Below are positions 1-64,000 of a DNA stretch of 64,000 nt, in pieces. The position numbers and the translations under genes were made by a program. Source of the stretch: a virus; the IMG/VR virus record IMGVR_UViG_3300025131_008220, positions 1-64,000 of that record; one strand, written 5' to 3'. Below the pieces are notes generated by a model, which did not search any database, was not told where the DNA came from, and worked only from the letters and a program-made list of their open reading frames with translations. The number at the start of each line of letters is the position of its first letter. Position 1 is the stretch's first letter.

Positions 1-334
1 ATTTAAACACGCCCACACCCTTAACGTATGGAAATAGTGGAGATTTCTTCAACCACCTTGCTCTGCCTGCGTACTTAGAGATATTTAAACTACCGGATAT
101 CCATGCATAAGGCGCACACGATTCGTATTTCCAAGCGCTTGAGTATAGTATCTTGTCACCGTGGTCATCACTGAACATTGTGTGAGCCATTTGTAATTGT
201 TTTTGATTGCTGATACACACTGCTTTTTGTCCGACTGATTTTGCCTTACTAATTGTCGGCAGCATTAAAGCCGCTAGGATCGCAATAATAGCAATCACCG
301 CTAGTAGCTCAATAAGCGTGAATCCTTTTTTCAT
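1..334 (-). CDS. Pseudopilin-like protein, partial (C-terminus outside window)
   Basis: This reading frame starts at an ATG at 334 and is still open at position 1, so only about 111 residues are visible. It begins with a class III (prepilin-type) signal, [10 protein letters not shown], followed by a hydrophobic helix (about residues 7-27). Then comes a CISNQKQLQ stretch typical of the pseudopilins that are abundant in Verrucomicrobiota, Lentisphaerota and Planctomycetota. The ATG shares one base with the TGA of the gene before it (TGATG), so the two are translationally coupled tandem paralogues. In bacteria such proteins are cleaved by prepilin peptidase and assembled by type II secretion or type IV pilus-like machines. 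What a phage would do with one is unknown. Confidence 0.8.
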   Translation of the reverse strand, partial: MKKGFTLIELLAVIAIIAILAALMLPTISKAKSVGQKAVCISNQKQLQMAHTMFSDDHGDKILYSSAWKYESCAPYAWISGSLNISKYAGRARWLKKSPLFPYVKGVGVFK

Positions 335-1281
335 CAATAGGGGTTCCAAGTTGGATGGCTACCCCAACTGTCATTCCAATACCAACCCCATGAAGCATAC
401 ACCTTGCCGTCTATAGTGCGCTGATTCCCAGTTCTATTGTATCTACCTATACCTCCTCCTTGTCCTCCATACCATCTGTGATTATTGGGGTCTGGTACAA
501 TTGCTCTTTGTCTAAGCCAAGCTAAGTCTCTGTTATCAGGGCTTACTATTTTATCGGTATTAGTTGTAGGGTTCATTGCTTCGGATGATATATTTATCGT
601 ATCCTCCTCTAGCCATCTTCTAAATTCTACATGCGCATCTACAAAAGAAACAACAGAACCGTTATTGTGATAAACTCCGGGCCAGTCTTGAGAGAAAAAA
701 CTCTCACCGCCTTTGAGCGTTGGCGCTACTCTAAAGTTTCCAGCGTTAATAGATTGAGGTGGCATTTCGATAAAGGTAAACAACTGGCTAGCGTTGCGTA
801 CATCATCATATTCATGATGAACTTTATATTGGGTATCTGACAGCCAAGGCCACCCTGACCACCCGCCAACAAAAAGATTTATACTATAAGAACGAGGTCT
901 GTTTATAATCTTGGAATTAACCGTGACAGTTGATTTGTCGCCCGGGCAATGATATATCCCCATGCCCGCGTAAGGCTTTAAGGGAGAAAAGAAAAGGGGT
1001 CTACGAGTTTGACCCCATGGGCCGTTACCGCTCATACTGTCAGCAACCCACGCCCACATACCGGTAGGCTCCCCTGCCCAAGCTGATGCGTAAGGAAACC
1101 TGTTTTCGTGATCACCCGCAAACTCTACGTAAGCGAGGTTAAGTTGTCGTTGATTGTTGATACATGCGGCCTGCCATCCGGTCTGCTTAGCAGAAGAGAG
1201 AGCGGGCAATAGTAACGCAGCTAGGATCGCAATTATCGCTATGACTACAAGTAGTTCGATTAAAGTAAAGCCTTTCTTCAT
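334..1281 (-). CDS. Pseudopilin-like protein with PVC-type C-terminal domain
   Basis: This 315-residue protein opens with a prepilin cleavage motif ([10 protein letters not shown]) and a roughly 20-residue hydrophobic segment. A CINNQRQL motif, a YHCPGDKS cysteine motif (about residue 110) and a GVYHNNGS...VDAH segment (about residues 200-215) follow. The last resembles the H-X9-DG motif of the DUF1559-like pseudopilins that are greatly expanded in Planctomycetes, Verrucomicrobia and Lentisphaerae. The start ATG overlaps the preceding TGA (ATGA). It is a tandem paralogue of the next gene. The C-terminus is rich in Trp, Gly and Tyr, suggesting a surface-exposed domain. The family assignment is secure; the role in a phage is inference (host-surface mimicry, adhesion or export). 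Confidence 0.85.
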
Positions 1282-1811
1282 ACTTTGGTTGTTCCGTAGG
1301 GATAGTCGTAACGAGTAACTTTACCTCGTGCTTTGTTGAGTAACTTATGTAAAATTTTAAAAATGAAAAAATAAATCTTATACTTAAGAGTCTTTTCGTA
1401 TTTGAGCTGCCTTTTTCGTGCGTCTTTCCATTTTCTGTCCTCCTCTTTTATTTGTCCAATAGTCCGTTGAATATAAAATTCCTCTAAATATTTAGCGTCA
1501 AGTTTGCCTTCTAAGAATACAAACCGAAACTCTACCCAGTGGCAGTTGCCTTCTTTGTCTTTTATATTATCGTAAAAAAAGACTTCTCCCGAATAATCTA
1601 AAGAAACCCACTTGCTGTCTTTGCTTTCTTGAAGAACAACGTCTGTGTCGTTTAGGAAAAGCTTCTGCTTGTAGACTTTATATCGGCGTAGGGCATTATC
1701 CAAGCTTTTAGTCTGGTAGTAATGATTGCCGTGAATCAGCTTCTCCTGCTCTTTTGTGAGCAAGTCTTTTAAATAAGACTTTGGAACCATTATGTCATCA
1801 AACATTCCCAT
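1278..1811 (-). CDS. MGMFD-type phage protein
   Basis: This 177-residue protein starts MGMFDDI, an N-terminus that recurs in phage proteins of unknown function. [15 protein letters not shown] stretch and a GEVFFYD strand-like segment follow. The C-terminal third is basic and ends in an amphipathic or hydrophobic helix ([15 protein letters not shown], about residues 145-160). The start at 1811 is supported by AAGGAG seven bases upstream, one of the few clear Shine-Dalgarno sites here. Its stop overlaps the pseudopilin ATG. It is a distant paralogue of the product of 40939-41523. The function is unknown. Confidence 0.7.
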
Positions 1812-2007
1812 CGGTATTCTCCTTATTATATACTACTCCGCATCCATCTAAACTGGTTGTCACTGTTTCTCTTACTATTAAGGTTGTTCTATCTGATAGT
1901 GAATGCTCTCTTCCTAGCATTTTATCTACTTCAGTTAAGGCTTCGTATTCATTTGCGTTTCTAACCTCTATGTTGCAAATACAGGTTATGGTAGCTGTTT
2001 TTTCCAT
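1798..2007 (-). CDS. Small hypothetical protein
   Basis: A 69-residue protein that I do not recognise. It begins MEKTATITCICNIEV, which looks like a short beta strand with two cysteines. Its last codons overlap the start of the downstream MGMFD gene by 14 bases, and its ATG lies 6 bases after the stop of the heavy-metal-domain gene, so it belongs to the same operon. No Shine-Dalgarno site is visible. Confidence 0.5.
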   Translation of the reverse strand: MEKTATITCICNIEVRNANEYEALTEVDKMLGREHSLSDRTTLIVRETVTTSLDGCGVVYNKENTDGNV

Positions 2008-2013
2008 TTTAAA

Positions 2014-2355
2014 TCACGGTTTATTGTATCTGTTTAGTTCTTTTTTCTTCAACCATTTTATTGATTTTACTTTGTAGCCAGCGGACTTTACAATTTTACG
2101 AATTTGAGTAGGGTGTATTTCCGGACCCCAATACTCTATGAGAAGAATCTCTTTCTTCGTGTTCATTTGTAAATTTTTAATAAGCTTAGTTTTATTCAAG
2201 CCAATTTTGATGCCGAGAGCACAAGAGGGGCAGACCATGCCCGGAATTAAGACCTCTACATCTGGATCGACCACTTTATCTGCTCCCGATAGAGAAGTAA
2301 CTAGCAGCCAACCCATCAATAGGCCAACAATTGCAATTATTAGTGTTTTTTTCAT
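2014..2355 (-). CDS. Secreted heavy-metal-associated (HMA) domain protein
   Basis: This 113-residue protein has a signal peptide (MKKTLIIAIVGLLMGWLL, processing probably near residue 25). One ferredoxin-like HMA domain follows: GMVCPSCALGI (metal-binding CxxC at about residues 42-45), then the typical strand-helix ending SAGYKVKSI. Small periplasmic HMA proteins such as MerP and CopZ-like chaperones bind Cu, Hg or Zn ions. Its ATG overlaps the stop of the gene upstream. The combination of an exported metal chaperone and pseudopilins in one phage operon is odd and suggests a host-derived accessory cassette. The metal is not predictable. Confidence 0.75.
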   Translation of the reverse strand: MKKTLIIAIVGLLMGWLLVTSLSGADKVVDPDVEVLIPGMVCPSCALGIKIGLNKTKLIKNLQMNTKKEILLIEYWGPEIHPTQIRKIVKSAGYKVKSIKWLKKKELNRYNKP

Positions 2356-2549
2356 TCTCCGCTTTTAAAAACGCTAATCACTTCTTCCAGCTCTTTAATA
2401 AAATCAGCAGCCATCTCAATTTTTATGCAATCTTCGTCATTCACTATCACAACATTGGCAACCACATCTTTGTATTTATTAATTAGCCTTTGGATCGCTT
2501 TGTGAGTTTTACGGGGTTTATTTCTTTCAAATAAGGATACAGAGCTCAT
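2352..2549 (-). CDS. Hypothetical protein, first gene of the accessory operon
   Basis: An unrecognised protein of about 65 residues. It is short and mostly helical-looking (KTHKAIQRLINKY; a DFIKELEEVISVF tail). The open frame extends to a TTG at 2582. However, a consensus-like promoter lies at 2561-2589, so the first ATG after the predicted transcription start is at 2549, and I chose that one. The stop overlaps the ATG of the HMA gene (ATGA). Confidence 0.5.
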   Translation of the reverse strand: MSSVSLFERNKPRKTHKAIQRLINKYKDVVANVVIVNDEDCIKIEMAADFIKELEEVISVFKSGE

Positions 2550-2560
2550 GTCTTTTCTAC

Positions 2561-2589
2561 AGTCTACCATATACTTACACAAGAGTCAA
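2561..2589 (-). promoter_or_regulatory. Sigma-70-type promoter (TTGACT-17-TAGACT)
   Basis: The -35 box is TTGACT (2589-2584), the spacer is 17 bp and the -10 box is TAGACT (2566-2561). It lies directly after the terminator at 2590-2628 and only 11 bases before the ATG at 2549. It should drive the leftward operon that ends with the pseudopilins. Confidence 0.65.
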
Positions 2590-2628
2590 GAAAAAAAGGG
2601 GGGAGAGCACATCGAAAACTCTCCCCCC
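2590..2628 (-). terminator. Rho-independent terminator
   Basis: A ten-base-pair GC-rich stem (CTCTCCCCCC pairing with GGGGGGAGAG, 11-base loop) is followed on the minus strand by a run of eight bases, seven of them T. It separates the Lys-rich secreted gene from the next promoter. Confidence 0.85.
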
Positions 2629-2662
2629 CTGTGGCATTAGCCCTCTCCTTGTCGTCTAACAA

Positions 2663-2830
2663 TTATCTTATTACAATATCCCCGCCGCGTGACTCAGGTC
2701 GCCTTATTATAACCGTTCCTACTTTACTTCTCGGTATTCTTAATTCCCAGTTTATTTCTGGGGTAGACTTAAGATTCCTATCCGCAATGCTTGACGGTAT
2801 ATAATAGGGTTTATGATATTGTATAACAAT
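2663..2830 (-). CDS. Possible small ORF, same frame as the gene before it
   Basis: After the TGA at 2845-2843 the same frame stays open for 59 codons, ending at a TAA at 2665-2663. The peptide looks protein-like (HKPYYIPSSIADRNL..., then NWELRIPRSKVGTVIIRRPE). There is no ATG, GTG or TTG in frame. An ATT at 2830 is preceded by AAGGG with 7-base spacing. It may be read by TGA read-through, by rare ATT initiation, or not at all. Downstream, at 2622-2610, AAGGAG precedes another tiny frame (15 codons) that runs into the terminator stem. Confidence 0.25.
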   Translation of the reverse strand: MVIQYHKPYYIPSSIADRNLKSTPEINWELRIPRSKVGTVIIRRPESRGGDIVIR

Positions 2831-2842
2831 GTTCTCACCCTT

Positions 2843-3394
2843 TCATTCACCCGGGTCGTTTCCGTCAATAACCTTATCGCGGTTATTCTTAAACTCCTCG
2901 CGGATTTCCTTTATGCGTTTACCGACCTCTTCGCGATGGGTTTTCATCTTCTCATACCATTCTTTTCTCCCAGCAGCCATTTTCTCTCTAAGAGCCTTCT
3001 TTTCGTCGTCTGTGGCATCTTTCCATGCTTTCCGGTCAAAGCCCTTGTGGCCCTTCTTAGCGGCCGCAGCAAAGGCCTCCTTTAGCTCTTTGATTTTGGC
3101 GTCGTCTCTTACGAGTTTTCCAAAGGCTCCCCCCTTCTTAGAGTCACCCTTTTTTCGATCATGTACTTTGTGACCGCGTTTCTTGGCGTCACCGCGCTTT
3201 TTCTTGCGTTGGTCAAAAGCAGCCTTGAGGCGCGCCTTAACCTTTTCAGAGTCCCACTTCTTTCCGCCACGCTCGGGCTTTTCCTTCTTAGGCTTATCTG
3301 GTTTAGGCGCAGGTTGGGGAACCTGACCTGTAGCTGTTAACGCTGACGCCATGACGGCAACCAGCCCAATCTTAAGAATTCTTTTAATGAACAT
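2843..3394 (-). CDS. Secreted Lys/Ala-rich basic protein
   Basis: A 183-residue protein with a clear Sec signal peptide (MFIKRILKIGLVAVMASALT, cleavage near residue 23), then a Pro/Lys linker and highly charged, helix-rich sequence (repeated KK, RKK, EE and DRK clusters). I do not recognise a named domain. Similar low-complexity exported proteins occur in Verrucomicrobiota and Planctomycetota. The local sequence is more GC-rich than neighbouring phage genes, which fits acquisition from a host. It has its own sigma-54-like promoter and terminator, so it is an independent transcription unit. Confidence 0.65.
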   Translation of the reverse strand: MFIKRILKIGLVAVMASALTATGQVPQPAPKPDKPKKEKPERGGKKWDSEKVKARLKAAFDQRKKKRGDAKKRGHKVHDRKKGDSKKGGAFGKLVRDDAKIKELKEAFAAAAKKGHKGFDRKAWKDATDDEKKALREKMAAGRKEWYEKMKTHREEVGKRIKEIREEFKNNRDKVIDGNDPGE

Positions 3395-3408
3395 AATGTA
3401 TATTACAC

Positions 3409-3425
3409 TGCAATTATCGTGCCAA
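3409..3425 (-). promoter_or_regulatory. Sigma-54-type promoter (TGGCACG-N4-TTGCA)
   Basis: On the minus strand TTGGCACGATAATTGCA matches the RpoN consensus exactly, with GG at 3423-3422 and GC at 3411-3410 separated by 10 bases. The predicted start (12 bases after the GC) is 4 bases before the ATG at 3394. A weaker sigma-70 reading, TTGGCA-17-TATACA, is possible at the same place. Confidence 0.6.
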
Positions 3426-3472
3426 CTATAAAAACGTTTATTCCTAGTGTTTCGTTACTTTTTTATTTATTT

Positions 3473-3499
3473 AAAAAAATGTTGGGGGATAGAACCCAA
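3473..3499 (-). terminator. Probable weak rho-independent terminator
   Basis: A five-base-pair stem (TTGGG/CCCAA, 8-base loop) followed by CATTTTTTT on the minus strand, 15 bases beyond the stop of the SnoaL-like gene. The stem is short, so the call is tentative. Confidence 0.4.
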
Positions 3500-3513
3500 G
3501 CTATTGGGGGATA

Positions 3514-3858
3514 TTACCCTTTAAAGGCTCTAATACCGAGTATTTTTCCTTCGTCAGTAAACTCAATAATATCAACTACTGCCAATCTTTCTAGCCCATT
3601 GGTAACAATGTCGAGTTCTGCTACGACAGTCACAGGTTTGCCAGTGAACCCGGCTACGAAGCTGCCCATATTTACGGGCTGAACATTTATCGACTCCACA
3701 GAATCAAATATCTCCTTCATTGCTATAAAAACATTTGGTTTGCCAATTGCTTCTATTTCCCAGTCTCTGAGTGTTGCATCGGCGTCAAACAGTTCATCCA
3801 ATCCTTCGAGATCCTTTTCGGAAAATAGCTTAAAATATTTTTCTGCTATATCATTCAT
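3514..3858 (-). CDS. SnoaL-like / NTF2-like domain protein
   Basis: A 114-residue protein that fits the small alpha+beta-barrel SnoaL/NTF2 fold: an N-terminal helix (IAEKYFKLFSEKDLEGLDELF), DADATLRDWE, FDSVESINV, and a C-terminal IIEFTDEGKI strand pair. Many members are ligand-binding or isomerase-like proteins; a catalytic role cannot be read from the sequence. The ATG overlaps the stop of the small gene upstream (ATGA). Proteins of this kind occur in bacterial surface-sugar loci, so a link to the sugar island is possible but unproven. Confidence 0.7.
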   Translation of the reverse strand: MNDIAEKYFKLFSEKDLEGLDELFDADATLRDWEIEAIGKPNVFIAMKEIFDSVESINVQPVNMGSFVAGFTGKPVTVVAELDIVTNGLERLAVVDIIEFTDEGKILGIRAFKG

Positions 3859-4004
3859 TTATCTTCTTTCTTTGCTTGAGTAAAAGCTCTTTCTATAATT
3901 CTAAAAAATTCAGCTTTTATATTTTTTGGAAAAGGCCAGTCTGCATCAAGCAAATAATATGCAAGATCTTCTTTAATTTTTTCTTCTAATTTATTTAAGT
4001 CCAT
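3855..4004 (-). CDS. Small hypothetical protein (49 residues)
   Basis: This frame runs from an ATG at 4004 to a TGA at 3857-3855 and encodes a charged, helical peptide (MDLNKLEEKIKEDLAYYLLD...). Its start lies inside the end of the previous gene, and its stop overlaps the ATG of the SnoaL-like gene as ATGA. It therefore fits the operon spacing of the whole region. The function is unknown. Confidence 0.6.
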   Translation of the reverse strand: MDLNKLEEKIKEDLAYYLLDADWPFPKNIKAEFFRIIERAFTQAKKEDK

Positions 4005-4336
4005 TTTGGGTTATATCTTTTTTGTAAACTGACCCAAGCGTCAGTATAAAGTTTTTGGTACTTCTCTCTCATCTCGTCAGTCCAAGCGTTGTCGTCGCGT
4101 CTCCAATCAAACTGCTCTCTTGTGTCAATAACGCAAGGAAATTTGGGGTGAATAATTCGTTGCGCCCTGCTCGGAGAACATTTGATATGCTTATCATAAA
4201 TCAACCAGCGATGTATGCCACTTTCATCCAACTCTCCTGTTTCCATCCCCAAGTAAACTTGAGAATCCCACTTACCCTTTATAACCTTGTCACATACATG
4301 ACACTTTATATCTACGTACTTATTCAATTTTTCCAT
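3995..4336 (-). CDS. Hypothetical protein with N-terminal CxxC
   Basis: A 113-residue protein with IKCHVCDKVIKG near the start and further single cysteines at about residues 53 and 68, so a small metal site is conceivable. The central KFPCVIDTREQFDWRRDD stretch and the C-terminal helix are not familiar. It is the first gene after the ribonucleotide reductase stop, with a gap of about 40 bases. No convincing promoter or Shine-Dalgarno site is visible. Confidence 0.5.
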   Translation of the reverse strand: MEKLNKYVDIKCHVCDKVIKGKWDSQVYLGMETGELDESGIHRWLIYDKHIKCSPSRAQRIIHPKFPCVIDTREQFDWRRDDNAWTDEMREKYQKLYTDAWVSLQKRYNPKWT

Positions 4337-4375
4337 AATATCGGCATTAAGCCCTAAGAATATTTGAGTAGTCGA

Positions 4376-6331
4376 TTACCTTATCGGACATGCTCCGCCT
4401 TCACATTCAAGGTCTTGTAATACGTGGCCGTTCCCCACTTTTGTGGCGGAAACTTTTTTGACTGCCAGTGAAAGTTTTTTGTACGTTTCTGCGTCGATCT
4501 CTTGGTAAGGAGCCTGATCGAACCCGTGGTCTTGGTGGAGAAGAAACGATACGCTTTTAATATTATTTTTATAATTTTTTCGGAGCCACTCTTTTATCTC
4601 TTCCAGCTCTTCTTTCTTGTAGTAAACGGTGCAAGAGACAGCGTTGTCAGACCATTCTTTTTGTATTTTTTTGACAAGATCTAACTGATCTACCGCTTTC
4701 ATGTCTTTCGCGAGCTTTGCGTTTTTTCCAGACTGGCAGGGGAACTCGACAATCACCGTATCTCTGTTCAATGAGCCGTCAAAGTTCTTTACATATTCAA
4801 CATGGTAGTTCATTTCCCTGCAGGCTTGAACTAGAGCGTCTTCGCTAGACATTCTGACTCGACGAATGTAGTACTGCGAATAGGCCGGGTGAACTCCCGG
4901 GGTTGCTCCAGCGAGAAGGCTTAGGGTTCCGCTTGGTTTTACCGTTGTAAGTTTGATGCTTTCGGGCCAACCTTGTTTTTTGCTCCATTCTTGATCGTAT
5001 TTGCGGAGAGCTTTATAGCAAGGATCCAGCCATTCTAGTTTTTCGTTTTCGGTGGCTTGGCAGATACCTGTGATGCCTTGTCCGATCCGAAAATTTTTGT
5101 GGACTATTTTATTTGTGTCTTCGTGAATAAAGGGAAGAGCGCAGATTGCTTTTTGGGTTTTATAAAGAAGCGTTGCGCATTCAATCATTTCTTCTTTGGA
5201 TTCTATATTATTTAAATAAAGCTCGGCAAGGTTACAGCACTCCTTGTCAGCTAGGGATATTTCTCCGCAGGGGTTAGTTCCTTCGCAGTTTTCTCTCATT
5301 TTTTCCCCTGTTCTTCCGAATTTGGAGCTTAAAGCGACATTGAAAAAACCGTATGGTTCTCCGTTTCCTCCGTAGCCATCCCAGACCCCTTCCGCAATGT
5401 GGTCATAACTGTCGCAGTAAATGGTGTTGTTACTCATTGCTCTCCAGTTTGGGATATTGCCTAAATCCCATCTTTTGGCTTTTATATACAGATAATCGTC
5501 TGGGTCTCCTAGGGCTATTTCAGCAGAGCGTCGGACATTTCCGGCTACTACCACAGAGCCAATGATGTTGGCAATATCGAGGACGTCAATACTGCGAAGC
5601 TTTTTTCCTTCTCTTTCTTTTATTACCCCTCCTATTTTATTGATTCCCTCGATTAGAATTTCGGGGCCGCTTGCGGTGCCTCCAAATCCTTGGATGGGTT
5701 TGCCTGCGCTACGGATCAGGACAGTGGAATAATTAAAAGATTCGCCTGTTACAAAATAAGACTCTAAAGCCTTGGCTAATAATCGTACCCATCCTTCCCT
5801 ACTATCTGGTACGATAAAATCTGCATCGTTTGTGTTTTTGACGGTAACTTCAACGCTCTTTTTTATTCGAGGGAGTTCGTGGATGTCTTCACGGCGAATA
5901 GAGTAACCAACTCCTCCTCCCAGCATCAGGTTTTCAAAGATAAAACAGAAATCAGAAGGTTTTTTGATTGCGGTAAACCAGCAGTTTAAAAGACTGTTTC
6001 CGCCGAACCTATCTACTGTCGATGTGCCTAACTGCCATAACCCGCGACCAGCAAAATTGCATTTTAAATTAAAAACAAGATCAAATAATCTTTCCGCTTC
6101 TTTTTTGGTATACTTGGCTCCTATTTTTTGAGCGCCGTTAATGCATCTCGCAATGGTTTCGTACCATTCTTCTAGGTTTCCATCTTCCTTGACTCGCGAA
6201 TAGGTTCGTTTGTAGACGATGTATCCTAGGCCGTTAAATCCCCATTTGGGTTGTTTGTTCTTGTATTTTTTTAAAAAGTCGTTAGTGATGATATCGGTAT
6301 CTTGTTTCATTTTGCAAATTATGGGGCACAT
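4376..6331 (-). CDS. nrdJ: Adenosylcobalamin-dependent (class II) ribonucleotide reductase
   Basis: This 651-residue enzyme resembles the monomeric B12-dependent ribonucleoside-triphosphate reductase of Lactobacillus leichmannii, which reduces NTPs to dNTPs without oxygen or a separate radical subunit. Visible features are the N-terminal RTYSR...E.W.ET motif, GGGVGYSIRRED, the active-site loop NPCGEISL (cysteine near 354), and the C-terminal redox pair CEGGACPIR at the extreme end. Length fits the family. The start is uncertain between ATG 6331 and ATG 6310; neither has a good Shine-Dalgarno site. It implies that the host supplies coenzyme B12. Just upstream is an ATP-cone-like fragment. Confidence 0.93.
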   Translation of the reverse strand: MCPIICKMKQDTDIITNDFLKKYKNKQPKWGFNGLGYIVYKRTYSRVKEDGNLEEWYETIARCINGAQKIGAKYTKKEAERLFDLVFNLKCNFAGRGLWQLGTSTVDRFGGNSLLNCWFTAIKKPSDFCFIFENLMLGGGVGYSIRREDIHELPRIKKSVEVTVKNTNDADFIVPDSREGWVRLLAKALESYFVTGESFNYSTVLIRSAGKPIQGFGGTASGPEILIEGINKIGGVIKEREGKKLRSIDVLDIANIIGSVVVAGNVRRSAEIALGDPDDYLYIKAKRWDLGNIPNWRAMSNNTIYCDSYDHIAEGVWDGYGGNGEPYGFFNVALSSKFGRTGEKMRENCEGTNPCGEISLADKECCNLAELYLNNIESKEEMIECATLLYKTQKAICALPFIHEDTNKIVHKNFRIGQGITGICQATENEKLEWLDPCYKALRKYDQEWSKKQGWPESIKLTTVKPSGTLSLLAGATPGVHPAYSQYYIRRVRMSSEDALVQACREMNYHVEYVKNFDGSLNRDTVIVEFPCQSGKNAKLAKDMKAVDQLDLVKKIQKEWSDNAVSCTVYYKKEELEEIKEWLRKNYKNNIKSVSFLLHQDHGFDQAPYQEIDAETYKKLSLAVKKVSATKVGNGHVLQDLECEGGACPIR

Positions 6332-6396
6332 TTGTTTATTTTTTCTACGTTGAATTCCTCTAGTTTTCCGTTTCTCTTCTTTACTCGAATGGGCAT
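6319..6396 (-). CDS. ATP-cone-like N-terminal fragment (25 codons)
   Basis: A tiny frame from ATG 6396 to TAA 6321-6319 encodes MPIRVKKRNGKLEEFN followed by VEKINKCAP. This is the typical first strand-turn-helix of the ATP-cone regulatory domain found at the N-terminus of many ribonucleotide reductases. It overlaps the nrdJ start in a different frame, and the rest of the cone is absent. It may be a vestige of an ATP-cone reductase or a tiny expressed peptide. The frame is also open upstream, back to the TGA of the polymerase gene. Confidence 0.4.
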   Translation of the reverse strand: MPIRVKKRNGKLEEFNVEKINKCAP

Positions 6397-6480
6397 TGGT
6401 ATAATAATTACACTGTTAAAAGCTGGGTAGGCAAAAGCTATCTTGCTCTTTTCGTATTCTATACTAAACTTTCTCTTCCG

Positions 6481-9078
6481 TCAAACAATATCTTTCAATT
6501 CGGATAGCTTCGTGAAGATCTTTTGGCTTTGTATGCCAATGTTATCGATAAAGACTGCGTCATCCTTCTTTAGACCTCGGATTATTACGATGTCTTCTTT
6601 TGTCGGAACTCTGCCTCCATTAATTAACTTACTCTCCCCTATCTTAGCATTGAATTGGAGGGCTGTAAGAACACCCGTCTCGTCAGAATTGGTCAGCCTC
6701 ATGTATTGAGACCCTTTTTTAGACTTACCCTTATAGTAGTCCTCGACAGTGGAAACGAAAATAACTTTCTCTCCTACTCGGCGAGAGTTGACCTCTCTTA
6801 TGCTTTGTAGGCCCGGGATGCTTTGGCTAAACACTTTTCTGAGGGAATTGGCGTGAGAGTACCCTAACAGCTTCTTTTCGTAATACCAGTTAGCTAGGCT
6901 TTCGGACTTGCTATTCTGGCTGTATATTTTTTTATAAGGTTGGTACTTCTTCTTAATAGTCTCAAACCTAGAAACTCTTATGTATACCTTGCCATCCTCA
7001 TCTTTTCTATCTACCAAACCTTTAATAATTTTAATTAAATCAAAATCATGTTTTTCTCCTAGGTTGTAAGCTATCCTCTTCTCTCTTTGTGTTAAGATAT
7101 TCCATAGCTGAGCCTCTAATACTATTTTACTTCTAGACTGAGGGAATCCTTCAAACGCTCCGGCTTGAATCAAAGCGGATAGGACTCCTATTCCAACCTT
7201 GGCTTCGCTAGCGGCTTGGAACACTTCAAACTTATTAGCAAACTCTGCTCTAAAATTGTTGAGCTTCTCAATAGTTTTATCTGATATGCCTTTTATAGAC
7301 GTTAAACCATATCTTATATTATTACCCTCAATAGAAAAATCCATTTTAGACTTAGTTATATGAGGCGGAAGGAGTTTGATATCAAATAAGCTCAGCTCCA
7401 CTTGTATTTTATTGATTTCCGATAGAGGATCTGGCTCGTGCTTGGTCATTTTAAGCAAAGATAAAAAGAATTCTTTCGGGTAGTTAAATTTTAAATAAGT
7501 TGTAATAGCTGCTAAAGCTGCATAGCAAATAGAGTGAGCTTTATTAAATGAGTAGTTAGCCGAGTCCTCTAGAACGCTCCAGAGCACATCTCCAACGTCA
7601 AGACCGCTCTTGTCTCCCATCCATTCGCTAGACAGTCTATTCTCCTCTACTTTATCTTGGATTTTCTTCTTCCACTGCCTAACTTCTTTAACTTTCTTCT
7701 TGCCGACAATGCGCCTCAAAATTTCCGCTTCATCAAGCGTGAACCCAATCTTATGAGCCATTTGCATTAGCTGTTCTTGGTATAAAGCAACTCCTCCTGT
7801 ACTTTTGAGGATTTCATCAAACAATGGATGAATAGGCTCATATACGTCGTGGTTAGTATAGTTAGCGTACTGATCAACAAACGCTAAAGCTCCCGGTCTA
7901 CCTAAGGCTAATACAGCACTAAGTTCTTCCAAGTCCTTGGGTTTAACCTCTCGGCAAACTCTGTAGTTAGTATCTGCTTCAATCTGGAAGAGACCGTGAG
8001 GAGCTTCTAGGTCTTGTAGTCTTCTGTATATACTTGGGTCATCAAGTTTAATGTCTTTGACTTCTAGCCCTACCTGCTGGCAGACATCATCAACTACTGA
8101 AACGCTGCGTAAGCCAAGTATATCTAACTTAACATTAAATAAGGAAACCCAATTCATATCATAAGAAGATACGATAGATTTGTCGCTAGTAAGTTCAACA
8201 GGACAGCTATCCTCTAACTTATCATACGAAAGTAAAATACCTGAAGCGTGAACGCTCTTATTTTTAATCAAACCTCTTAGCTTCAAAGCTATCTTGTAAG
8301 CTTCTCTATTCTCGGGTTCATCGCACCAGTCTCTAAACTCTGAGACTTCGTTATAGGTTTCCTGTAGGTCTTTAACTTGACCAAATATTTTAGGTACGTA
8401 TGAAGAAACAGTGTTCATCTCTGTTTCGCTTTTACTGGCAACAATCTTGCCACACTCTTTTATCAAGAGTTTCCCGCTTAAAGTGTTGAGAGTAAGTATT
8501 TTGGCGGTTTTGCCTTTAAACTTGGTATCTATATATTCCAGTACTTTATGTCTATTATAGTAGCAGACATCGTTATCAATATCCACCATTAGGTTTCCAT
8601 CAAGATATGTGACCCCGTCTACTACCTGTTTCTTAGCCCGAATTTTAGATATAAACCTCTCAAAAAACAGTCCGTATTTGATAGGGTCTAGGTTCGTCAC
8701 TCCCAATAAGAATAGGACAAAGCTTCCTGCTGCTGATCCACGGCCAAGCCCGATAGGAATGCCGCTCTCTTTGCAAAAGTTGATAACGTCCCAAGTAAGG
8801 AGTATGTAGTCTACGAAACCAAGATCTTCCATAGTTTTAAGCTCATGCTCGGTTCTCTCCGTGTATTTTTCTGCAAGTTCAGCGTTTAGCTCGCCGCTGA
8901 GCATTTTAGCTTCGTAGCCTTCGTAACACAAACGCCTCAGCATTTGCTTATTATCTTCTTCGTCGCCAGCTTCTAGCCTATTCCTAAGCGACTCGCTGAT
9001 TTCGAAAGATGGTAGCCTTACTCCGTGAAGGGGCAAGTTTATGTTTTCAAACTTCTTGATGAATGTATCTACTGTCAT
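6481..9078 (-). CDS. DNA polymerase III alpha-type, polymerase core (lacks PHP)
   Basis: An 865-residue replicative polymerase of family C without its PHP domain. Visible motifs are the palm GLGRGSAAGSF (about 107-117), catalytic aspartates in MVDIDND (about 165-172), HASGILLS (about 276), LYQEQLMQMA (about 431), the fingers motif FNKAHSICYAA (about 510), a helix-hairpin-helix region near 610-660, and a C-terminal OB fold (about 770-860). The alignable start falls just where the PHP domain of a normal alpha subunit would end. The PHP part is encoded separately at 9729-10529, with an exonuclease gene between. The ATG overlaps the exonuclease stop (ATGA). Confidence 0.93.
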   Translation of the reverse strand: MTVDTFIKKFENINLPLHGVRLPSFEISESLRNRLEAGDEEDNKQMLRRLCYEGYEAKMLSGELNAELAEKYTERTEHELKTMEDLGFVDYILLTWDVINFCKESGIPIGLGRGSAAGSFVLFLLGVTNLDPIKYGLFFERFISKIRAKKQVVDGVTYLDGNLMVDIDNDVCYYNRHKVLEYIDTKFKGKTAKILTLNTLSGKLLIKECGKIVASKSETEMNTVSSYVPKIFGQVKDLQETYNEVSEFRDWCDEPENREAYKIALKLRGLIKNKSVHASGILLSYDKLEDSCPVELTSDKSIVSSYDMNWVSLFNVKLDILGLRSVSVVDDVCQQVGLEVKDIKLDDPSIYRRLQDLEAPHGLFQIEADTNYRVCREVKPKDLEELSAVLALGRPGALAFVDQYANYTNHDVYEPIHPLFDEILKSTGGVALYQEQLMQMAHKIGFTLDEAEILRRIVGKKKVKEVRQWKKKIQDKVEENRLSSEWMGDKSGLDVGDVLWSVLEDSANYSFNKAHSICYAALAAITTYLKFNYPKEFFLSLLKMTKHEPDPLSEINKIQVELSLFDIKLLPPHITKSKMDFSIEGNNIRYGLTSIKGISDKTIEKLNNFRAEFANKFEVFQAASEAKVGIGVLSALIQAGAFEGFPQSRSKIVLEAQLWNILTQREKRIAYNLGEKHDFDLIKIIKGLVDRKDEDGKVYIRVSRFETIKKKYQPYKKIYSQNSKSESLANWYYEKKLLGYSHANSLRKVFSQSIPGLQSIREVNSRRVGEKVIFVSTVEDYYKGKSKKGSQYMRLTNSDETGVLTALQFNAKIGESKLINGGRVPTKEDIVIIRGLKKDDAVFIDNIGIQSQKIFTKLSELKDIV

Positions 9079-9713
9079 AGTTCAAGTGAGTATTTCAAAC
9101 GGTTCCAAACTTTTAAATTCAAATCCAAATCAACTAAGGCATTATGCAAATTAGCGTAATCGTGCTCAATGTCAAACTCTTTTCCTAGGTAAGTAAGATT
9201 GGATTTTACGCCTTTCCTTCTTGTGTTATATATTCTATATTGATATTCTGTGAAATCTTCTTCTGGCTTATATGGAATGTCCATTTTGATGCCTCGGGCT
9301 ATACAGTTTGTGTCGATAATTTTCGGTACAAGGTGCTTATAGTCTTTACCCGCTAACTTGTAAAGCTCCTTTATTAAATAAATATCAAAACCAAGTATGT
9401 TGTGCCCAACAATATAATCAGCCTCGTCCAACCATTTCTGTATAGTTGGCAAGGTTTGTTTAGCTGTCTTGCCATTCTTTTGAACAAAGTCATCGTCGTA
9501 TCGGGTTATTCTCGCCGCGTCTTCGCTAATCTTGAAGTCCGTGTCCCATTTAATGTAGTAATCTTTTTCGTCTAGCTTCCTCGTGCCGTCCGTCTTAATC
9601 ATTGATACTTGCCAAGCTACATTGTGGCAGAAACTAAGGCACAGGTTGTAGGTCTCGCAGTCAATGAAGACTACCTTCTTATCTTTTCTGAATCTGAGTA
9701 AATGTTCGTCCAT
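9075..9713 (-). CDS. DnaQ-like DEDDh 3'-5' exonuclease
   Basis: A 212-residue proofreading-type exonuclease. Exo I is FIDCETYN (D18, E20), Exo II is GHNILGFDI (about 105), and Exo III is HNALVDLD (H190, D195), giving the DEDDh set. It sits between the PHP and polymerase pieces of DNA polymerase III. The most likely role is proofreading for that polymerase, as epsilon does for alpha in bacteria. Start ATG 9713 is 15 bases after the PHP ORF stop. Confidence 0.9.
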   Translation of the reverse strand: MDEHLLRFRKDKKVVFIDCETYNLCLSFCHNVAWQVSMIKTDGTRKLDEKDYYIKWDTDFKISEDAARITRYDDDFVQKNGKTAKQTLPTIQKWLDEADYIVGHNILGFDIYLIKELYKLAGKDYKHLVPKIIDTNCIARGIKMDIPYKPEEDFTEYQYRIYNTRRKGVKSNLTYLGKEFDIEHDYANLHNALVDLDLNLKVWNRLKYSLEL

Positions 9714-9728
9714 ATCTATAGTCCACTG

Positions 9729-10529
9729 TTAGGATACCTCTTTCGCGGATTTTTTTTTGGTTTTTCCGATTTTTTCTTGCTCTTGCCAGCTTTCAAAACT
9801 GAATTCATCTGAGCACAGGTGGTCAAACTTAGGGTTTTCTAAAGTTGTCCTCTTATTTATGCACTTGAAAGTTAGGTATGCTTTGAAGTCTTTTTTGTCC
9901 TCATAATATATAGACTTCACTGGTAGTGTGTTAAATTTATTTTCCTTGCAGTAGTTGCGCACTTTTTCTCTTACTAAATAATCAAAAGGCAGGTCGTTGT
10001 CTTCTAGAAAAAAGACCGGTTTAGTAAACTTGAAATCGGGCAGGCATACGGAAAAGGTAGTCGTATTTTTAAACAAGAAAGAGTCATAAAAGGGGATACA
10101 GAGCTGCAAGTCCTTATCGTTCCAAAAGCTGGACACTTTGTTTAAGTCTGTTCTGGGCTGATAGTAAAAGCCATCACAAGCCGCAGCACTGGATATTCTT
10201 ATCAATCTTTTGTATCCTTGAAGATTCCTAGCTAAGACGACATACTTACACTCCTTATCTAAGGATTCCTTTGTTTTGTCTTCGGCATTTTCGCAGATGT
10301 TTAACCTGAGACCAAAGACTAATTTTATGTTGTTCTCTTCGCAGTTTTTAAAAGCTTCTAGAAATCCGTTCATGCTATCTTCGACTAAGAACACGGTCTT
10401 CATTTTATTCCTCTTGGCTATCTCTATAATAGAAGAAGGGTTGTCAGGTTTCTTCTCTTCTTGGTCTTCTAGAGTCAAGATAGACTTACCTATGCTGTAG
10501 TGAGATTTAAATAAAGGAATAGACTTCAT
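9729..10529 (-). CDS. DNA polymerase III alpha PHP-domain protein (split N-terminus)
   Basis: A 266-residue protein equivalent to the PHP domain at the N-terminus of DNA polymerase III alpha: FKSHYSIGKSILT (the metal-site motif, with S where HxH is usual), VFLVEDSMNGFLEAF, KLVFGLRLNI, and VLARNLQGYKRLIRISS...YYQPR. Several metal ligands of an active PHP site look replaced (for example the first HxH is reduced to SH), so it may be structural. It ends with a Lys-rich tail. The polymerase core is two genes downstream. Probably the two proteins assemble into one polymerase. Confidence 0.85.
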   Translation of the reverse strand: MKSIPLFKSHYSIGKSILTLEDQEEKKPDNPSSIIEIAKRNKMKTVFLVEDSMNGFLEAFKNCEENNIKLVFGLRLNICENAEDKTKESLDKECKYVVLARNLQGYKRLIRISSAAACDGFYYQPRTDLNKVSSFWNDKDLQLCIPFYDSFLFKNTTTFSVCLPDFKFTKPVFFLEDNDLPFDYLVREKVRNYCKENKFNTLPVKSIYYEDKKDFKAYLTFKCINKRTTLENPKFDHLCSDEFSFESWQEQEKIGKTKKKSAKEVS

Positions 10530-10533
10530 CTTA

Positions 10534-11535
10534 TTAGGTGGCGCAACTTATTTTATGTACAAAGTAATCATTTAGTCTCTTACTCTCTTCTACGTTACGT
10601 TTTTTCTTTTCGTCGAGGAGATTTTCTCTCCAATTAAAAAACTTAGACACTTTCCCATGAAACATCCAGAATTTTTTAAGTTGGGACTCCCCATTCCAAT
10701 TAATTACTAATGGAGGGCCAGACTCTGTGTTTTCTAAATCATAGAAAAAGCGATCTATCTTTTCAACTGAATCAAGCTGGTCTCCATTGTTAATATGGAT
10801 TGCTCGCTCATTATTAAAAAACTCTTTGTATTTGTATTTCCAAAGAAGTACGTTTATTACGGACTCGTCACCAAAAAACTCGTTCTGGTTTCTAAACATC
10901 GCTTCGCTCGCTAAGATTCTAGCGGTTTCTTCCCAAAAATGTCTGGAATTTTTATTATAGTAAAAGAAGCATGACGTTTTGTAATGGTCTCTTTCGTAGC
11001 CTCCGTGAGTAAGACCCAACTCCCTAAGTAGCCACCATTCCAAAGTCCTTGTTTCGTCGTAGCCTTCTTCCCCTGTTATTGAGTCTCTAGTGAAGGGGCT
11101 ACCTTTTCCTCCGTACATCATATATTCCCAGTGGTATCTTGATAGTATGGGGTGGTCTACCTTCATGTTTTGAGCTGTTGAGAAAATGTTGTCTATGTTT
11201 TTAGTCGGGAACGTGTCTACATCTAAATATACAAACTCATCATAATGTGTATTTAGTGACTCACAAACGGCGGAGGCTTTCATAAAGCAGGAATACATTG
11301 TTTTATCCCAGTTGTTCTTAATCAAGTCGTTCTTGCCCGTAGCTTGGTATTCGAGTAAGTTGTAATCATTTATTCTCTCCCAAGTAACATTCTTAAAAGT
11401 TTCAGTGGGTAGAAAGTTGATAGTGTAGGCTATTACTTTGTGTTCCGAGAACTTATCTAGCAAAACAATAGCGTTTCTCATCAAGTAGTAATACTTTTCG
11501 TCGCAAAATAATATGTAGCACTTCTTACCGTCCAT
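10534..11535 (-). CDS. Glycosyltransferase, GT-A fold (GT8-like)
   Basis: About 333 residues. The N-terminal Rossmann-like strand (KKCYILFCDEKYYYLMRNA) and a DxD motif in FVYLDVDTFPT mark a nucleotide-sugar-dependent GT-A enzyme. NEFFGDESVINVLLW later in the sequence is typical of the acceptor-side region. The frame is open to a TTG at 11595, but a promoter at 11546-11574 lies inside that extension and the ATG at 11535 is 10 bases after its -10 box, so I used 11535. It sits among replication genes; its acceptor is unknown (DNA base, virion or host glycan). Confidence 0.75.
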   Translation of the reverse strand: MDGKKCYILFCDEKYYYLMRNAIVLLDKFSEHKVIAYTINFLPTETFKNVTWERINDYNLLEYQATGKNDLIKNNWDKTMYSCFMKASAVCESLNTHYDEFVYLDVDTFPTKNIDNIFSTAQNMKVDHPILSRYHWEYMMYGGKGSPFTRDSITGEEGYDETRTLEWWLLRELGLTHGGYERDHYKTSCFFYYNKNSRHFWEETARILASEAMFRNQNEFFGDESVINVLLWKYKYKEFFNNERAIHINNGDQLDSVEKIDRFFYDLENTESGPPLVINWNGESQLKKFWMFHGKVSKFFNWRENLLDEKKKRNVEESKRLNDYFVHKISCAT

Positions 11536-11545
11536 GTCTCTCTTA

Positions 11546-11574
11546 AGGATACCTTGGACTAAGGAAGAAGTCAA
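11546..11574 (-). promoter_or_regulatory. Sigma-70-type promoter (TTGACT-17-TATCCT)
   Basis: TTGACT (11574-11569), 17-bp spacer, TATCCT (11551-11546), located directly after the stop of the RecB-like nuclease gene. The ATG at 11535 follows the -10 by 10 bases. Confidence 0.55.
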
Positions 11575-11575
11575 G

Positions 11576-12553
11576 TTAAAACCCAGAAAAATCAAACACT
11601 GGCTTATTTTCTAACTGAGGAGAGTTGTTCCAAGCTGGGCAGCCTTCGTATTGTTTCATTACTATCTCTTGGCCTTTTCCTGCTTTAAGTTCAGCTTTCG
11701 TATGTGCTCCTTTTAATATTTTTTGTGAACGTTTATCTACTAGGGCGTAGAATTCGAAAGGTTTCCTTACTGGGCATATCCATTTTCCGGGCTTATCGCT
11801 TCCGCAAAGCCATCTGTATTTGTAGCCGTTTTTAGCCATGTTCTCTAGGGCTTTATCTTCATCATAATCGGAAAGCAGTTCGGCAAGTTCCGTAAGAAAC
11901 ATCTCAAACCCTTCTAGCTCATCTTCGGTTAACTTAGGAACGGCCTGCTCTGGGGAATCAGGAAACCTGAGAAAAAGGAATTTGATATTAGGTATCATCC
12001 CGTCGCTTTTGAGAGTGGCTAAGGAATACATTAGAGCTTGGTAGTTTGCTTCTATTTCTTCTTTATTAAATTTAGATTTACTGCTCTTATAGTCCCAAAT
12101 ATCTATTTTATTTTTATAAAAAGCTTTTTTATCAATGAAGCCGTTAATAATGAAATTTTCTCCTTCTATTTCAAAGTGTTCTTCCTCTTTTAAGTCTTTG
12201 CTTCCTTTGCAGTAAAAGTTATGGTTAAAGCCCACATAGAGCATCTGATATATTAAAGCTAGATTCTCTTTATCGTTAACGTTAAGTCTCTTAGCATGCT
12301 TTGTCAACAATCTGCTTAAAGGCCCGCATCTAAGTATCGCCGTTGGGCTTTTCTTTAGTTTATCAAAATATTTCTTTTTATGTTTTGGGTTGAGCAACAG
12401 TTCGAATATTAGGTGAACAATTGTTCCCCTTGATGCTCCGTCGTTGGATGTATCGGGCGTTTTAAGAAAATATTTCGAATAAAATAGCCAGCTACACGTA
12501 TCTAGAGTTTTAATCTTGCTTGCGCTAAGACGTACTTTTTCTTTTTTAGACAT
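11576..12553 (-). CDS. PD-(D/E)XK nuclease, RecB/Cas4-like
   Basis: A 325-residue nuclease of the PDDEXK_1 group. LSASKIKTLDTCSWLFYSKY is the N-terminal RecB/Cas4 motif, RGTIVHLIFELLL follows, then the catalytic core NGFIDKK...IDIWDYKSSKS (D and K) and a downstream ANYQALMYSLA (Q-motif). Cysteines at the N- and C-terminal parts could hold an Fe-S cluster but do not form an obvious four-Cys set. It overlaps the primase by 8 bases. A role in DNA end processing with the RecA-like and annealing proteins is likely. Confidence 0.85.
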   Translation of the reverse strand: MSKKEKVRLSASKIKTLDTCSWLFYSKYFLKTPDTSNDGASRGTIVHLIFELLLNPKHKKKYFDKLKKSPTAILRCGPLSRLLTKHAKRLNVNDKENLALIYQMLYVGFNHNFYCKGSKDLKEEEHFEIEGENFIINGFIDKKAFYKNKIDIWDYKSSKSKFNKEEIEANYQALMYSLATLKSDGMIPNIKFLFLRFPDSPEQAVPKLTEDELEGFEMFLTELAELLSDYDEDKALENMAKNGYKYRWLCGSDKPGKWICPVRKPFEFYALVDKRSQKILKGAHTKAELKAGKGQEIVMKQYEGCPAWNNSPQLENKPVFDFSGF

Positions 12554-13490
12554 TAAAAAAATTTTTTAAAAGTGTGGGTTCTTTAAGATGCATTTCGTTG
12601 AAATCGTTATGCCCTTGCGGTAGTTTTATTGTTATCTGATCTTCGTCGAAGAATTGCAAAAGCTTTTTTCTGGCTCCGTAAGCTGCTTTATTTCCTGCGT
12701 TGTTCTCCCCAGAGTCATTGTTGAAAGACACGAAAACTTTGTCTGGGTCAAGTCGTGTGAGCAGGCTCATTGTATCTGGGGACAAGCTGACCCCAAAGGT
12801 CACTATACAATTTTTTATGCCATGCTCCCAAAGAGACAACATATCCCCTATGCTTTCGACTAATATAGCCTGCTTGCTGCTTCTAATAAAATCATGGTTG
12901 ACTATTAGAGGAAACCTCCATCTAGACTTGTCTCCAATGAGTTTCCATTTAGGCCTATAGAACTTGGCGTCTTGTCCTTGTTCCGGCTTTAGGTCTCTAC
13001 CGGCAAAGCCTATTATTTGCTTCTTATGGTTAAAGATGGGGAAAACGTAACGATGAGCCATCTTGCCGGAACGAGTTATCCCGCCTTCAAAGATTTTAAT
13101 CGTGTCGCTAGATATGCCTCGGTTATTCCAGTAAGAGTCATCTGGTAAAAGTTTGTGAAGTAGTTCGTTTTTAAAAATTTTAGTCTGAGTTACTTTAGGC
13201 TCTATTTTCCTAGCCTCAAAATTGGGGTTTACTCCTTTATTAATCAGCCACTTGGTAGTATCCTCTTTTGATTTGAGTCTTAATGTTAGTCGTACTAAAT
13301 CTTCTAGCGTTCCTCCTATGTCTGCCCTAAAGTCTTTCCAAACGCCATCAGACTTTCTTATACTAAGAACCGTACTGCTGCTAGAGTCCCTATATAGGGG
13401 CTTGGCTCTAAAATACTTACCTTGATCACTTAGGCTGTAACCCATTTCGGTTAGTATATCGCTTATTTGGTCAGGATCTAAAGTCGTCAT
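12546..13490 (-). CDS. DnaG-type primase (Toprim domain)
   Basis: About 314 residues. The N-terminal half (YFRAKPLYRDSSSSTVLSI, VWKDFRADIGGTLEDLV) resembles a CHC2 primase zinc domain but lacks its cysteines. The catalytic core has RYVFPIFNHKKQIIGFAGRDL, and the Toprim part has AILVESIGDMLSLWEHG (Glu) and VFVSFNNDSGENNAGNKAA (in place of DxD). Primases make RNA primers at the fork; the neighbouring helicase is its natural partner. The frame opens at GTG 13505, but ATG 13490, just after the previous stop, is preferred. Confidence 0.85.
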   Translation of the reverse strand: MTTLDPDQISDILTEMGYSLSDQGKYFRAKPLYRDSSSSTVLSIRKSDGVWKDFRADIGGTLEDLVRLTLRLKSKEDTTKWLINKGVNPNFEARKIEPKVTQTKIFKNELLHKLLPDDSYWNNRGISSDTIKIFEGGITRSGKMAHRYVFPIFNHKKQIIGFAGRDLKPEQGQDAKFYRPKWKLIGDKSRWRFPLIVNHDFIRSSKQAILVESIGDMLSLWEHGIKNCIVTFGVSLSPDTMSLLTRLDPDKVFVSFNNDSGENNAGNKAAYGARKKLLQFFDEDQITIKLPQGHNDFNEMHLKEPTLLKNFFNV

Positions 13491-13495
13491 ATTTT

Positions 13496-14248
13496 TTAAG
13501 GACACTCAAGTACAGCGTTTGAGTTTCCGTATTCAAGGCAGAATTCTTTTAATTTTTCTGCTTCCTCTTGAGAAACCTTAAACCATTCATGTCTCCAGTT
13601 GAGCTTTCTCTGGTACAGTCTGTTGTGAATCAAGTTCTCAGGCGTACTGGTCATAAACTCAAATTGAATACATGGATTAGCGCACGAGAGTTGTTGGTAT
13701 CTCTTTATGCAGTTGTTACTCTTGCCTACCTTACAGAGATCGGAGCCTTTCTGCCTAAGGAAGTATGAAAACTCTTTAAACTTCACAATGCTCTTACTAC
13801 TCTCCATAAATTCCCATTTTATATCTCCTTCTTTGAAGGGTCCATCGATCGTCCCCCATATGCCATGTATCGAGTAACACTCTCCTCTATCGAGAGATGC
13901 CATGTCTTCTTCAGAGACCACCAGCCCATTTATGTCGCCTTTTTGAATAAATTGCGGAACCGAAAATCCTGTATACGTTGCTCTTTCCCCAGCCGCACTT
14001 GTCTTTACGCTTTCAATCACGTGCTCTACGCCAAACTTTGCTATGAGCGAAGCATATAGTTTTTTTATTTTTTTTATTTGTGCGTTATATAATTCATATC
14101 CATCATCTGGAAAAACAGATTTATATATCTGCTCCAATGCGCGATGCCGCCGATAACAAGAATCATAAGAACCGGGCAAATCTGTGCGGTCAACCTTGAA
14201 TCCGTCTTCAGTAAATAAATCAGCATAGAGCTTATGTGCGTTTATCAT
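13496..14248 (-). CDS. GIY-YIG-like (T5orf172/MUG113) domain protein
   Basis: A 250-residue protein. The C-terminal part, FSYFLRQKGSDLCKVGKSNN, then IKRYQQLSCANP and ENLIHNRLYQRKLNWRHEWFKVS, matches the T5orf172/MUG113 branch of the GIY-YIG fold. The tyrosine, arginine/lysine and glutamate-like positions can be followed, with HEWF at the expected metal side. The N-terminal 150 residues are unfamiliar. The ATG overlaps the helicase stop (ATGA). It may be a homing-type nuclease lodged between helicase and primase, or a replication-associated nuclease. Confidence 0.65.
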   Translation of the reverse strand: MINAHKLYADLFTEDGFKVDRTDLPGSYDSCYRRHRALEQIYKSVFPDDGYELYNAQIKKIKKLYASLIAKFGVEHVIESVKTSAAGERATYTGFSVPQFIQKGDINGLVVSEEDMASLDRGECYSIHGIWGTIDGPFKEGDIKWEFMESSKSIVKFKEFSYFLRQKGSDLCKVGKSNNCIKRYQQLSCANPCIQFEFMTSTPENLIHNRLYQRKLNWRHEWFKVSQEEAEKLKEFCLEYGNSNAVLECP

Positions 14249-15708
14249 AAAAGCTCTTCCCTTCCTTGCTCTTGGTCTTCTAGTGTCCCTTGTAGGGCTC
14301 GATTCTCAATTATGTCTTGTAATGTGCCGTTCTCGGAAACCCTAAAGTTATCTATATTATAATTTATAAAATTAGGAACGTACTTATATCTGTTGCCTTC
14401 TGCTACCCGCACTAAGTCGTGATGCCCTTGAGCGTCCCTACCTTGGAACCGCGTCGCTAACGGAATAAGTTTGTGTGTTCCATACTCTTGTCCTTCTTGA
14501 GAAATCTCTTCTGGAGTCTTCCTTCTGAAGATAGCAACAAAAGACGCGAACCATTGCAGTCTGTCCGACTGGGCAATTGCGCTACTGTCGTCTACCCCGC
14601 TCTCTGCTTGTCTGTTAAGCTGGCAGGCTGTCAGTATGGGTATGTCTAGTTCTAGGGTAAGCTCTTTAAGGGAATTTACTTTCTCTCCTATTAGCTCGTA
14701 CTCTTTCTTGTTGTAGTCTTTTTCTCCTGTTAGCTTAATGTAGTCATAAACAACAACACAGTTATTTCCTCTTCCTACTTGCGAATAATACCAACGCCTT
14801 ATTATGGAGCATATTTCTTCAGTTGGTTTACCTGCAACTGTCATATGTTGAATTTTTTCTTTTGCTAGGGCGAGTCTGGCTTTATTGTCATTGAACTTCT
14901 TTACCATTTCGTCGTTCTTCTTCCACATACCTGTCTCTAGGTACCAGACTGGTATCCCTGTTACTGAGGAAGCGATTCTGAACTGAACATCAACTGTCGC
15001 CATCTCTGTGTCTAATATTAAGGCAGGGCAGTCGTTAAGCACGGACATTCCTGTCGCAAGATGAGATAGAACCGTAGACTTACCATGTTTGGGCCTACTG
15101 ACCCAAGCATAGATGTTTCCCTTTCTTATTCCCCCAAACATCCTGTCAAAATTTCTATATGGAGTCTTTAGCCCCATTTCTTCCTTGGGATCATTTGCCC
15201 TTTCTTGTATAAGGTCCTCTATTCCGTGAAACAAATCCTCCGGCTCGTTGAGTTTAGAGTAGTTTTGTATCTTTTCATTATAGATTTGGTCTGCTTCGGA
15301 AATTATTGAGTCAGCGTCTCTGTGGCCATTTGTTTTAACAAAACCTTTTAATTTGTCTGCTGTCTCATCTATGTCCCGCCTTATCCTTATTTTACATAAC
15401 TCTTGGCACGCCTCTATGACGGCTGGTTTTTTGATTTGAGTAAAGGATATGTCCTCTATGTAGTTAAAAATGTCTACCTCACTTTTGAAGGAGACCCCTA
15501 GGTTTTTAATTTGATGCGCTAAAAGCGTTTTATCTAGCTTTTTGCCAGAAGAGAGGATGTCTTTTATTGTTGAGTAGATGATGTAGTGCTCTTTAGACAC
15601 AAAGTCTGAGGAGTTAATAAACCTGTCTACATCAAAAAAGACGTCTGGGTATTTAATTAAGCCACCCAAAACGTGCCTTTCTATTTTAAGAGAAGAAATG
15701 TTAGACAT
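14245..15708 (-). CDS. DnaB-like replicative helicase
   Basis: A 487-residue hexameric helicase. The N-terminal domain ERHVLGGLIKYPDVF...DF.S..HYIIYSTIKDI is DnaB-like. The RecA-like ATPase has Walker A SRPKHGKST (about 204-212), a Walker B near VVVYDYIKL, and the H3-type LTACQLNRQ followed by SDRLQWFA. It unwinds DNA at the fork and normally partners the primase encoded two genes downstream. Promoter 15718-15746 puts the transcription start about 3 bases before the ATG. Confidence 0.93.
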   Translation of the reverse strand: MSNISSLKIERHVLGGLIKYPDVFFDVDRFINSSDFVSKEHYIIYSTIKDILSSGKKLDKTLLAHQIKNLGVSFKSEVDIFNYIEDISFTQIKKPAVIEACQELCKIRIRRDIDETADKLKGFVKTNGHRDADSIISEADQIYNEKIQNYSKLNEPEDLFHGIEDLIQERANDPKEEMGLKTPYRNFDRMFGGIRKGNIYAWVSRPKHGKSTVLSHLATGMSVLNDCPALILDTEMATVDVQFRIASSVTGIPVWYLETGMWKKNDEMVKKFNDNKARLALAKEKIQHMTVAGKPTEEICSIIRRWYYSQVGRGNNCVVVYDYIKLTGEKDYNKKEYELIGEKVNSLKELTLELDIPILTACQLNRQAESGVDDSSAIAQSDRLQWFASFVAIFRRKTPEEISQEGQEYGTHKLIPLATRFQGRDAQGHHDLVRVAEGNRYKYVPNFINYNIDNFRVSENGTLQDIIENRALQGTLEDQEQGREELL

Positions 15709-15717
15709 TCAATTCAA

Positions 15718-15746
15718 AGTTTAACCTAAACTTGAAAAGAAATCAA
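15718..15746 (-). promoter_or_regulatory. Sigma-70-type promoter (TTGATT-17-TAAACT)
   Basis: TTGATT (15746-15741), 17-bp spacer and TAAACT (15723-15718). Nine bases separate the -10 from the helicase ATG at 15708. The -35 overlaps the stop codon of the preceding gene. Confidence 0.5.
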
Positions 15747-16051
15747 GAAGAAAAGTTCTCATCCTCGTCGTCGAAGTCGTGCCACCCTTCTTCAATATCG
15801 TCATTGTTTTCCGGGAGATCTATTGGCCCGCTAAGTTGCTGCTTAATGTTGCAAGCATTAATATCGTGAACTCCTTCTAGCCAATATTCGGAAGCTTTTT
15901 GTAGGCCCATCATGTTTAGTTCGTTATCAAATTGGGCATAAAACCTAGGGGAGCCTTCCTCGTCGAAAGTAAAAAGAAGAAACCCTCCATAAGAGAACTC
16001 GTTCAACTGGTTTAGTATACTTGAAGGCAAGGTAAAATTGCTATCCTTCAT
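15743..16051 (-). CDS. Hypothetical acidic-tailed protein
   Basis: A 102-residue protein not recognised. The N-terminal half looks like a small beta-rich domain (YGGFLLFTFDEEGSPRFYAQFD) and the tail is strongly acidic (NNDDIEEGWHDFDDEDENF). Acidic tails of this kind are common in phage ssDNA-binding and replication-accessory proteins, and it lies directly before the helicase gene. The role is inference only. The motif AGTGTAAT lies 7 bases before the ATG. Confidence 0.5.
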   Translation of the reverse strand: MKDSNFTLPSSILNQLNEFSYGGFLLFTFDEEGSPRFYAQFDNELNMMGLQKASEYWLEGVHDINACNIKQQLSGPIDLPENNDDIEEGWHDFDDEDENFSS

Positions 16052-16064
16052 ACTCGTAATTACA

Positions 16065-16481
16065 CTACAAAACCACTTTAAATTTCTTTTTAAAAAACTC
16101 TTTTGAAAGAAGGTCTATTTCGTCGTGGTTTATTTCTATTAGGTTATAGCTGTTTTGCTCTAGCCATTCTAATTTTTTAAAATCTCTATTAATGGATTTT
16201 AGGTAGTTAACCCTTGAGTTTGCATGGAAAAACTTATTATAGTTGCTGTGTTGAGCGCCGTTCACTTCTACGGCCACTTTTTTTGTAGCATTAAGTATGT
16301 CCACTTTCATTCTACTTCCGTAGACAGGGAACTCCTCGTAGACAACGCAAGATTGCCAATATCTTTTAAGAAACTGCTTTACTTCGAATTGAATTTTAGA
16401 TCTACTTGGATCATCCCATTTAATTAAGTATTTATTAACGTTTCTTTTTTCAAGTCTGCCATATGTGTTAAGAAGCCTCAT
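16065..16481 (-). CDS. Vsr/DUF559-like PD-(D/E)XK nuclease
   Basis: About 138 residues. The core RMKVDILNATKKVAVEVNGAQH has the D...(E)xN/K pattern of very-short-patch-repair and DUF559-like endonucleases. RDFKKLEWLEQNSYNLIEIN, the usual following helix-strand, comes next. The frame opens at TTG 16490; the ATG at 16481, inside the end of the HNH gene, is preferred. It may be a free-standing homing endonuclease or a repair nuclease. Confidence 0.65.
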   Translation of the reverse strand: MRLLNTYGRLEKRNVNKYLIKWDDPSRSKIQFEVKQFLKRYWQSCVVYEEFPVYGSRMKVDILNATKKVAVEVNGAQHSNYNKFFHANSRVNYLKSINRDFKKLEWLEQNSYNLIEINHDEIDLLSKEFFKKKFKVVL

Positions 16482-17322
16482 TTCTAGCAATTATTTCTGC
16501 GTATCTTATCTTATTTTCCGGGGAAATCAGAATTGGGATTAGCTTGGTTCCTTTGTTCGCCGGGCCGTTCTCTTCCGCCCATAAAGGTTGAAAATTTGAA
16601 TAATGACTCAAGGCTCTGACCTCTTCTCCTGTTTTGGCTAAAGATAGGGGTACTATATGATCAAGTTCCCATCCTGATTTCCCGTGGTTTTCCCAAGACA
16701 TCCCTTCTTGAAATTGGTCTTCAATGTAAGCTTTAAACTCTTTGAAGGAACACTTTAGAATATCGGAAGTCTTGTCTGTTTTGGCGGAGCCTATTCTTTT
16801 CAAGCTATGACGAAGAGAGGTGGCTAGGATCATCCTGAGTCTATAAGTAGGGTCGCTAGCGTATCTTTTCTTTGCCCATCGGCTATGTTGAGAGTTAATC
16901 CTCTTCTTGTGGGCTTCGTACTGTTCTTTTCCTGTAGCCTTTATCTTCTTTATGTTTTCTTTGCGCCATTCTTTGCTATAATCCTTGTTGTTTTCGCGCC
17001 ATTTTTTGGATATATCCTTATTAGCTTCCCTGTAGATTTTTACTCTGGCTTTTACCTTCTCCTTGTTCTTTTCGTAGTAAGCTTTGTCTGCAGCCCTCCT
17101 CCTCTCTCTGTTGTTTTCGTAGTAAGCTTTTGTTTTAGCCTTTATCTTCTCTTTGTTGTCTATGCGGTAGGCTCTCGCGTAGATCAAGCGCTTTTCCTTA
17201 TTCCTTTCGTAGTAGCTCTTGCTGCTTGCGATCATTTTCTCCTTGTTGGCCTCGTAGTAAGCCTTTTGGTAAGCCTTGTGGTAAGCCTTGTCTTCTTCTT
17301 TGTTTTTGGAACAAGTTTTCAT
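16468..17322 (-). CDS. HNH endonuclease with N-terminal YYExNKEK repeats
   Basis: About 284 residues. The first half is an imperfect tandem repeat of about 12 residues (KAYYEANKEK, KSYYERNKEK, KAYYENNRER, KAYYEKNKEK and so on), probably a charged helical DNA-binding arm. The C-terminal part, QFQEGMSWENHGKSGWELDHIVPLSLA and HYSNFQPLWAEENGPANKG, is a typical phage HNH nuclease (H of DH, then N). The frame opens at GTG 17328, but ATG 17322 overlaps the stop of the small gene upstream as ATGA, so I chose it. Probably a homing endonuclease. Confidence 0.85.
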   Translation of the reverse strand: MKTCSKNKEEDKAYHKAYQKAYYEANKEKMIASSKSYYERNKEKRLIYARAYRIDNKEKIKAKTKAYYENNRERRRAADKAYYEKNKEKVKARVKIYREANKDISKKWRENNKDYSKEWRKENIKKIKATGKEQYEAHKKRINSQHSRWAKKRYASDPTYRLRMILATSLRHSLKRIGSAKTDKTSDILKCSFKEFKAYIEDQFQEGMSWENHGKSGWELDHIVPLSLAKTGEEVRALSHYSNFQPLWAEENGPANKGTKLIPILISPENKIRYAEIIARNEAS

Positions 17323-17489
17323 TTCCACTTACAATAGTTTGGGTTCTCTGCTCTTTTGCGGCGCATGTAATCTCTCTTCTGCTCTCGACGTTTTTCTGGG
17401 TTATCTTCGTCGTATTTTCTTTGGGCGCGAAAACGGGCCTTCTTACCTTTGGTTGTTTTAGAATACTTATCTTGGTGTTTGTCTTTCAT
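17319..17489 (-). CDS. Small basic protein, possible endonuclease fragment
   Basis: A 56-residue, Lys/Arg-rich frame between the endonuclease VII-like and HNH genes, joined to both by ATGA overlaps (start 17489, stop 17319). The peptide (YDEDNPEKRREQKRDYMRR) resembles the N-terminal charged repeats of phage HNH proteins but has no nuclease core. It may be a detached DNA-binding arm or a decaying homing gene. Confidence 0.6.
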   Translation of the reverse strand: MKDKHQDKYSKTTKGKKARFRAQRKYDEDNPEKRREQKRDYMRRKRAENPNYCKWK

Positions 17490-18157
17490 GTGTCGTCCAC
17501 TACAAAATTTAACTCTTCGCGGATTATTTTTTGGTTTTTCCGATTTTCAAAATCAATTACGAATCCTTGCTTATCGTGTATTGGGGAGCGCTCTAGGAAA
17601 GTGATAGCTTTCTTAAGAATATCCTTACTGTCTTGGAGTTGGCCTAAGCCTATGTTGCAAGACTTGCAGAGCCAGCCTCTGAACTTGCCAGATTCGTGAA
17701 AATGATCGAAGACAGGAGCCTTGTATCCGAAAGCCCTATTTTTTTCAAATTCATCGCCGCAAAGCTCGCAGTGGTCTGGGCATGGGTAAGCTCTCTTCTT
17801 CCCTTCTTTTCTCTCTTTGGCATCTAGCCCTTCGCAAACTCTACATTTACAAAATGGGCTTTTCTCTCTTAATTTATTAAACTCCTGCAGTCTGAATTCT
17901 GATATAGGCAGGTCGCATTTACATTTATTACAGTGGGCTGTTTTTAATTCAAAATTTTTATCTGCTTTTAGGTGGTCTTGTCGAACATGGTTTCTAGGCT
18001 TATAGCGATAGTTTGATGCGTATGGATGCATAGCTCGCCATTTTTCCAAGAAGATTTCTCTTGCGGCTATTCCTGCGTCGCCCTTTCTCTTTGTGCGTGC
18101 TGCTTTTTTAGGCTTATTCTCTAACCCAAAGAGCTCAAATAAAAGAGTCTGTATCAT
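17486..18157 (-). CDS. Recombination endonuclease VII-like protein
   Basis: A 223-residue protein. The C-terminal CELCGDEFEK, VFDHFHESGKFRGWLCKSCNIGLG and DSKDILKKAITFL segments match T4 endonuclease VII: the DH...N His-Me finger with two CxxC zinc pairs. The N-terminal half adds further CxxC pairs (HCNKCKCDLP, CKCRVC). Endonuclease VII resolves branched DNA before packaging; relatives also serve as homing enzymes. The ATG overlaps the recombinase stop (TAATG). Confidence 0.85.
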   Translation of the reverse strand: MIQTLLFELFGLENKPKKAARTKRKGDAGIAAREIFLEKWRAMHPYASNYRYKPRNHVRQDHLKADKNFELKTAHCNKCKCDLPISEFRLQEFNKLREKSPFCKCRVCEGLDAKERKEGKKRAYPCPDHCELCGDEFEKNRAFGYKAPVFDHFHESGKFRGWLCKSCNIGLGQLQDSKDILKKAITFLERSPIHDKQGFVIDFENRKNQKIIREELNFVVDDT

Positions 18158-19293
18158 TAGGATAGAACTTCTTTAAACTTGTTGTAAAAATAGTCGGTTA
18201 CTGGTTGATTGTCTTCCAGAAAATTAAACAAACCGTTTTTACCTTGAAACTTTTCTGGTATATCTATTTTATTTGAAGCTAGCTCTTCCACAATATCTGG
18301 GGAGACTTTAATCCAAGCTCCTGCTTTGGTAACAAACTCATACTGAATTAAAAGATCAACGATCTCTAGCTCTTTCCAGATACTTGTTCCCCCTGTTCTC
18401 CCTCTTTTGATTGGGTAGGCTATTACAACATTAGTTTTTTCGTTAGGAGACTTCTTTACCGTAAGTTTAGACCACTGCCCTAAGATTTTATTCGTGACTC
18501 TGTCTGGTGCTTTTTTGTCATCTTCTAAAATGTAATCCTTTTTGTACCTCGCTTCGAACTCAAGAATCCAGTTAGCAAAATGAAGTAAGGCGTTGCCTCC
18601 TGTGGCCGAGGTTTGCCTAATGGGAGCTTTTGAATAAGGGTCAAGTTGTATGTCTGCTCTGACTTGGCTTATGAAAATAGCCATGTGTCCTCTTTTGGTC
18701 AGGGCCGTTGCGACCTTCTTCATGAAGACAGAGCTGATAGTAGCCCCTCCTGCGACCTTAGTGGCATCGTGAAGGGCTTTTTCGCTGTCGCCCTTGGTCT
18801 GGAGGCCATCAACTGAATCAAGTATAAAAATGTACCTTTTTTCCTCCTCGTTGAATTGAATCAGCATTTTCATCATATCGAAAACAGATTCGTAAATATT
18901 GCTCTCGTATATAAAACACGTTCCGTCTTTCCAGCTTTCCGGGTCTGCCGTATGTACAAAATCTACACCACATCTTTCTCTCATCTCAGGAGTCAGCCTC
19001 CCTTCGCATTTGAAGTACACCGCTCTGGAATTGGGCATTTCAAGGAAGTGCTTCGCTACTTCGAGGGCTTCCGATGTTTTTCCTCCTTCGTTTATACCAC
19101 AGAAACGATGTAGTCCCGGACCAAACCCTCCTCCAGTTTCTATGTCTAGAGTGAGGGATCCTGACGAAACTTTATATTCTATCGCCTCTTCGTAATTGTA
19201 ATGATCCTCTTTATGCGTCTTGAGGAAGGACGATAACTGTTCCGATGCTGTTAGAATATTATCCGATTGTTTTATCTTCTTTTTCGCTGCCAT
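18157..19293 (-). CDS. RecA/UvsX-family recombinase
   Basis: A 378-residue ATP-dependent strand-exchange protein. Walker A is GINEGGKT (66-73), Walker B is IFILDSVDG (about 150-158), and FISQVRADIQLDPYS...TSATGGNALLHFAN is the switch/L2 region. Its N-terminus is short and the C-terminus is divergent, as in phage UvsX-like proteins. It pairs functionally with the candidate annealing protein at 47545 and the RecB-like nuclease. The start overlaps the end of the preceding gene by 35 bases. Confidence 0.9.
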   Translation of the reverse strand: MAAKKKIKQSDNILTASEQLSSFLKTHKEDHYNYEEAIEYKVSSGSLTLDIETGGGFGPGLHRFCGINEGGKTSEALEVAKHFLEMPNSRAVYFKCEGRLTPEMRERCGVDFVHTADPESWKDGTCFIYESNIYESVFDMMKMLIQFNEEEKRYIFILDSVDGLQTKGDSEKALHDATKVAGGATISSVFMKKVATALTKRGHMAIFISQVRADIQLDPYSKAPIRQTSATGGNALLHFANWILEFEARYKKDYILEDDKKAPDRVTNKILGQWSKLTVKKSPNEKTNVVIAYPIKRGRTGGTSIWKELEIVDLLIQYEFVTKAGAWIKVSPDIVEELASNKIDIPEKFQGKNGLFNFLEDNQPVTDYFYNKFKEVLS

Positions 19294-19630
19294 ATCTTAA
19301 AAAATCAATAAGTGTTTTAGGTTTCTTTTCTATCTCTACTCTGTCTGCTTTTACTCCTTTGTCTATTGTAGCATGTTCTTTTCTAAAGTCAAGGCTAGAG
19401 AGCTTCTGCTGTTTTTTAAGATATTTTTTAAATTTTTCAGTGCGAAACTGAGCTAAGCTCTCCATCTCTAACGAGCTAAAATCTAAGTCTTTAAATATTT
19501 GCTCGCCAAAATCTTTAATAAGAGACTTACCTATTACAATTTCTTTGGGCCAGTTTACATTCTCTGGGTCTTTGCAAAACTTCCAGACAAGGTACTGGTA
19601 TATATTATTGATCTTTTTTTTCTTTTTCAA
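19259..19630 (-). CDS. Hypothetical protein before recA-like gene (start or frame uncertain)
   Basis: A 123-residue unrecognised protein (KDPENVNWPKEIVIGKSLIKDF; FRTEKFKKYLKKQQKLSSLDFRKEH). The only start in frame is a TTG at 19630 with AGGA seven bases upstream. However, the promoter at 19659-19687 places an ATG at 19649 at the usual distance, and that ATG is one frame off. It reads MNTGLSVEKEKK into an A8 run. Losing one A would join it smoothly to this ORF. So either an assembly or homopolymer error, transcriptional slippage, or a true TTG start. Confidence 0.55.
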   Translation of the reverse strand: MKKKKKINNIYQYLVWKFCKDPENVNWPKEIVIGKSLIKDFGEQIFKDLDFSSLEMESLAQFRTEKFKKYLKKQQKLSSLDFRKEHATIDKGVKADRVEIEKKPKTLIDFLRYGSEKEDKTIG

Positions 19631-19658
19631 CTGAAAGTCCTGTGTTCATAGCTAGTTA

Positions 19659-19687
19659 ACTATAGCATAAACTTTAGAAAATGTCAA
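19659..19687 (-). promoter_or_regulatory. Sigma-70-type promoter (TTGACA-17-TATAGT)
   Basis: TTGACA (19687-19682), 17-bp spacer, TATAGT (19664-19659). An ATG lies 9 bases after the -10 (19649). It should drive the recombinase and nuclease operon. Confidence 0.65.
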
Positions 19688-20676
19688 ACCGGAGTACCGT
19701 CTGAATAATTCCAGCCAGTTGTTGCTAAATACTCTTTGAATTCGTCTGCTGTCATGCCTTTATAAAGAGGCCACTGGGATTGGAAATTTTTACTCCAGTC
19801 AATTTCGTGCTCACTTTTATTTAACTTCTCTTTATACTCTTGTTTGAGTTTGTATAGCTTCGTCTCGTCGTTATAGTTCCAGTATTTTGCCTCTCTCATC
19901 CTTAAGGTGGCAGTGTGTGACACGTCGCAGTTGTCGTGCACATCAGAGTTTAAGACAAGTTTGAGTTTAGAGTTGCTTTCTCTTAGTTTGTTGCTTACGG
20001 TAAGATGTGGAGAAGTAGGATTATTAGCACTGTCCTTGACGTATTTTCCCATATCTAAAAATACTTTAGAAAACTCATCAATCTGATCTGAACTAGAGAA
20101 AAACCAGAGATCGTTTATGCTTGTTGCCACAGTATAGCCGCTGACTCTCGTTTGCCATATAGAAAAGGGCGCATAAAAGTAACTCATGTCGTAGTCAGAA
20201 AAAACAAAGTCCTCGAAGGCAAGTAGGTCGTATCTGGTAATGAAGACACAGTCATATTTAAAGTTATTTTCTTCCTCGTATTTCCTTTTTTGCTCTACGG
20301 CTTTATAAAAAGAATAAAATCTACTCCACTGCGCTTTTGAGCATTCGCGCTGATGCTCGATATTTTGATCGCCTTTGCAGAACTCCTCCGTGTCGAAGTC
20401 TTTATACTCCTCGGATAAATATTTTTTAGGTTTGTATAGGTCTAGGAGCTGTTCTTCGTAGTCTAAGTCACGAATATGCAAGAAGGTGTCAACGTTCTCG
20501 TTTTTACTAAATATATGGTGATCATATTGTCGGTGCCCTAGTTGGGGGTCGATAGTGTTAAAGGGCGTGGCCGTAAGACCATCTGCCGCAGAGCCTTTGG
20601 TTACATCGTGAACACCTCTGCCCCATTTTCCGCTTTCATGGCCTAACATGCCAGCTAAACAAACAGCTATTCTCAT
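19684..20676 (-). CDS. Putative glycosyltransferase-like protein (paralogue of 22077-22937)
   Basis: A 330-residue protein starting MRIAVCLAGMLG. FLHIRDLDYEEQLLDLYKPKKYL and YDCVFITRYDLLAF follow, and the same motifs are shared with the product of 22077-22937 (CLIGMVGG, YKPKRYM, YDLVYIGRYDVAW). The R-Y-D element resembles the sugar-nucleotide site of capsule and LPS (WavE-like) glycosyltransferases. It is the last gene of the sugar island and overlaps the GDP-mannose dehydratase stop as ATGA. The exact family is uncertain. Confidence 0.6.
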   Translation of the reverse strand: MRIAVCLAGMLGHESGKWGRGVHDVTKGSAADGLTATPFNTIDPQLGHRQYDHHIFSKNENVDTFLHIRDLDYEEQLLDLYKPKKYLSEEYKDFDTEEFCKGDQNIEHQRECSKAQWSRFYSFYKAVEQKRKYEEENNFKYDCVFITRYDLLAFEDFVFSDYDMSYFYAPFSIWQTRVSGYTVATSINDLWFFSSSDQIDEFSKVFLDMGKYVKDSANNPTSPHLTVSNKLRESNSKLKLVLNSDVHDNCDVSHTATLRMREAKYWNYNDETKLYKLKQEYKEKLNKSEHEIDWSKNFQSQWPLYKGMTADEFKEYLATTGWNYSDGTPV

Positions 20677-21707
20677 ATGTAATCCTTAATGTCGTTGTCA
20701 ACCATATCTTTGACCATCTGATTAAATGAAATTTCTCTTTTCCAGTTAAGCTCTTGCTCCGCAATAGTTGGATCTCCGTGAAGAAGGGTTACTTCTGCTG
20801 GTCTGAACCATCTTTCATCAACCTCTGCTAGTACCGTGTTTTCTTGAAACACTCTGAATCTAGCCTCCTTACCTTCCCCGCTCCAAAGGCCTGCGATGCC
20901 TGCGTTTTGGAAAGCTAGAGAAACAAAGTCTCTTACAGAATGAATCTTACCGCTTGCTAAAACATAGTCTTTAGGCTTGTCTTGGTTGAGCATTAGCCAA
21001 ACGCCTCTCATGAAGTCTCTGCTGTCGCTCCAGTCTCTTTTAGAGTCAACGTTCCCCAGTTTGAGGGTCTCAAAGCTTTCTTTATTTTTTGTTTTATGGT
21101 AAATTTCTGCAACCTTTTGGGTGATTTTCCTAGTAACAAACTCGGCTCCCCTTCTTGGGCCTTCGTGGTTAAAGAGGATTGAATGAACTGCGTAAAGATT
21201 ATAAGAGTCCCTGTATACTTTAACTAAATGCCTAGCAGCAGCTTTAGACGCTCCATAAGGACTCCTTGGTTTGATTGGGTGTTTAATGTCTTGAGGGACG
21301 TAGTCTACGTCTCCAAACTCTTCCGAAGATCCGGCACTATAGAACCTACAGTCGGGCTTAAATTTTCTAATCGCTTCTAGGCATCTTATGACTCCTCCGG
21401 AGTTGACATCCATTACGCTTAGGGGCATGTCCCAGCTAACACCGACATATGAATTAGCTCCAAAGTTAATCAAATAGTCGGGTGTTATTTTTTTGACTAA
21501 TCTATCTATGCTTGCGCTATCAGACAGGTCTCCATCAACAAGCTCGAACCTGTCGTTGTTTTTAAAACTCTCAATGTTATCGTAATTAGGAGTGCCTGAA
21601 CGGCGCTGCATTCCATATACCCGATGATCCGTGCTGGAAAGCAGGTATTCTGCCATGTTGGCTCCGTCTTGCCCTAAGACCCCTGTAATCAATACTTTCT
21701 TGCTCAT
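20673..21707 (-). CDS. gmd: GDP-mannose 4,6-dehydratase
   Basis: A 344-residue extended SDR enzyme. Its NAD(P) site is ITGVLGQDGANMAEYLL (about 7-23), followed by VDGDLSD, YSAGSSEEFGD and SPYGASKAAARHLV (catalytic YxxxK near 150). RRGAEFVTRKIT and RDWSDSRDFMRG are signatures of this dehydratase. It converts GDP-mannose to GDP-4-keto-6-deoxymannose, the precursor of fucose, rhamnose, colitose and perosamine nucleotides. The length is typical. The ATG overlaps the HAD gene stop. No matching reductase or epimerase is visible here. Confidence 0.93.
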   Translation of the reverse strand: MSKKVLITGVLGQDGANMAEYLLSSTDHRVYGMQRRSGTPNYDNIESFKNNDRFELVDGDLSDSASIDRLVKKITPDYLINFGANSYVGVSWDMPLSVMDVNSGGVIRCLEAIRKFKPDCRFYSAGSSEEFGDVDYVPQDIKHPIKPRSPYGASKAAARHLVKVYRDSYNLYAVHSILFNHEGPRRGAEFVTRKITQKVAEIYHKTKNKESFETLKLGNVDSKRDWSDSRDFMRGVWLMLNQDKPKDYVLASGKIHSVRDFVSLAFQNAGIAGLWSGEGKEARFRVFQENTVLAEVDERWFRPAEVTLLHGDPTIAEQELNWKREISFNQMVKDMVDNDIKDYI

Positions 21708-22066
21708 AAATTAAGATCTCCTATTCCTTCGTTCCTTGTAAGGTTGTGAGCAAATGCTGTTAGTGTCCCGTCGGGTTTCTTGTCATTTACTAAATGCCTA
21801 ACTCCTCCGCCTACGCCCATAATAAGTTGATCGTAAAAGATATTCATATTCGCTAACTGCATTTCCGTAAAAAGCCTAGAGCTTTCTTTCCTTCCGGTCA
21901 TAAGTACTATGTTATAACCCTTACCTTCCCATTCGTCTATTTTTTCAATAGTAGATCTTAGGGGCTTCTCGTCTGATTTGTACTCGCTCGTTGCTTTGGA
22001 TAAAGTACCTCTGTGCTCTATCAGGGTTCCGTCAATGTCTAATATGATTGTTTTTACTGGTGTCAT
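21704..22066 (-). CDS. HAD-family phosphatase, small
   Basis: A 120-residue C0-type HAD hydrolase. Motif I is IILDIDGTL (D10, D12), motif II is IVLMTGRKESSR, and the C-terminal half GGGVRHLVNDKKPDG...AFAHNL contains the motif III/IV lysine and aspartate. Similar small HADs accompany sugar-phosphate genes in capsule loci. Between GDP-mannose dehydratase and a glycosyltransferase-like gene it probably dephosphorylates a sugar intermediate. Confidence 0.85.
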   Translation of the reverse strand: MTPVKTIILDIDGTLIEHRGTLSKATSEYKSDEKPLRSTIEKIDEWEGKGYNIVLMTGRKESSRLFTEMQLANMNIFYDQLIMGVGGGVRHLVNDKKPDGTLTAFAHNLTRNEGIGDLNL

Positions 22067-22076
22067 TTGAAAATAT

Positions 22077-22937
22077 TTACTTATTTTTAAAAATTAGTCT
22101 TCTAACTAAGGGAAAGTCGTCGTGAGTATGAAACTTAAAGTCTAACTTATCTAACAGGCCTTCTTTTTCAAGGTGAGCGGGAGCTAGCCTGTGATTAGAT
22201 ATGTTACCTGCCCAGTCTGTAACAGAGTTTTTCTTCTCTCCGTTCCATGATCGACCCGGTCTCGTGTACTCGTTTAAATTGTCGAATAGCCCGCAAAACT
22301 TATCCATGTACTCGGGGTTGCTTATAAACCAACGATCAATTACCCCTTCGTCGTTGTGAGGATAACCTACGAGCCTTGATCTGTAGCCTTTAGCTTTCTG
22401 CTCTTCGTTTATCTGGCCTCTAACTACTAAATCTTTTTCTAGATGGTGCCATTCATGATTACCTACATCTTTTCCATTTTTAGAAATTCTATTCCAATAA
22501 CCAGCATAAAATTTATTTTTGTCAAGTTCTTTAAAAATTACGTCAGTCTGCCAAGCAACATCGTACCTACCTATGTATACAAGATCGTATTTCTGCCCAG
22601 AGACTTTCTCGTAGTCTTGTCTAAGGTGGCTAGCTATCTTGTAGCTGAACCACATGTGATAATGCCCCTGTTTTCTTGCTCGATCTCCTGTCACATGGCT
22701 CGGTATGTTGAAAGTCGGCTCAGGTATGAACATATATCTTTTGGGCTTGTAGAGAGAAAGAATCTCCTCCGAAAATTGGACAGATGAAGTGTGGCAGAAA
22801 ATATCCACATCGTTTTTGTCCACAATATGTTTTTTATACTGCTTGAAGCCAGACTTAAGGACTTCTAAGGATTGGTTAAGGCCGTATTTACCGTCCTTAC
22901 CTCCCACCATCCCTATCAAGCACAGAGCAACTTTCAT
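22077..22937 (-). CDS. Putative glycosyltransferase-like protein (paralogue of 19684-20676)
   Basis: A 286-residue protein with MKVALCLIGMVGG, DIFCHTSSVQFSEEILSLYKPKRYM, YDLVYIGRYDVAW and GVIDRWFISNPEYMDKF. The order and spacing match the paralogue downstream. The N-terminal Rossmann-like strand and the R-Y-D motif suggest a glycosyltransferase. The start lies 41 bases inside the end of the upstream gene. Confidence 0.6.
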   Translation of the reverse strand: MKVALCLIGMVGGKDGKYGLNQSLEVLKSGFKQYKKHIVDKNDVDIFCHTSSVQFSEEILSLYKPKRYMFIPEPTFNIPSHVTGDRARKQGHYHMWFSYKIASHLRQDYEKVSGQKYDLVYIGRYDVAWQTDVIFKELDKNKFYAGYWNRISKNGKDVGNHEWHHLEKDLVVRGQINEEQKAKGYRSRLVGYPHNDEGVIDRWFISNPEYMDKFCGLFDNLNEYTRPGRSWNGEKKNSVTDWAGNISNHRLAPAHLEKEGLLDKLDFKFHTHDDFPLVRRLIFKNK

Positions 22938-23916
22938 GTAATTCCTTTATTTTGTTCGACAATCTAAGCTTAATTAATTCCTGCAGCCCGCTTAACTCTT
23001 TGGTTACATCTCTAAATTTATCAGTATTAAAAATATAATGCCCGCAAACCTCAACTAAGAGTCTCTTTTCGTGCAAGTCCCGCGGAGAAAAGCCATCTGG
23101 TAACCATTTTAACCAAAACCTAGACAAATAGCAAGCTTTAAATAGTCTTTCAAACAAATCTACTCTTTCTTCTTCTTCTATTTTGTGTAAAGTGCATCTA
23201 GTTTCTTCTACTCCTGCCTCTGGTGCTATATTTATGGCGTCTAGGCCTAGTTCGAATCTTCTTCTTATTAAGTCTCCCTTTAGATAGTCACCATTATGTT
23301 CTTTGCTCAGTAAGCCAAAGTCTTTGCAGACAGAAATCATTTCTTCACATCTTTTCTCATTAAATACCCCCGTGTTTGTTGTCCCTGAAAGACCTACGCC
23401 AGACTGTATAACGGCAAACTTAATTCTATTAAATCTTTCTCCTAAGTCTTTTTTTAATTTATTTAAAAAAACTCCTAACTCGGAAGGGGAATACTCTCTT
23501 ATCGCTTGCTCGGTTCCTACTTCGAATTTACAATTATTATCGCTTGATTCACAGCAGGCATTAATGCTAAGCGTTGTAACTAGAACCGCCGAATCTATAT
23601 CTTCAAATTTCTTCCAAGGGTCAACGTGAATTAAATCTAAATTATTTCTGGCGTCATCTTGTAAAGATTCTAACCCGTCGTCATTTGCTTGTCCTTGTGA
23701 TGGCCCTCCGTGATCTCTTTGGATTAGGATTTTATCTGTACGCTCCCTTACGTAATTGGTAAATTCTTTAGTGTTCCAATTGTTAACATATCCTCTACTG
23801 TTGTCTATTTGTCTTCTAGAGGGTATGAGTCCTAGGTTCCACCCTTGGGTTGCTAGCTCAATAGTCGTATCGACTATATTCTTGCTCATCGGGCCTATGA
23901 ATAATTTAGGAAGCAT
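22897..23916 (-). CDS. TIM-barrel protein, tagatose-bisphosphate aldolase (GatZ/KbaZ)-like
   Basis: A 339-residue protein: LFIGPMSKNIVDTTIELA, LGLIPSRRQIDN, NWNTKEFTNYVRE, ILIQRDHGGPSQGQ, LDLIHVDPWKKFED and EVGTEQAIREYS. The RDHGGP loop and the order of segments are like the KbaZ/GatZ subunit of class II tagatose-bisphosphate aldolase. Relatives occur in capsule loci next to nucleotidyltransferases. Here it precedes a nucleotidyltransferase-kinase fusion, with overlapping ends. The substrate is unknown. Confidence 0.65.
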   Translation of the reverse strand: MLPKLFIGPMSKNIVDTTIELATQGWNLGLIPSRRQIDNSRGYVNNWNTKEFTNYVRERTDKILIQRDHGGPSQGQANDDGLESLQDDARNNLDLIHVDPWKKFEDIDSAVLVTTLSINACCESSDNNCKFEVGTEQAIREYSPSELGVFLNKLKKDLGERFNRIKFAVIQSGVGLSGTTNTGVFNEKRCEEMISVCKDFGLLSKEHNGDYLKGDLIRRRFELGLDAINIAPEAGVEETRCTLHKIEEEERVDLFERLFKACYLSRFWLKWLPDGFSPRDLHEKRLLVEVCGHYIFNTDKFRDVTKELSGLQELIKLRLSNKIKELHESCSVLDRDGGR

Positions 23917-25447
23917 TATATTTATTTAAATAAAATTTACCAAAATAAAACAAAAAGGTTTTAAGCTCTCCTTCATGCAGGGGTGCCATGTTGACCCATA
24001 TCAAAGAGGTGAGAATCTCAACCTTCTTTATGTCATACTCGTATCGAGACAAAAAATCATACAAAACTTCCCTGCAACGACCCAGCTTATCGCTTCGGAA
24101 AATATCTACCTCCACTCCGCTAGAAGAAAAATCGACTTTATAATAATTAGAAGAAGCTATGTCAAACGTCAAGCCATGGTTCAATTTGGCAAGGTCATAA
24201 TAAACGTCGCCAACTTCGCTGCCTCCGAACTCCTGCCTCCAGTCTATTAAGGTAAATTTTCCATTTTTTTCTATTATATTATCTGGAACACAGTCTCCAT
24301 GAAACTTACAGGGTATGCCTTCTGTTAGTTTATAATCAAAATCAAGGTTTGATAAAATTTGTTTTACTGGAATGCAGTGCATCCCATTGATTCGTTCGTT
24401 TTTGTCCTCAATTCCTGTGGCCTCCTCTAATTTATCTATTCTTTCTATAGTCTTTTTGAAATAAAAACTACGGCAGGACTCCATAAAGAGCTGACTTGAT
24501 TCTCTAGGTTTCCATAGGTCGTCGGAACACCAGTTAAGAAAAGACCTCATCTTATCTTCGTTTATAGTTTTTGCAAATGCTTGGCCATCTACTTTTTCAT
24601 ATTTATAAAAATTATTTATATGCCCTGTTATTTCTGGCGCTAGTCCTTTTAGTTTGTTCGCTCTAGATACCCTTTTTTTAGATATATTTTCGTCATGAAA
24701 GAATTTGACTATAGAGCCGTCTATTAGATATATATTTTCTTCTGGCTTATCTAGCACTTCTAGCTCTGATTGAACTGAATTTCGAGTCGAGCTTAACTTT
24801 CTGGTATTCCCTATGTCTAGCCAAGTCTTGCTCTCGATGACTTTAAAGTCACAGTCATCTTTAGACATTTCGTTTATAGCGTGGCAGTCTGACTCGCTTT
24901 CGGGCTTAAGTTTTTGCCAAAAGTTTTCAAAGTCTCTTATTCCGCAGAGGCCTATGTAAGATAAGTTCTTAGTGTTTGGTGGTGCGGCTCCTTTATCTCT
25001 GAATTTTATAAATTTAGATCCCTGTTTCTCTATGGTTCTATATTGGTCGTTGCCAGCCTCGTGGTAGCCGAACACCCAGTTGTGACTTGGTTCGGGTATT
25101 CTTTCTTGAGCGATTGTGTCGCAGGCATTAAATACAAAGGGGCACTGTAGGTGTTTTGAAGCTTCGAGCATTGAGAGCCCGAGACTGCTGCCTTCCCCTT
25201 CGAATTTTGAAACCTTTACAAAGGTAAAGTTTTTATTTGGGTAGACTAGGTTCAGAAAGTCATGAACATGCTGCCCATAGTGGCCTAAAGTCACGACAAT
25301 CTCTATATCGTCAGAATAGTTATCTAATATATGGCTTATGCAGGGCTTATCCCCTACTCTTACTAACGACTTGTTAGTAAAGGTAGTTAGATCTCCGAGT
25401 CTACTGCCTATTCCGCTGGTAGTTAGTAAAACTTTATACTCACTCAT
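23906..25447 (-). CDS. Bifunctional sugar/choline nucleotidyltransferase and small-molecule kinase
   Basis: About 513 residues. The N-terminal half is an NTP-transferase (TSGIGSRLGDLT, TNKSLVRVGDKP, VFNACDTIAQ, TWLDIGNT). The C-terminal half is a choline/aminoglycoside-kinase-type phosphotransferase (CKFHGDCVPDNIIEKNG, LIDWRQEFGGSEVGDVYYDLAKL). The pairing recalls LicC plus LicA, which make CDP-choline-like donors, so a CDP-activated alcohol or sugar may be the product. The ATG at 25447 overlaps the methyltransferase stop (ATGA). The extra six codons at the open-frame start begin with TTG and are not used. Confidence 0.8.
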   Translation of the reverse strand: MSEYKVLLTTSGIGSRLGDLTTFTNKSLVRVGDKPCISHILDNYSDDIEIVVTLGHYGQHVHDFLNLVYPNKNFTFVKVSKFEGEGSSLGLSMLEASKHLQCPFVFNACDTIAQERIPEPSHNWVFGYHEAGNDQYRTIEKQGSKFIKFRDKGAAPPNTKNLSYIGLCGIRDFENFWQKLKPESESDCHAINEMSKDDCDFKVIESKTWLDIGNTRKLSSTRNSVQSELEVLDKPEENIYLIDGSIVKFFHDENISKKRVSRANKLKGLAPEITGHINNFYKYEKVDGQAFAKTINEDKMRSFLNWCSDDLWKPRESSQLFMESCRSFYFKKTIERIDKLEEATGIEDKNERINGMHCIPVKQILSNLDFDYKLTEGIPCKFHGDCVPDNIIEKNGKFTLIDWRQEFGGSEVGDVYYDLAKLNHGLTFDIASSNYYKVDFSSSGVEVDIFRSDKLGRCREVLYDFLSRYEYDIKKVEILTSLIWVNMAPLHEGELKTFLFYFGKFYLNKYNAS

Positions 25448-26661
25448 ATCTTTGGGTTCCAACACATAAATATAACTCTGTATCCAGAAGAGTAGGCGTC
25501 ATAGGCAAAGAGGAATCTAACTCCATGGAAAAACTTACTGAAAAACTCTCTCATTTCTTTTAATGGTATGTTCATTAGTTTATGATTTGCTGTAGACTCA
25601 AAGCAAAGATACTCGGTCCTTCTAGCTATGTCAGCAATAAAGTTTTCTGATCCTTTCGTGTGGGGATATATTTGGTGCAGCACAGACGAGAGGAACGTAA
25701 GATGGTATTTGTTTTTATCATTCTTTACAAAGTCTACTGCGTCTGCTTCTATATATTCTATATTTTTTAAACCAGTTATCTCGTCTCTGATCTCAGAGGC
25801 TAACTCTATGTCGTGGTTGTATAAATCTATTCCGGTAACAGACTCGGCCCCGGCTAAGCTAGCTTGAGTAGAAAAGAAGCCTTCGTTACAGCCTAAGTCG
25901 AGGACTTTCTTGCCTTTAGCTTTATTCATATAATAGAAATTTAACTTTCTATAACTATCGAAGTTTTTGCCGTCGCTGCTGTACCCTTTGAAAGAGAAGC
26001 CGTTGTTGAATGTATGCCCTTGGTAGATTTTGCCTTTCCATTTGTTGTCTCCTTTGGATAGGTATCTCTTCACTGCGTTATTATAAATTTTCTGACAGTC
26101 TTCTTTACTTGCTTCTGTCGGGATCTCATACCTGTTTTTGTCAACCTTGAAGCGGTGAAAGTCTACTATTTTATCTCCTATAATATTGCCCTCCTTGCAC
26201 CATTCATCTTCTGGGACTATCTTCTCGTCTATGAAGGTGTTGTTTAATTTGTTCAACAAAGGGAGTGGTGCTTGTAGCTCTTTTTTCACGAAGGCGTGAT
26301 CATTCTCTGGAATCCAACTTGGTACCCAAGGGGGTAAGTCTTCTTCTTCTAAATGATTCACCTTCATTAGAAGATGATTGCCGTCTATATTGTGCTCTAC
26401 CACTTCTGGAAAAATATTTATTTTTTTATTTTTGAAGTAGCTGATATTCTCAAAAGCCTCTTGTAGTGTCCCATATCTAGCCTCATTATCTTTTATCATC
26501 TTGAGTCCTACGCCGTCTTCCAATTTAACATAGAAGGAGTCGTCCGAATTAATGCAATGGCCTTTGATGGGTACGTCGTCGAGCATAAATTCAACGTCTC
26601 CGTGGGGCTTTCCGTTAATGCGGCCCGGCTTCTTTTTGAAATTAAAATTATAAAGCTTCAT
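25444..26661 (-). CDS. SAM-dependent methyltransferase with unknown N-terminal domain
   Basis: A 405-residue protein. From about residue 245 it has a class I Rossmann methyltransferase: KVLDLGCNEGFFSTQASLAG, VTGIDLYNHDIELA, and FLSSVLHQIYPH. The N-terminal 230 residues are unfamiliar but contain LQAPLPLLNKL and DKIVDFHRFKVDKNRYEIP. Tight overlaps with neighbours place it in the sugar operon, so O- or N-methylation of a sugar is plausible. Confidence 0.75.
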   Translation of the reverse strand: MKLYNFNFKKKPGRINGKPHGDVEFMLDDVPIKGHCINSDDSFYVKLEDGVGLKMIKDNEARYGTLQEAFENISYFKNKKINIFPEVVEHNIDGNHLLMKVNHLEEEDLPPWVPSWIPENDHAFVKKELQAPLPLLNKLNNTFIDEKIVPEDEWCKEGNIIGDKIVDFHRFKVDKNRYEIPTEASKEDCQKIYNNAVKRYLSKGDNKWKGKIYQGHTFNNGFSFKGYSSDGKNFDSYRKLNFYYMNKAKGKKVLDLGCNEGFFSTQASLAGAESVTGIDLYNHDIELASEIRDEITGLKNIEYIEADAVDFVKNDKNKYHLTFLSSVLHQIYPHTKGSENFIADIARRTEYLCFESTANHKLMNIPLKEMREFFSKFFHGVRFLFAYDAYSSGYRVIFMCWNPKI

Positions 26662-27670
26662 AAATATCTTGTGTTAAAGGGAAATGAGTTTTTGTTATGC
26701 TTGATGAGATATTATAGTCTTTTCCTTCTCCTAGGTTATATATCTTAAAGTTAAAAGACTCTTGTAAAGTTTTTATATACTCCCAAAATATAACAAATTG
26801 TCTGTCTTGGAATCTGTTTCCATATTGTAAGTACCAATCCGGGCTTTGTTTGTTGCCGTCGAAAGCATGCTCCATGTTTTCTGATACGAAGCCATCGTTT
26901 CCCACTGTATAAATCTCAGAGGCTCCAGAAAATATAGCTAATACTATGAGTTTATAACCTACCCCTAGGGTTGAGGAGTATCTAGTATAATTATAAGAGC
27001 TGTTTTCTTCGAATCTACTGGTTAGGTTTTCTATTCTACTGAGTTCAATCTTGTCATGTATGTAGTTGGTAACTAAAGGAAAAGTCAGAAGCGCCTCTGT
27101 GTTCTCTATGCTCTCGACTAACTGCTGGCTTTCAAAATCTACTATTGAAGATAGGTAAAGTAAGTCTATTTGCTTTCTTGAAAGATCCTCGTTTTTATAG
27201 AACTCGTTGACTGTCCATAAGTAGTCGTAGTCTATTTTGTCCCAGTTTACTTCTTTGCTTGATGGCCCTCCAGAGACTATCATAACTTTTTTATTCTTGA
27301 ATTTAGAATATTTCTCAGGCAGACTTATTACACAGTCATGGTTATTATGAACCAATGTCTCTTGTTTAGAAAAGACTCTTTCTTCTTTTATTTTGGTAAT
27401 ATAATCGCTATGCAAAAAAATCGAGGCTCCGTCGGTGGGGGGAAGGAAGAAGTTCTGCTCCTTGCCTGCGTTTCTTGGTAGTGTATATTGATGCTCGCTA
27501 AAGACCTTGTCGTTGTTTGGGGAGTACCAAAGGCTATTGACCTCTACCCCGTGGGGGATGTTACTTAGGTGAGCTTGGACTTTGTCTGGCGTAAGGCCAT
27601 CTACAGGAATGGTCTCTTTCCCATTGTAGAATAGAATACAGTTTTTTAATGTTGTTCCTAGCTCGAACAT
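26648..27670 (-). CDS. GT42/MptE-like putative sialyltransferase-type protein
   Basis: A 340-residue protein. The C-terminal two thirds contain KVMIVSGGPSSKEVNWDKID, YLWTVNEFYKNEDL, YSSTLGVGYKLIVLAIFSGASEIYTVGNDGF and FWEYIKTL...YNLGEGKDYN. This arrangement resembles GT42 (Cst-II-type) sialyltransferases and the related MptE/DUF115 domain, in which a GNGPS loop binds the CMP-sugar. It shares its pattern with 29804-30538 and lies next to NeuB and NeuA genes. The family choice between GT42 and MptE-like is uncertain. Confidence 0.65.
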   Translation of the reverse strand: MFELGTTLKNCILFYNGKETIPVDGLTPDKVQAHLSNIPHGVEVNSLWYSPNNDKVFSEHQYTLPRNAGKEQNFFLPPTDGASIFLHSDYITKIKEERVFSKQETLVHNNHDCVISLPEKYSKFKNKKVMIVSGGPSSKEVNWDKIDYDYLWTVNEFYKNEDLSRKQIDLLYLSSIVDFESQQLVESIENTEALLTFPLVTNYIHDKIELSRIENLTSRFEENSSYNYTRYSSTLGVGYKLIVLAIFSGASEIYTVGNDGFVSENMEHAFDGNKQSPDWYLQYGNRFQDRQFVIFWEYIKTLQESFNFKIYNLGEGKDYNISSSITKTHFPLTQDIYEAL

Positions 27671-29121
27671 AGTATTTTTCTTTCAGAGAGGTCGTAAGAG
27701 TTAATGACCGGGTCTTCATAAACTGAGTCGTTCGGGTAATGTGTTGTGGAGATCTCTTCTATTACGCACCCTTCTCTGCTGTAAAAAGAATGTTTAACTC
27801 CACGGTTGATTAAGACTGGAGAACCTTTCTTTAGTTGGATCTCTTTGTCGTTTAGAACCAAGGAACAGTCACCAGATAAGAGCTCAAATGCCTCCTCTTT
27901 TTTAATGTGGTGGTGACATGGGTGGTGCTGCCCTTCTGATACTATGAGTAATTTTTTACAATACTCTCTATTTATTTTATTTATTATTACTACCCCATGC
28001 TTATTAAAGTTATCTAAACCATAGTGTGCTGATATTTCTATCTCTTCATTAGAATCTAAATTTATATTGGCTTCTTTTAGTCTATTTTTAGCCTCTGTTA
28101 TTATTTTAGACACTAGCTCCTCGTCAATTTTTTGTTGAAGGTCTTGTTTTGTTATTGCTGAATTAGATTTTAAATCTCTAGCTAAGGTGTTTCCTACTAT
28201 ATTGTCTACCTGAGAGGCGTCAAGTTGGTTCTCCTGCAAGGGCATAGCATAAAAAACGTCCTCCTCTCTTATCTTAGATCCTGTTGCAAGGTCAGCCCGC
28301 AAGTATGCTCCCCTCTTAAGGGTTTTTAGCGAAGAGGCTTCTGTCTCGTTTCGCTTTCTGTTGCGTAGGGTTGACTCAACAGATTGAACCTTTCCTATCA
28401 TTATTCCAATAGCTGATGGCGTGCAAGAGTAGTCGTTAAGATCATCTCCTATTCCAACATGTTTTTCGATCATAGTGCAGCCCATTGCTCTTGCTATAGG
28501 AGCTATTGTCTCGTGAGGGAGCATTGGACTTTCATGCGTAGATAGCCCTATCTCTATATCTGGAAAATTATTTCTTAACTGATTAATCCTATTTAAGTTG
28601 GAGCGCTCTATGGGTGTTGGGTATTCCGCCACACAATGCATAAAAGCAAAGTCTTTCTTGTTGAATTTAAATAAATCATAAACTTTTTGTAGCTCTGGTA
28701 TTGTTGCCCCCGCTGTAGAAATGATTATCTTCTTATTCTTTTTACAAATATCTCTCAATAAAGGCCAGTCGTCTATTGAACAGCTAGCAACTTTTATAGT
28801 AGATATGTTTAAATCGTCAAACCAATCTAGCGACTCGCTATCAAAGGGGGTGGACATAGATATGAAGCCGCTGTCATGAATGTGGTCTACTATTTCTTTG
28901 AAATCTTTTTTGTTAAGCTCCGTGCTTTTAAATCTTTTAACTAATTTTAAATCTGAATCAACGAAGTCTGGGTGGATGAAGGAGTCGAGCTGTCTAAATT
29001 GTAGCTTTATAGCCGCTTGTATGCGGTAGAGATCTTTAACCTCCTTGAATTCATCAATAATCTTTTTGGCATGCTTTACGCTGCCTTGGTGATTATTCGC
29101 CATTTCAAATATATATAGCAT
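27658..29121 (-). CDS. NeuB-type nonulosonic acid synthase with SAF and cupin domains
   Basis: About 487 residues. The N-terminal NeuB TIM barrel (IFEMANNHQGSVKHA, KLQFRQ, FISMSTPFDSESLDWF, STIKVASCSIDDWPLL, IISTAGAT, FMHCVAEYPTP, IGLSTHE, IEKHVGI) condenses phosphoenolpyruvate with a hexose. A SAF domain (LKRGAYLRADLATGSKIREEDVFYAMP, about 280-335) follows, and a C-terminal cupin (GQHHPCHHHIKKEEAFELLSG, about 410-450) is fused on. Its start is ATG 29121, with AGGAG upstream and TAATG overlap with NeuA; the longer frame is not used. The cupin fusion is unusual. Confidence 0.88.
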   Translation of the reverse strand: MLYIFEMANNHQGSVKHAKKIIDEFKEVKDLYRIQAAIKLQFRQLDSFIHPDFVDSDLKLVKRFKSTELNKKDFKEIVDHIHDSGFISMSTPFDSESLDWFDDLNISTIKVASCSIDDWPLLRDICKKNKKIIISTAGATIPELQKVYDLFKFNKKDFAFMHCVAEYPTPIERSNLNRINQLRNNFPDIEIGLSTHESPMLPHETIAPIARAMGCTMIEKHVGIGDDLNDYSCTPSAIGIMIGKVQSVESTLRNRKRNETEASSLKTLKRGAYLRADLATGSKIREEDVFYAMPLQENQLDASQVDNIVGNTLARDLKSNSAITKQDLQQKIDEELVSKIITEAKNRLKEANINLDSNEEIEISAHYGLDNFNKHGVVIINKINREYCKKLLIVSEGQHHPCHHHIKKEEAFELLSGDCSLVLNDKEIQLKKGSPVLINRGVKHSFYSREGCVIEEISTTHYPNDSVYEDPVINSYDLSERKILCSS

Positions 29122-29807
29122 TATCTTACTCCTGAACCGTAAAGGGCTTCGCACATATCAAATTGCCATTGGTAATCTATATCCAGACACTCTTCCTCTT
29201 TCATTGGAAAAAGTTCTATGTCTCCCGGTTTATTAAAGTCCCCCATCCAAATACCTTCTCCTATTTTATCCATTCTCCCAGCATATAAACAGTGCGCCGC
29301 CTCATATGTTTCTTCCACAAACTTGGTGTTCATGACAGCTTGTCCTTCTGGCCAAGGTGATATTAGTTTAGAGTCTTTATTCCAAAAGTAGTTCTTTTTT
29401 TTCATTACCCCGAACATGCCTTCTGAATCTGAGTTCACGTAAGCTTCAGTAAAGCGTTCTATTGTCTCTGCTTTCATAAAAGGAGCGCAGGCGTTTATTA
29501 AGACACAATATTTAAACGGCAGCTTATTCCACCACTCGTACATAAGGCTCATAGGCGTACCCTCTGAGTCAGCAGACTCTTTAGATCTGTGAAAAATATT
29601 TACATCTTTCCTGTAGCAAATAGACTTAAGGTCGTCTTCATAGGCGGAGACGAAAAATTGAGAGCTTGGGATTTTCGAAAATGACATCTTATCTAGAGCT
29701 ATGTCTAACAGATTGGTTCCGCAAAAGCTTTTAATCATCTTTTGAGGGACTCTCTGAGAGCCAAGCCTAGCCTGTATTACGAAAACTATATCTTTTATAT
29801 CTTTCAT
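29121..29807 (-). CDS. CMP-nonulosonic acid synthetase (NeuA-like cytidylyltransferase)
   Basis: A 228-residue enzyme. VFVIQARLGSQRVPQKMI is the CTP-binding loop, FCGTNLLDIALDKM follows, and then SADSEGTPMSLM, LINACAPFMKAETI and ECLDIDYQWQFDMCEA. It activates a sialic-acid-like sugar to its CMP form. It lies directly upstream of NeuB with TAATG coupling, and its own ATG overlaps the GT42-like gene. One NeuA serves two NeuB genes. Confidence 0.9.
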   Translation of the reverse strand: MKDIKDIVFVIQARLGSQRVPQKMIKSFCGTNLLDIALDKMSFSKIPSSQFFVSAYEDDLKSICYRKDVNIFHRSKESADSEGTPMSLMYEWWNKLPFKYCVLINACAPFMKAETIERFTEAYVNSDSEGMFGVMKKKNYFWNKDSKLISPWPEGQAVMNTKFVEETYEAAHCLYAGRMDKIGEGIWMGDFNKPGDIELFPMKEEECLDIDYQWQFDMCEALYGSGVR

Positions 29808-30538
29808 TTGTGAAATTTTTGTCCATCTCCTAGGTTGATGAATTCAGTATCAGGGAAGTGTTCTTTTGTGTATTCCCAAAAATATTTATACTCGGAGTCG
29901 TAAAGCTCTTCCGAGAAAACAGCTGGTAACAGTTTTTTCCCGGGCTCATGGGCGTGATCTCCTTTGTAAATGGGGTCGTAACCGTCAAGACCCACAAACT
30001 TTACCGTTTTGCATCCTAGGAAAGAGGCGAATAGAATCATTCTGGCGCAAGCGCCAAGCCTGCTATAGAACCTCGTGTGCATAGCAAAATATTTTTCATA
30101 ATCATCAAACTCATATTCAAACCAACGGTCATGTACCTCGAACCCTGAGTATGGCTGAAACCTCTCTCTGTATTCGATGAACTCCTTGGATTTTAGGTCA
30201 GGTTCCCCCATGAACATTGCTACATCTATTTTGATTGAAGAGAGCTTGGGGTTTAAATAGAAGTGATTACAAGACCATGTGAAATCTCTTTCTATAGTAT
30301 CATAGTCAAGTCTATTAGTTGACGGTCCTCCACCAATTATTAATACTATCTTATCTTTATATTTATTAAAGTGGTCTAAATCAGAATATACAATTTCGTT
30401 ATTTGCTTTAACTGACTTACAAAATTTTTTAAAGCTAGAGCGAAAGTCTCGCACTACCCATTGCGGGAATGGTTCTGTAGCTCGGTCATGTTGAAAACAG
30501 CTGTCCATGAATTTGTTTTCTTTAATCTCTAGTGCCAT
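29804..30538 (-). CDS. GT42-like putative sialyltransferase-type protein
   Basis: A 244-residue protein whose core follows GT42 closely: IVLIIGGGPSTNRLDYDTI, FTWSCNHFYLNPKLSSIKIDVAMF, FAMHTRFYSRLGACARMILFASFLGCKTVKFVGLDGYD, and HAHEPG before YFWEYTKEHFP...INLGDG. It is a paralogue of the C-terminal part of 26648-27670. A CMP-nonulosonic-acid transferase is the best guess; MptE/DUF115-like is the alternative. The start overlaps the HIT-like gene stop. Confidence 0.65.
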   Translation of the reverse strand: MALEIKENKFMDSCFQHDRATEPFPQWVVRDFRSSFKKFCKSVKANNEIVYSDLDHFNKYKDKIVLIIGGGPSTNRLDYDTIERDFTWSCNHFYLNPKLSSIKIDVAMFMGEPDLKSKEFIEYRERFQPYSGFEVHDRWFEYEFDDYEKYFAMHTRFYSRLGACARMILFASFLGCKTVKFVGLDGYDPIYKGDHAHEPGKKLLPAVFSEELYDSEYKYFWEYTKEHFPDTEFINLGDGQKFHK

Positions 30539-30834
30539 ATTTCATAGTTTTCAGTGAACCTATTCGGCCGTGCGTGCCAATGTAAGTGGTCGGGGACTTC
30601 CCTTTGGGTTTTATCGATATAGAACTTTTCTTTTCCGAATTTTATCTCTCCGACTCTCTCTAGGGCGTTTTGCATGTCGGTTGCGTCCTTTTCGGAGATA
30701 TCCATCGTGTGCAAAGGCTCTCCCCTCCAAACCACCATAGGAAGAATACAGCTCATGCAGTCCATAATGATCCATCTAGGATCAGAGTCGTCATAAGTAT
30801 GAAGAACTGTTTTTAGTTCACAAAGCGGGCACAT
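30529..30834 (-). CDS. HIT-like protein with CPLC zinc-ribbon start
   Basis: About 101 residues. MCPLCELKTVLHT and MDCMSC provide cysteines. WRGEPLHTMDI and DHLHWHARPNRF include the HxHxH pattern of the HIT superfamily (nucleotide hydrolases and transferases), shortened compared with normal HIT proteins. ATG 30834 is used, since AGAGGA lies just before it and the longer frame would overlap NeuB. It may act on a nucleotide-sugar or nucleotide by-product. Confidence 0.65.
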   Translation of the reverse strand: MCPLCELKTVLHTYDDSDPRWIIMDCMSCILPMVVWRGEPLHTMDISEKDATDMQNALERVGEIKFGKEKFYIDKTQREVPDHLHWHARPNRFTENYEIWH

Positions 30835-30835
30835 T

Positions 30836-31672
30836 TTATCCTCTAAGTTTTTCTCTAGCTGATTTTTCTGATTCAGCAACCTTGATTTTTCCGTCACCAA
30901 ACGCTTGCTCTAGTTCTCTTATTCCGCTGACTAATTTAAACAAACCTTGCGGCTCTATAGAGCTAAGATGGTCTGACCCCCACATTGTTCTATCTAAAGT
31001 TATGTGCCTTTCTATAATAGTAGCTCCAAGATAAACAGCGGCTACAGAAGTTCCTAGCCTAAATTCATGACCACTATAGCCAACTTCGCAAGCGTATTTT
31101 TCTTTCATTGTCTTAATGCAAGATAAATTTAATTCATCTATGGGTGCAGGGTAAGTTGAGTTGCAATGTAGTATGGCGTAGTCGTGCATCTCAGGCCCCG
31201 GTTCAAGAACACAGATTGCTTCATGTATCTCTTCTTCTGTGCTCATCCCCGTGGATAAAATCACCTTCTTGCCGCTTTTAGCAGAGGCTTTTATTAGCTC
31301 AAGGTTGGTTAGCATAGCAGAGGGAATCTTAATAAAGGGGACGTCGTACTGAAGTAAAAACTCTAAGCTGTCTAAGTCCCAAGGCGAGGCACTCCAAGCT
31401 ATGCCCTGCTGCCTGCAATACTTGTCAATAATGTCGTATTCCTTTTCCCAGAACTCTACTTTATATTTATATTCCAAGTACGTCATTCTGCCCCAAGGGG
31501 TATCTCGCGCTAGACTTTTCTGGTGCTCAGGCACACATACGTCAGGGTTTCTTTTTTGAAATTTAACTGCATCGCATCCAGAAGCGGCAGCTATATCAAT
31601 CAGTCTTTTGGCTGTATCTAGGGAGCCGTTATGGTTTATTCCTATTTCTGCTATAATGTAAGTCTTGTTCAT
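30836..31672 (-). CDS. NeuB-type nonulosonic acid synthase, short form
   Basis: A 278-residue NeuB barrel: YIIAEIGINHNGSLDTAKRLI, AVKFQKRNPDV, GIAWSASPWDLDSLEFL, PFIKIPSAMLTN, KKVILSTGMSTEEE, AILHCNSTYPAP, VGYSGHEFRLGTSVAAVYLGATIIERHI and TLDRTMWGSDH. It lacks the C-terminal SAF (antifreeze-like) domain that usually closes the active site in the dimer. ATG 31672 overlaps the previous stop as ATGA; the longer open frame is rejected. It differs from the other NeuB in length and sequence, so the two probably use different substrates. Confidence 0.88.
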   Translation of the reverse strand: MNKTYIIAEIGINHNGSLDTAKRLIDIAAASGCDAVKFQKRNPDVCVPEHQKSLARDTPWGRMTYLEYKYKVEFWEKEYDIIDKYCRQQGIAWSASPWDLDSLEFLLQYDVPFIKIPSAMLTNLELIKASAKSGKKVILSTGMSTEEEIHEAICVLEPGPEMHDYAILHCNSTYPAPIDELNLSCIKTMKEKYACEVGYSGHEFRLGTSVAAVYLGATIIERHITLDRTMWGSDHLSSIEPQGLFKLVSGIRELEQAFGDGKIKVAESEKSAREKLRG

Positions 31673-32334
31673 GATAAGATGTTTAATTTTATATTTTTGC
31701 TTTCTACCCACTCTTTTATACTTGGCACCGCTTCTGCATTCAAAATTATATCCCAAGGAATCTCGCATCCTTTATTGTCCATGAAGGCTTTATCTTCTTC
31801 TTTATAGAAGTGGCTCCCATGTTTATCAAGGTCCCACCCTATTGTGGTTATTGACTTAACTCCTACGTGGATTGCGGTATGTAAAACGCTCTCCAACATA
31901 ATACCGGGGCCTGTTTGCCTTTTCTCTCCTGTTTTCTTTAATAAAAAATCATCGTAATTTCTTTTAACGGCTAAAGTATTGTCTTTTCCTCCTATTTGTT
32001 CTATTAGGGGGACCTGAAAAAATAAATCAAAATCTTGGTCTAAGCTCCACCTTTGTCCTCTGGGGTAATTGCTGCTTGCTATAACAACATCTGGCCTACT
32101 ATCTATATACCTGTAAGGTATATTCATATAGTCAGGGGGTAGATTGGAGCAGTTCCAAAAATGAAAATCTGTCTCTTCTTTGAATTCATTGTAAGCTTGT
32201 TTGATGGAAAAGACTAAGCTGGTTTTGAGCCTGTCTCTTATTTCTTGGTTATCATACTTAGATAAAGATGGACCACAGGCTAAAATGTAACAGTCTCGGC
32301 CTTGTTCTGAATTATGTAAGTCTTCTATCTTCAT
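31669..32334 (-). CDS. MptE/GT42-like protein, third copy
   Basis: A 221-residue protein with CYILACGPSLSKYDNQE, LVFSIKQAYNEFKEETDFHFWNCSNL, TGPGIMLESVLHTAIHVGVKSITTIGWDLDKHGSHFY and KEWVESKNIKLNIL. The ACGPSLS loop and GWD motif follow the same plan as the two GT42-like neighbours but more distantly, nearer MptE/DUF115. It probably binds a nucleotide-linked sugar. It overlaps a NeuB start and a dioxygenase stop by ATGA. Confidence 0.55.
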   Translation of the reverse strand: MKIEDLHNSEQGRDCYILACGPSLSKYDNQEIRDRLKTSLVFSIKQAYNEFKEETDFHFWNCSNLPPDYMNIPYRYIDSRPDVVIASSNYPRGQRWSLDQDFDLFFQVPLIEQIGGKDNTLAVKRNYDDFLLKKTGEKRQTGPGIMLESVLHTAIHVGVKSITTIGWDLDKHGSHFYKEEDKAFMDNKGCEIPWDIILNAEAVPSIKEWVESKNIKLNILS

Positions 32335-33290
32335 TCCTTTACATATAAGAAATCAGCTAACGCGATCTTGTTTAGGGGTAGGTTCTCGAAAGTCTCTCTT
32401 TTTATGCTCATCTGCTGCTTTGCATTCCAGCTATCGGGGTGACAAACGTAGTCAATGGTAAGTAACTCTCTATCATTCCTAATGCATTTCTGGCCTTTGT
32501 GAAAACCATTGGTCATGGCTAGCGCTACATCTCCTTTCTTTCCTGTTATATGTTTGATTTTATCTTTTCCATAAAAGGCTTCTATTTCATCATCTTCCCA
32601 CCTGTATTTCTGCAATATGTTGTCTGGTTTATTATCTACGCTGCCTTCTACGTAGGTAAACGGACCGTCCTCAGGCGATAAAACATCTTTTAGGTATACA
32701 AAAACTTTAAAAAAGTAAGGAGAGTTAGGGTCGATATGATACATCGTTGTGTTTTCGCTCTTCAAGTTATTAGCGAAACTTTTTCTTAGATTCAGGGTTC
32801 CTATGGCGGGCGCGCATCTAAAAAAGCTTTTAGCAATAGATGTTAGTCTATTGTCGAATATTATATCGCTTATTTCTGGTATGTTGTAAAGCGGCTCAGG
32901 TATAGAGAGGAATAACTCTGTGTCCCGTGCTTCTTTTTGGGTTAGTTTATTATTATTTTCTCCTACTTGTCTGCCTAGGTTGCTGTCTAATGGCATAGGC
33001 CCGCCGTCTAAAAAATAATTTAATTTATCACTTATTTTATTTAAAGTGTCGATTTTATGATCTAATCCTCCCTCTATTTTAGCCCATCCTTTTTGGTAAA
33101 GTTCTTTAACTATATCTTTTTCTTTTTCTATATCTTTGTCGAGTATATAATACTTTGACCTCCTGTCCTCTATGCATTTTAAAACAAGGTTAAGGTCTTC
33201 TTCTTTGAAGTGAGAAATCGTTCCGTCCTGCTTGACAGACAAGCCAGAGTTCTTCCTGTTTGGGAGTTTTGGTTTATTATTCGACCACAT
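32331..33290 (-). CDS. PhyH-like 2-oxoglutarate/Fe(II) dioxygenase
   Basis: About 319 residues. TTMYHIDPNSPYFFKVFVYLKDV contains the HxD pair, GPFTYVEGS follows, and GFHKGQK carries the distal histidine, with the C-terminal ELLTIDYVC strand. It fits the phytanoyl-CoA-dioxygenase-like family that hydroxylates small molecules and sugars. It is a tandem paralogue of 33277-34185. The ATG at 33290 is used; the extra four codons start with TTG. The 14-base overlap with the upstream stop supports coupling. Confidence 0.82.
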   Translation of the reverse strand: MWSNNKPKLPNRKNSGLSVKQDGTISHFKEEDLNLVLKCIEDRRSKYYILDKDIEKEKDIVKELYQKGWAKIEGGLDHKIDTLNKISDKLNYFLDGGPMPLDSNLGRQVGENNNKLTQKEARDTELFLSIPEPLYNIPEISDIIFDNRLTSIAKSFFRCAPAIGTLNLRKSFANNLKSENTTMYHIDPNSPYFFKVFVYLKDVLSPEDGPFTYVEGSVDNKPDNILQKYRWEDDEIEAFYGKDKIKHITGKKGDVALAMTNGFHKGQKCIRNDRELLTIDYVCHPDSWNAKQQMSIKRETFENLPLNKIALADFLYVKE

Positions 33291-34185
33291 ACATAAAATC
33301 AATCAAAGGTTCATTTCTTTGTCCTATTTTTCTGCAGGTCTCTGGTTTGATATCTATATATGATTTCGCACTCCAGTCTTCTGGGCCACAAACGAAGTTC
33401 AGGGTTAGCATTGTTCTGTCTTTGGATACGACTTTCTGCCCTTTATGGTATCCGGTAGTTACAGCCGTTAGAACATCTCCTTTTTTAGCGGTGAGGGGTT
33501 TTATTTTTTCTTTGCCGTATATTCTCTCTATATCCTCGTCTGGCACTCTATGGTTTTCCAACCATCCTTTAGGTTTCTCATAAGCAGACCCTTCAACATA
33601 GGTAAGCGGCCCATCGTCTATCTCTTCTACGTCATCTAGATATAGGAAGAACTTAAGCAGGTAAGGGGAGTTCCTATCGCAATGATACAAGGTTGTTTGG
33701 GCGTGTGGCAGGGTGTTGGCGAAGCTTTTTCTAAGATTTAATGTCCCTACCGCTGGCATACATTTAAAATAGCATTTCGCTATATCAATTATTCTGTCAT
33801 CAAATAGTATGTCTCCTATCTCTGGTACGTTATAGAGAGGGTTTACTACGCTCATAAAAAGCTCTTTCTCTCGCGCTTCTGATTGAGGTGGTTTAGTATC
33901 TTTAAGTAGGCCATACTTACAATGCTCTCCTCCTTTATCTAAATAAAAATCAAGCTTATCTTTAATGCTGTCAATTACGTCGATCTTATCCGAAAACAGA
34001 GAGTCTAGTTTGTACCAGCCTTTGTTGTTAAGAACGTCCACAATGCTTTGTTTTGAGCTCGACTCAGCCTCTGTCAGCGGGTATTTTGCTGCTCTAGTTT
34101 GTAGGGATTTTAAAAGAAGGCTTAAATCTTCCTCGCCTCTCTTCATGCAGAATGAAGAAGGAATCTTAACTGTTTTATTATTCAT
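33277..34185 (-). CDS. PhyH-like 2-oxoglutarate/Fe(II) dioxygenase, paralogue
   Basis: A 302-residue paralogue of the previous gene. TTLYHCDRNSPYLLKFFLYLDDV (HxD), GPLTYVEGS, GYHKGQK and MLTLNFVC are the corresponding motifs. The whole pair appears to come from a duplication. It is the first gene after a perfect promoter (34195-34223), and the ATG is only 9 bases after the -10 box. A function in hydroxylating a sugar, amino acid or nucleoside is inferred from family and context only. Confidence 0.82.
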   Translation of the reverse strand: MNNKTVKIPSSFCMKRGEEDLSLLLKSLQTRAAKYPLTEAESSSKQSIVDVLNNKGWYKLDSLFSDKIDVIDSIKDKLDFYLDKGGEHCKYGLLKDTKPPQSEAREKELFMSVVNPLYNVPEIGDILFDDRIIDIAKCYFKCMPAVGTLNLRKSFANTLPHAQTTLYHCDRNSPYLLKFFLYLDDVEEIDDGPLTYVEGSAYEKPKGWLENHRVPDEDIERIYGKEKIKPLTAKKGDVLTAVTTGYHKGQKVVSKDRTMLTLNFVCGPEDWSAKSYIDIKPETCRKIGQRNEPLIDFMYVVE

Positions 34186-34194
34186 GCTTTTGTA

Positions 34195-34223
34195 ATTATA
34201 ACAAGAACATGATCAATTGTCAA
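34195..34223 (-). promoter_or_regulatory. Perfect sigma-70 consensus promoter (TTGACA-17-TATAAT)
   Basis: TTGACA (34223-34218), 17-bp spacer, TATAAT (34200-34195), 9 bases before the ATG at 34185. It is the only strong promoter seen upstream of the sugar island and probably drives most of it. Confidence 0.8.
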
Positions 34224-34277
34224 GGCAGAATAATTATTTACATGCTGCGGTCTCTGCCGTTTTAGCTGCACCTACTC

Positions 34278-35090
34278 CTATACACTAATTTTCTCTGGGT
34301 TGGGGTCAACTACTCCAACTTTTTCAAAGCTCGTTGTATACTTCTTGTTTATAAAATCTATTCTATTCAGAGAGGGCTTGACTCTTATATTAATTACATC
34401 TCGGTAGCCTTCTATGATAGGGTTAGCTCGATGGCCTATGTTATTATTAAATGAGAATGTAGTACCTTTGGGTCCGGTAATTGTTGTGGGTTCGTGTCCT
34501 ACGGCTTGAAGCTCTTTTACTTCTTTATTTACTCTGGAGCCATTCGGTGCGTTGTTCCATTTACCTGGCCCAACTCTAGTCCCATTGAACAAATAACCTT
34601 TACCGTCTGGCTTAACTAGATACTCAAAGGGAGAATTTTTTGCAGAAACATTATTTAAATATATAATATTTTTAACTATTTCATCTGGGTTGTTGTCGTA
34701 ATGCCATATATAAGAAGAGTCTCTCTCGCATTTGGTAGTTCTATATACATAAATTTTATCAACATATAGGTAGCAGCCGTACATAGTTTTTTCTAAATGA
34801 GGAGCAATGAAACTAGACATTGTTTCTAGTTGTTCTCTTATACTCCATATGTCTGGATGTTTAAGTATAATGCTTTGCTCGTTGCTATTAGAAAAATAAT
34901 CAAAGACTCTTTGGGCTGCGCTGTCTACGGCCAATTGGTAGTCTGCGCTAAAAGTGTTGGTGGGAACGGGTCTGGCGGGGTCATTATAAAAATTTTCAAA
35001 CTTAGGTGGTATCAGCTCCCTGTTTTCTTGCCTCCATTTCTCTCGGCATGCTATGAAGTATTCTTTATAGTTCATTATTAATTTTTTCAT
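34278..35090 (-). CDS. 2OG-Fe(II) oxygenase-like protein
   Basis: A 270-residue protein. SSYIWHYDNNPDEIVKNIIYLNNV supplies the HxD motif, NSPFEYL follows, and FSFNNNIGHRANPIIEGYRDVINIRVKP carries the distal H and R. The double-stranded beta-helix order fits Fe(II)/2-oxoglutarate oxygenases, but it is a different branch from the two PhyH-like genes. Its promoter lies in the repeat module at 35094-35154. The leader is about 14 bases. The substrate is unknown. Confidence 0.7.
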   Translation of the reverse strand: MKKLIMNYKEYFIACREKWRQENRELIPPKFENFYNDPARPVPTNTFSADYQLAVDSAAQRVFDYFSNSNEQSIILKHPDIWSIREQLETMSSFIAPHLEKTMYGCYLYVDKIYVYRTTKCERDSSYIWHYDNNPDEIVKNIIYLNNVSAKNSPFEYLVKPDGKGYLFNGTRVGPGKWNNAPNGSRVNKEVKELQAVGHEPTTITGPKGTTFSFNNNIGHRANPIIEGYRDVINIRVKPSLNRIDFINKKYTTSFEKVGVVDPNPEKISV

Positions 35091-35093
35091 ACT

Positions 35094-35154
35094 ATTTGTC
35101 TTGCTTTACTTAAGCTAACAAAAACTTATCCACTTGTCAAGTCTTTTTTAAATC
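35094..35154 (-). repeat. 61-bp promoter module, copy 1 (TTGACA-17-TAGCTT)
   Basis: This segment is nearly identical (four mismatches) to 48249-48309 on the other strand. Both contain AAAAAAGACTTGACAAGTG, ATAAGTTTTTGTTAG and AAGTAAAGCAAGAC. The -35 is at 35140-35135 and the -10 at 35117-35112. It drives the oxygenase gene at 34278-35090. The identical downstream part suggests that the initially transcribed region is also selected. Confidence 0.75.
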
Positions 35155-35207
35155 TTTTATTGTATTACGCTTATTTGGTTGAAATAGTCGTGTTTTTTGT
35201 CCAATTA

Positions 35208-35975
35208 TTACAACATATGTAGCTTTTGCTTGGCGTGAGCTATCATCCATCTGTCTTTCTTGTCTAGGTGAGCCCTGAGATGGTCGTCTATTTGCTTAAG
35301 CATCTCTGGTTTCTCTCCCATATGTTGGTCTCTGACCTTTTGTATGCCCTGTACAACCTTCAGCAGAGTGGAGCTAGCTCCTCTGGATGGTATAGCGAAG
35401 GGGGCTATGGCTGAAACGATCTTCAACCCAATCGATAAAACTACTAAAAATATAACAATTCCAACTATCCAATAGACTTTACCCATTAGACTAGAATACT
35501 TAGTAGCGGCAAGGGCGTTCTCTTGGTTGACGGCTTTAAGTTGTACGTTCGCGGTGTTTAGCTGGCTGCTTAAGACCCTGTTCCGGTTCTGTATAGCTAT
35601 TAGTTCCTTGTCCATTACTGCTAGCTCGGCTTGCCCTTTTTCTACTACCTTTGGGTCATCAGAGAGAAGGTCTGTAATCATAGTGTCAGACTTTAACGCG
35701 TTTGCTGCTTGAGGTGGCCCTAGGGCTGTTATGCTGCGAGTAGTCATTGATTTAGCAACGTTAGAATGCTTGGATGGTTCCGGGTCTTTTTGAAGTGCTT
35801 GGTCTGCCGCGTATACAAAAGTCCTACCACTCTCGACTTGCTTGTTTTCGTTCTCGGTCTGCTTTCTCTCTATGCTCTGCACAACCGCCTCCTTCTTGTT
35901 GAACTTGCCTAATGGGGTAGCGCAACCACCTACTACCACTAAGCATAACGCTAGGATATAAAATACATCTTTCAT
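35208..35975 (-). CDS. Lipoprotein with coiled coil and second membrane segment
   Basis: A 255-residue protein. A lipoprotein signal ends VVVGGC (Cys near 18), followed by a charged helical region. A coiled-coil stretch (LIAIQNRNRVLSSQLNTANVQ, about 135-160), a transmembrane helix (YWIVGIVIFLVVLSIGL, about 167-185) and about 70 basic residues come next. A lipid anchor plus a distal membrane segment is the plan of single-molecule spanins (u-spanins), which fuse inner and outer membranes at lysis. The long tail after the helix is unusual, so the call is tentative. No endolysin is visible nearby. Confidence 0.55.
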   Translation of the reverse strand: MKDVFYILALCLVVVGGCATPLGKFNKKEAVVQSIERKQTENENKQVESGRTFVYAADQALQKDPEPSKHSNVAKSMTTRSITALGPPQAANALKSDTMITDLLSDDPKVVEKGQAELAVMDKELIAIQNRNRVLSSQLNTANVQLKAVNQENALAATKYSSLMGKVYWIVGIVIFLVVLSIGLKIVSAIAPFAIPSRGASSTLLKVVQGIQKVRDQHMGEKPEMLKQIDDHLRAHLDKKDRWMIAHAKQKLHML

Positions 35976-36520
35976 AAATACTTCTCCTTTATCGTTTTAA
36001 GAGCTTTCATGGCCTTATCCAAATTTAAATCAATATTGCTGCTCTTGAAGCCTTTCTCTATGTAATCTAGGTATTTAACTCTAGATTCTTTATATGATGG
36101 TACCGAGGGGTCAGAGTCGCAGTATTCTTGCACGGCTTCGGAAAAGAATATTATTAAAATTAGACATAGTTTAGATGCTTCTTCTGAAGGCTTATCTGTA
36201 TTAAAAGATATGTTTTTTATATTTTTTAAACAGAAAAAGTATTTATAAAAAGCTCCAGATAGGAATTCACATTCTTTAGTATCTAACCCTTCCTTGGAGC
36301 CCTCTTTGAAAACCATCAATAAGGCGGACAGTTTAGGGTGTAGCTCTAGAAGCTTTTTTTTATTTAGACGCTTTTTTGCAGCGTGCTGGACGACTAAAAG
36401 GACATCTTCATGTTCGTCTGTGATCTTTTCGACCACTTTTTCTTCGACTTTTAGTAAGTGAGAAATGTAGTTGACTGCTACATTATCTATAATATTATCT
36501 TTTGTCCTTTGTTTAGCCAC
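35972..36520 (-). CDS. Hypothetical helical protein
   Basis: A 182-residue protein with no recognised domain. It is predicted to be helical (LLKVEEKVVEKITDEHEDVLLVV; LNLDKAMKALKTIKEKYL). The start is a GTG at 36520, right after the previous stop; there is no other in-frame start nearby. The stop overlaps the lipoprotein ATG (ATGA). Confidence 0.5.
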   Translation of the reverse strand: MAKQRTKDNIIDNVAVNYISHLLKVEEKVVEKITDEHEDVLLVVQHAAKKRLNKKKLLELHPKLSALLMVFKEGSKEGLDTKECEFLSGAFYKYFFCLKNIKNISFNTDKPSEEASKLCLILIIFFSEAVQEYCDSDPSVPSYKESRVKYLDYIEKGFKSSNIDLNLDKAMKALKTIKEKYL

Positions 36521-36521
36521 C

Positions 36522-36863
36522 TCACATCTTATCTTTATGCTTGATGCCTCGTCTTTTTTTAGAGTATCTCTGCTCTGCTTTTTCTCTGACTGGGTCTACC
36601 CCGTTGTTGTCTTTTTTTCTTTTAGAGCTTAGCTCTGCAGAATAATCCCATATGTCCCCCATTGTCCCTTTCATATTTTTAGTTTTTTCTGTAAACTGCT
36701 GAGCAGAAAATGGATCAACATTGCTATCAATAGAAGCATTAGGGACCGTAAAGACCCTGCTAAAGACTTTGCCTTTTTCAGAATAAGCATGCTCTTCGTC
36801 TATAGCTTGAATTATAGATATTACTTCTCCTGTCTCGGGGTTTTCAAATAAATATTCAGGCAT
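36522..36863 (-). CDS. Conserved-looking phage protein (MPEYLFENPETGE type)
   Basis: A 113-residue protein. The start (MPEYLFENPETGEVISI) and ...FSRVFTVPNASID resemble a phage family distantly like FmdB zinc-ribbon proteins but without cysteines. The C-terminal half is highly charged (SKRKKDNNGVDPVREKAEQR). The function is unknown; in other phages such proteins lie near structural genes. The ATG overlaps the glycosyltransferase stop. Confidence 0.5.
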   Translation of the reverse strand: MPEYLFENPETGEVISIIQAIDEEHAYSEKGKVFSRVFTVPNASIDSNVDPFSAQQFTEKTKNMKGTMGDIWDYSAELSSKRKKDNNGVDPVREKAEQRYSKKRRGIKHKDKM

Positions 36864-37938
36864 TACCTAAAAATTCTAAGATTTTATTAGTAGTCTTTTC
36901 GTAGGTAAACTCGTCCTGAAGTTTAAGTCCAGCCGAATTGAGTCTGTCGAACTCTACCTTTTCTATGGCTTTTTCGCAGCCATTAATAAAAGACTCTTCA
37001 TCAAAATCAAAGATCCTTCCTTGGTTATACTCAGCTCCGGCTTTAAAGAAAACTCCATCTTCGGATGGTATTTTGCCAGAAGGTTCAATTAATGTAGAAT
37101 TTTCTGGATTAGCCCATTCCTTATACCCAGTAGCATTCATTATGACTGAGTGTTTCCCTATCGCTACTGAATGAAACTCGGGTAGTCCCCAGCCCTCCGC
37201 TCCAGACATACCTACAACAATATCTCCAGAATTAAGAAAGTCATTGTAGACTAAATTCTTATCCATGAAGTCTAGAAACTGTATATTGAAATAGTTTTTA
37301 TCACCTAGAATCCTATTTATTAAAGCTGGCATCTCTTTTTTTAGGAAAGGATTATGGATGGCGCATTGTAGGTGGTACCTTTTGTCGTTGCCAAACTTCT
37401 TAGCCCAAGCCTTGATTATCTTGTTGTGTCTTTTTCTTTTTTCTAGCTTGCCACAAAGGTTGAAAACAATCCTGTTGTCATCGTAGTATTTTTTATCTAA
37501 TCTTTTAAAATGATATTTATCAAAGCCAAGAGGTATAAGGTCAGCTTTTAGTCCAAAGTTAGAAAAGACATCTACGGAGTGCTTGCTTGAGAAGATTAAT
37601 CGATCAGCATTAGAGGCTATGTTAACCTCTGATGGCGTAGGCGCATCTAATTCGTAAAAAGAAAAAAGAACTCTTTTAGAGGAAACGCTGTTTAGAGCTG
37701 AGGCATTAAGATGCCAGAGCATAAAGACGGGTTGTTCTTTCTTGTGAAATTTTGGCCCCTTAGCTATGCAGCTTTTAAGCCATTTAAGGAACTCTGGTTC
37801 AATGTTGAACGAAGAAACATCCTCGTTTATAGGAAAAAGGCTCGGCTCAAGCCCCTTATTGTAAATCTCTCTGAGAAGACAATGGGAAACTTGGCCGAAA
37901 CTTAAATTGTTAACCGGAAGCTGTAAGGCAAAATCCAT
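36856..37938 (-). CDS. Glycosyltransferase, GT4 family
   Basis: A 360-residue GT-B enzyme. VSHCLLREIY and MLWHLNASALNSVSSKRVLFSFYELDAPT are in the acceptor domain. RIVFNLCGKLEKRKRHNKIIKAWAKKFG begins the donor domain, and MSGAEGWGLPEFHSVAIGKHSVIMNATGYKEW is the Glu-containing nucleotide-sugar loop. Retaining enzyme by family. The ATG overlaps the DUF736-like stop (TAATG). Confidence 0.85.
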   Translation of the reverse strand: MDFALQLPVNNLSFGQVSHCLLREIYNKGLEPSLFPINEDVSSFNIEPEFLKWLKSCIAKGPKFHKKEQPVFMLWHLNASALNSVSSKRVLFSFYELDAPTPSEVNIASNADRLIFSSKHSVDVFSNFGLKADLIPLGFDKYHFKRLDKKYYDDNRIVFNLCGKLEKRKRHNKIIKAWAKKFGNDKRYHLQCAIHNPFLKKEMPALINRILGDKNYFNIQFLDFMDKNLVYNDFLNSGDIVVGMSGAEGWGLPEFHSVAIGKHSVIMNATGYKEWANPENSTLIEPSGKIPSEDGVFFKAGAEYNQGRIFDFDEESFINGCEKAIEKVEFDRLNSAGLKLQDEFTYEKTTNKILEFLGNA

Positions 37939-38249
37939 TACAGCAACGTGTCGCCATCTTCATCTGCAACCGCTGTCGCAGGAGCCTCCTTTGTTTGTGG
38001 GGTTGTTTCCGTTGACATACCGCCTTGCTCTGAAGCCGGACGAGAAATATAAATCCTAAAATCAGGTTGATTCTCAGATTTCTTATCCTTGTTGTAGAAA
38101 GCTACAACTTGGACCTTCTTCTCTTCTCCGAACTCATTCTCCATCTTGAAATGACCAGAGAAATATTTCTTACCGCTACTCTGTGACGTCTTTGTCCAGA
38201 GGGCTCCGACTTCTCTCTTGTCCCAATCGTTATTTGTATTATCTGCCAT
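37938..38249 (-). CDS. DUF736-like protein
   Basis: A 103-residue protein. DWDKREVGALWTKTS, YFSGHF and DFRIYISRPAS follow the DUF736 pattern. The C-terminus is an acidic, Thr/Pro-rich tail (EDGDTLL), reminiscent of ssDNA-binding tails. The domain's role is unknown. The gene is first in an operon with a strong promoter 10 bases before its ATG. Confidence 0.7.
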   Translation of the reverse strand: MADNTNNDWDKREVGALWTKTSQSSGKKYFSGHFKMENEFGEEKKVQVVAFYNKDKKSENQPDFRIYISRPASEQGGMSTETTPQTKEAPATAVADEDGDTLL

Positions 38250-38259
38250 AACTTCCCTT

Positions 38260-38288
38260 AGTATAGATTAAACTTATCCAGCTGTCAA
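38260..38288 (-). promoter_or_regulatory. Sigma-70-type promoter (TTGACA-17-TATACT)
   Basis: TTGACA (38288-38283), 17-bp spacer, TATACT (38265-38260). The ATG at 38249 comes 10 bases later, and the short gap contains AAGGGA. It drives the operon 38249 to 35208. Confidence 0.75.
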
Positions 38289-38297
38289 GCTTTTTGT

Positions 38298-38852
38298 TTA
38301 ATGTATTTTTCTTTTTAAAATTTCAGCACCTTTTCTATGCAGGTTTATGGCTGTCTGAGAACTGAAGCCTAAGAGATTTCCTATTTTGGCCCAAGTCATC
38401 TTGCCTCCCGAGAAGTATCTAAGAGAGTAGACTTTTTCAACTCTAGGGTCTTTCATTTTTCCTAGCTCGTTAAATATAAAAGACTTCATCTCTTTATTTG
38501 AGTAAGGATTTCCTTGCTCAGTTATTATGGTGTTCTGCCTGACTTTTTCGCTTAGTCTATTTATTTTAGCGGACTTACTTATTAAATGTAGGCATTTATA
38601 CTTAACATTATTACTAAGCCAAGTACAAAAACTAGATCCTTTTTCTAAATTAAAACTTTTCGCCGACTCGTAAATAATTAAATCCTTATCTAATAGAATA
38701 TCATTAGGGTCGGCCCCAGATTTAGCCATAGACGACGAGTACTTAGAATACATAGACAAAAAGACAGGAGAATACCTAGATATCACCTTAAGTAGAGACA
38801 GGTCACAATCTTTTTCTTGTATCTTCTTTATTTCCAGATAGAAGTTATTCAT
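38298..38852 (-). CDS. Phage sigma factor, sigma-70 family
   Basis: A 184-residue protein. Region 2 is visible in YSPVFLSMYSKYSSSMAKSG, ADPNDILLDKDLIIYESAKSF and GSSFCTWLSNNVKYKCLHLI. Region 4 is RVEKVYSLRYFSGGKMTWAKIGNLLGFSSQTAINLHRKGAEILKR, a helix-turn-helix. It is short, like ECF and phage late-gene sigma factors, and probably redirects host RNA polymerase to late or middle genes. It lies 15 bases after the terminator of a structured RNA, so its level may be set by read-through. Confidence 0.85.
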   Translation of the reverse strand: MNNFYLEIKKIQEKDCDLSLLKVISRYSPVFLSMYSKYSSSMAKSGADPNDILLDKDLIIYESAKSFNLEKGSSFCTWLSNNVKYKCLHLISKSAKINRLSEKVRQNTIITEQGNPYSNKEMKSFIFNELGKMKDPRVEKVYSLRYFSGGKMTWAKIGNLLGFSSQTAINLHRKGAEILKRKIH

Positions 38853-38866
38853 TTTTTTTTAAAATT

Positions 38867-38894
38867 AATAAAAGAGGATTCCGCAAGCGGAATC
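38867..38894 (-). terminator. Rho-independent terminator before sigma factor gene
   Basis: GATTCCG-CTTG-CGGAATC (7-bp stem) followed on the minus strand by CTCTTTTATT. It ends the structured RNA 15 bases upstream of the sigma factor ATG. Confidence 0.75.
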
Positions 38895-39216
38895 GACGTA
38901 GCTTTTTTGCTGAGCACAGTTCACCCAACTTACAAAACACTTAAAACGACTACGAAAGGACGCTTTCGCTTCCACTTTAGTTCTATTCGCAGGGACTTTC
39001 TCCTTTTCGGCCCGCACATACGAGCCTAGCTAATGACTTTCGCAACCTATACCAAGTGTGATTAAAAATGGTAGAACTTTTTTAAATGATCACTTCCCTC
39101 ATACGCCGCCTGCACCCGCTTGTAGCGTACCTTCCAAGGTTCGAGAAGCCCCTTCGGGGTTGTTGGTCTCTCAAGAGTTACCAGACTCGCTTTCGCTTAG
39201 AACCATTCTTCACACT
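38867..39216 (-). ncRNA. Probable structured RNA, about 350 nt, family unknown
   Basis: This gene-free stretch has a perfect promoter at one end (39223-39251) and a terminator at the other. On the minus strand it contains several perfect or near-perfect stems: CCCC-GAA-GGGG (39149-39159), ACCT-TGGA-AGGT, and GGA-AGC-GAAA-GCG-TCC with a GNRA loop. It also has a potential H-type pseudoknot in which GTGAT (39093-39089) pairs with ATCAC (39062-39058) across CTACC (39074-39070), which in turn can pair with GGTATAG (39053-39047). I find no match to RNase P, tmRNA, 6S or group I intron signatures. It could be an independent RNA or a regulatory leader of the sigma factor. Confidence 0.6.
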
Positions 39217-39222
39217 TTCTCT

Positions 39223-39251
39223 ATTATAAATTTTACTTGACTTTCTGTCAA
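39223..39251 (-). promoter_or_regulatory. Perfect sigma-70 consensus promoter, leftward
   Basis: TTGACA (39251-39246), 17-bp spacer, TATAAT (39228-39223). Its -35 lies in the 17-base palindrome CTTGACTTTCTGTCAAG (39236-39252), shared with the rightward promoter. Confidence 0.85.
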
Positions 39252-39265
39252 GTTTTTTTTAAAAT
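39237..39265 (+). promoter_or_regulatory. Sigma-70-type promoter, rightward (TTGACT-17-TAAAAT)
   Basis: TTGACT (39237-39242), 17-bp spacer, TAAAAT (39260-39265). The predicted start falls on the ATG of the dCMP deaminase gene (39272), implying a leaderless mRNA. The -35 boxes of both promoters face each other within one palindrome, so only one polymerase can occupy the site at a time. Confidence 0.7.
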
Positions 39266-39271
39266 TTAAAA

Positions 39272-39724
39272 ATGGACAGACTCAGCTGGGTAGACTATGG
39301 CATAGAACTAGCAAAAACAGCGGCCCTAAGAAGCGAAGACCCATTCATTCAGGTTGGCTGCTGCCTTTTTAGGCCAGATAATAGCATCGCATCTCTAGGC
39401 TACAATGGGGCACCTCCCGGAGTTGACATAGACTGGTCAGATAGAGACGAAAGAAGGAAAAGAGTTATTCATGCTGAAACAAACGCCCTAAAGAATATAA
39501 AACCCCAAGAAGCAGACAGAATGTTTGTAACCTTAATGCCCTGTGGGGACTGCATTAAAAACGTAGCTTCTTATGGAATAAAGCAAATATTTTATATTAA
39601 AACATACGACCTTGATAAAACAGCTATAGACCTAGCATCAGAATTTGGAATAAATTTAACACAACACAATAATGATCTCCGTATATATCAAAAAATTAGA
39701 AGAGTCGGCAGTGACGCCGACTAG
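39272..39724 (+). CDS. dCMP deaminase-family protein
   Basis: A 150-residue zinc deaminase: GCCLFRPDNSIASLGYNGAPPG, HAETNALKN (H67, E69) and PCGDC (C91, C94). It converts dCMP to dUMP, supplying thymidylate synthesis, or acts on a related deoxycytidylate. It is the first gene of the rightward operon and is followed by dUTPase, whose start lies 53 bases inside this gene in another frame. Confidence 0.9.
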   Translation: MDRLSWVDYGIELAKTAALRSEDPFIQVGCCLFRPDNSIASLGYNGAPPGVDIDWSDRDERRKRVIHAETNALKNIKPQEADRMFVTLMPCGDCIKNVASYGIKQIFYIKTYDLDKTAIDLASEFGINLTQHNNDLRIYQKIRRVGSDAD

Positions 39725-40118
39725 AGCAACAGACCTAGACGCCGGGTACGACCTATATTCAATCAAAGACGGAGTAGTCCCAGCAGGAAGCAGGAAAGTA
39801 GTAGGGACAGGAATAGCTATAGCCATTCCAAATAGCAGAAATGTTTTTGCTCCATCTTACTACGGAAGAATTGCCCCAAGATCAGGCCTCGCAGTAAAAA
39901 AAGGCATTGATGTGCTAGCGGGAGTTGTAGACGCAGGGTACAGAGGCGAAGTAGGGGTTGTCTTACAGAACCTTTCTGACGAAGACTTTATCTATAAAAA
40001 AGGAGACAGAGTAGCTCAGTTGATACTCGAACAGTGTAATACAATAGGCTGGGTCGAAGTAGAAGAGCTAGAAGATTCAACTAGATCCGATGGAGGCTAT
40101 GGGAGTACAGGTAATTAA
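39672..40118 (+). CDS. dut: dUTPase (dUTP diphosphatase)
   Basis: A 148-residue trimeric-type dUTPase with all five motifs: ATDLDAGYDLYS, PRSGLAVKKGI, GVVDAGYRGEVGVVLQN, GDRVAQLILE and RSDGGYGSTG (the C-terminal lid). It hydrolyses dUTP to dUMP. The long overlap with the deaminase gene means that the C-terminal 17 codons of the deaminase are read twice. Confidence 0.95.
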   Translation: MISVYIKKLEESAVTPTRATDLDAGYDLYSIKDGVVPAGSRKVVGTGIAIAIPNSRNVFAPSYYGRIAPRSGLAVKKGIDVLAGVVDAGYRGEVGVVLQNLSDEDFIYKKGDRVAQLILEQCNTIGWVEVEELEDSTRSDGGYGSTGN

Positions 40119-40452
40119 TCTAATAGCAGGCTCTCTGTCTGCTTGCGGGATTATGTTTTTATGGTTCGATACTAGTCTCGCCCTTGACTATCTAAAGCTA
40201 CTTAGGTTAGAAAAAAAATTTATAGAAGAATATGAAAAAGAGTTATTTGAAAATCCCGACATTAAGTTTTTGGAGTTTTCGTATTTTAAGAATCCCACCT
40301 TTTTCAATAAGCTCTTCTCCTGCCCTTACTGCCTTGGGTTTTGGGTGTCAGTATTTTGCACTATGATAGCAACACATAATATTTTTTTAATATTTGTTGG
40401 CTATATTTTTACCTTATCTTTTTATTTTATTTTTAAAAAATGGCAAAGTTAA
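40090..40452 (+). CDS. Membrane protein with CPYCLGFW motif (DUF1360-like)
   Basis: A 120-residue protein with an N-terminal membrane helix (VINLIAGSLSACGIMFLWF), a charged middle, FSCPYCLGFWVSVFCTMI and a C-terminal hydrophobic pair (FLIFVGYIFTLSFYFIF). The CxxCxGFW pattern is that of DUF1360-type small phage and plasmid membrane proteins. The start overlaps the dUTPase end; ATG 40099 is a possible alternative. The function is unknown. Confidence 0.65.
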   Translation: MEAMGVQVINLIAGSLSACGIMFLWFDTSLALDYLKLLRLEKKFIEEYEKELFENPDIKFLEFSYFKNPTFFNKLFSCPYCLGFWVSVFCTMIATHNIFLIFVGYIFTLSFYFIFKKWQS

Positions 40453-40745
40453 TAGTAGTTAAAGCCTGTACTGAATTTTGTTCTTTACTTTTAGCCAAGC
40501 CTCTGGTAATATTAGATATACCTCAACTGAAAGAGGTTTTAGAAAAGTGCCAAACTTCTAATAGAAGTTGCTGTAGCTCCGCTAAGGACAGTTTAAGAAA
40601 GATAGCCGAACAGGATATTTTTAAACTAATTAAAGAGTTCAGCAATAAAGAAGTCAAACTTTTCAGGAAACATCTTTTAGAAGGTTCTAAGTCAGACGGT
40701 ATTAATATTATATTCGAAAAAATAAGCAAAAACATCATTATATGA
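40440..40745 (+). CDS. Hypothetical Cys-containing protein
   Basis: A 101-residue unrecognised helical protein with CQTSNRSCCSSAKD in the middle. It overlaps its neighbours at both ends, including ATGA with the next gene. It is part of the nucleotide-metabolism operon by position only. Confidence 0.45.
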   Translation: MAKLIVVKACTEFCSLLLAKPLVILDIPQLKEVLEKCQTSNRSCCSSAKDSLRKIAEQDIFKLIKEFSNKEVKLFRKHLLEGSKSDGINIIFEKISKNIII

Positions 40746-40939
40746 TTACAGACACAGATCAGAACAAGGTTCTCGAAATACATAAGAGAATGATAGACAA
40801 GACCGTGAGAGTGTTAGAGTCGAACACTAGCTGGATTGGAAGAGTTGTTGACGTTATAGATACTCAAAACTTTTCCGTTCGTAGAAGCAAGGACTCTGCA
40901 GCTCAAACTGTAAATATGTTTAACATAAGGTCTTTATAA
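40742..40939 (+). CDS. Small hypothetical protein
   Basis: A 65-residue protein. KTVRVLESNTSWIGRVVDVIDTQNFSVRR suggests a small SH3-like beta barrel. The stop shares a base with the next ATG (TAATG). Not recognised. Confidence 0.45.
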   Translation: MITDTDQNKVLEIHKRMIDKTVRVLESNTSWIGRVVDVIDTQNFSVRRSKDSAAQTVNMFNIRSL

Positions 40940-41523
40940 TGGAAGAAATAAACACACCCCAACAAGCCGCCATGTTTGACCATATTCTCTTCGAAGCAGA
41001 CCTCCCTAGAAAAGGATTGCCTAACGAAATAAAAGAGATAGACATGTCTGACACAGAGTTTCAAACCACAGACCTGTCTAAAACCATGGACACTTGGTCT
41101 GTATCTAGCGCCGGAGAACTTTTCTTCCACGAGAGCGAGCCCTTCTTTGTCAAAGACGAGAACCACTCAATGGGGGGATACTTTAAAGAAAAGCACAAAG
41201 GTATAAAAAGGGAAGAAAAGACAAAGTCAATCCACTTTTATAACGTTTTTGAAGGAAAGGAAAAAGACTATTGGATTTCTTATGACGCTTTATTTAGAAA
41301 AGGCAACTTAGTATCTGTTGATTTAAATGAAGTAGAAGAAGTAGACCAAGAAACAAGGAAAGAAGCAAGAGCAAAAGCAAGGGAAATAGCAGAGAGCTTT
41401 AACAAAAAGATGAACAGAACCACCCACACCCTACTTAAGCCTATTAAGTTTTGCCTTGGTGTCTTTTTAATCTCCCTGCACTTTTGCGGAAGCAAGCTCT
41501 CGGAACTACACTCTAAGCTATGA
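40939..41523 (+). CDS. MFD-type phage protein, paralogue of 1278-1811
   Basis: A 194-residue protein. MFDHILFEADLPRKGLP, then FQTTDLSKTMDTWSVSSAGELFF, HFYNVFEGKEKDYWISYD and a basic C-terminus with a hydrophobic helix follow the same order as the product of 1278-1811. The role is unknown in both. The start shares a base with the preceding stop, and the stop overlaps the kinase ATG (ATGA). Confidence 0.65.
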   Translation: MEEINTPQQAAMFDHILFEADLPRKGLPNEIKEIDMSDTEFQTTDLSKTMDTWSVSSAGELFFHESEPFFVKDENHSMGGYFKEKHKGIKREEKTKSIHFYNVFEGKEKDYWISYDALFRKGNLVSVDLNEVEEVDQETRKEARAKAREIAESFNKKMNRTTHTLLKPIKFCLGVFLISLHFCGSKLSELHSKL

Positions 41524-42146
41524 TAGGACTAAGCGGAATAGCAGGATCTGGTAAGGATTTATTTTGTAAACTCCTTTTAAAAGAGATAAAAGGAACAAGG
41601 ATAGCTCTAGCAGACCCCTTAAAGGAAGAGACTAGAGGATTTATATTACAAAAATATGGAATAGATATTTTAAATTGCACCCTAGAACAAAAGAATAAAG
41701 TCAGAGATTTTTTGGTTTTCTATGGAGGGATAAAGAGATACGAATCTAAAGGAACGTACTGGACAGATAAAGCACAAAAGAAGATTGACGCATCTAAACA
41801 CATCTCCGTTGTCACTGATATACGCTACGCCGAATATGAGAACGACGAGATACATTGGATTAAAGCTACGAACAAAGGGGTCTTAGTTCATATTAGAAAA
41901 TATTGCGAAATAGAAACCTTTGGCCCTCATATGAAAAGAGTTTATTTTGATCCTCCTAACGAAGACGAAAGAAGAAGCGATCCTAAGCTCATGGAAAAAG
42001 CAGACTACTCCATTGAATGGCCCCACGTAGAGGACGCCACCCAAGAGGAAATTAAAGAAACGCTAGCCCCTTACGCAAAAGAATTTGCCGAATGGTACAA
42101 TAAAAAGAAAAATTATGAAGCAAGCAAAGCAAAACGCAGCAAGTAA
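41520..42146 (+). CDS. Deoxynucleoside monophosphate kinase
   Basis: A 208-residue P-loop kinase: MIGLSGIAGSGKDLFCKLL (Walker A), ALADPLKEETRGF, VVTDIRYAEYENDEI and the lid-like DERRSDP. It resembles phage T4/T5-type dNMP kinases that phosphorylate dNMPs to diphosphates. It fits with dCMP deaminase, dUTPase and ribonucleotide reductase as a phage dNTP supply set. Confidence 0.88.
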   Translation: MIGLSGIAGSGKDLFCKLLLKEIKGTRIALADPLKEETRGFILQKYGIDILNCTLEQKNKVRDFLVFYGGIKRYESKGTYWTDKAQKKIDASKHISVVTDIRYAEYENDEIHWIKATNKGVLVHIRKYCEIETFGPHMKRVYFDPPNEDERRSDPKLMEKADYSIEWPHVEDATQEEIKETLAPYAKEFAEWYNKKKNYEASKAKRSK

Positions 42147-42399
42147 ATGGTTTCCAGAAATAGAATGGTTATCTAATAATCTGGAAAAGTTCAACGCGGA
42201 TCACCTTAAATTAATAGTCCACGCTAAAGAAAAAGAAGCTATTGAGCCGAAATCAAACATCAGTAATATTTTGAGAAGCGCCGCAGCAGCGGGAATGATT
42301 GAGCCGATGGAATCTTATAGAAAATCAGACTGGAAAAACTCCACAAGAGTGCCGAGGCAATTCTGGAGAAAAGCAAAAAACAAAGTCAAAGGAAAATAA
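42115..42399 (+). CDS. Hypothetical basic protein
   Basis: A 94-residue unrecognised protein (ASKWFPEIEWLSNN; RSAAAAGMIEPMESY; a basic tail). The frame opens at 42085, but ATG 42115 near the kinase end is preferred. The N-terminal half could be a small helical DNA-binding domain; this is a guess. Confidence 0.45.
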   Translation: MKQAKQNAASKWFPEIEWLSNNLEKFNADHLKLIVHAKEKEAIEPKSNISNILRSAAAAGMIEPMESYRKSDWKNSTRVPRQFWRKAKNKVKGK

Positions 42400-42401
42400 T
42401 T

Positions 42402-42647
42402 ATGTTTTATAATGCATTAACAAAGAAGTACGAAGCGGAGGTTGAAGAATCCCTAGCTACACTCAAGGTGTATATGAGCAGGAGTGTTGGGATAGGCGAG
42501 CACTCAGACCTGTTAACAGAGTTGGATAAATATGTCTCAAAACTAGCGGCAGCAGAGGACAACTTAGAGTCACTAAAGAGACATAAAGGCACACTTACTG
42601 AGACGGAAAGTGAGACAGGCTTTGAGCCTCCCAGTCAAAGTTACTAA
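42402..42647 (+). CDS. Hypothetical coiled-coil protein
   Basis: An 81-residue protein, mostly a helical heptad pattern (LTELDKYVSKLAAAEDNLESL) with a Ser/Thr/Glu-rich tail. No known domain. It starts 2 bases after the previous stop. Confidence 0.45.
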   Translation: MFYNALTKKYEAEVEESLATLKVYMSRSVGIGEHSDLLTELDKYVSKLAAAEDNLESLKRHKGTLTETESETGFEPPSQSY

Positions 42648-42675
42648 AAACCTTAATGAATAAGCAAATTTTTAA

Positions 42676-42692
42676 TTGGCACGCTTGCTGCT
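42676..42692 (+). promoter_or_regulatory. Sigma-54-like promoter upstream of Hsp20
   Basis: TTGGCACGCTTGCTGCT has GG (42678-42679) and GC (42690-42691) separated by 10 bases, with one mismatch from TGGCACG-N4-TTGCW. The predicted start is 5 bases before the Hsp20 ATG. A sigma-70 reading (TTGGCA-17-TATATT) would start inside the gene and fits less well. Confidence 0.55.
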
Positions 42693-42707
42693 ATTATATA
42701 TATTAAC

Positions 42708-43112
42708 ATGAGTACATTAACATTAACAAATATGGGACTAAGAAACGTGTCGAATCTTTTCGATTATGTAAACAGCAGCCTCGAGGATGACTACAAAGAA
42801 TGGGCTAGCTCTTGGAAGGGCTGGAGCTCAGATAACAACACTCACTTTAACGAGGAAGAGGACGGGTATTCTTTTTATCTAGCCCTATCGGGCTTGACTA
42901 AAGAGGACGTAAAGATTAACGTAGTGGACGACTATATCAGCGTCCACGCCGAAGGAACCTCTGCAGGAAGAGAGGTTAATTACAAGAAGAGCTTTAGCAT
43001 TCCAACTAAAGCGGACAAAGAAACTCTAGAAGCAAAAATGGAAAACGGTATGCTGAGTATCACTATCAGTAAAAGGGAAAAGGACAAAAATAAGACTGTC
43101 GAAATAAAGTAG
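42708..43112 (+). CDS. Small heat shock protein (Hsp20/alpha-crystallin)
   Basis: A 134-residue alpha-crystallin-domain chaperone. It has a variable N-terminus, then HFNEEEDGYSFYLALSGLTKEDVKINVVDDYISVHAEG, YKKSFSIPTKADKETLEAKMENGMLSITI, and a short C-terminal tail with V-E-I. Hsp20 proteins bind unfolded proteins without ATP; phage versions are known to accompany virion production. It has its own promoter and terminator. Confidence 0.9.
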   Translation: MSTLTLTNMGLRNVSNLFDYVNSSLEDDYKEWASSWKGWSSDNNTHFNEEEDGYSFYLALSGLTKEDVKINVVDDYISVHAEGTSAGREVNYKKSFSIPTKADKETLEAKMENGMLSITISKREKDKNKTVEIK

Positions 43113-43141
43113 GCAAATAGCAACCGAATTTTAGCTTCTTT

Positions 43142-43172
43142 AAGCTGCTCATTTTTTTGGGCAGCTTTTTTT
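43142..43172 (+). terminator. Rho-independent terminator after Hsp20
   Basis: AAGCTGC stem pairing with GCAGCTT (7 bp), followed by a T run. It closes the Hsp20 unit. The next promoter starts 2 bases later. Confidence 0.85.
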
Positions 43173-43173
43173 G

Positions 43174-43202
43174 TTGACAAGCGCATAAGACTAAGGTATA
43201 AT
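43174..43202 (+). promoter_or_regulatory. Perfect sigma-70 consensus promoter (TTGACA-17-TATAAT)
   Basis: TTGACA (43174-43179), 17-bp spacer, TATAAT (43197-43202), 9 bases before the ATG at 43212. This is a near-leaderless arrangement. Confidence 0.85.
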
Positions 43203-43211
43203 TATTAAAGT

Positions 43212-43757
43212 ATGATTCAGTTCTATAAAGCAAACCCGAAGGTGTCAGGAACAGCCTGTTCTTTTTCTGTCAACCCTAAAGACAAGTCCGTATACGCCAG
43301 CTTAATTAAGCAGAAGAGTTGGGACGATAAAACGAAGACAGGTAGGTTTGATGCCGACAATAAGTGCATCACTAAGCTAAACACAATGGAGCTAGGCGCT
43401 CTAATCAACGCTATTGATACGAAGACAGACTGGTCAGCTTATCATGGAACTCAGACAAGAGCGACTAAGATGAATTTTTCCCCATACTCCCAAGGGGGCA
43501 ATGAAGGCTACAACTTCAGAGTAACCGCTGACTCTAAAGAAGACTCAGAAAAGAAATCCACCTTCTCGATGGGCTTTAGATACGGAGAAGCAGAGGTTCT
43601 GAAGAGATATTTTATCTTTTCTATGAACGCTATCTTCCAAGCCTCCCTTGAAGAGGTTCAGGCCTCACTAAGCGGAGCCAAGAAAGGCGGCTACAATAAG
43701 CCTCAAGCAGCCTCCGCGCCAAAAACAGAGGACTCGGACGAAGAGGTTGTTTGGTAA
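43212..43757 (+). CDS. Candidate ssDNA-binding protein with acidic tail
   Basis: A 181-residue protein. The core is beta-rich (FYKANPKVSGTACSFSV, NPKDKSVYASLIKQKSW, GYNFRVTADSKE, FSMGFRYGEAEVL) followed by a Gly/Ala/Pro linker and the acidic, aromatic C-terminus DSDEEVVW. An OB- or whirly-like domain plus an acidic tail ending in an aromatic residue is the standard plan of phage single-strand binding proteins. The fold is not confirmed. A strong early promoter supports a high-copy replication role. Confidence 0.55.
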   Translation: MIQFYKANPKVSGTACSFSVNPKDKSVYASLIKQKSWDDKTKTGRFDADNKCITKLNTMELGALINAIDTKTDWSAYHGTQTRATKMNFSPYSQGGNEGYNFRVTADSKEDSEKKSTFSMGFRYGEAEVLKRYFIFSMNAIFQASLEEVQASLSGAKKGGYNKPQAASAPKTEDSDEEVVW

Positions 43758-44391
43758 AATCTCCGTGATTGACGACTTTGATAAGAAGGTACCTTTTCTA
43801 AAGTCCGGCGCTCCAAACAGAGCGCCGTATTATTATCTTTTCTCCTTAGCTTACGCTAGGAACAAAGGATTGTGGCTAGAGTTTGGTACCCATGACGGCA
43901 CTACACTAAACCTAATAGCCGAAATAATGCATAAGTATGGGAAAGCAAAGACACCTATGTACGGTTTCGATTCTTTCGAGGGGCTACCGGAAGCGTGGGG
44001 GAGTAAAGCGAAGAAAGGCCACTTTAATAAACAGGGAAAAATGCCCAACGTTGCATGGGATAACATAAGAATAGTGAAAGGCTGGTTTAACGAGACTATA
44101 CCTAAGTTTTTAAAAATAGAAAAAGCAGATGTAGCTATGGTTCATATAGATAGTGACCTTTATATTTCAGCAAAAACAACCCTAGAAGGACTAAAAGAAA
44201 GGATAAAACCCGGGACAGTAATAATGTTTGACCAGTTCCATAACGGTAGCGGGCATTATCCAGAGTATAAAGAACACGAATACAAAGCTTGGAAAGAGTT
44301 TTCAGAAGAATATAAAGTAAAATACGACTGGATAGCTTATGTCAAAGACTCGCTACAAGCCTCATTAATAGTAAGGGACATCCAAGTTTGA
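43747..44391 (+). CDS. Class I methyltransferase (TylF-like)
   Basis: About 214 residues. WLEFGTHDGTTLNLIAEI is the SAM loop. MYGFDSFEGLPEAWGS, VHIDSDLYISAKTTLEGLKERI and IMFDQFHNG are typical of the TylF/macrocin O-methyltransferase family, which methylates sugars and glycosides. The start is uncertain: TTG 43747 overlaps the previous gene, and GTG 43765 is an alternative. It precedes a large glycosyltransferase and is coupled to it by TTGA. Confidence 0.8.
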   Translation: MFGKISVIDDFDKKVPFLKSGAPNRAPYYYLFSLAYARNKGLWLEFGTHDGTTLNLIAEIMHKYGKAKTPMYGFDSFEGLPEAWGSKAKKGHFNKQGKMPNVAWDNIRIVKGWFNETIPKFLKIEKADVAMVHIDSDLYISAKTTLEGLKERIKPGTVIMFDQFHNGSGHYPEYKEHEYKAWKEFSEEYKVKYDWIAYVKDSLQASLIVRDIQV

Positions 44392-46316
44392 GAAAAAAGA
44401 AGATTTTATTCCAAAGTGATTCTGCCCTAGCAAAGACAGGGTTTGGAAGAAACGCTAAAGAAGTTCTCTCGTACCTGTATGATACAGGTAAGTACGAGAT
44501 CTTTCACTATTGCTGTGGAACAACCAAAGGAGAGCCAGCCCTAGAGAGACCCCCTTGGAAGTGCATTGGGACCATGCCCAAGGACCAAAACCTACTGGTC
44601 AAACTAAACCAAGACCCAGAACAAGGAAGGGACGTCAACTACGGAGGATATTTCGTAAACGAAGTAATAAAAAAAGTCCAACCAGATGTTTTTATAGGTG
44701 CTCAAGACATATGGGGAGTAGAGTCATGCACTAAAAAAGAATGGTACGATAAAATAACCTCAGCCATATGGACAACCTTAGACTCTCTACCCCTTTACCC
44801 AAATGCAGTGAAGATAGCCCCTAAAATAAAAAACTTTTGGGTTTGGAGTAACTTTGCCGAAAAAGAATTCGCTAGGTTAGGTTATGGACACATAAAGACA
44901 CTACACGGAGCAATTAACCATAAAGATTTTTGCAGACTATCGGATGAAAAGAGAGCAGAGCTAAGAAAAAAATTTAAAATAGAAGAGGATGCTTTTGTTA
45001 TTGGGTTTGTTTTCAGGAACCAGTTAAGAAAATCTGTACCTAACCTGCTAGAAGGCTACGCTAAATGGAAAAAGATTGCGCGACTTGGGGACAAAAAGAA
45101 GTCTTATTTGCTGCTTCACACCCACTGGAAAGAAGGCTGGAATATCCATAGGCTATGTGAAGAATACGGCATAGACAAATCGGAAATATTAACTACTTAT
45201 ATTTGCAAGAACTGCAAAGAGTATTGGGTAAAGCCTTATTCTGGACACGGCTTACAATGCGAATCGTGCAAAACAAAAGACTCTCAGGTAACATGTCATG
45301 TCTCCATAGGTGTCGAAGAACCCCAACTCAACGAAGTGTACAATTTGATGGACACTTATTGTCACCCGTTTACCAGCGGTGGGCAAGAAATTCCTGTTCA
45401 AGAAGCCAAATTTACAGAGTTAATTACCTTAGTCACAAACTACAGTTGTGGAGAAGAGAGCTGCGAAAAAGGCTCAGGATCCCTTCCTCTCAAGTGGTCT
45501 GAATACAGAGAGCACGGCACTCAATTCAGAAAAGCTTCAACATGCCCAAACTCTATAGCTGAGAACCTAGATAAAGTATTCCACATGCCACTAGAGGAAA
45601 GGCTTAAAAAAGGCAAGAAGGCCAGAGACTGGGCTATCAGCAAATTTTCAACAGAAGTGACAGGCAAGTTTCTGGAAGACTTTATAGACTCCGCCCCTTA
45701 CGCTACCTTTGACTTCGATAAACTAGACTGGAAACCTAGAGACCCTAAAGCAAAAATTCCGGAGATACAAGATGACGCCGAATGGCTGATATATGCATAC
45801 AAGCATATATTAAATATGCAGGTAGATAGAGGAAATGACGGGCACAAATATTGGATGAACCAAATGGCCAATAAAACACCCAGAAAAAACATAGAAGACT
45901 TCTTTAGAAAAAAAGCTCAGGAAGAGAACCAACAGAACATACCTTTTAAAATAGAAGACTACCTAGATGAAGAGGACGAAGGTAAACGTATATTAGTAGT
46001 CATGCCCGGAAGCATAGGTGATGTGTTTTTAACTACTTCTATACTAGAGTCTATAGCAGAAACATACCCAAGCCCAAACTACAATATCTATTTTGCAACA
46101 GACCCCAAGTATTTTGAGGTAGTAGAAGGCAACGAGAACATATATAAAATAATCCCCTACAACCAGAAGATGGATGACCTGCTCTGGCTAGAAGGAAGAG
46201 GCGACCATAAAGGCTTTTTTGAAGTAGCCCTGCTACCTCACATAGGAACACAAAGAATGTTTAACTATCAACATAATGGTAAAGATAAGATAGCGTTAGA
46301 CCTTACTTGGAACTAG
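44388..46316 (+). CDS. Glycosyltransferase GT4 with zinc-ribbon insert and GT9-like start
   Basis: About 642 residues. The GT4 part begins LFQSDSALAKTGFGRNAKEVL. GFVFRNQLRKSVPNLLEGYAKWKK is the donor domain and HPFTSGGQEIPVQEAKF carries the conserved acidic loop. A zinc ribbon (CKNCKEYW...CESCKT, about 277-303) is inserted in it. From about residue 540 RILVVMPGSIGDVFLTTSILESI is a GT9/heptosyltransferase N-terminal half; the protein ends at DLTWN just where the C-half begins in the next ORF. The start is TTG 44388, coupled by TTGA. Confidence 0.75.
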   Translation: MRKKKILFQSDSALAKTGFGRNAKEVLSYLYDTGKYEIFHYCCGTTKGEPALERPPWKCIGTMPKDQNLLVKLNQDPEQGRDVNYGGYFVNEVIKKVQPDVFIGAQDIWGVESCTKKEWYDKITSAIWTTLDSLPLYPNAVKIAPKIKNFWVWSNFAEKEFARLGYGHIKTLHGAINHKDFCRLSDEKRAELRKKFKIEEDAFVIGFVFRNQLRKSVPNLLEGYAKWKKIARLGDKKKSYLLLHTHWKEGWNIHRLCEEYGIDKSEILTTYICKNCKEYWVKPYSGHGLQCESCKTKDSQVTCHVSIGVEEPQLNEVYNLMDTYCHPFTSGGQEIPVQEAKFTELITLVTNYSCGEESCEKGSGSLPLKWSEYREHGTQFRKASTCPNSIAENLDKVFHMPLEERLKKGKKARDWAISKFSTEVTGKFLEDFIDSAPYATFDFDKLDWKPRDPKAKIPEIQDDAEWLIYAYKHILNMQVDRGNDGHKYWMNQMANKTPRKNIEDFFRKKAQEENQQNIPFKIEDYLDEEDEGKRILVVMPGSIGDVFLTTSILESIAETYPSPNYNIYFATDPKYFEVVEGNENIYKIIPYNQKMDDLLWLEGRGDHKGFFEVALLPHIGTQRMFNYQHNGKDKIALDLTWN

Positions 46317-46318
46317 TT

Positions 46319-47530
46319 ATGCACTTAGTAGAACAATACGCACTCTCCTGCGGTGCAAAAATTACTCGGGCAAAGATAAGGGACAAGTACTGCCCCCTGC
46401 CAACAGATAGGTACATAACCTTCTCTCCTTTCTCTAAACCCTCAAAGAATTACGACTACTGGAAAGAAGTTTTAGCTATGGCTATTCCCCCTTTAAATCA
46501 ATTGAAGATAGACTTAGTCCAACTAGGAGAAAAGTCTGACCCAGCCTATGAAGGCTGTATCGACATGAGAGGCAAAACGTCTATAACACAAGCAGCCTAT
46601 TTAATTAAACGAGGAATAATGCACCTTGGCACAGACTCCTTTGCTACTCATATTGCCTCAGCATACGATAAGAAAATGATAAGCCTTTATTCCCATAGCC
46701 CCATTCAGAACTGCGGGCCATTCTGGTCTAAAAAGGCCGATATCATACTCTTGGAGTCAAACAGAAAAGGACTGAAGCATTCTTACGCTACAGAAGAGAA
46801 GCCTAAGACAATCAACACAATAGAGCCAGAGAAGGTGGCCTACTCTATCTTTAAAATGCTAGGCATAAGCACTAACATAAAACACAAGACTGTCCACATA
46901 GGTCCCAAATGGAACATGGAATTCCTTGAGGTTGTCCCGTCTGCAGTTGCAAAGTTTAGCCAAAAAGCACCGAAAGACAGGCACGTTATAAGAATGGACT
47001 ATCACTTCAATGAAGAAGTTATGATAGAGCAACTAAAGACTAACCCCGGCCTGATTGTCACAGACAAGCCCCTATCCTTAGACAAGTTAATAAAAGTAAA
47101 GGATCTAATAGATCAAGTTATTTATTTAATAGAGGATGATTCATTTGATGTTGAGTTCTCGAGGGGCTTAGACAGGGCAAATATTAAAAACTCAGTTTAT
47201 ACAAACTTAGAAGGAGAGTTTTTAAAAAAGCTTAAATATGATTTGTTAAACTTAAACAAACCCATAGCAACATTGGAGAAAAAGAGTAAAGAGTTAATAT
47301 ATAATCACGAAAAGTATGATGTAAAGAATCTAAAATTTAGAAGCCGCAAGTTTGTCATAGAGGGAGACAAGATATTCCCCGGGAAAGCAGCTTATTTTAA
47401 CAACGTAACAATAGATAATTTCAACGCAGATCCAATACCAATCATTAACAAAAAAGACTTTTGGGATGAAATGGATTTCTTTTGGATAACAGAAGATCAA
47501 AATCTATCCTTGACTCAGAAGGTAGTTTAG
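46319..47530 (+). CDS. GT9-like C-terminal half plus unknown domain
   Basis: About 403 residues. MHLVEQYALSCGAKI continues the GT9 reading of the preceding ORF. GTDSFATHIASAYDKKMISLYSHSP and NCGPFW are the heptosyltransferase donor-site segment. The C-terminal 200 residues (MDYHFNEEVMIEQLKTNPGLIV and later) are unfamiliar. The frame is open upstream to TTG 46307, overlapping the previous gene in the -1 frame. A split or frameshifted GT9 is likely. Reading starts at ATG 46319, 2 bases after the previous stop. Confidence 0.6.
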   Translation: MHLVEQYALSCGAKITRAKIRDKYCPLPTDRYITFSPFSKPSKNYDYWKEVLAMAIPPLNQLKIDLVQLGEKSDPAYEGCIDMRGKTSITQAAYLIKRGIMHLGTDSFATHIASAYDKKMISLYSHSPIQNCGPFWSKKADIILLESNRKGLKHSYATEEKPKTINTIEPEKVAYSIFKMLGISTNIKHKTVHIGPKWNMEFLEVVPSAVAKFSQKAPKDRHVIRMDYHFNEEVMIEQLKTNPGLIVTDKPLSLDKLIKVKDLIDQVIYLIEDDSFDVEFSRGLDRANIKNSVYTNLEGEFLKKLKYDLLNLNKPIATLEKKSKELIYNHEKYDVKNLKFRSRKFVIEGDKIFPGKAAYFNNVTIDNFNADPIPIINKKDFWDEMDFFWITEDQNLSLTQKVV

Positions 47531-47538
47531 GGTATCAT
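47510..47538 (+). promoter_or_regulatory. Sigma-70-type promoter (TTGACT-17-TATCAT)
   Basis: TTGACT (47510-47515), 17-bp spacer, TATCAT (47533-47538), 6 bases before the ATG at 47545, so the predicted mRNA is leaderless. The -35 lies inside the end of the preceding gene. Confidence 0.55.
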
Positions 47539-47544
47539 TAGTAT

Positions 47545-48255
47545 ATGTCTATAGATCAAAAAACGTTTCAAAGAAACGAAGCAGGGCTTTTAGTTAAACC
47601 CCCAATTGACTACGTATTCAACGAAGACGGCTCCGTTGATTGGAGAAAAATGGTCAGGACAAGCTTTTTAGTAGCCAATAAACAAAGGACAAACCAAACC
47701 GATGTATCTCAACTGGAAGACAAAGACCTACTTATTCTGCTGGGAGGCATTAAAGAGCTGGCTCAAATTAGAGGTTTTACCCAAGTGAGCTACAACGTGG
47801 TAGCCGCAAGCCAAGAGTATTTTGCGACTAGCTGCACTATTGAATGGTTACCCAACTACGAAACTAATAACCTCTCTTCGACGTTCTCTGCTTTAGCAGA
47901 CGCACACCAAGATAATACGTATAGCTTTGCCTGCAACTTCCTAGCAGCAACGGCGGAAAACAGAGCTTTTGTTCGGTGTGTAAGGAACTTTCTCAGGATT
48001 AACGTCGTTGGCCAAGAAGAGATGGGAGGAGGCCAGAAACAATCAACCTTCACTCAAAAATCTTCTGCCGCAAAGACAGACTCCAATCCCGCCACCCTAT
48101 TAGAAAAAGTTATGGACACAAAGGGGGTATCTTTTGATATGGTCAAATCTCGTTTGCTGGAAGAAGGCTTTAAGAAAGCAGAGTCGTATGATTCAATTAA
48201 AGACATACCTAAGACTAAAACTTTTGAACTCATAGCTAGACTAAAAAAGATTTAA
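47545..48255 (+). CDS. Candidate recombination/annealing protein, conserved phage type
   Basis: A 236-residue protein. LLILLGGIKELAQIRGFTQV and FACNFLAATAENRAFVRCVRNFLRINVVGQEEMG resemble conserved phage proteins that are often associated with Rad52-like single-strand annealing functions; the linker is Ser/Thr/Gln-rich. The C-terminal part (LLEKVMDTKGVSFDMVKSRLLEEGFKKA) looks like a small helical DNA-binding domain. The call rests on pattern only and could be wrong. It has its own promoter and sits apart from the RecA-like gene. Confidence 0.35.
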   Translation: MSIDQKTFQRNEAGLLVKPPIDYVFNEDGSVDWRKMVRTSFLVANKQRTNQTDVSQLEDKDLLILLGGIKELAQIRGFTQVSYNVVAASQEYFATSCTIEWLPNYETNNLSSTFSALADAHQDNTYSFACNFLAATAENRAFVRCVRNFLRINVVGQEEMGGGQKQSTFTQKSSAAKTDSNPATLLEKVMDTKGVSFDMVKSRLLEEGFKKAESYDSIKDIPKTKTFELIARLKKI

Positions 48256-48309
48256 AAAAGACTTGACAAGTGAATAAGTTTTTGTTAGAATAAGTAAAGC
48301 AAGACGAAT
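48249..48309 (+). repeat. 61-bp promoter module, copy 2 (TTGACA-17-TAGAAT)
   Basis: Near-identical to 35094-35154 on the opposite strand (four mismatches). The -35 is TTGACA at 48263-48268 and the -10 is TAGAAT at 48286-48291. The conserved block continues 18 bases past the -10. It directs transcription rightward into the structured leader and the gene at 48509. Confidence 0.75.
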
Positions 48310-48508
48310 TTCCTCTCTCGACGGAGAGAGGTCGGTGTGACGGAACAATCCCTCCCAAAGGGGTAACGTAGCGACTGCGAGAAGTACAGAGACCAATCGG
48401 TTGAGAAAAATCGCGGGTGAGTCCGAAGTAAGTAGATCTGAAACATTTGTTTTCTGGGTACTGAAAAGGTGCGGGTACACAAATACTCCCGCCACCATTT
48501 ATTTTAAT
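48298..48508 (+). ncRNA. Probable structured leader or small RNA, about 210 nt
   Basis: There is no protein-like frame here. Strong stems are CCTCTCTC-GACG-GAGAGAGG (48311-48330), a CCCTCCC/GGGG hairpin, and GGTGCGGG pairing with CCCGCCACC at 48466-48496. The long gap between promoter and ATG is the exception in a genome where most leaders are under 10 bases, so the RNA is likely functional. It may be a riboswitch-like leader or an independent RNA. The family is not recognised. Confidence 0.5.
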
Positions 48509-48772
48509 ATGGATTATGAAGAGCTGTGCAAAGCATTTAGAGAAGAAGAGAAGATGAAGACAAAACATTTACAAAAGAAGGCCGCGAAGAAAAAGGTCAC
48601 GCGAAAGGTAAAGCATGATAAGATTGTCATGCGGGATCATGTTCGGCGTCAACTGATGAGGGACGTCGAGTATCAAATCAAACACCTTCGGCAAAGAAAC
48701 GCAGCCGATTGCGATGTTGTTGCATTCATCAACAAGAAGTACGCGCAGATACGACAAATAATGTCAGAGTAA
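48509..48772 (+). CDS. Small basic protein with atypical codon use
   Basis: An 87-residue protein, very Lys/Arg-rich at the N-terminus (KTKHLQKKAAKKKVTRKVKH) with a helical C-terminus (RDVEYQIKHLRQRN). Not recognised; nucleic-acid binding is plausible. Arginine is often CGN here, whereas neighbouring genes use mainly AGA, which suggests a different origin. ATG 48509 is chosen; the longer open frame runs through the structured leader. It ends head-to-head with the next gene, and no terminator is visible. Confidence 0.5.
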   Translation: MDYEELCKAFREEEKMKTKHLQKKAAKKKVTRKVKHDKIVMRDHVRRQLMRDVEYQIKHLRQRNAADCDVVAFINKKYAQIRQIMSE

Positions 48773-49132
48773 CTACCACTTACCAATAGGGCAAGACTCC
48801 TCAGCTAAATAAACCTTCAGTGGAACAACACAACCGCACTCAGCGCATCTTTGGTTTTCTTTAATAAACCAAGCGCACCCGTGGCATATAGCGGTCCTTT
48901 TCTCTATTAGGGACATTTCCGCTTTTATCTTCTTTCCGGCCACTAAAGCCTTTGCAGTTTTAGAGAGACTCTTAGCTAAGTTAGCCGCCATCTCCTTCTT
49001 GCTGGGGAGCTTCTTTTTGTCCAGCTTTATAAAATCTTTTTTTAAAGAACCCCTTTTTCTTCCAGAACTATTCGTTTGAGTAGACCCAATTGGTTCGATA
49101 TAAGACCCTCCTGAAAAATTTTTTAAACTCAT
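48773..49132 (-). CDS. Phage zinc-ribbon protein (CxxC...CGC...CPxGKW)
   Basis: A 119-residue protein. The C-terminal third has HGCAWFIKENQRCAECGCVVPLKVYL and CPIGKW, a zinc-ribbon pattern that recurs in phage proteins near structural genes. The first 70 residues are basic and probably flexible. The ATG overlaps the giant gene stop (ATGA). The exact function is unknown. Confidence 0.65.
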   Translation of the reverse strand: MSLKNFSGGSYIEPIGSTQTNSSGRKRGSLKKDFIKLDKKKLPSKKEMAANLAKSLSKTAKALVAGKKIKAEMSLIEKRTAICHGCAWFIKENQRCAECGCVVPLKVYLAEESCPIGKW

Positions 49133-52100
49133 TTTTTTAAATCAAAAACCAGAGGATCGTTGCTAACTTTTAATGTTTTTATTTGTCCCGGGTAGCAGTA
49201 ATGAATACAAGGCCCCATGTATGCCGTCTTTCCGTACCCCTTTATGCCTTTTCTAACGGCATACAGATACTCGTTAGCGCCGTAAACAGCCATAGCCAAG
49301 TCAAACTCAGGCTCAACCTTAAAAGTTCCTTTCGCGGGAACTTGTACAATAGAAGATGACTCCGCATAAGTCTCTTGAGGCCCTATGACATCATCTCCCT
49401 CACTTAAATCAAACAAGTCTTCATAACTATGGGTAACATTGTAGGTGCTTGAAGCTCCACCTTCGCAAAGGCTATGCCTTCCATTTCTTTTATAAACTTC
49501 CCCTATTTTAGTCTCTTCACATGTAGACCTACCCTCTACAAGGGAGCACCTTAGCTTAGATTCCTCTGGTCTATATTTTTCCTTTAAGCCAACAGGCAGA
49601 CTCCTAGTGAAATCTGGAGAAGCAACAACTTCATACTCAGTCCAAACCTTTACTGTTCTTAAAAACGCGGATAAGAAAGGCTTATCTCTGGTCTGACAAC
49701 CAAAAACTATTTGATTGGAGTACCCAGCCCTTATATATTCAGAGCCCCTTATATCAACCAACACGCCACCTTCAACCGGATCAAATTGGGTGCCATCAAC
49801 TGTAGAATTTCCTAAAGAGGAGTCTTTAACAGGAGGGCGTAGAGGCCAAAGCTCGCTGCTTACATCAAATACCTCACTTTTGTAAACAAGCTCTCCCCCG
49901 TAGGCGTAAGCTCTTCTGTTAATTGGGGTAGGCAAAGGGAGACCTTCTGTTTTAATAGGGTGATCGCCATACTCCATGGGAGGATTACAGTAGACACCCA
50001 ATTTCTTAGGTATATTTACATTATTTGGCAATCCAATACTCTTAGGAGTTCTAGGGTCATCCTCATCTTTTTTGAATTTCTTGGCCTCTGGAGTATCTCT
50101 TAACTCTTCGTCTACATCTTCCCATATCGGGCTTCCGAGATCAGCGTCGTAGTCTGTTATATTCTTAAGATCCCCTGAATTACCCCCATCACTTTCGAAC
50201 GCAGAAAAATGAGCCACTTTAACTTCATTGGAGTCGGGATCAAGATAAACTATATAATTTATTCTAGACTTGTTCTCATAAGTTAAATAATCATATTCAT
50301 CATCCCCCATACCCCAGCTGGAATCGGCATCCCCTGCAGAATCGAGATTTGGAAAGGTCAGTCCAGCCATATCTGGATTATTTATATATCTATATTCAAC
50401 CTGACTGAACCTCCTTACCTTTGCATATAAAGGAGCTTCTACTCGTATTTTATGCATAAAGTTAACAGCTCTAGCGTAAGTATTGAAAACCTCTGCAGTA
50501 ATAGCAGCTCCCGGCAATATACCAAAAGACTGAGGCAAGGATGGGTTATCCTCCCTAGAGAAAGAACTTATCCAAGGAGTCGTCTTACTAGCTATTTCGT
50601 TGTTTACGACCCTATACTCTACTATAGATGAGTTATTCGCTAAAGCCCAAGCTTCTCCGGGATCAACGTCCGGATAAACCTCATACTGAATGAACGGCTT
50701 ATCACTTCCGGGCTGATACTTAACCTCTACAGACCTGTTGCTAACAGAAGAAGAGTCCGTCTGGTCCTCCTGAAACAAGCCATCTACATACTCATTCTCT
50801 GTCCCCTTTATTTCCGAAATCTCGTCGGGCATAGATCTTCCATAATTCTGAGAACCCTTTATTTGTTCTATAGAGGAAGTAGCAAAGTTTTTTATTTTTA
50901 TAATCCTGTCGGCCTGAGCCTGTATGTCTCCCCATTCTTTATCATCTTCCGAGGAACCCTTCATAAAATCAACAGAGCCCCTGTTGACACTTTCACTCAA
51001 CTCCTCGTACTCTGTGTAATCAGCTATTTTCTCTGTGTCCTCATAAGTCAACCCGAACTCTTCCTGCTCTTCCTTAGGTAGCGAAGACTCGTTTCCTGTT
51101 ATAGTTGCTTTATACAGCTGCAAACCGGGCACATCGGTAATTGATATCCGGTCAAGACCCCTTTCTTTATTAGGGGAGCCAGCAAGATTAGCTATCTTTA
51201 AGTTATGTATAATGATAGGAGTCACATCAGATCTATACTGCTCTACTTTAACTGTCTTAAGTCCATCAACATCGGCATAGCCAGTACCAGCATTGATTAC
51301 TTCTATAAATTTTAATTTTCCGTTTTCTATTATGGAGCTAGCCTGAGCTTTCCTAAAGTGAGACGGCTTTTTATCTGGTTCTGCTATTGAGATAGTCGGA
51401 GGAGTCCTATAATTATCTCCGGAATCACTTATCATAACCTTAGATATGCCCCCTCGATTAATAGGGTCTTTATAGTTAGCCCTCATATTATGTTCTAAGT
51501 TAAACATATACAGCCTCGAGCAAGGAAGGGTTAAGTCTACGTTCCTATTATGTTTTTTAAAATCAAAGGTTCCGAACTTAACCAAACCACTTTCCGGAAA
51601 AGATACCGACTTCTTGATGTCAGGATTTTCAACCATACTCAAAGAGTGCTGGTATAGATCTATTTCTTCGTTAAGTACACCGTCTCCAGACAAGTCTGAG
51701 TCATATATAATAGACCTCCACTTGAAAGGTAGCCTCATTGGAGATATTTGTTTTTCTTTAGACTGCCATAACTCTTGGCTATCTTTGTCTTTATAGCTTA
51801 TGTCTACGCCAGTTATGACTATCCTATATTTCTTACTGGCGTCTATGCCCTCCCTTTCTATGGAAAATTTGTTCCCTTTATGGCTTAAACCCTCCTCTAC
51901 ACTGCTCCAACTTACCCCATCAGAGCTATTTTCTAAGTCGTAGCGAATGCGAACTGGTTTAGTTCTCTGCTTCTCTTCTAATCCCCCAAAGCCATCTGCA
52001 AAGCCATCCCAAAAATCAGTAATATGAAAATCTAAACTACTGCGCCCCGGAGCGACATTAACATAAGGATATATATATTTACATACCGCAGGCATACCCA

Positions 52101-55100
52101 TATCGAAAAACAAATCTGCAGTAAAATCTTTACTAGAAGATATAGGAGCGACATGTTCATCAAGCCTTGAAAGCCCTGAAGCAGTAAGTTGTTCACCCTT
52201 CTGGGAGTTAGATAGAAGTGAGGCGTGACCTTCTGTGTCGTAAGACTCATAGACTTGTTTAAATTGGTCTCTGAACCCCTTATTTAACATAGGTATTTGA
52301 TAATCAAAGTAAGGGGAGCCAACTAAATCTTCCCCATTGTCCCCATCTGTCTCGGCAGGATAATCAATGATACAATCCGCTTCCTCAACTATACATAGAT
52401 TTTCAAAAACTTTATTTCTCAGAAAGTTTCCGGCTGCCCCCACTGATTTAGATGTTCGGGCCTCTGGCCCAAGCGTTTCTGGTGTATCTTCGGCAACATC
52501 ATAATTTAAAACAACCTTCAGATCCTCATTTGTATTAAAGATCACGCCAGAAGTACTAAGGTTAAGCAGAGGATCATCTTCATTGAATATAACGCTACCA
52601 TTTAAAGTAATAGATTTAATATCACTACTCTTCTTATATATGTATCTGTATCCTTGTTTAGTATTTAACTTTATATTCAATGTTACAGTTTTATCAGAAT
52701 CAGAATTTGTATAGCTAACTCTTTCTATTTGAGTATTAGATCTATATAATAAATTTTTCCAAGAAGAGAATATATTAAAACTTTCACTTGTCCAATGAGA
52801 CGCCGGAATTGCTGTATAATCAGGATCCAACCCTGTTACTGTTCCGTAGCCGAGGCCGCCGTAAGTTTCTCCATGCCAGTGCTTAGCTGCGGTAGAGAGT
52901 TCTAAATTAGCCCTTATCTTATTCCCATCTAAGACATTATTAGTTGCCCAAGAGTCTACCCTCTCGCTGGATATTTCACTAAGCGGTGGCTCTAGATAGA
53001 AAGTCCTAGACCCTATCACAATTGGGGAATTTAATGAGGTTACAGGGCTGTCAGAATCAGGTTGTCCGTAAACGGAGTCATCACCAAGGCAAGATTTTAC
53101 AGATCTATAAGTCCCATCGTCTTCTGTTTCTAGATCAAAATAATTTACCACCTTAAATACTTGACCGGGTAATTCATTATTTGGATCAGCAGATGACACA
53201 GTATCCTCTATATCCGCATCCACCTTATTAAAGGAATCAAGATTTGAGTCTGAGCTAAATATTTTTAATAAAGTTATAGTATTTTTTGTTTCGTTACCGC
53301 TAGTGGCCTGACTAGTAACCCTAGCAAAATAAGGCTTACCGCCAACTATGGAGCCTTTGCTATTTTTAAATACAATTGCGTCTCCATTTGAAATTGCTCC
53401 CCTAATTACAAGCTGGTTACTACTTAAATAGGCGTCGCCTTTATCAGAACTAGTAGCACCTATGGTCCTCCAATTTCTATTTTCACCAGAGAACCTCAAA
53501 ACCCCTCCCGGCCTATATATATCGTGGTAAGATATAGAGCTAACCTCTGTGTCTAAATAATATTTTAACCCAGCAGTCTCGCTCTCATTAGTTAGATACG
53601 AACCTATCTGATAATCTTTCTTTAGATTTTCAAATACAAGCTTCCTCTCCGTAAGCTTTTTAAGCCTAAGCCTGATAGCCTTGTAAGCCTGCTTCCCCTT
53701 GGATGTGTTATAAGAAAGGCCAAGTTGCTCCCTCGTGTCACCACCGTTGATGCCGAAAGGAATAAAAGAATAGCCTTGATGATTTTTTAAACTTTTTCTT
53801 CTGTCTCTTTCTGCTATAGCGAGAGTCTTTGTTATACCTGAGTCATGAGTACCCCCACCTTCTCTCATCGCATATTCCTGACCCTCATTAGTGTTAAAAT
53901 CAAGATTTAAACTGCTTATAGTTCCATCTGCTACAAAAGGCAAAGAGTCTCTGGCTCCTAAAGAGATAGACAACACGACTTTACCTGTATTATTAGTAAA
54001 AGACAGGCTGCTTTTTATTTCGTATTCGTATCCGGGGCTATCTATCTTGTTGTCTTCAAACTTTACCCTAAGCACGTAGTCTTTGTCAGTAGAATTATCT
54101 TTGTTTGTCCACGTGACGTCAGAAAAGCTTTCAGAAAAATCCAAGTCTGGATCTTTTGGTATTTTAAATTCAAAATAATCCTTCTTAAAAGCGCCTTCTA
54201 TATCTTTTAATTTTTTGCCTTGTATTAGTTCATAAGAGGCTCCATTAGCTACTTTGTTACTAATCCTGCCATTTAAGAAATTCTCTTTTTGATAATCTTC
54301 CGACACCTTGGTCCAAGTAGGATCAACGTAATCATCATCTTCAGTCTTGTTAGCTATCTCCTCGTTTAGAGCTTCAGTCTCTTTTTCTACTATATCTTTT
54401 ATAGCCAAATCCGACTCATCAACTCCTTCTGCTTTAAATAAAGAAGCTTTCACTACTGCGAAATAATTATAATGTATTTGATAGTTTTCCTTACCTGCGA
54501 CTCCTATAAATTTTTCTCCGGGCCAGTAGCTTTTGCCATTATACCAAATTACCGGAAAGAATTCCTTAGACACTACATCGGTGTACTTATGTGAGCCGTA
54601 AGCAGTGCCGCCCGGTGCACCCCTTACGGCTGTTGGAGCAAAGTCGTACTTTACAGGAACAGTCTCATCCCCAATCTGATAATATCCATCGAAATCTTCT
54701 AGTATGTAATACTTGCCACTCTCTATACCAGAGACGGTAACTAACCCTGTTCTTTCGTTAAACTCCTTGGAGTAACAGATTCTTTCGTGTCCAGTACTAA
54801 TGGAGTAGCCTATTGTTCTTGCTGGCATATCCCAAGAGATCTTAAGGCCATTTAATATATAATCAGACGAGTCCTTATCGTAGTAAATCTCCTTGCGTTC
54901 GATGCCATAGTCTAATAGACTGGAAGCAGAGTCCTTCTTATCTCCATATAAGACCACGCCAAATTTATAGGGATTGTCGAAATTGCTAATAGACTCGTAG
55001 CCGGAAAGCCCATCACTCTCTATAAACGGCGGGGAAGGCCAGTGAAGATTAGTCCTAAATATGTTGGAAAACTTATATCTAGTCCCAACATAGTTAACAT

Positions 55101-58100
55101 TAAAAGACTCTTTCTTTTTAATAATCCATTCTGCGTTTTGTTCTTCTTCATTAAAATAATTTGGATCTTTTTGTAAATGAGGAATATGAACATCTTTCAA
55201 GCTAATAAACCAATCTCTTCTATTAAACCTTGGACATAGATTATAGTCAAGCTCCTCTGAATTGGTAAACGCAGTTTTTTCTGATGAGTATATTTTATTG
55301 ATTTTTCCGCCAGCTGTAATATTGACGGCTTTACTGGAGGCATTTATTATCTTTAGCCCATCAACAGTTCCCGTATACTCTATGTCTGCTGGCTGAGTTA
55401 TTACGGTTACTTTGTTCTTAGTGCTTATAAAATGTTTTGGCCTAAGCATGTCTATCTGCCGTCCCTCTAGCTCATCTTCAGTTAGATCATCAACCATCAG
55501 AGCTCTCATAGATTTATTAGCAGGCAAAGACCCCACTCCATCGGATTCAAAATCCTCTATTCTTAATTTATTTTCAAATATCCGGCACTGACTATTAGAT
55601 ATGTTACCTATCAGAGTGTTATCTTTTTTAGCCGAGTATATGATATCAAAGGGATCTTTAAATATTACTATTTTGCCGTCATAAAATGGTTTATTTAAAT
55701 AAAAGTTTTTATAAAGAGTCGTCTCTTCAAAGGCTGCATCTCCTCCTTTCGCTACCTCAGTATAGCTTTGTAGTTCTGTTACGGTTGGATCACCTGTTCC
55801 TTCCTGAGCGCACGAGATCATGATCTTGCATTTAGTGGAGCCAGTTAATAGGTCAACTTCGTAATCGTTTTCATCCCCTCCCATGTCTTTGAAATTATTA
55901 TCATTTGAATCTAATTTTCTTAAATTGACAGGGCTCCTGTCTTTATTGTACAGACAAAATTCAGTTCTCTGATCGTGCTTAAAGATATAATCATAATATC
56001 TATTAGATAAAACAACCTTGTCTTTAACAGACTCATCTAATATAAACTCAAACATGTTGCAAACAGGAATCTTTATTTCCATTTTGCTTGATAAAGATGG
56101 ATCAAATTTTACTGGTTTTGAATGAGATATATCTATCCTATCATCATACTTATTATATAGAGCATAATTAGTACTCCATTTTTTGAGCCTAGATAGATCC
56201 GGAGTAAAACCACCTCTTTGAAGCTTTGAGTCAACGCTTGACCAAATGATAAGCGGCACAAAAGTAGTAGTAAAATAAGCATCGTCCGTTACGTTGAATG
56301 CTTTTACGTTTTCAGCGTCAAAAAGAACGACTTTATCCTTGTGAATTGAAGCTGATATCTCCACAGCTCCATCTTTTAAAGTGTGCAGCTTCACGTTTCT
56401 GTTGTCGCTATCTATAATATAATTTTCTGACGAGTCTACTTTAAAATCACAGTAAGCATAAGCAGGTATAGCATAGGTAGATGCCCCTTCTATTGTCTTT
56501 GAGGCATTATAGTTTTTAACATGGAAAGGGGACTTGCTGTTGTTTATTATTTTTATAGAACCAACATCCTTATGTATAGCTAAAGCCCCTGAAACTGAAT
56601 TTTGCTTCGAAGTTATGAAAACCCCAGAGTCAGAGGAGAAAATAGCATTACTTAAAGTAACCACCTCTACACCATCATCGTCACCAGTCACATCACTAAA
56701 GGCACCATCGCTATACTTGATCTTTTTAGCTGCCCCCGCAGCAATAGTAGCATTAGCAAACACAGAGGCCCCCTCAGGACAAGAGAGAACGGATGAATTT
56801 CTAGAAGCATTCACTACCGTAAAATAGATATTATTAAGTTCGAGCATATCCTGCCTAGAAGGTAAAGAGATGTTTTGTTGATCAGCAAAGACATGTTTAA
56901 ACGTTGACCCTTCTGCGACGCCGATATCCAAAGACACAGACTTCTCTTTTAAAAGACGGACATTAGAGCCTATCTTTCCGTTCTCGTCTTTTGTATCATT
57001 TAGCGTTATCTGATACGGGTTATACTCATTAGCTAGCGGCTGCATCTTATTTTCGTCATCAAAGAAAAACCCAAAAGGCCCGGTAAAGCTACCTAATTCG
57101 GAAGTCATAACATCTTGTATGCCAAGACTCAAGACTTTATTTTTATTTAAGTAGTTAGCAGTATCAGTCTGCGATATATATGGCGAGCCAATGCCAAAGT
57201 CGGCATCCCCATCCAAACTTAACAAATAGTAACCCTCTTCCTCCGTCTCCTCAGGAAAGTACGATAAAATTTTAGCAGCTATTGAGTTTTTCTTATCGTC
57301 ACTCAGATTGTTAGAGCCAGCATCTACAGCAACGACAGAAGATATTTTGATGTTTTCATAAACAGTATTTATTATATTTATGTTGCTAACGTTTTCTGCA
57401 CCAAACCCAACAATCTTATAATATTCACTATCAGAAGTCAAATCTATCTCTTCGTTTTTAGATAGCGTATAGGCTTCTTCAACAAGAGACTTTAGGTTTA
57501 TCTCTTCTGCATCTGACGAGGTTATTTTATCATAATAAACATATAAAGATAAAGAGAGCTGCTTTCCGAACACATGATAGTCTATGGAGCTATCTAAAGA
57601 CGTAGAAGAGTGGTTTATGTTAAAGACTGACTGTTCGTCGTCTACAGCAGATATATGCCTAAAGTAATAAGGGTTGTCGTCTGGGTAAACACTAAAGTTA
57701 TCAAGCTCAACAGAATACGCTACCATGGGGTGAAGCTTGCCGTCCCTATAAAGTTCCGACTCTTCGTTAAGGTCACTAACAATTCCCGGATTATATGAAT
57801 TATCGTCTCCTTCCACGGAGATTAACAAAGAAGACGTAGATATATTTGCTATTTGAAAATTAAAATATTCTGAGGCGCTGATTGGCCTAAAGATTTGATT
57901 TTCTCCAGTCCCATTTAAATAATGCCCTGATCCATCCGCCTTATATAAGTAAGGACGCAAGAAATTAGGCTGGCTATCTACAACTATCTTCTTTCCGTTG
58001 TGAGTATCGTAGTCAAGAATTATATCTCCCTCTCGGGATATGCTGTACCTATCTCTCTTACTTTTTGTTTTTTCGTAATTACGATATAACTTTCCGTCGC

Positions 58101-61100
58101 TAACTATAACAGAATCAGAACTTAAATAAAATCTATAGCCAGATACAGAATGGTACAAGCCGTCGTCTTCGTCTTCTTTCAAACTACCGTAAAGGGAGTA
58201 GGCAGTATTAGTCGTTGATAAGTCAGCATTAGATATAACTAACATAGCGTTAGCGTTAACCACCACAGAAGCCGTTCTAGAGAAGTTCCTTGCCGTTATA
58301 GGCATGTTGGTCATGTTAACAACAGCAACCTGCTTTAAATTAGTATAAGCGTCAGGCAATATTATTTCTCTATCTTCATTATATTCTTCGTCTTCGTTTG
58401 GAGTATAAAATACAAAGTTTAACGCTTGCTTAGTTCCCCCTGCAGGGGTATACGTGAATTGACTTTGAGCGTTATCTATTCCTAGATTTGCTCTATCTGG
58501 AATATGTATTTCGTTTTTAGGGTAGTATATAACATCTCTATTTGCTACGCTTTGGTCTTGCAAAGTGAAAGCGCCATTACCGTCATGTTTGTAGGCTCTA
58601 TTTTTAAGTAAAGTATCAGTGCTGCTATCTTGTGTGTTTTTAATGGTAACTGAATCTAAACCGCCATTAATAAAATAATCATTATCAAAGTCATTGTCTG
58701 TTAAAGCAGCTTGAGCAGTAAACACTCCACTTGTTATAATTTGATTTTTACTAGCTGCCGCAGCTGTTGCTTTATTTATATCCAAACTATCAACTGAGCC
58801 ATCTAAACCAATCAAAGTATGGACCCCAGAGAAAGCTAGACCTCCTTGAGTATAAGAGCCGTCAGAGGCACTGAATAGCTCCACAGACTCTTTGTTGCCT
58901 AAAGAGCTGACAATAGTAGAGTCGTCAGAGTAAGCTTTTATATTTTGAGAACCGCCTAAGTTTATTATTGAAACCTTACCATAGTCTAAGGCATCTGTAT
59001 AAAAGGTCTCTGAGAAGAATGTATAGTCAGAAACACTGGCATAAGTAACTGGGACAGATAGAGCCTTATCTGAGTATAAAAGGAACTCGTTTTCATTTAC
59101 TACTTTGACAAACAAAGTTTGAGTCATTAAGTCTGCTTCGTCTACGTCTGCATCCAGAGCCGAGCCAGCAGCAAAAGTAAAAGGTATAGAATTTGATGTA
59201 GTCTTTGCAGTAGCGGCGCTGAGACCATTAGAGTATAAGTCGTATATATTTCCAGCCCCTACAGGAGTTCCCCCCGACTCCTTGTTAGAACCCACTCCAA
59301 TCCTTATAAACATTTTCCCAGCTTCTAATGGCCCATTCGTATCCCACTGAAAAGTGTAATAATACTCATTAAAAGTACCAATTAAAGGCTCCGGTATAGT
59401 AAAATAGTCCTCGACCAAGTACCTATAGCTTCCATCGGTCCCATTGTCTACATATCGAAAATATGTATCTGATTGAGTGTCATAAACCAATAAAGTATCC
59501 CCTTCTGCTATGCTGTGAGAGCCTATAGTTCCATTAAAAGTATCCTTCGCTGAGTCCCAATCAGAAGTTTCAAAATAATAATCAACCAAAGTCAACCTAT
59601 CGCACGGGAAGACCATTTTATGATTTGTAACAAGACCATGATTACTTAAATTAAACTTATTGCTCCCAGTAAGAGAAACCTTAGAGAGCTGGAATGCCTC
59701 ACCTTCTGATGCTGGCGCATATTTATTAACCTTACCCTCGGAAAAGAAAGATCGCAAGGCCACGTTACTTAAAGAGCCGTCAAGAACAAGAAAGTCCTCA
59801 TCACTCAAAGCAGGGGAAGAGAAGCTTTCAATAGGGGTGGTTCGAAAGTTATCGTAGTTAGTAGCAATCTCTACGTCTTCGTCTTCAAAATAATCATAAG
59901 TTGACGCGCTAAAACCCTCCAAGGAGTCCATGGTAACGCTAGTTATATCACTGTTATCACTTATAGCCGCAGCTGGGTACAATACGTTCGACAGGCTTTC
60001 GGCCGCGTTTACAAACGTTAAAGCAAAGCCCCTGTTGTAGTCAAAATCAGTTAGGTTTGTCTTCAAAGTAGGTAGCTCGACAGCAAATTCTTCATTTCTA
60101 CTTATCAAAACTCTTTCTTTTGCATCACTTGGTTGATTAAACTTATATTTATTAGAATTTTTATTCTGTGGGTCGGCCCCAATAAACTCTACATAGAACT
60201 TGTTTTCTCCCCCTGATCCTTGCCCTATGATATGCGAGCTTTTACCAACCCTCACCAAGTCTTTATTAGATAAATTATCTACTACATACCTATGGAAACC
60301 CGAGTCCTCTTGGTCATTAAATTTATATACATTGTCTTCTGACTCTAGGTCATACGCCAAGGTAGTGCTAGGATGAGCAGAGATAAAGAAAAACTCAAAG
60401 TTAGTTGGGTAAGTGTCTTTTTTAAATTTAAGTTGTATTTTTTCTGAAGAGCCAGAGTAGGAAAAGATTTTTCCGTGTGACCGAGAGTCTATTATAATCT
60501 GAGAACCAGTTATAGCACTTATGTTAGTAAAGGACCACCCATAGGATTTCTTTTCCACCCTTACTCCAATAACACCCGGGGGAGCGCTATACTCTAGATG
60601 GCCGTCAATAAAAATTCTCATTGTAGGGGTCCTTTCGTCCCTTAGAAAATCAAAGCTTATATCGTTAACCTGAGATCTTACGACGCTGAAATTAAAACCC
60701 TCGGTAGTGCTATCAGAATTTACTCTAACATCCACATCCTCATTATGAATAAATACCTCTTTATTGTCTGATGACTTTACATTTAATTGATTATATCTGA
60801 TCACCTCTATGTTGCTAGTTGACCAGTTTCGTATAGTTTTTCCCCCGGACTCAGACTTAGAACAAGTAAATTTTCTAGTAGTTTGCCTAGGTATATAGTC
60901 AACTGATTTTGAATCTATTTTATAGCCCGACTCAGATACAACCTTTATCTCGTCATCTGTAGCGTTTAAAAACGATACATGCTCGCCTCCTGCAAAGCCG
61001 CTAGGCAATACAAGAGTGGAGTTAGTATCTATAACGCCTGTTATGTCGACATCGTTTTCGGTTAATACTATCTTGTCATGATCAATAACTATAACACCAG

Positions 61101-64000
61101 AATCAATATGATTGAGCCTCTGGGCAGACGCATTGTAAGACACTCCAGACAAAGACCCTAGGCCATCACGGCCAGCTATACCATCAACCAATGAGCAATC
61201 CCCAGTAGAAATATTTACCAAAGTGCACGCGCTATCTATATTTGAGTTTGATACAGAAACCTTGCTTACGTCCTCCACTAAGACCAGACTTTCATCAATG
61301 TCTTGTCCTACTTTGGCATCTGGCAGAACTGTAATAACGCCAGAGACTTCGTCCCCAGATGAATCAAAAGAGCCATCAGAATCAACTCTAATGGTTCTTG
61401 CTTTTTCTGTACTAGAAGTAAGAGCCGGTGAAGAGTAAGCCGCGTCTGGGCTATCAAACAACTTAACAGTTGAGGAACCAATATTTACAATATCAAAATG
61501 ATAATTGTTCCCAATAAATATGCCGCTAGCATTTGTACCAGAAACTAAAAAGGTCTTACCTATATCATCAGCAGTAACAGTAAATTCGCCAGTCATCACA
61601 GGGGAATTTAAGAAGTCGTAAGCTGGCTTATAGGAAACACCACTGACCCCTGTCTCAATAGACGAGTCTGATAGGCCCGTAGTAAAGGACGAGCAAGTAA
61701 AATTGATAAGAGACTCGCTAGGAGCAGTATCGTTCGCTGTATATATATCAAAATTTTCTAGCTCGTCTAAATGGCTACCTGTTATAGAAGGGTCATAGAG
61801 GACCTTCGTCTGCCTCGCATCTAAGATTACATTTTCTCCAGTCTTAATTGAACCATGAGATTTCTCGACTCTATTTATTGAAAGACCACTAGGCTTAGGC
61901 CCTATAACACTTTTTACAGTCTCTAAAGAACTAACGCTGCCTCCGTATACCCTCAGGCCGGTCATACCCGCAACCTCATACGGTTTTCTATCTTCTATGT
62001 CAGTATAAGTAACCGTAGAAGTTTTGTCTAGAGCCATAGTTACATTCTCTACTTTAAGCGTGTCACTAACATCGCTGCTAAATAATATACTCTCGTTAGG
62101 GTCTTTATATACTACATATGTGGTATCAGAGTCTAAATGAACAGCTACTTGGTTAGCTTGGTCATAAACAGAGTAGTGTTGAGAATCTAAAGGCGAATCA
62201 ATAGCGCCCTCCATCTGCCCTTTGTCGCCAGCGGCTTTCTGCGTTAAGTCTAGAAGGGTACCAGAAGTAGGTATAGTCACCTCCATGGGCAATAAATTAA
62301 CCTTTTTTAGCACCTGTGTATTAAGAGAGCCATCGGAGATAGATATATTCTGCTTTTTCTTTATTCTAATCTCTATATCCTCAGGCTTATACTTATCCGT
62401 TATGTCGGTTTTTATTATTAAAGTCGGCAGCAGCGTAACATTATCTATGTTGTCGAAAGAGTTTGGTCTTAACCCTTCTAAATCATTATAAAACATTGGA
62501 TAGCCTACATGGCTTTCTGTAGAATCTACATCTGTCCAATTAGAACCTTCATCAATTGAATATTGGAGTTGATAGTCCCAACCAGATTGAGATCCCCTTG
62601 ATTCTTTATGCCCAACATCGCCGACAACAACAGCGTGTTTTGTATAAAGCCTATAAACATATCTAGTTATCCTGAGCCTAGAGGCGCTAGAGTAGGACGC
62701 GCTGTCACTAGATACAAGCGGAATTGTAGACGTATCTTCTCCGCCCTTTTTAGCGAAGCGCATAGACCTCATACTTTTACCTCTATCTAGGAACTCATAC
62801 AGATAAGGAGCCCTTCCTTTATTAAAGTTATCTGTACTACGAGCCTCATCCCTAACGTTGAAAAAATAATTATCCAATACGATTCCGTCAAAAGCTGAGA
62901 TGTTACCGCTAGAGTCTCTGAATATAGGCCTACCTTCATAGTTTTTATTTATATGGGGGTTATTAGGCGCTCTATAGGCGTAGCCCTGCAGATAATTAAC
63001 TAAAGCCCTCGTCCTTGAATCTGTCTCAAGTTTTCCATATTCGTTGGTGCCCTCAGCCAGAGCATCTTGCAGCCATTCATATGCATGAAAAGTGGTCTCA
63101 TCAGACATATCAGCTATATGATCCAGATAGTTGTCAGGAGGACCAACGTTATCAAACTGATTCCTGTTAATGATCCAGTCATTTTTAGCAGACTTTGCTC
63201 TATTGTATTTTAATTTTAAAACTCTGTACCTTATCTTTCCGCTATCTACTTTAAAGTCAGTCTTAGAGTCGTCTGTTGTCTTCCCCTTATGCAAAGATTT
63301 TCCAACATAGAACCTTACTTGATAAAGCTCAGCATTCAGCCCTTTTCCTATTGTTAAGGCCTTAGTAGAATCAAAAGAGTAGTCGTCGTAACCGCATTCT
63401 ATATATTTGAATTTCTCATTAGTTTTAGCATCTGTTTTTAAAACTTGAGCTTCTCCATCTACATATAAACACAATCTATATTCATCCTTACCGGACTTAA
63501 CTTTAGCTAACGCTATATGCTTCCAGCTAGATGTAGCTCCAATATCATGATCCCCTATGACAACTCCAAACGAGTCCCCCTTAAGCCTGACTGTCAACTT
63601 AGCAGAGCTGGGAGTTGAGGCGTCTATGGATAATTTTATTCCATTTTCTCTCTCAAATATAGTCCCAGTCTCAGATGCCGCCTTTATCCAAAACTCTAAA
63701 GAAAACTCTCCGTTCTGTATATTAAAAGATCTATGAGAAGGGATAGATAAGTACTGATCATCTTCACCGGGAAAACTAAAAGCTTTTATATCATCATCAC
63801 CATCCCCATCCCAATCTTCATCTATTAAAGCAATGGCTCCTGCTGATTCCGGATTCTTATTTATGGAGTGCTCTGTTTTTGATGCATCATAAATTCTGTC
63901 TGTAGTAGTGTTATCTATGCCACCTGTGCTTTTAAGTACTAAGCTGTCTGGAGATTCATTAGACAATCCTATTCCTTCGTAGTCGTCTACTATAGCTCCC
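49129..64000 (-). CDS. Giant virion-type protein, at least 4,957 residues, partial
   Basis: The frame is open from the right window edge to 49129. The first in-window start-like codon is only a TTG (63966), so the true N-terminus is outside. A LamG/concanavalin-like domain (FSLEFWIKAAS...SSWKHIALAKV...YVDGEA, about 63450-63800) is near the visible N-terminus. Much of the rest consists of degenerate beta repeats that begin with a hydrophobic strand and N-x-S/T (for example VVNASRNSS, IINNSKSP, IINASSK, VVNMTNMP). The C-terminal region is acidic and Cys-containing (GRSTCEETKIG; GPCIHYCYPG). It is most likely a tail fibre, baseplate or surface fibril protein. Confidence 0.75.
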   Translation of the reverse strand, partial: GAIVDDYEGIGLSNESPDSLVLKSTGGIDNTTTDRIYDASKTEHSINKNPESAGAIALIDEDWDGDGDDDIKAFSFPGEDDQYLSIPSHRSFNIQNGEFSLEFWIKAASETGTIFERENGIKLSIDASTPSSAKLTVRLKGDSFGVVIGDHDIGATSSWKHIALAKVKSGKDEYRLCLYVDGEAQVLKTDAKTNEKFKYIECGYDDYSFDSTKALTIGKGLNAELYQVRFYVGKSLHKGKTTDDSKTDFKVDSGKIRYRVLKLKYNRAKSAKNDWIINRNQFDNVGPPDNYLDHIADMSDETTFHAYEWLQDALAEGTNEYGKLETDSRTRALVNYLQGYAYRAPNNPHINKNYEGRPIFRDSSGNISAFDGIVLDNYFFNVRDEARSTDNFNKGRAPYLYEFLDRGKSMRSMRFAKKGGEDTSTIPLVSSDSASYSSASRLRITRYVYRLYTKHAVVVGDVGHKESRGSQSGWDYQLQYSIDEGSNWTDVDSTESHVGYPMFYNDLEGLRPNSFDNIDNVTLLPTLIIKTDITDKYKPEDIEIRIKKKQNISISDGSLNTQVLKKVNLLPMEVTIPTSGTLLDLTQKAAGDKGQMEGAIDSPLDSQHYSVYDQANQVAVHLDSDTTYVVYKDPNESILFSSDVSDTLKVENVTMALDKTSTVTYTDIEDRKPYEVAGMTGLRVYGGSVSSLETVKSVIGPKPSGLSINRVEKSHGSIKTGENVILDARQTKVLYDPSITGSHLDELENFDIYTANDTAPSESLINFTCSSFTTGLSDSSIETGVSGVSYKPAYDFLNSPVMTGEFTVTADDIGKTFLVSGTNASGIFIGNNYHFDIVNIGSSTVKLFDSPDAAYSSPALTSSTEKARTIRVDSDGSFDSSGDEVSGVITVLPDAKVGQDIDESLVLVEDVSKVSVSNSNIDSACTLVNISTGDCSLVDGIAGRDGLGSLSGVSYNASAQRLNHIDSGVIVIDHDKIVLTENDVDITGVIDTNSTLVLPSGFAGGEHVSFLNATDDEIKVVSESGYKIDSKSVDYIPRQTTRKFTCSKSESGGKTIRNWSTSNIEVIRYNQLNVKSSDNKEVFIHNEDVDVRVNSDSTTEGFNFSVVRSQVNDISFDFLRDERTPTMRIFIDGHLEYSAPPGVIGVRVEKKSYGWSFTNISAITGSQIIIDSRSHGKIFSYSGSSEKIQLKFKKDTYPTNFEFFFISAHPSTTLAYDLESEDNVYKFNDQEDSGFHRYVVDNLSNKDLVRVGKSSHIIGQGSGGENKFYVEFIGADPQNKNSNKYKFNQPSDAKERVLISRNEEFAVELPTLKTNLTDFDYNRGFALTFVNAAESLSNVLYPAAAISDNSDITSVTMDSLEGFSASTYDYFEDEDVEIATNYDNFRTTPIESFSSPALSDEDFLVLDGSLSNVALRSFFSEGKVNKYAPASEGEAFQLSKVSLTGSNKFNLSNHGLVTNHKMVFPCDRLTLVDYYFETSDWDSAKDTFNGTIGSHSIAEGDTLLVYDTQSDTYFRYVDNGTDGSYRYLVEDYFTIPEPLIGTFNEYYYTFQWDTNGPLEAGKMFIRIGVGSNKESGGTPVGAGNIYDLYSNGLSAATAKTTSNSIPFTFAAGSALDADVDEADLMTQTLFVKVVNENEFLLYSDKALSVPVTYASVSDYTFFSETFYTDALDYGKVSIINLGGSQNIKAYSDDSTIVSSLGNKESVELFSASDGSYTQGGLAFSGVHTLIGLDGSVDSLDINKATAAAASKNQIITSGVFTAQAALTDNDFDNDYFINGGLDSVTIKNTQDSSTDTLLKNRAYKHDGNGAFTLQDQSVANRDVIYYPKNEIHIPDRANLGIDNAQSQFTYTPAGGTKQALNFVFYTPNEDEEYNEDREIILPDAYTNLKQVAVVNMTNMPITARNFSRTASVVVNANAMLVISNADLSTTNTAYSLYGSLKEDEDDGLYHSVSGYRFYLSSDSVIVSDGKLYRNYEKTKSKRDRYSISREGDIILDYDTHNGKKIVVDSQPNFLRPYLYKADGSGHYLNGTGENQIFRPISASEYFNFQIANISTSSLLISVEGDDNSYNPGIVSDLNEESELYRDGKLHPMVAYSVELDNFSVYPDDNPYYFRHISAVDDEQSVFNINHSSTSLDSSIDYHVFGKQLSLSLYVYYDKITSSDAEEINLKSLVEEAYTLSKNEEIDLTSDSEYYKIVGFGAENVSNINIINTVYENIKISSVVAVDAGSNNLSDDKKNSIAAKILSYFPEETEEEGYYLLSLDGDADFGIGSPYISQTDTANYLNKNKVLSLGIQDVMTSELGSFTGPFGFFFDDENKMQPLANEYNPYQITLNDTKDENGKIGSNVRLLKEKSVSLDIGVAEGSTFKHVFADQQNISLPSRQDMLELNNIYFTVVNASRNSSVLSCPEGASVFANATIAAGAAKKIKYSDGAFSDVTGDDDGVEVVTLSNAIFSSDSGVFITSKQNSVSGALAIHKDVGSIKIINNSKSPFHVKNYNASKTIEGASTYAIPAYAYCDFKVDSSENYIIDSDNRNVKLHTLKDGAVEISASIHKDKVVLFDAENVKAFNVTDDAYFTTTFVPLIIWSSVDSKLQRGGFTPDLSRLKKWSTNYALYNKYDDRIDISHSKPVKFDPSLSSKMEIKIPVCNMFEFILDESVKDKVVLSNRYYDYIFKHDQRTEFCLYNKDRSPVNLRKLDSNDNNFKDMGGDENDYEVDLLTGSTKCKIMISCAQEGTGDPTVTELQSYTEVAKGGDAAFEETTLYKNFYLNKPFYDGKIVIFKDPFDIIYSAKKDNTLIGNISNSQCRIFENKLRIEDFESDGVGSLPANKSMRALMVDDLTEDELEGRQIDMLRPKHFISTKNKVTVITQPADIEYTGTVDGLKIINASSKAVNITAGGKINKIYSSEKTAFTNSEELDYNLCPRFNRRDWFISLKDVHIPHLQKDPNYFNEEEQNAEWIIKKKESFNVNYVGTRYKFSNIFRTNLHWPSPPFIESDGLSGYESISNFDNPYKFGVVLYGDKKDSASSLLDYGIERKEIYYDKDSSDYILNGLKISWDMPARTIGYSISTGHERICYSKEFNERTGLVTVSGIESGKYYILEDFDGYYQIGDETVPVKYDFAPTAVRGAPGGTAYGSHKYTDVVSKEFFPVIWYNGKSYWPGEKFIGVAGKENYQIHYNYFAVVKASLFKAEGVDESDLAIKDIVEKETEALNEEIANKTEDDDYVDPTWTKVSEDYQKENFLNGRISNKVANGASYELIQGKKLKDIEGAFKKDYFEFKIPKDPDLDFSESFSDVTWTNKDNSTDKDYVLRVKFEDNKIDSPGYEYEIKSSLSFTNNTGKVVLSISLGARDSLPFVADGTISSLNLDFNTNEGQEYAMREGGGTHDSGITKTLAIAERDRRKSLKNHQGYSFIPFGINGGDTREQLGLSYNTSKGKQAYKAIRLRLKKLTERKLVFENLKKDYQIGSYLTNESETAGLKYYLDTEVSSISYHDIYRPGGVLRFSGENRNWRTIGATSSDKGDAYLSSNQLVIRGAISNGDAIVFKNSKGSIVGGKPYFARVTSQATSGNETKNTITLLKIFSSDSNLDSFNKVDADIEDTVSSADPNNELPGQVFKVVNYFDLETEDDGTYRSVKSCLGDDSVYGQPDSDSPVTSLNSPIVIGSRTFYLEPPLSEISSERVDSWATNNVLDGNKIRANLELSTAAKHWHGETYGGLGYGTVTGLDPDYTAIPASHWTSESFNIFSSWKNLLYRSNTQIERVSYTNSDSDKTVTLNIKLNTKQGYRYIYKKSSDIKSITLNGSVIFNEDDPLLNLSTSGVIFNTNEDLKVVLNYDVAEDTPETLGPEARTSKSVGAAGNFLRNKVFENLCIVEEADCIIDYPAETDGDNGEDLVGSPYFDYQIPMLNKGFRDQFKQVYESYDTEGHASLLSNSQKGEQLTASGLSRLDEHVAPISSSKDFTADLFFDMGMPAVCKYIYPYVNVAPGRSSLDFHITDFWDGFADGFGGLEEKQRTKPVRIRYDLENSSDGVSWSSVEEGLSHKGNKFSIEREGIDASKKYRIVITGVDISYKDKDSQELWQSKEKQISPMRLPFKWRSIIYDSDLSGDGVLNEEIDLYQHSLSMVENPDIKKSVSFPESGLVKFGTFDFKKHNRNVDLTLPCSRLYMFNLEHNMRANYKDPINRGGISKVMISDSGDNYRTPPTISIAEPDKKPSHFRKAQASSIIENGKLKFIEVINAGTGYADVDGLKTVKVEQYRSDVTPIIIHNLKIANLAGSPNKERGLDRISITDVPGLQLYKATITGNESSLPKEEQEEFGLTYEDTEKIADYTEYEELSESVNRGSVDFMKGSSEDDKEWGDIQAQADRIIKIKNFATSSIEQIKGSQNYGRSMPDEISEIKGTENEYVDGLFQEDQTDSSSVSNRSVEVKYQPGSDKPFIQYEVYPDVDPGEAWALANNSSIVEYRVVNNEIASKTTPWISSFSREDNPSLPQSFGILPGAAITAEVFNTYARAVNFMHKIRVEAPLYAKVRRFSQVEYRYINNPDMAGLTFPNLDSAGDADSSWGMGDDEYDYLTYENKSRINYIVYLDPDSNEVKVAHFSAFESDGGNSGDLKNITDYDADLGSPIWEDVDEELRDTPEAKKFKKDEDDPRTPKSIGLPNNVNIPKKLGVYCNPPMEYGDHPIKTEGLPLPTPINRRAYAYGGELVYKSEVFDVSSELWPLRPPVKDSSLGNSTVDGTQFDPVEGGVLVDIRGSEYIRAGYSNQIVFGCQTRDKPFLSAFLRTVKVWTEYEVVASPDFTRSLPVGLKEKYRPEESKLRCSLVEGRSTCEETKIGEVYKRNGRHSLCEGGASSTYNVTHSYEDLFDLSEGDDVIGPQETYAESSSIVQVPAKGTFKVEPEFDLAMAVYGANEYLYAVRKGIKGYGKTAYMGPCIHYCYPGQIKTLKVSNDPLVFDLKK

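Follow-up and report, generated by a model that had tools for sequence, protein, structure and literature searches.

The 64,000-nt stretch of viral DNA analyzed here (the window) comes from an IMG/VR virus record of 83,919 bases and carries, on its minus strand, a ~340-nt non-coding region (39216-38877) that follows a promoter and ends in a terminator. We analyzed the corresponding RNA as a 348-nt unit (38869..39216, minus strand), which has homologues with conserved synteny and covariance model (CM) homology. Its sigma-70 promoter, TTGACA-17-TATAAT (39223..39251, minus strand), had been called perfect in the original prediction and does score 12/12, with 11-12/12 in three close relatives. Overlapping the -35 box is an inverted repeat, ACTTGAC-TTTCT-GTCAAGT (39235..39253, strand given as (.)), which is conserved in four close members and also scored as a terminator-like match on the plus strand. 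This repeat could possibly be an operator or a terminator for the other strand. At the far end lies an intrinsic terminator, GATTCCGC-TTGC-GGAATC (38877..38894, minus strand), whose hairpin is followed by a T-rich tail and shows two compensatory changes in the close relative G006.

Downstream of the terminator is a gene for a sigma-70-like factor of 184 aa (38298..38852, minus strand; phrog_36, E = 1.4e-6). Its Sigma70_r2 match is sub-threshold in the window protein (E = 0.008) and reaches 9e-8 in orthologues. A terminator had been predicted 15 bases before the sigma ATG; the terminator is there, but the distance holds only from the T-rich tail, as the ATG at 38852 lies 24 nt past the stem. 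On the other side, a dCMP/cytidine deaminase gene (39272..39724, plus strand; Pfam PF00383, E = 9e-17) is a conserved synteny neighbor, and both it and the dUTPase gene run divergently from the ncRNA on the plus strand. These signals strongly suggest that the RNA is transcribed from its own promoter, with early or middle expression because that promoter is of the host sigma-70 type, and that transcription in the window's clade terminates ahead of the sigma gene. We considered and rejected a leaderless mini-ORF at the start of the RNA, which opens with GTG and has 11 codons in the window, since neither its length nor its sequence is conserved, and comparison across members showed no conserved coding capacity in the ncRNA region.

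Beyond the sigma gene, a DUF736-like gene has its own near-perfect promoter (TTGACA-17-TATACT, 38288-38260, minus strand), so that in the window sigma is apparently the sole gene between two promoters. Elsewhere in the window, strong sigma-70 promoters at 34223 (minus), 43174 (plus), and 19687 (minus) are followed by an ATG about 8-11 nt past the -10 box, which suggests that they drive leaderless or near-leaderless mRNAs. An uninterrupted reading frame of 4945 codons occupies 49129-63966 (minus strand), and L009 has additional large frames beyond it; no PHROG match was obtained for any of the eight frames tested, so that the structural genes are very divergent. DNA polymerase homology is split at 6481-10529 (minus strand), where two frames, 6481-9078 and 9729-10529, each have a match to phrog_405 and an exonuclease-like gene (9075-9713) sits between them.

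Family members and their fold

With the window's DNA polymerase as the query, we collected 80 related contigs, three of which (G004, G006, and G007; 75-80% identity) carry the RNA with the same neighbors on both sides. These close relatives keep the promoter (11-12/12), the RNA, and the terminator at the same locus. Among 11 more distant sigma orthologues, only G011 has a long non-coding region upstream of sigma; the remaining ten have a kinase-like frame that extends up to the sigma gene. The G011 RNA had only motifs in common with the others (AAAGUYCUACC and AGCUAGGC). Neither a CM nor profile alignment by itself gave significant homology for it, and a loose descriptor matched 69 of 4000 shuffles, so we did not claim homology until bridging members and the model R2 (below) were in hand. 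A scan for dCMP-deaminase relatives yielded two long intergenic regions with the same motifs (L193 and L195), and the pattern GCCCGTNAAAAGRCNCYAATC, common to these two and G011, added L266 (= L269), L267, L270, and L271.

A CM built from the close relatives only (R1) missed the distant members. For R2, we used only seven distant members (G011, L193, L195, L266, L267, L270, and L271), and of these the 5' domain. Constructed without the window clade, it nevertheless recovered it, with E-values that are rough: 3.6e-7 for G007, 9e-6 for G004, 6.8e-5 for G006, and 5.9e-4 for the window. On the full 83.9-kb record, the window RNA was its only match (E = 5.0e-4), and it found one extra member, G085 (E = 6.8e-18). 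The search covered 89 virus records, some picked because they already matched, and gave 12 distinct members, all from uncultivated phages (IMG/VR metagenomic contigs): the window and 11 others, of which three are close and eight distant and mostly longer (380-440 nt). By R2, most of the DNA-polymerase relatives tested lack the RNA, which is therefore dispensable or replaceable.

Outside these records, blast searches of INPHARED with the window RNA and with two homologues yielded nothing beyond chance or promoter-sequence matches, and the exact pattern identified no family member in bacterial genomes, where two hits (L290 and L291) were chance matches with the remainder of the domain absent. 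A gapped-pattern match in L171 was likewise due to chance and lies in a coding region. The gaps upstream of sigma in two more distant phages (L166:2187-2458 and L169:2172-2461) hold an unrelated repeated sequence of the CGTANCCTNAC type; the gene across this repeat region from sigma resembles a ribonucleotide reductase small subunit.

The stable stems of the original prediction were not supported by folding energy: the minimum free energy of the window RNA was -97.3 kcal/mol, compared to -98.0 +/- 5.4 kcal/mol for dinucleotide shuffles (z = 0.13), and none of the z-values obtained (0.13, -0.56, and 0.69) offered energy-based support. Since folding energy was no better than in shuffles, we turned to the homologues to test the structure. 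This comparison, which the original prediction had proposed as a check, did find conserved structure in the homologous intergenic regions, with covariation across the 12 members far above shuffled and slid controls.

The 5' domain (39093..39163, minus strand; the best R2 match in the window) is a three-way junction of helices P2, P3, and P4. P2 pairs CUUCUC (39148-39143) with GGGAAG (39100-39095) and covaries, reading CCAAUC/GAUUGG, CUAAUC/GAUUAG, or ACAAAC/GUUUGU elsewhere in the family. In the P3 hairpin, ACC-UUGGAA-GGU (39129..39140, minus strand), 4/4 model pairs change on both sides, to CUACU/AGUAG in G007 and to AAGG/CCUU, UAGC/GCUA, UGAC/GUCA, or AGGUC/GACCU in others. P4, ACGC (39128-39125) with GCGU (39106-39103), encloses a conserved CGGG. 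When the domain was aligned with MAFFT, unfitted to any structure, 95.9% of cells paired and 27 were double changes, compared to 10 in shuffles (0/500), while two of five measures were not distinguishable from shuffles. In the CM-fitted alignment of all 12, which leans towards the structure, 99.4% of cells paired, 11 of 14 pairs changed on both sides, and 41 double-change cells stood against 12.3 in shuffles; sliding the partner abolished the signal.

Outside this domain, three long-range helices, whose arms we extracted by hand, make up a crossed core. P1 joins the 5' end (AAUGGU, 39202..39207) to the sequence directly after the pseudoknot arm (ACCAUU, 39072-39067), with 6/6 pairs in all 12 members and many double changes. 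In the permutation test, its arms formed 60/60 pairs, a value reached by none of 20000 arm permutations, and they matched in 12/12 cases within their own genome vs 22/118 across genomes. The helix H11, AGUUCUA (39072..39078) with UAGAACU (38985-38979), crosses both P1 and H8 and bears out the possible pseudoknot noted earlier. Its arms, AGUCC/GGACU or AACCC/GGGUU in distant members, are complementary in 12/12 sequences with one mismatch, in L195 (67/68 pairs). However, arms swapped between genomes still pair at 85%; they are nearly conserved between genomes, and the covariation of H11 is therefore modest. H8 pairs GGUUGCGAAAG (39037..39047) with CUUUCGUAGUC (38948..38958); all four close members form the full 11 pairs, and the changes among them preserve pairing. 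For the topologically equivalent helix of the distant clade, a fixed-register test gave 55/64 pairs (4/20000 permutations); the support comes from this test, a broad-window test being only mildly favorable.

Smaller elements complete the RNA. The GNRA-type loops had been rightly recognized, an example being the hairpin GC-GAAA-GC (GCGAAAGC, 39196-39189), whose tetraloop is GNAA in the close clade. The conserved core motif AGCUAGGC (39024..39031) continues into helix H9, GGCUC (39026-39022) with GGGCC (39013-39009), and a hairpin near the 3' end, UGGGUG-AACUG-UGCUCA (38911..38927), shows consistent one-sided changes; all of these long-range and smaller elements are on the minus strand. Together, the comparisons showed homology of the 12 members, a conserved locus, and compensatory base changes. 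By covariation, a knotted fold is conserved while the sequence and the neighboring gene change.

Neighboring genes and possible regulation in cis

The locus is constant across the family, adjoining the dCMP deaminase gene and/or a small conserved gene, and members have in common a downstream cluster that contains genes for dNMP kinase, sigma, a DUF736-like protein, and a glycosyltransferase. What comes directly after the RNA varies. It is sigma in six of the 12 (the window, G004, G006, G007, G011, and L267), glycosyltransferase-like in four (L193, L195, L266, and L270), dNMP kinase in L271, and tRNA-Gly in G085. By reading, without statistics, we identified a separate promoter-like sequence for the next protein gene in four members (G011, L266, L270, and G085). 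L267 resembles the window clade in having a terminator just before sigma; between terminator and ATG, no sigma promoter was found in the window and its three close relatives, nor any other in L267. The RNA's own promoter scores 11-12/12 in the window clade, 11 in L267, and 10 in G085. In several distant members, it scores 8-9/12, which is chance level for this hexamer score, and TTGAC is mostly kept. In two RNA-carrying phages, tmRNA genes are present (L293:1396-1812, plus strand; L296:16002-16402, minus strand), with tRNA genes nearby.

This arrangement bears on the earlier suggestions that sigma is made by read-through only and that the RNA may be an attenuator. Read-through is plausible in the window, its three relatives, and L267. 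An attenuator specific to sigma is unlikely: it would require one and the same gene downstream in every member, transcribed together with the RNA, which does not hold across the family. A broader version would make the RNA a cis-acting leader, an attenuator of riboswitch-like or protein-responsive type that governs read-through to the downstream gene cluster. Like attenuator and riboswitch leaders, the RNA is structured, and in the window clade and L267 an intrinsic terminator separates it from the gene that follows, with no other promoter for sigma seen in these five members. Its pseudoknotted structure is aptamer-like, and it always heads the same general set of genes (kinase, sigma, DUF736-like, and glycosyltransferase), for which it may have a cis role. 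Unlike such leaders, however, its downstream gene is not conserved and is in several members apparently separately promoted, and in G085 a tRNA gene intervenes. Nor did we find a convincing or conserved antiterminator; the one complement to the terminator arm that the search returned is weak, lies in invariant sequence, and is hence uninformative. In G006, both terminator arms change in compensation. We find the attenuator unsupported as a general account and regard the broader leader as a minority possibility, at about one chance in five.

Instead, the RNA probably has a function as an RNA itself, beyond any switching of the adjoining sigma gene. The reading that we favor, and consider reasonably likely on the comparative evidence, is an independently transcribed, pseudoknotted phage ncRNA family whose members act in trans by virtue of their three-dimensional fold. 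Against this reading stand the unexceptional folding energy, the weak promoters of several distant members, the constant position ahead of one general gene cluster, and the absence of the RNA from most DNA-polymerase relatives tested.

Relation to known RNAs and proposed function

The original prediction had matched the RNA to no signature of a known class, and comparison with Rfam 15 upheld this: no family matched the window RNA or seven other members at the gathering score or at cmscan E <= 5-10. No match was found to the Rfam covariance models of GOLLD, ROOL, OLE, group I/II introns, RNase P, 6S RNA, or SRP RNA; the only GOLLD line was partial (10.4 bits, E = 2.3) and ran from 38895 to 38800, over the terminator and the start of the sigma gene. 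Neither ARAGORN nor Rfam found a tmRNA at this locus, with respect to a tRNA-like domain or a tag reading frame; G079 and G085 do carry tmRNA genes, distinct from this RNA. On these comparisons, this is a previously undescribed family of phage ncRNA.

The manA RNA motif (RF01745) is a structured RNA from marine metagenomes and T4-like cyanophages (PMC2864571), and it differs from the new RNA in kind and locus. The ncRNA does not match RF01745, and the sole match in the record lies at 48314-48502. There, the window carries a second promoted ncRNA (48263-48512, plus strand), a divergent manA at 42.1 bits (gathering score 55.2; E = 1.6e-9). A manA-like RNA is found elsewhere in six of the 12 phages, above the cut-off in two.

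The long hairpin of 6S RNA, with its bubble resembling an open promoter, acts on RNA polymerase. For the new RNA, only the company of the sigma gene prompts this idea; unlike 6S, it has a crossed-helix core, and it has no Rfam match.

The nearest kind of RNA is GOLLD and ROOL, large phage RNAs of unknown function, to neither of which the new RNA belongs. GOLLD (RF02032) is large, intricate, encoded by phages and prophages, often near tRNA genes, and in many cases >800 nt, with its function unknown (PMC12286853). The new RNA is likewise a large, intricate, phage-encoded RNA, and some members lie near tRNA genes, but at 350-440 nt it differs in size, in sequence, in the lack of a CM match, and in its locus beside dCMP deaminase and the sigma/kinase cluster. 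ROOL is a phage and prophage RNA with multiple pseudoknots whose function is not known (PMC12286853); the new RNA shares pseudoknots with it, yet is smaller, has other conserved motifs, and gives no Rfam match. By analogy, the new RNA could be an ornate self-assembling RNA that forms a homo-oligomer or a cage, a reading that is compatible with action in trans and more specific than it. Proximity to tRNA or tmRNA genes in some members, as in GOLLD and ROOL (PMC12286853), points this way, as does a segment of the window-clade RNAs, CUCUUAAGAG, that is nearly palindromic and could dimerize. Given the shorter RNA and the missing Rfam matches, we think self-assembly somewhat less probable than a cis-acting leader.

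A double-pseudoknot core with highly conserved unpaired nucleotides would also suit a ribozyme or self-processing RNA, with AGCUAGGC, UGCG, and CGGG as the putative active site amid the crossed helices, but it matches no ribozyme family, gives no sign of cleavage products, and resembles cores found in non-catalytic RNAs, making catalysis improbable.

The distant members have an additional feature, a direct repeat in two copies, which is present in 8/8 of them (L132, L193, L195, L266, L267, L270, L271, and L292) and absent from the window clade. The copies are exact over 12-17 nt in seven members, with one mismatch in L193, compared to an average of about 8 nt in shuffles; within a genome the two are (near-)identical, and their sequence varies from one genome to the next. 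They occupy equivalent positions, each with a hairpin-like segment before it. A consistent intramolecular partner was sought and not found with confidence. The largest excess of own- over cross-genome complementarity, which is weak and the best of seven regions, lies just 5' of the second copy (mean -12.0 own vs -9.7 kcal/mol cross; cross sd 2.7). Such genome-specific repeats could be seeds for one partner of an RNA sponge or antisense RNA; however, across the eight records the only further copy or complement with <=2 mismatches was one 2-mismatch match in G011, and the window clade has no repeats, so we give a sponge as little credence as a ribozyme. A more ambitious possibility, speculative and to our minds doubtful, is a new phage RNA machine, a double-pseudoknot RNA in whose long form the two repeats evolve in concert and would both have to recognize one co-evolving partner; it may be a conformational switch, with a single internal segment pairing now with one copy, now with the other.

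Under the favored trans-acting reading, the phage-made RNA would fold into its crossed-helix core and, as the phage takes over the cell, bind a complex of host or phage origin. Our leading guesses for that complex are RNA polymerase and the ribosome, solely on the grounds that the RNA accompanies sigma and, in some members, tRNA or tmRNA genes. In the window's clade, read-through past the terminator would yield a smaller amount of sigma factor, and may thereby set the ratio of RNA to sigma.

Large new classes of structured RNA are rare, and the best-known phage examples, GOLLD and ROOL, are without known function. The family described here is smaller, has a clear crossed-helix core, and occurs naturally in a compact form (the window RNA) as well as a longer one that carries twin repeats. 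Situated by phage sigma and nucleotide-metabolism genes, it offers a tractable system for the function of big phage RNAs, and its conserved motifs and 12-member set can be used to find the RNA in transcriptomes and cultured phages.
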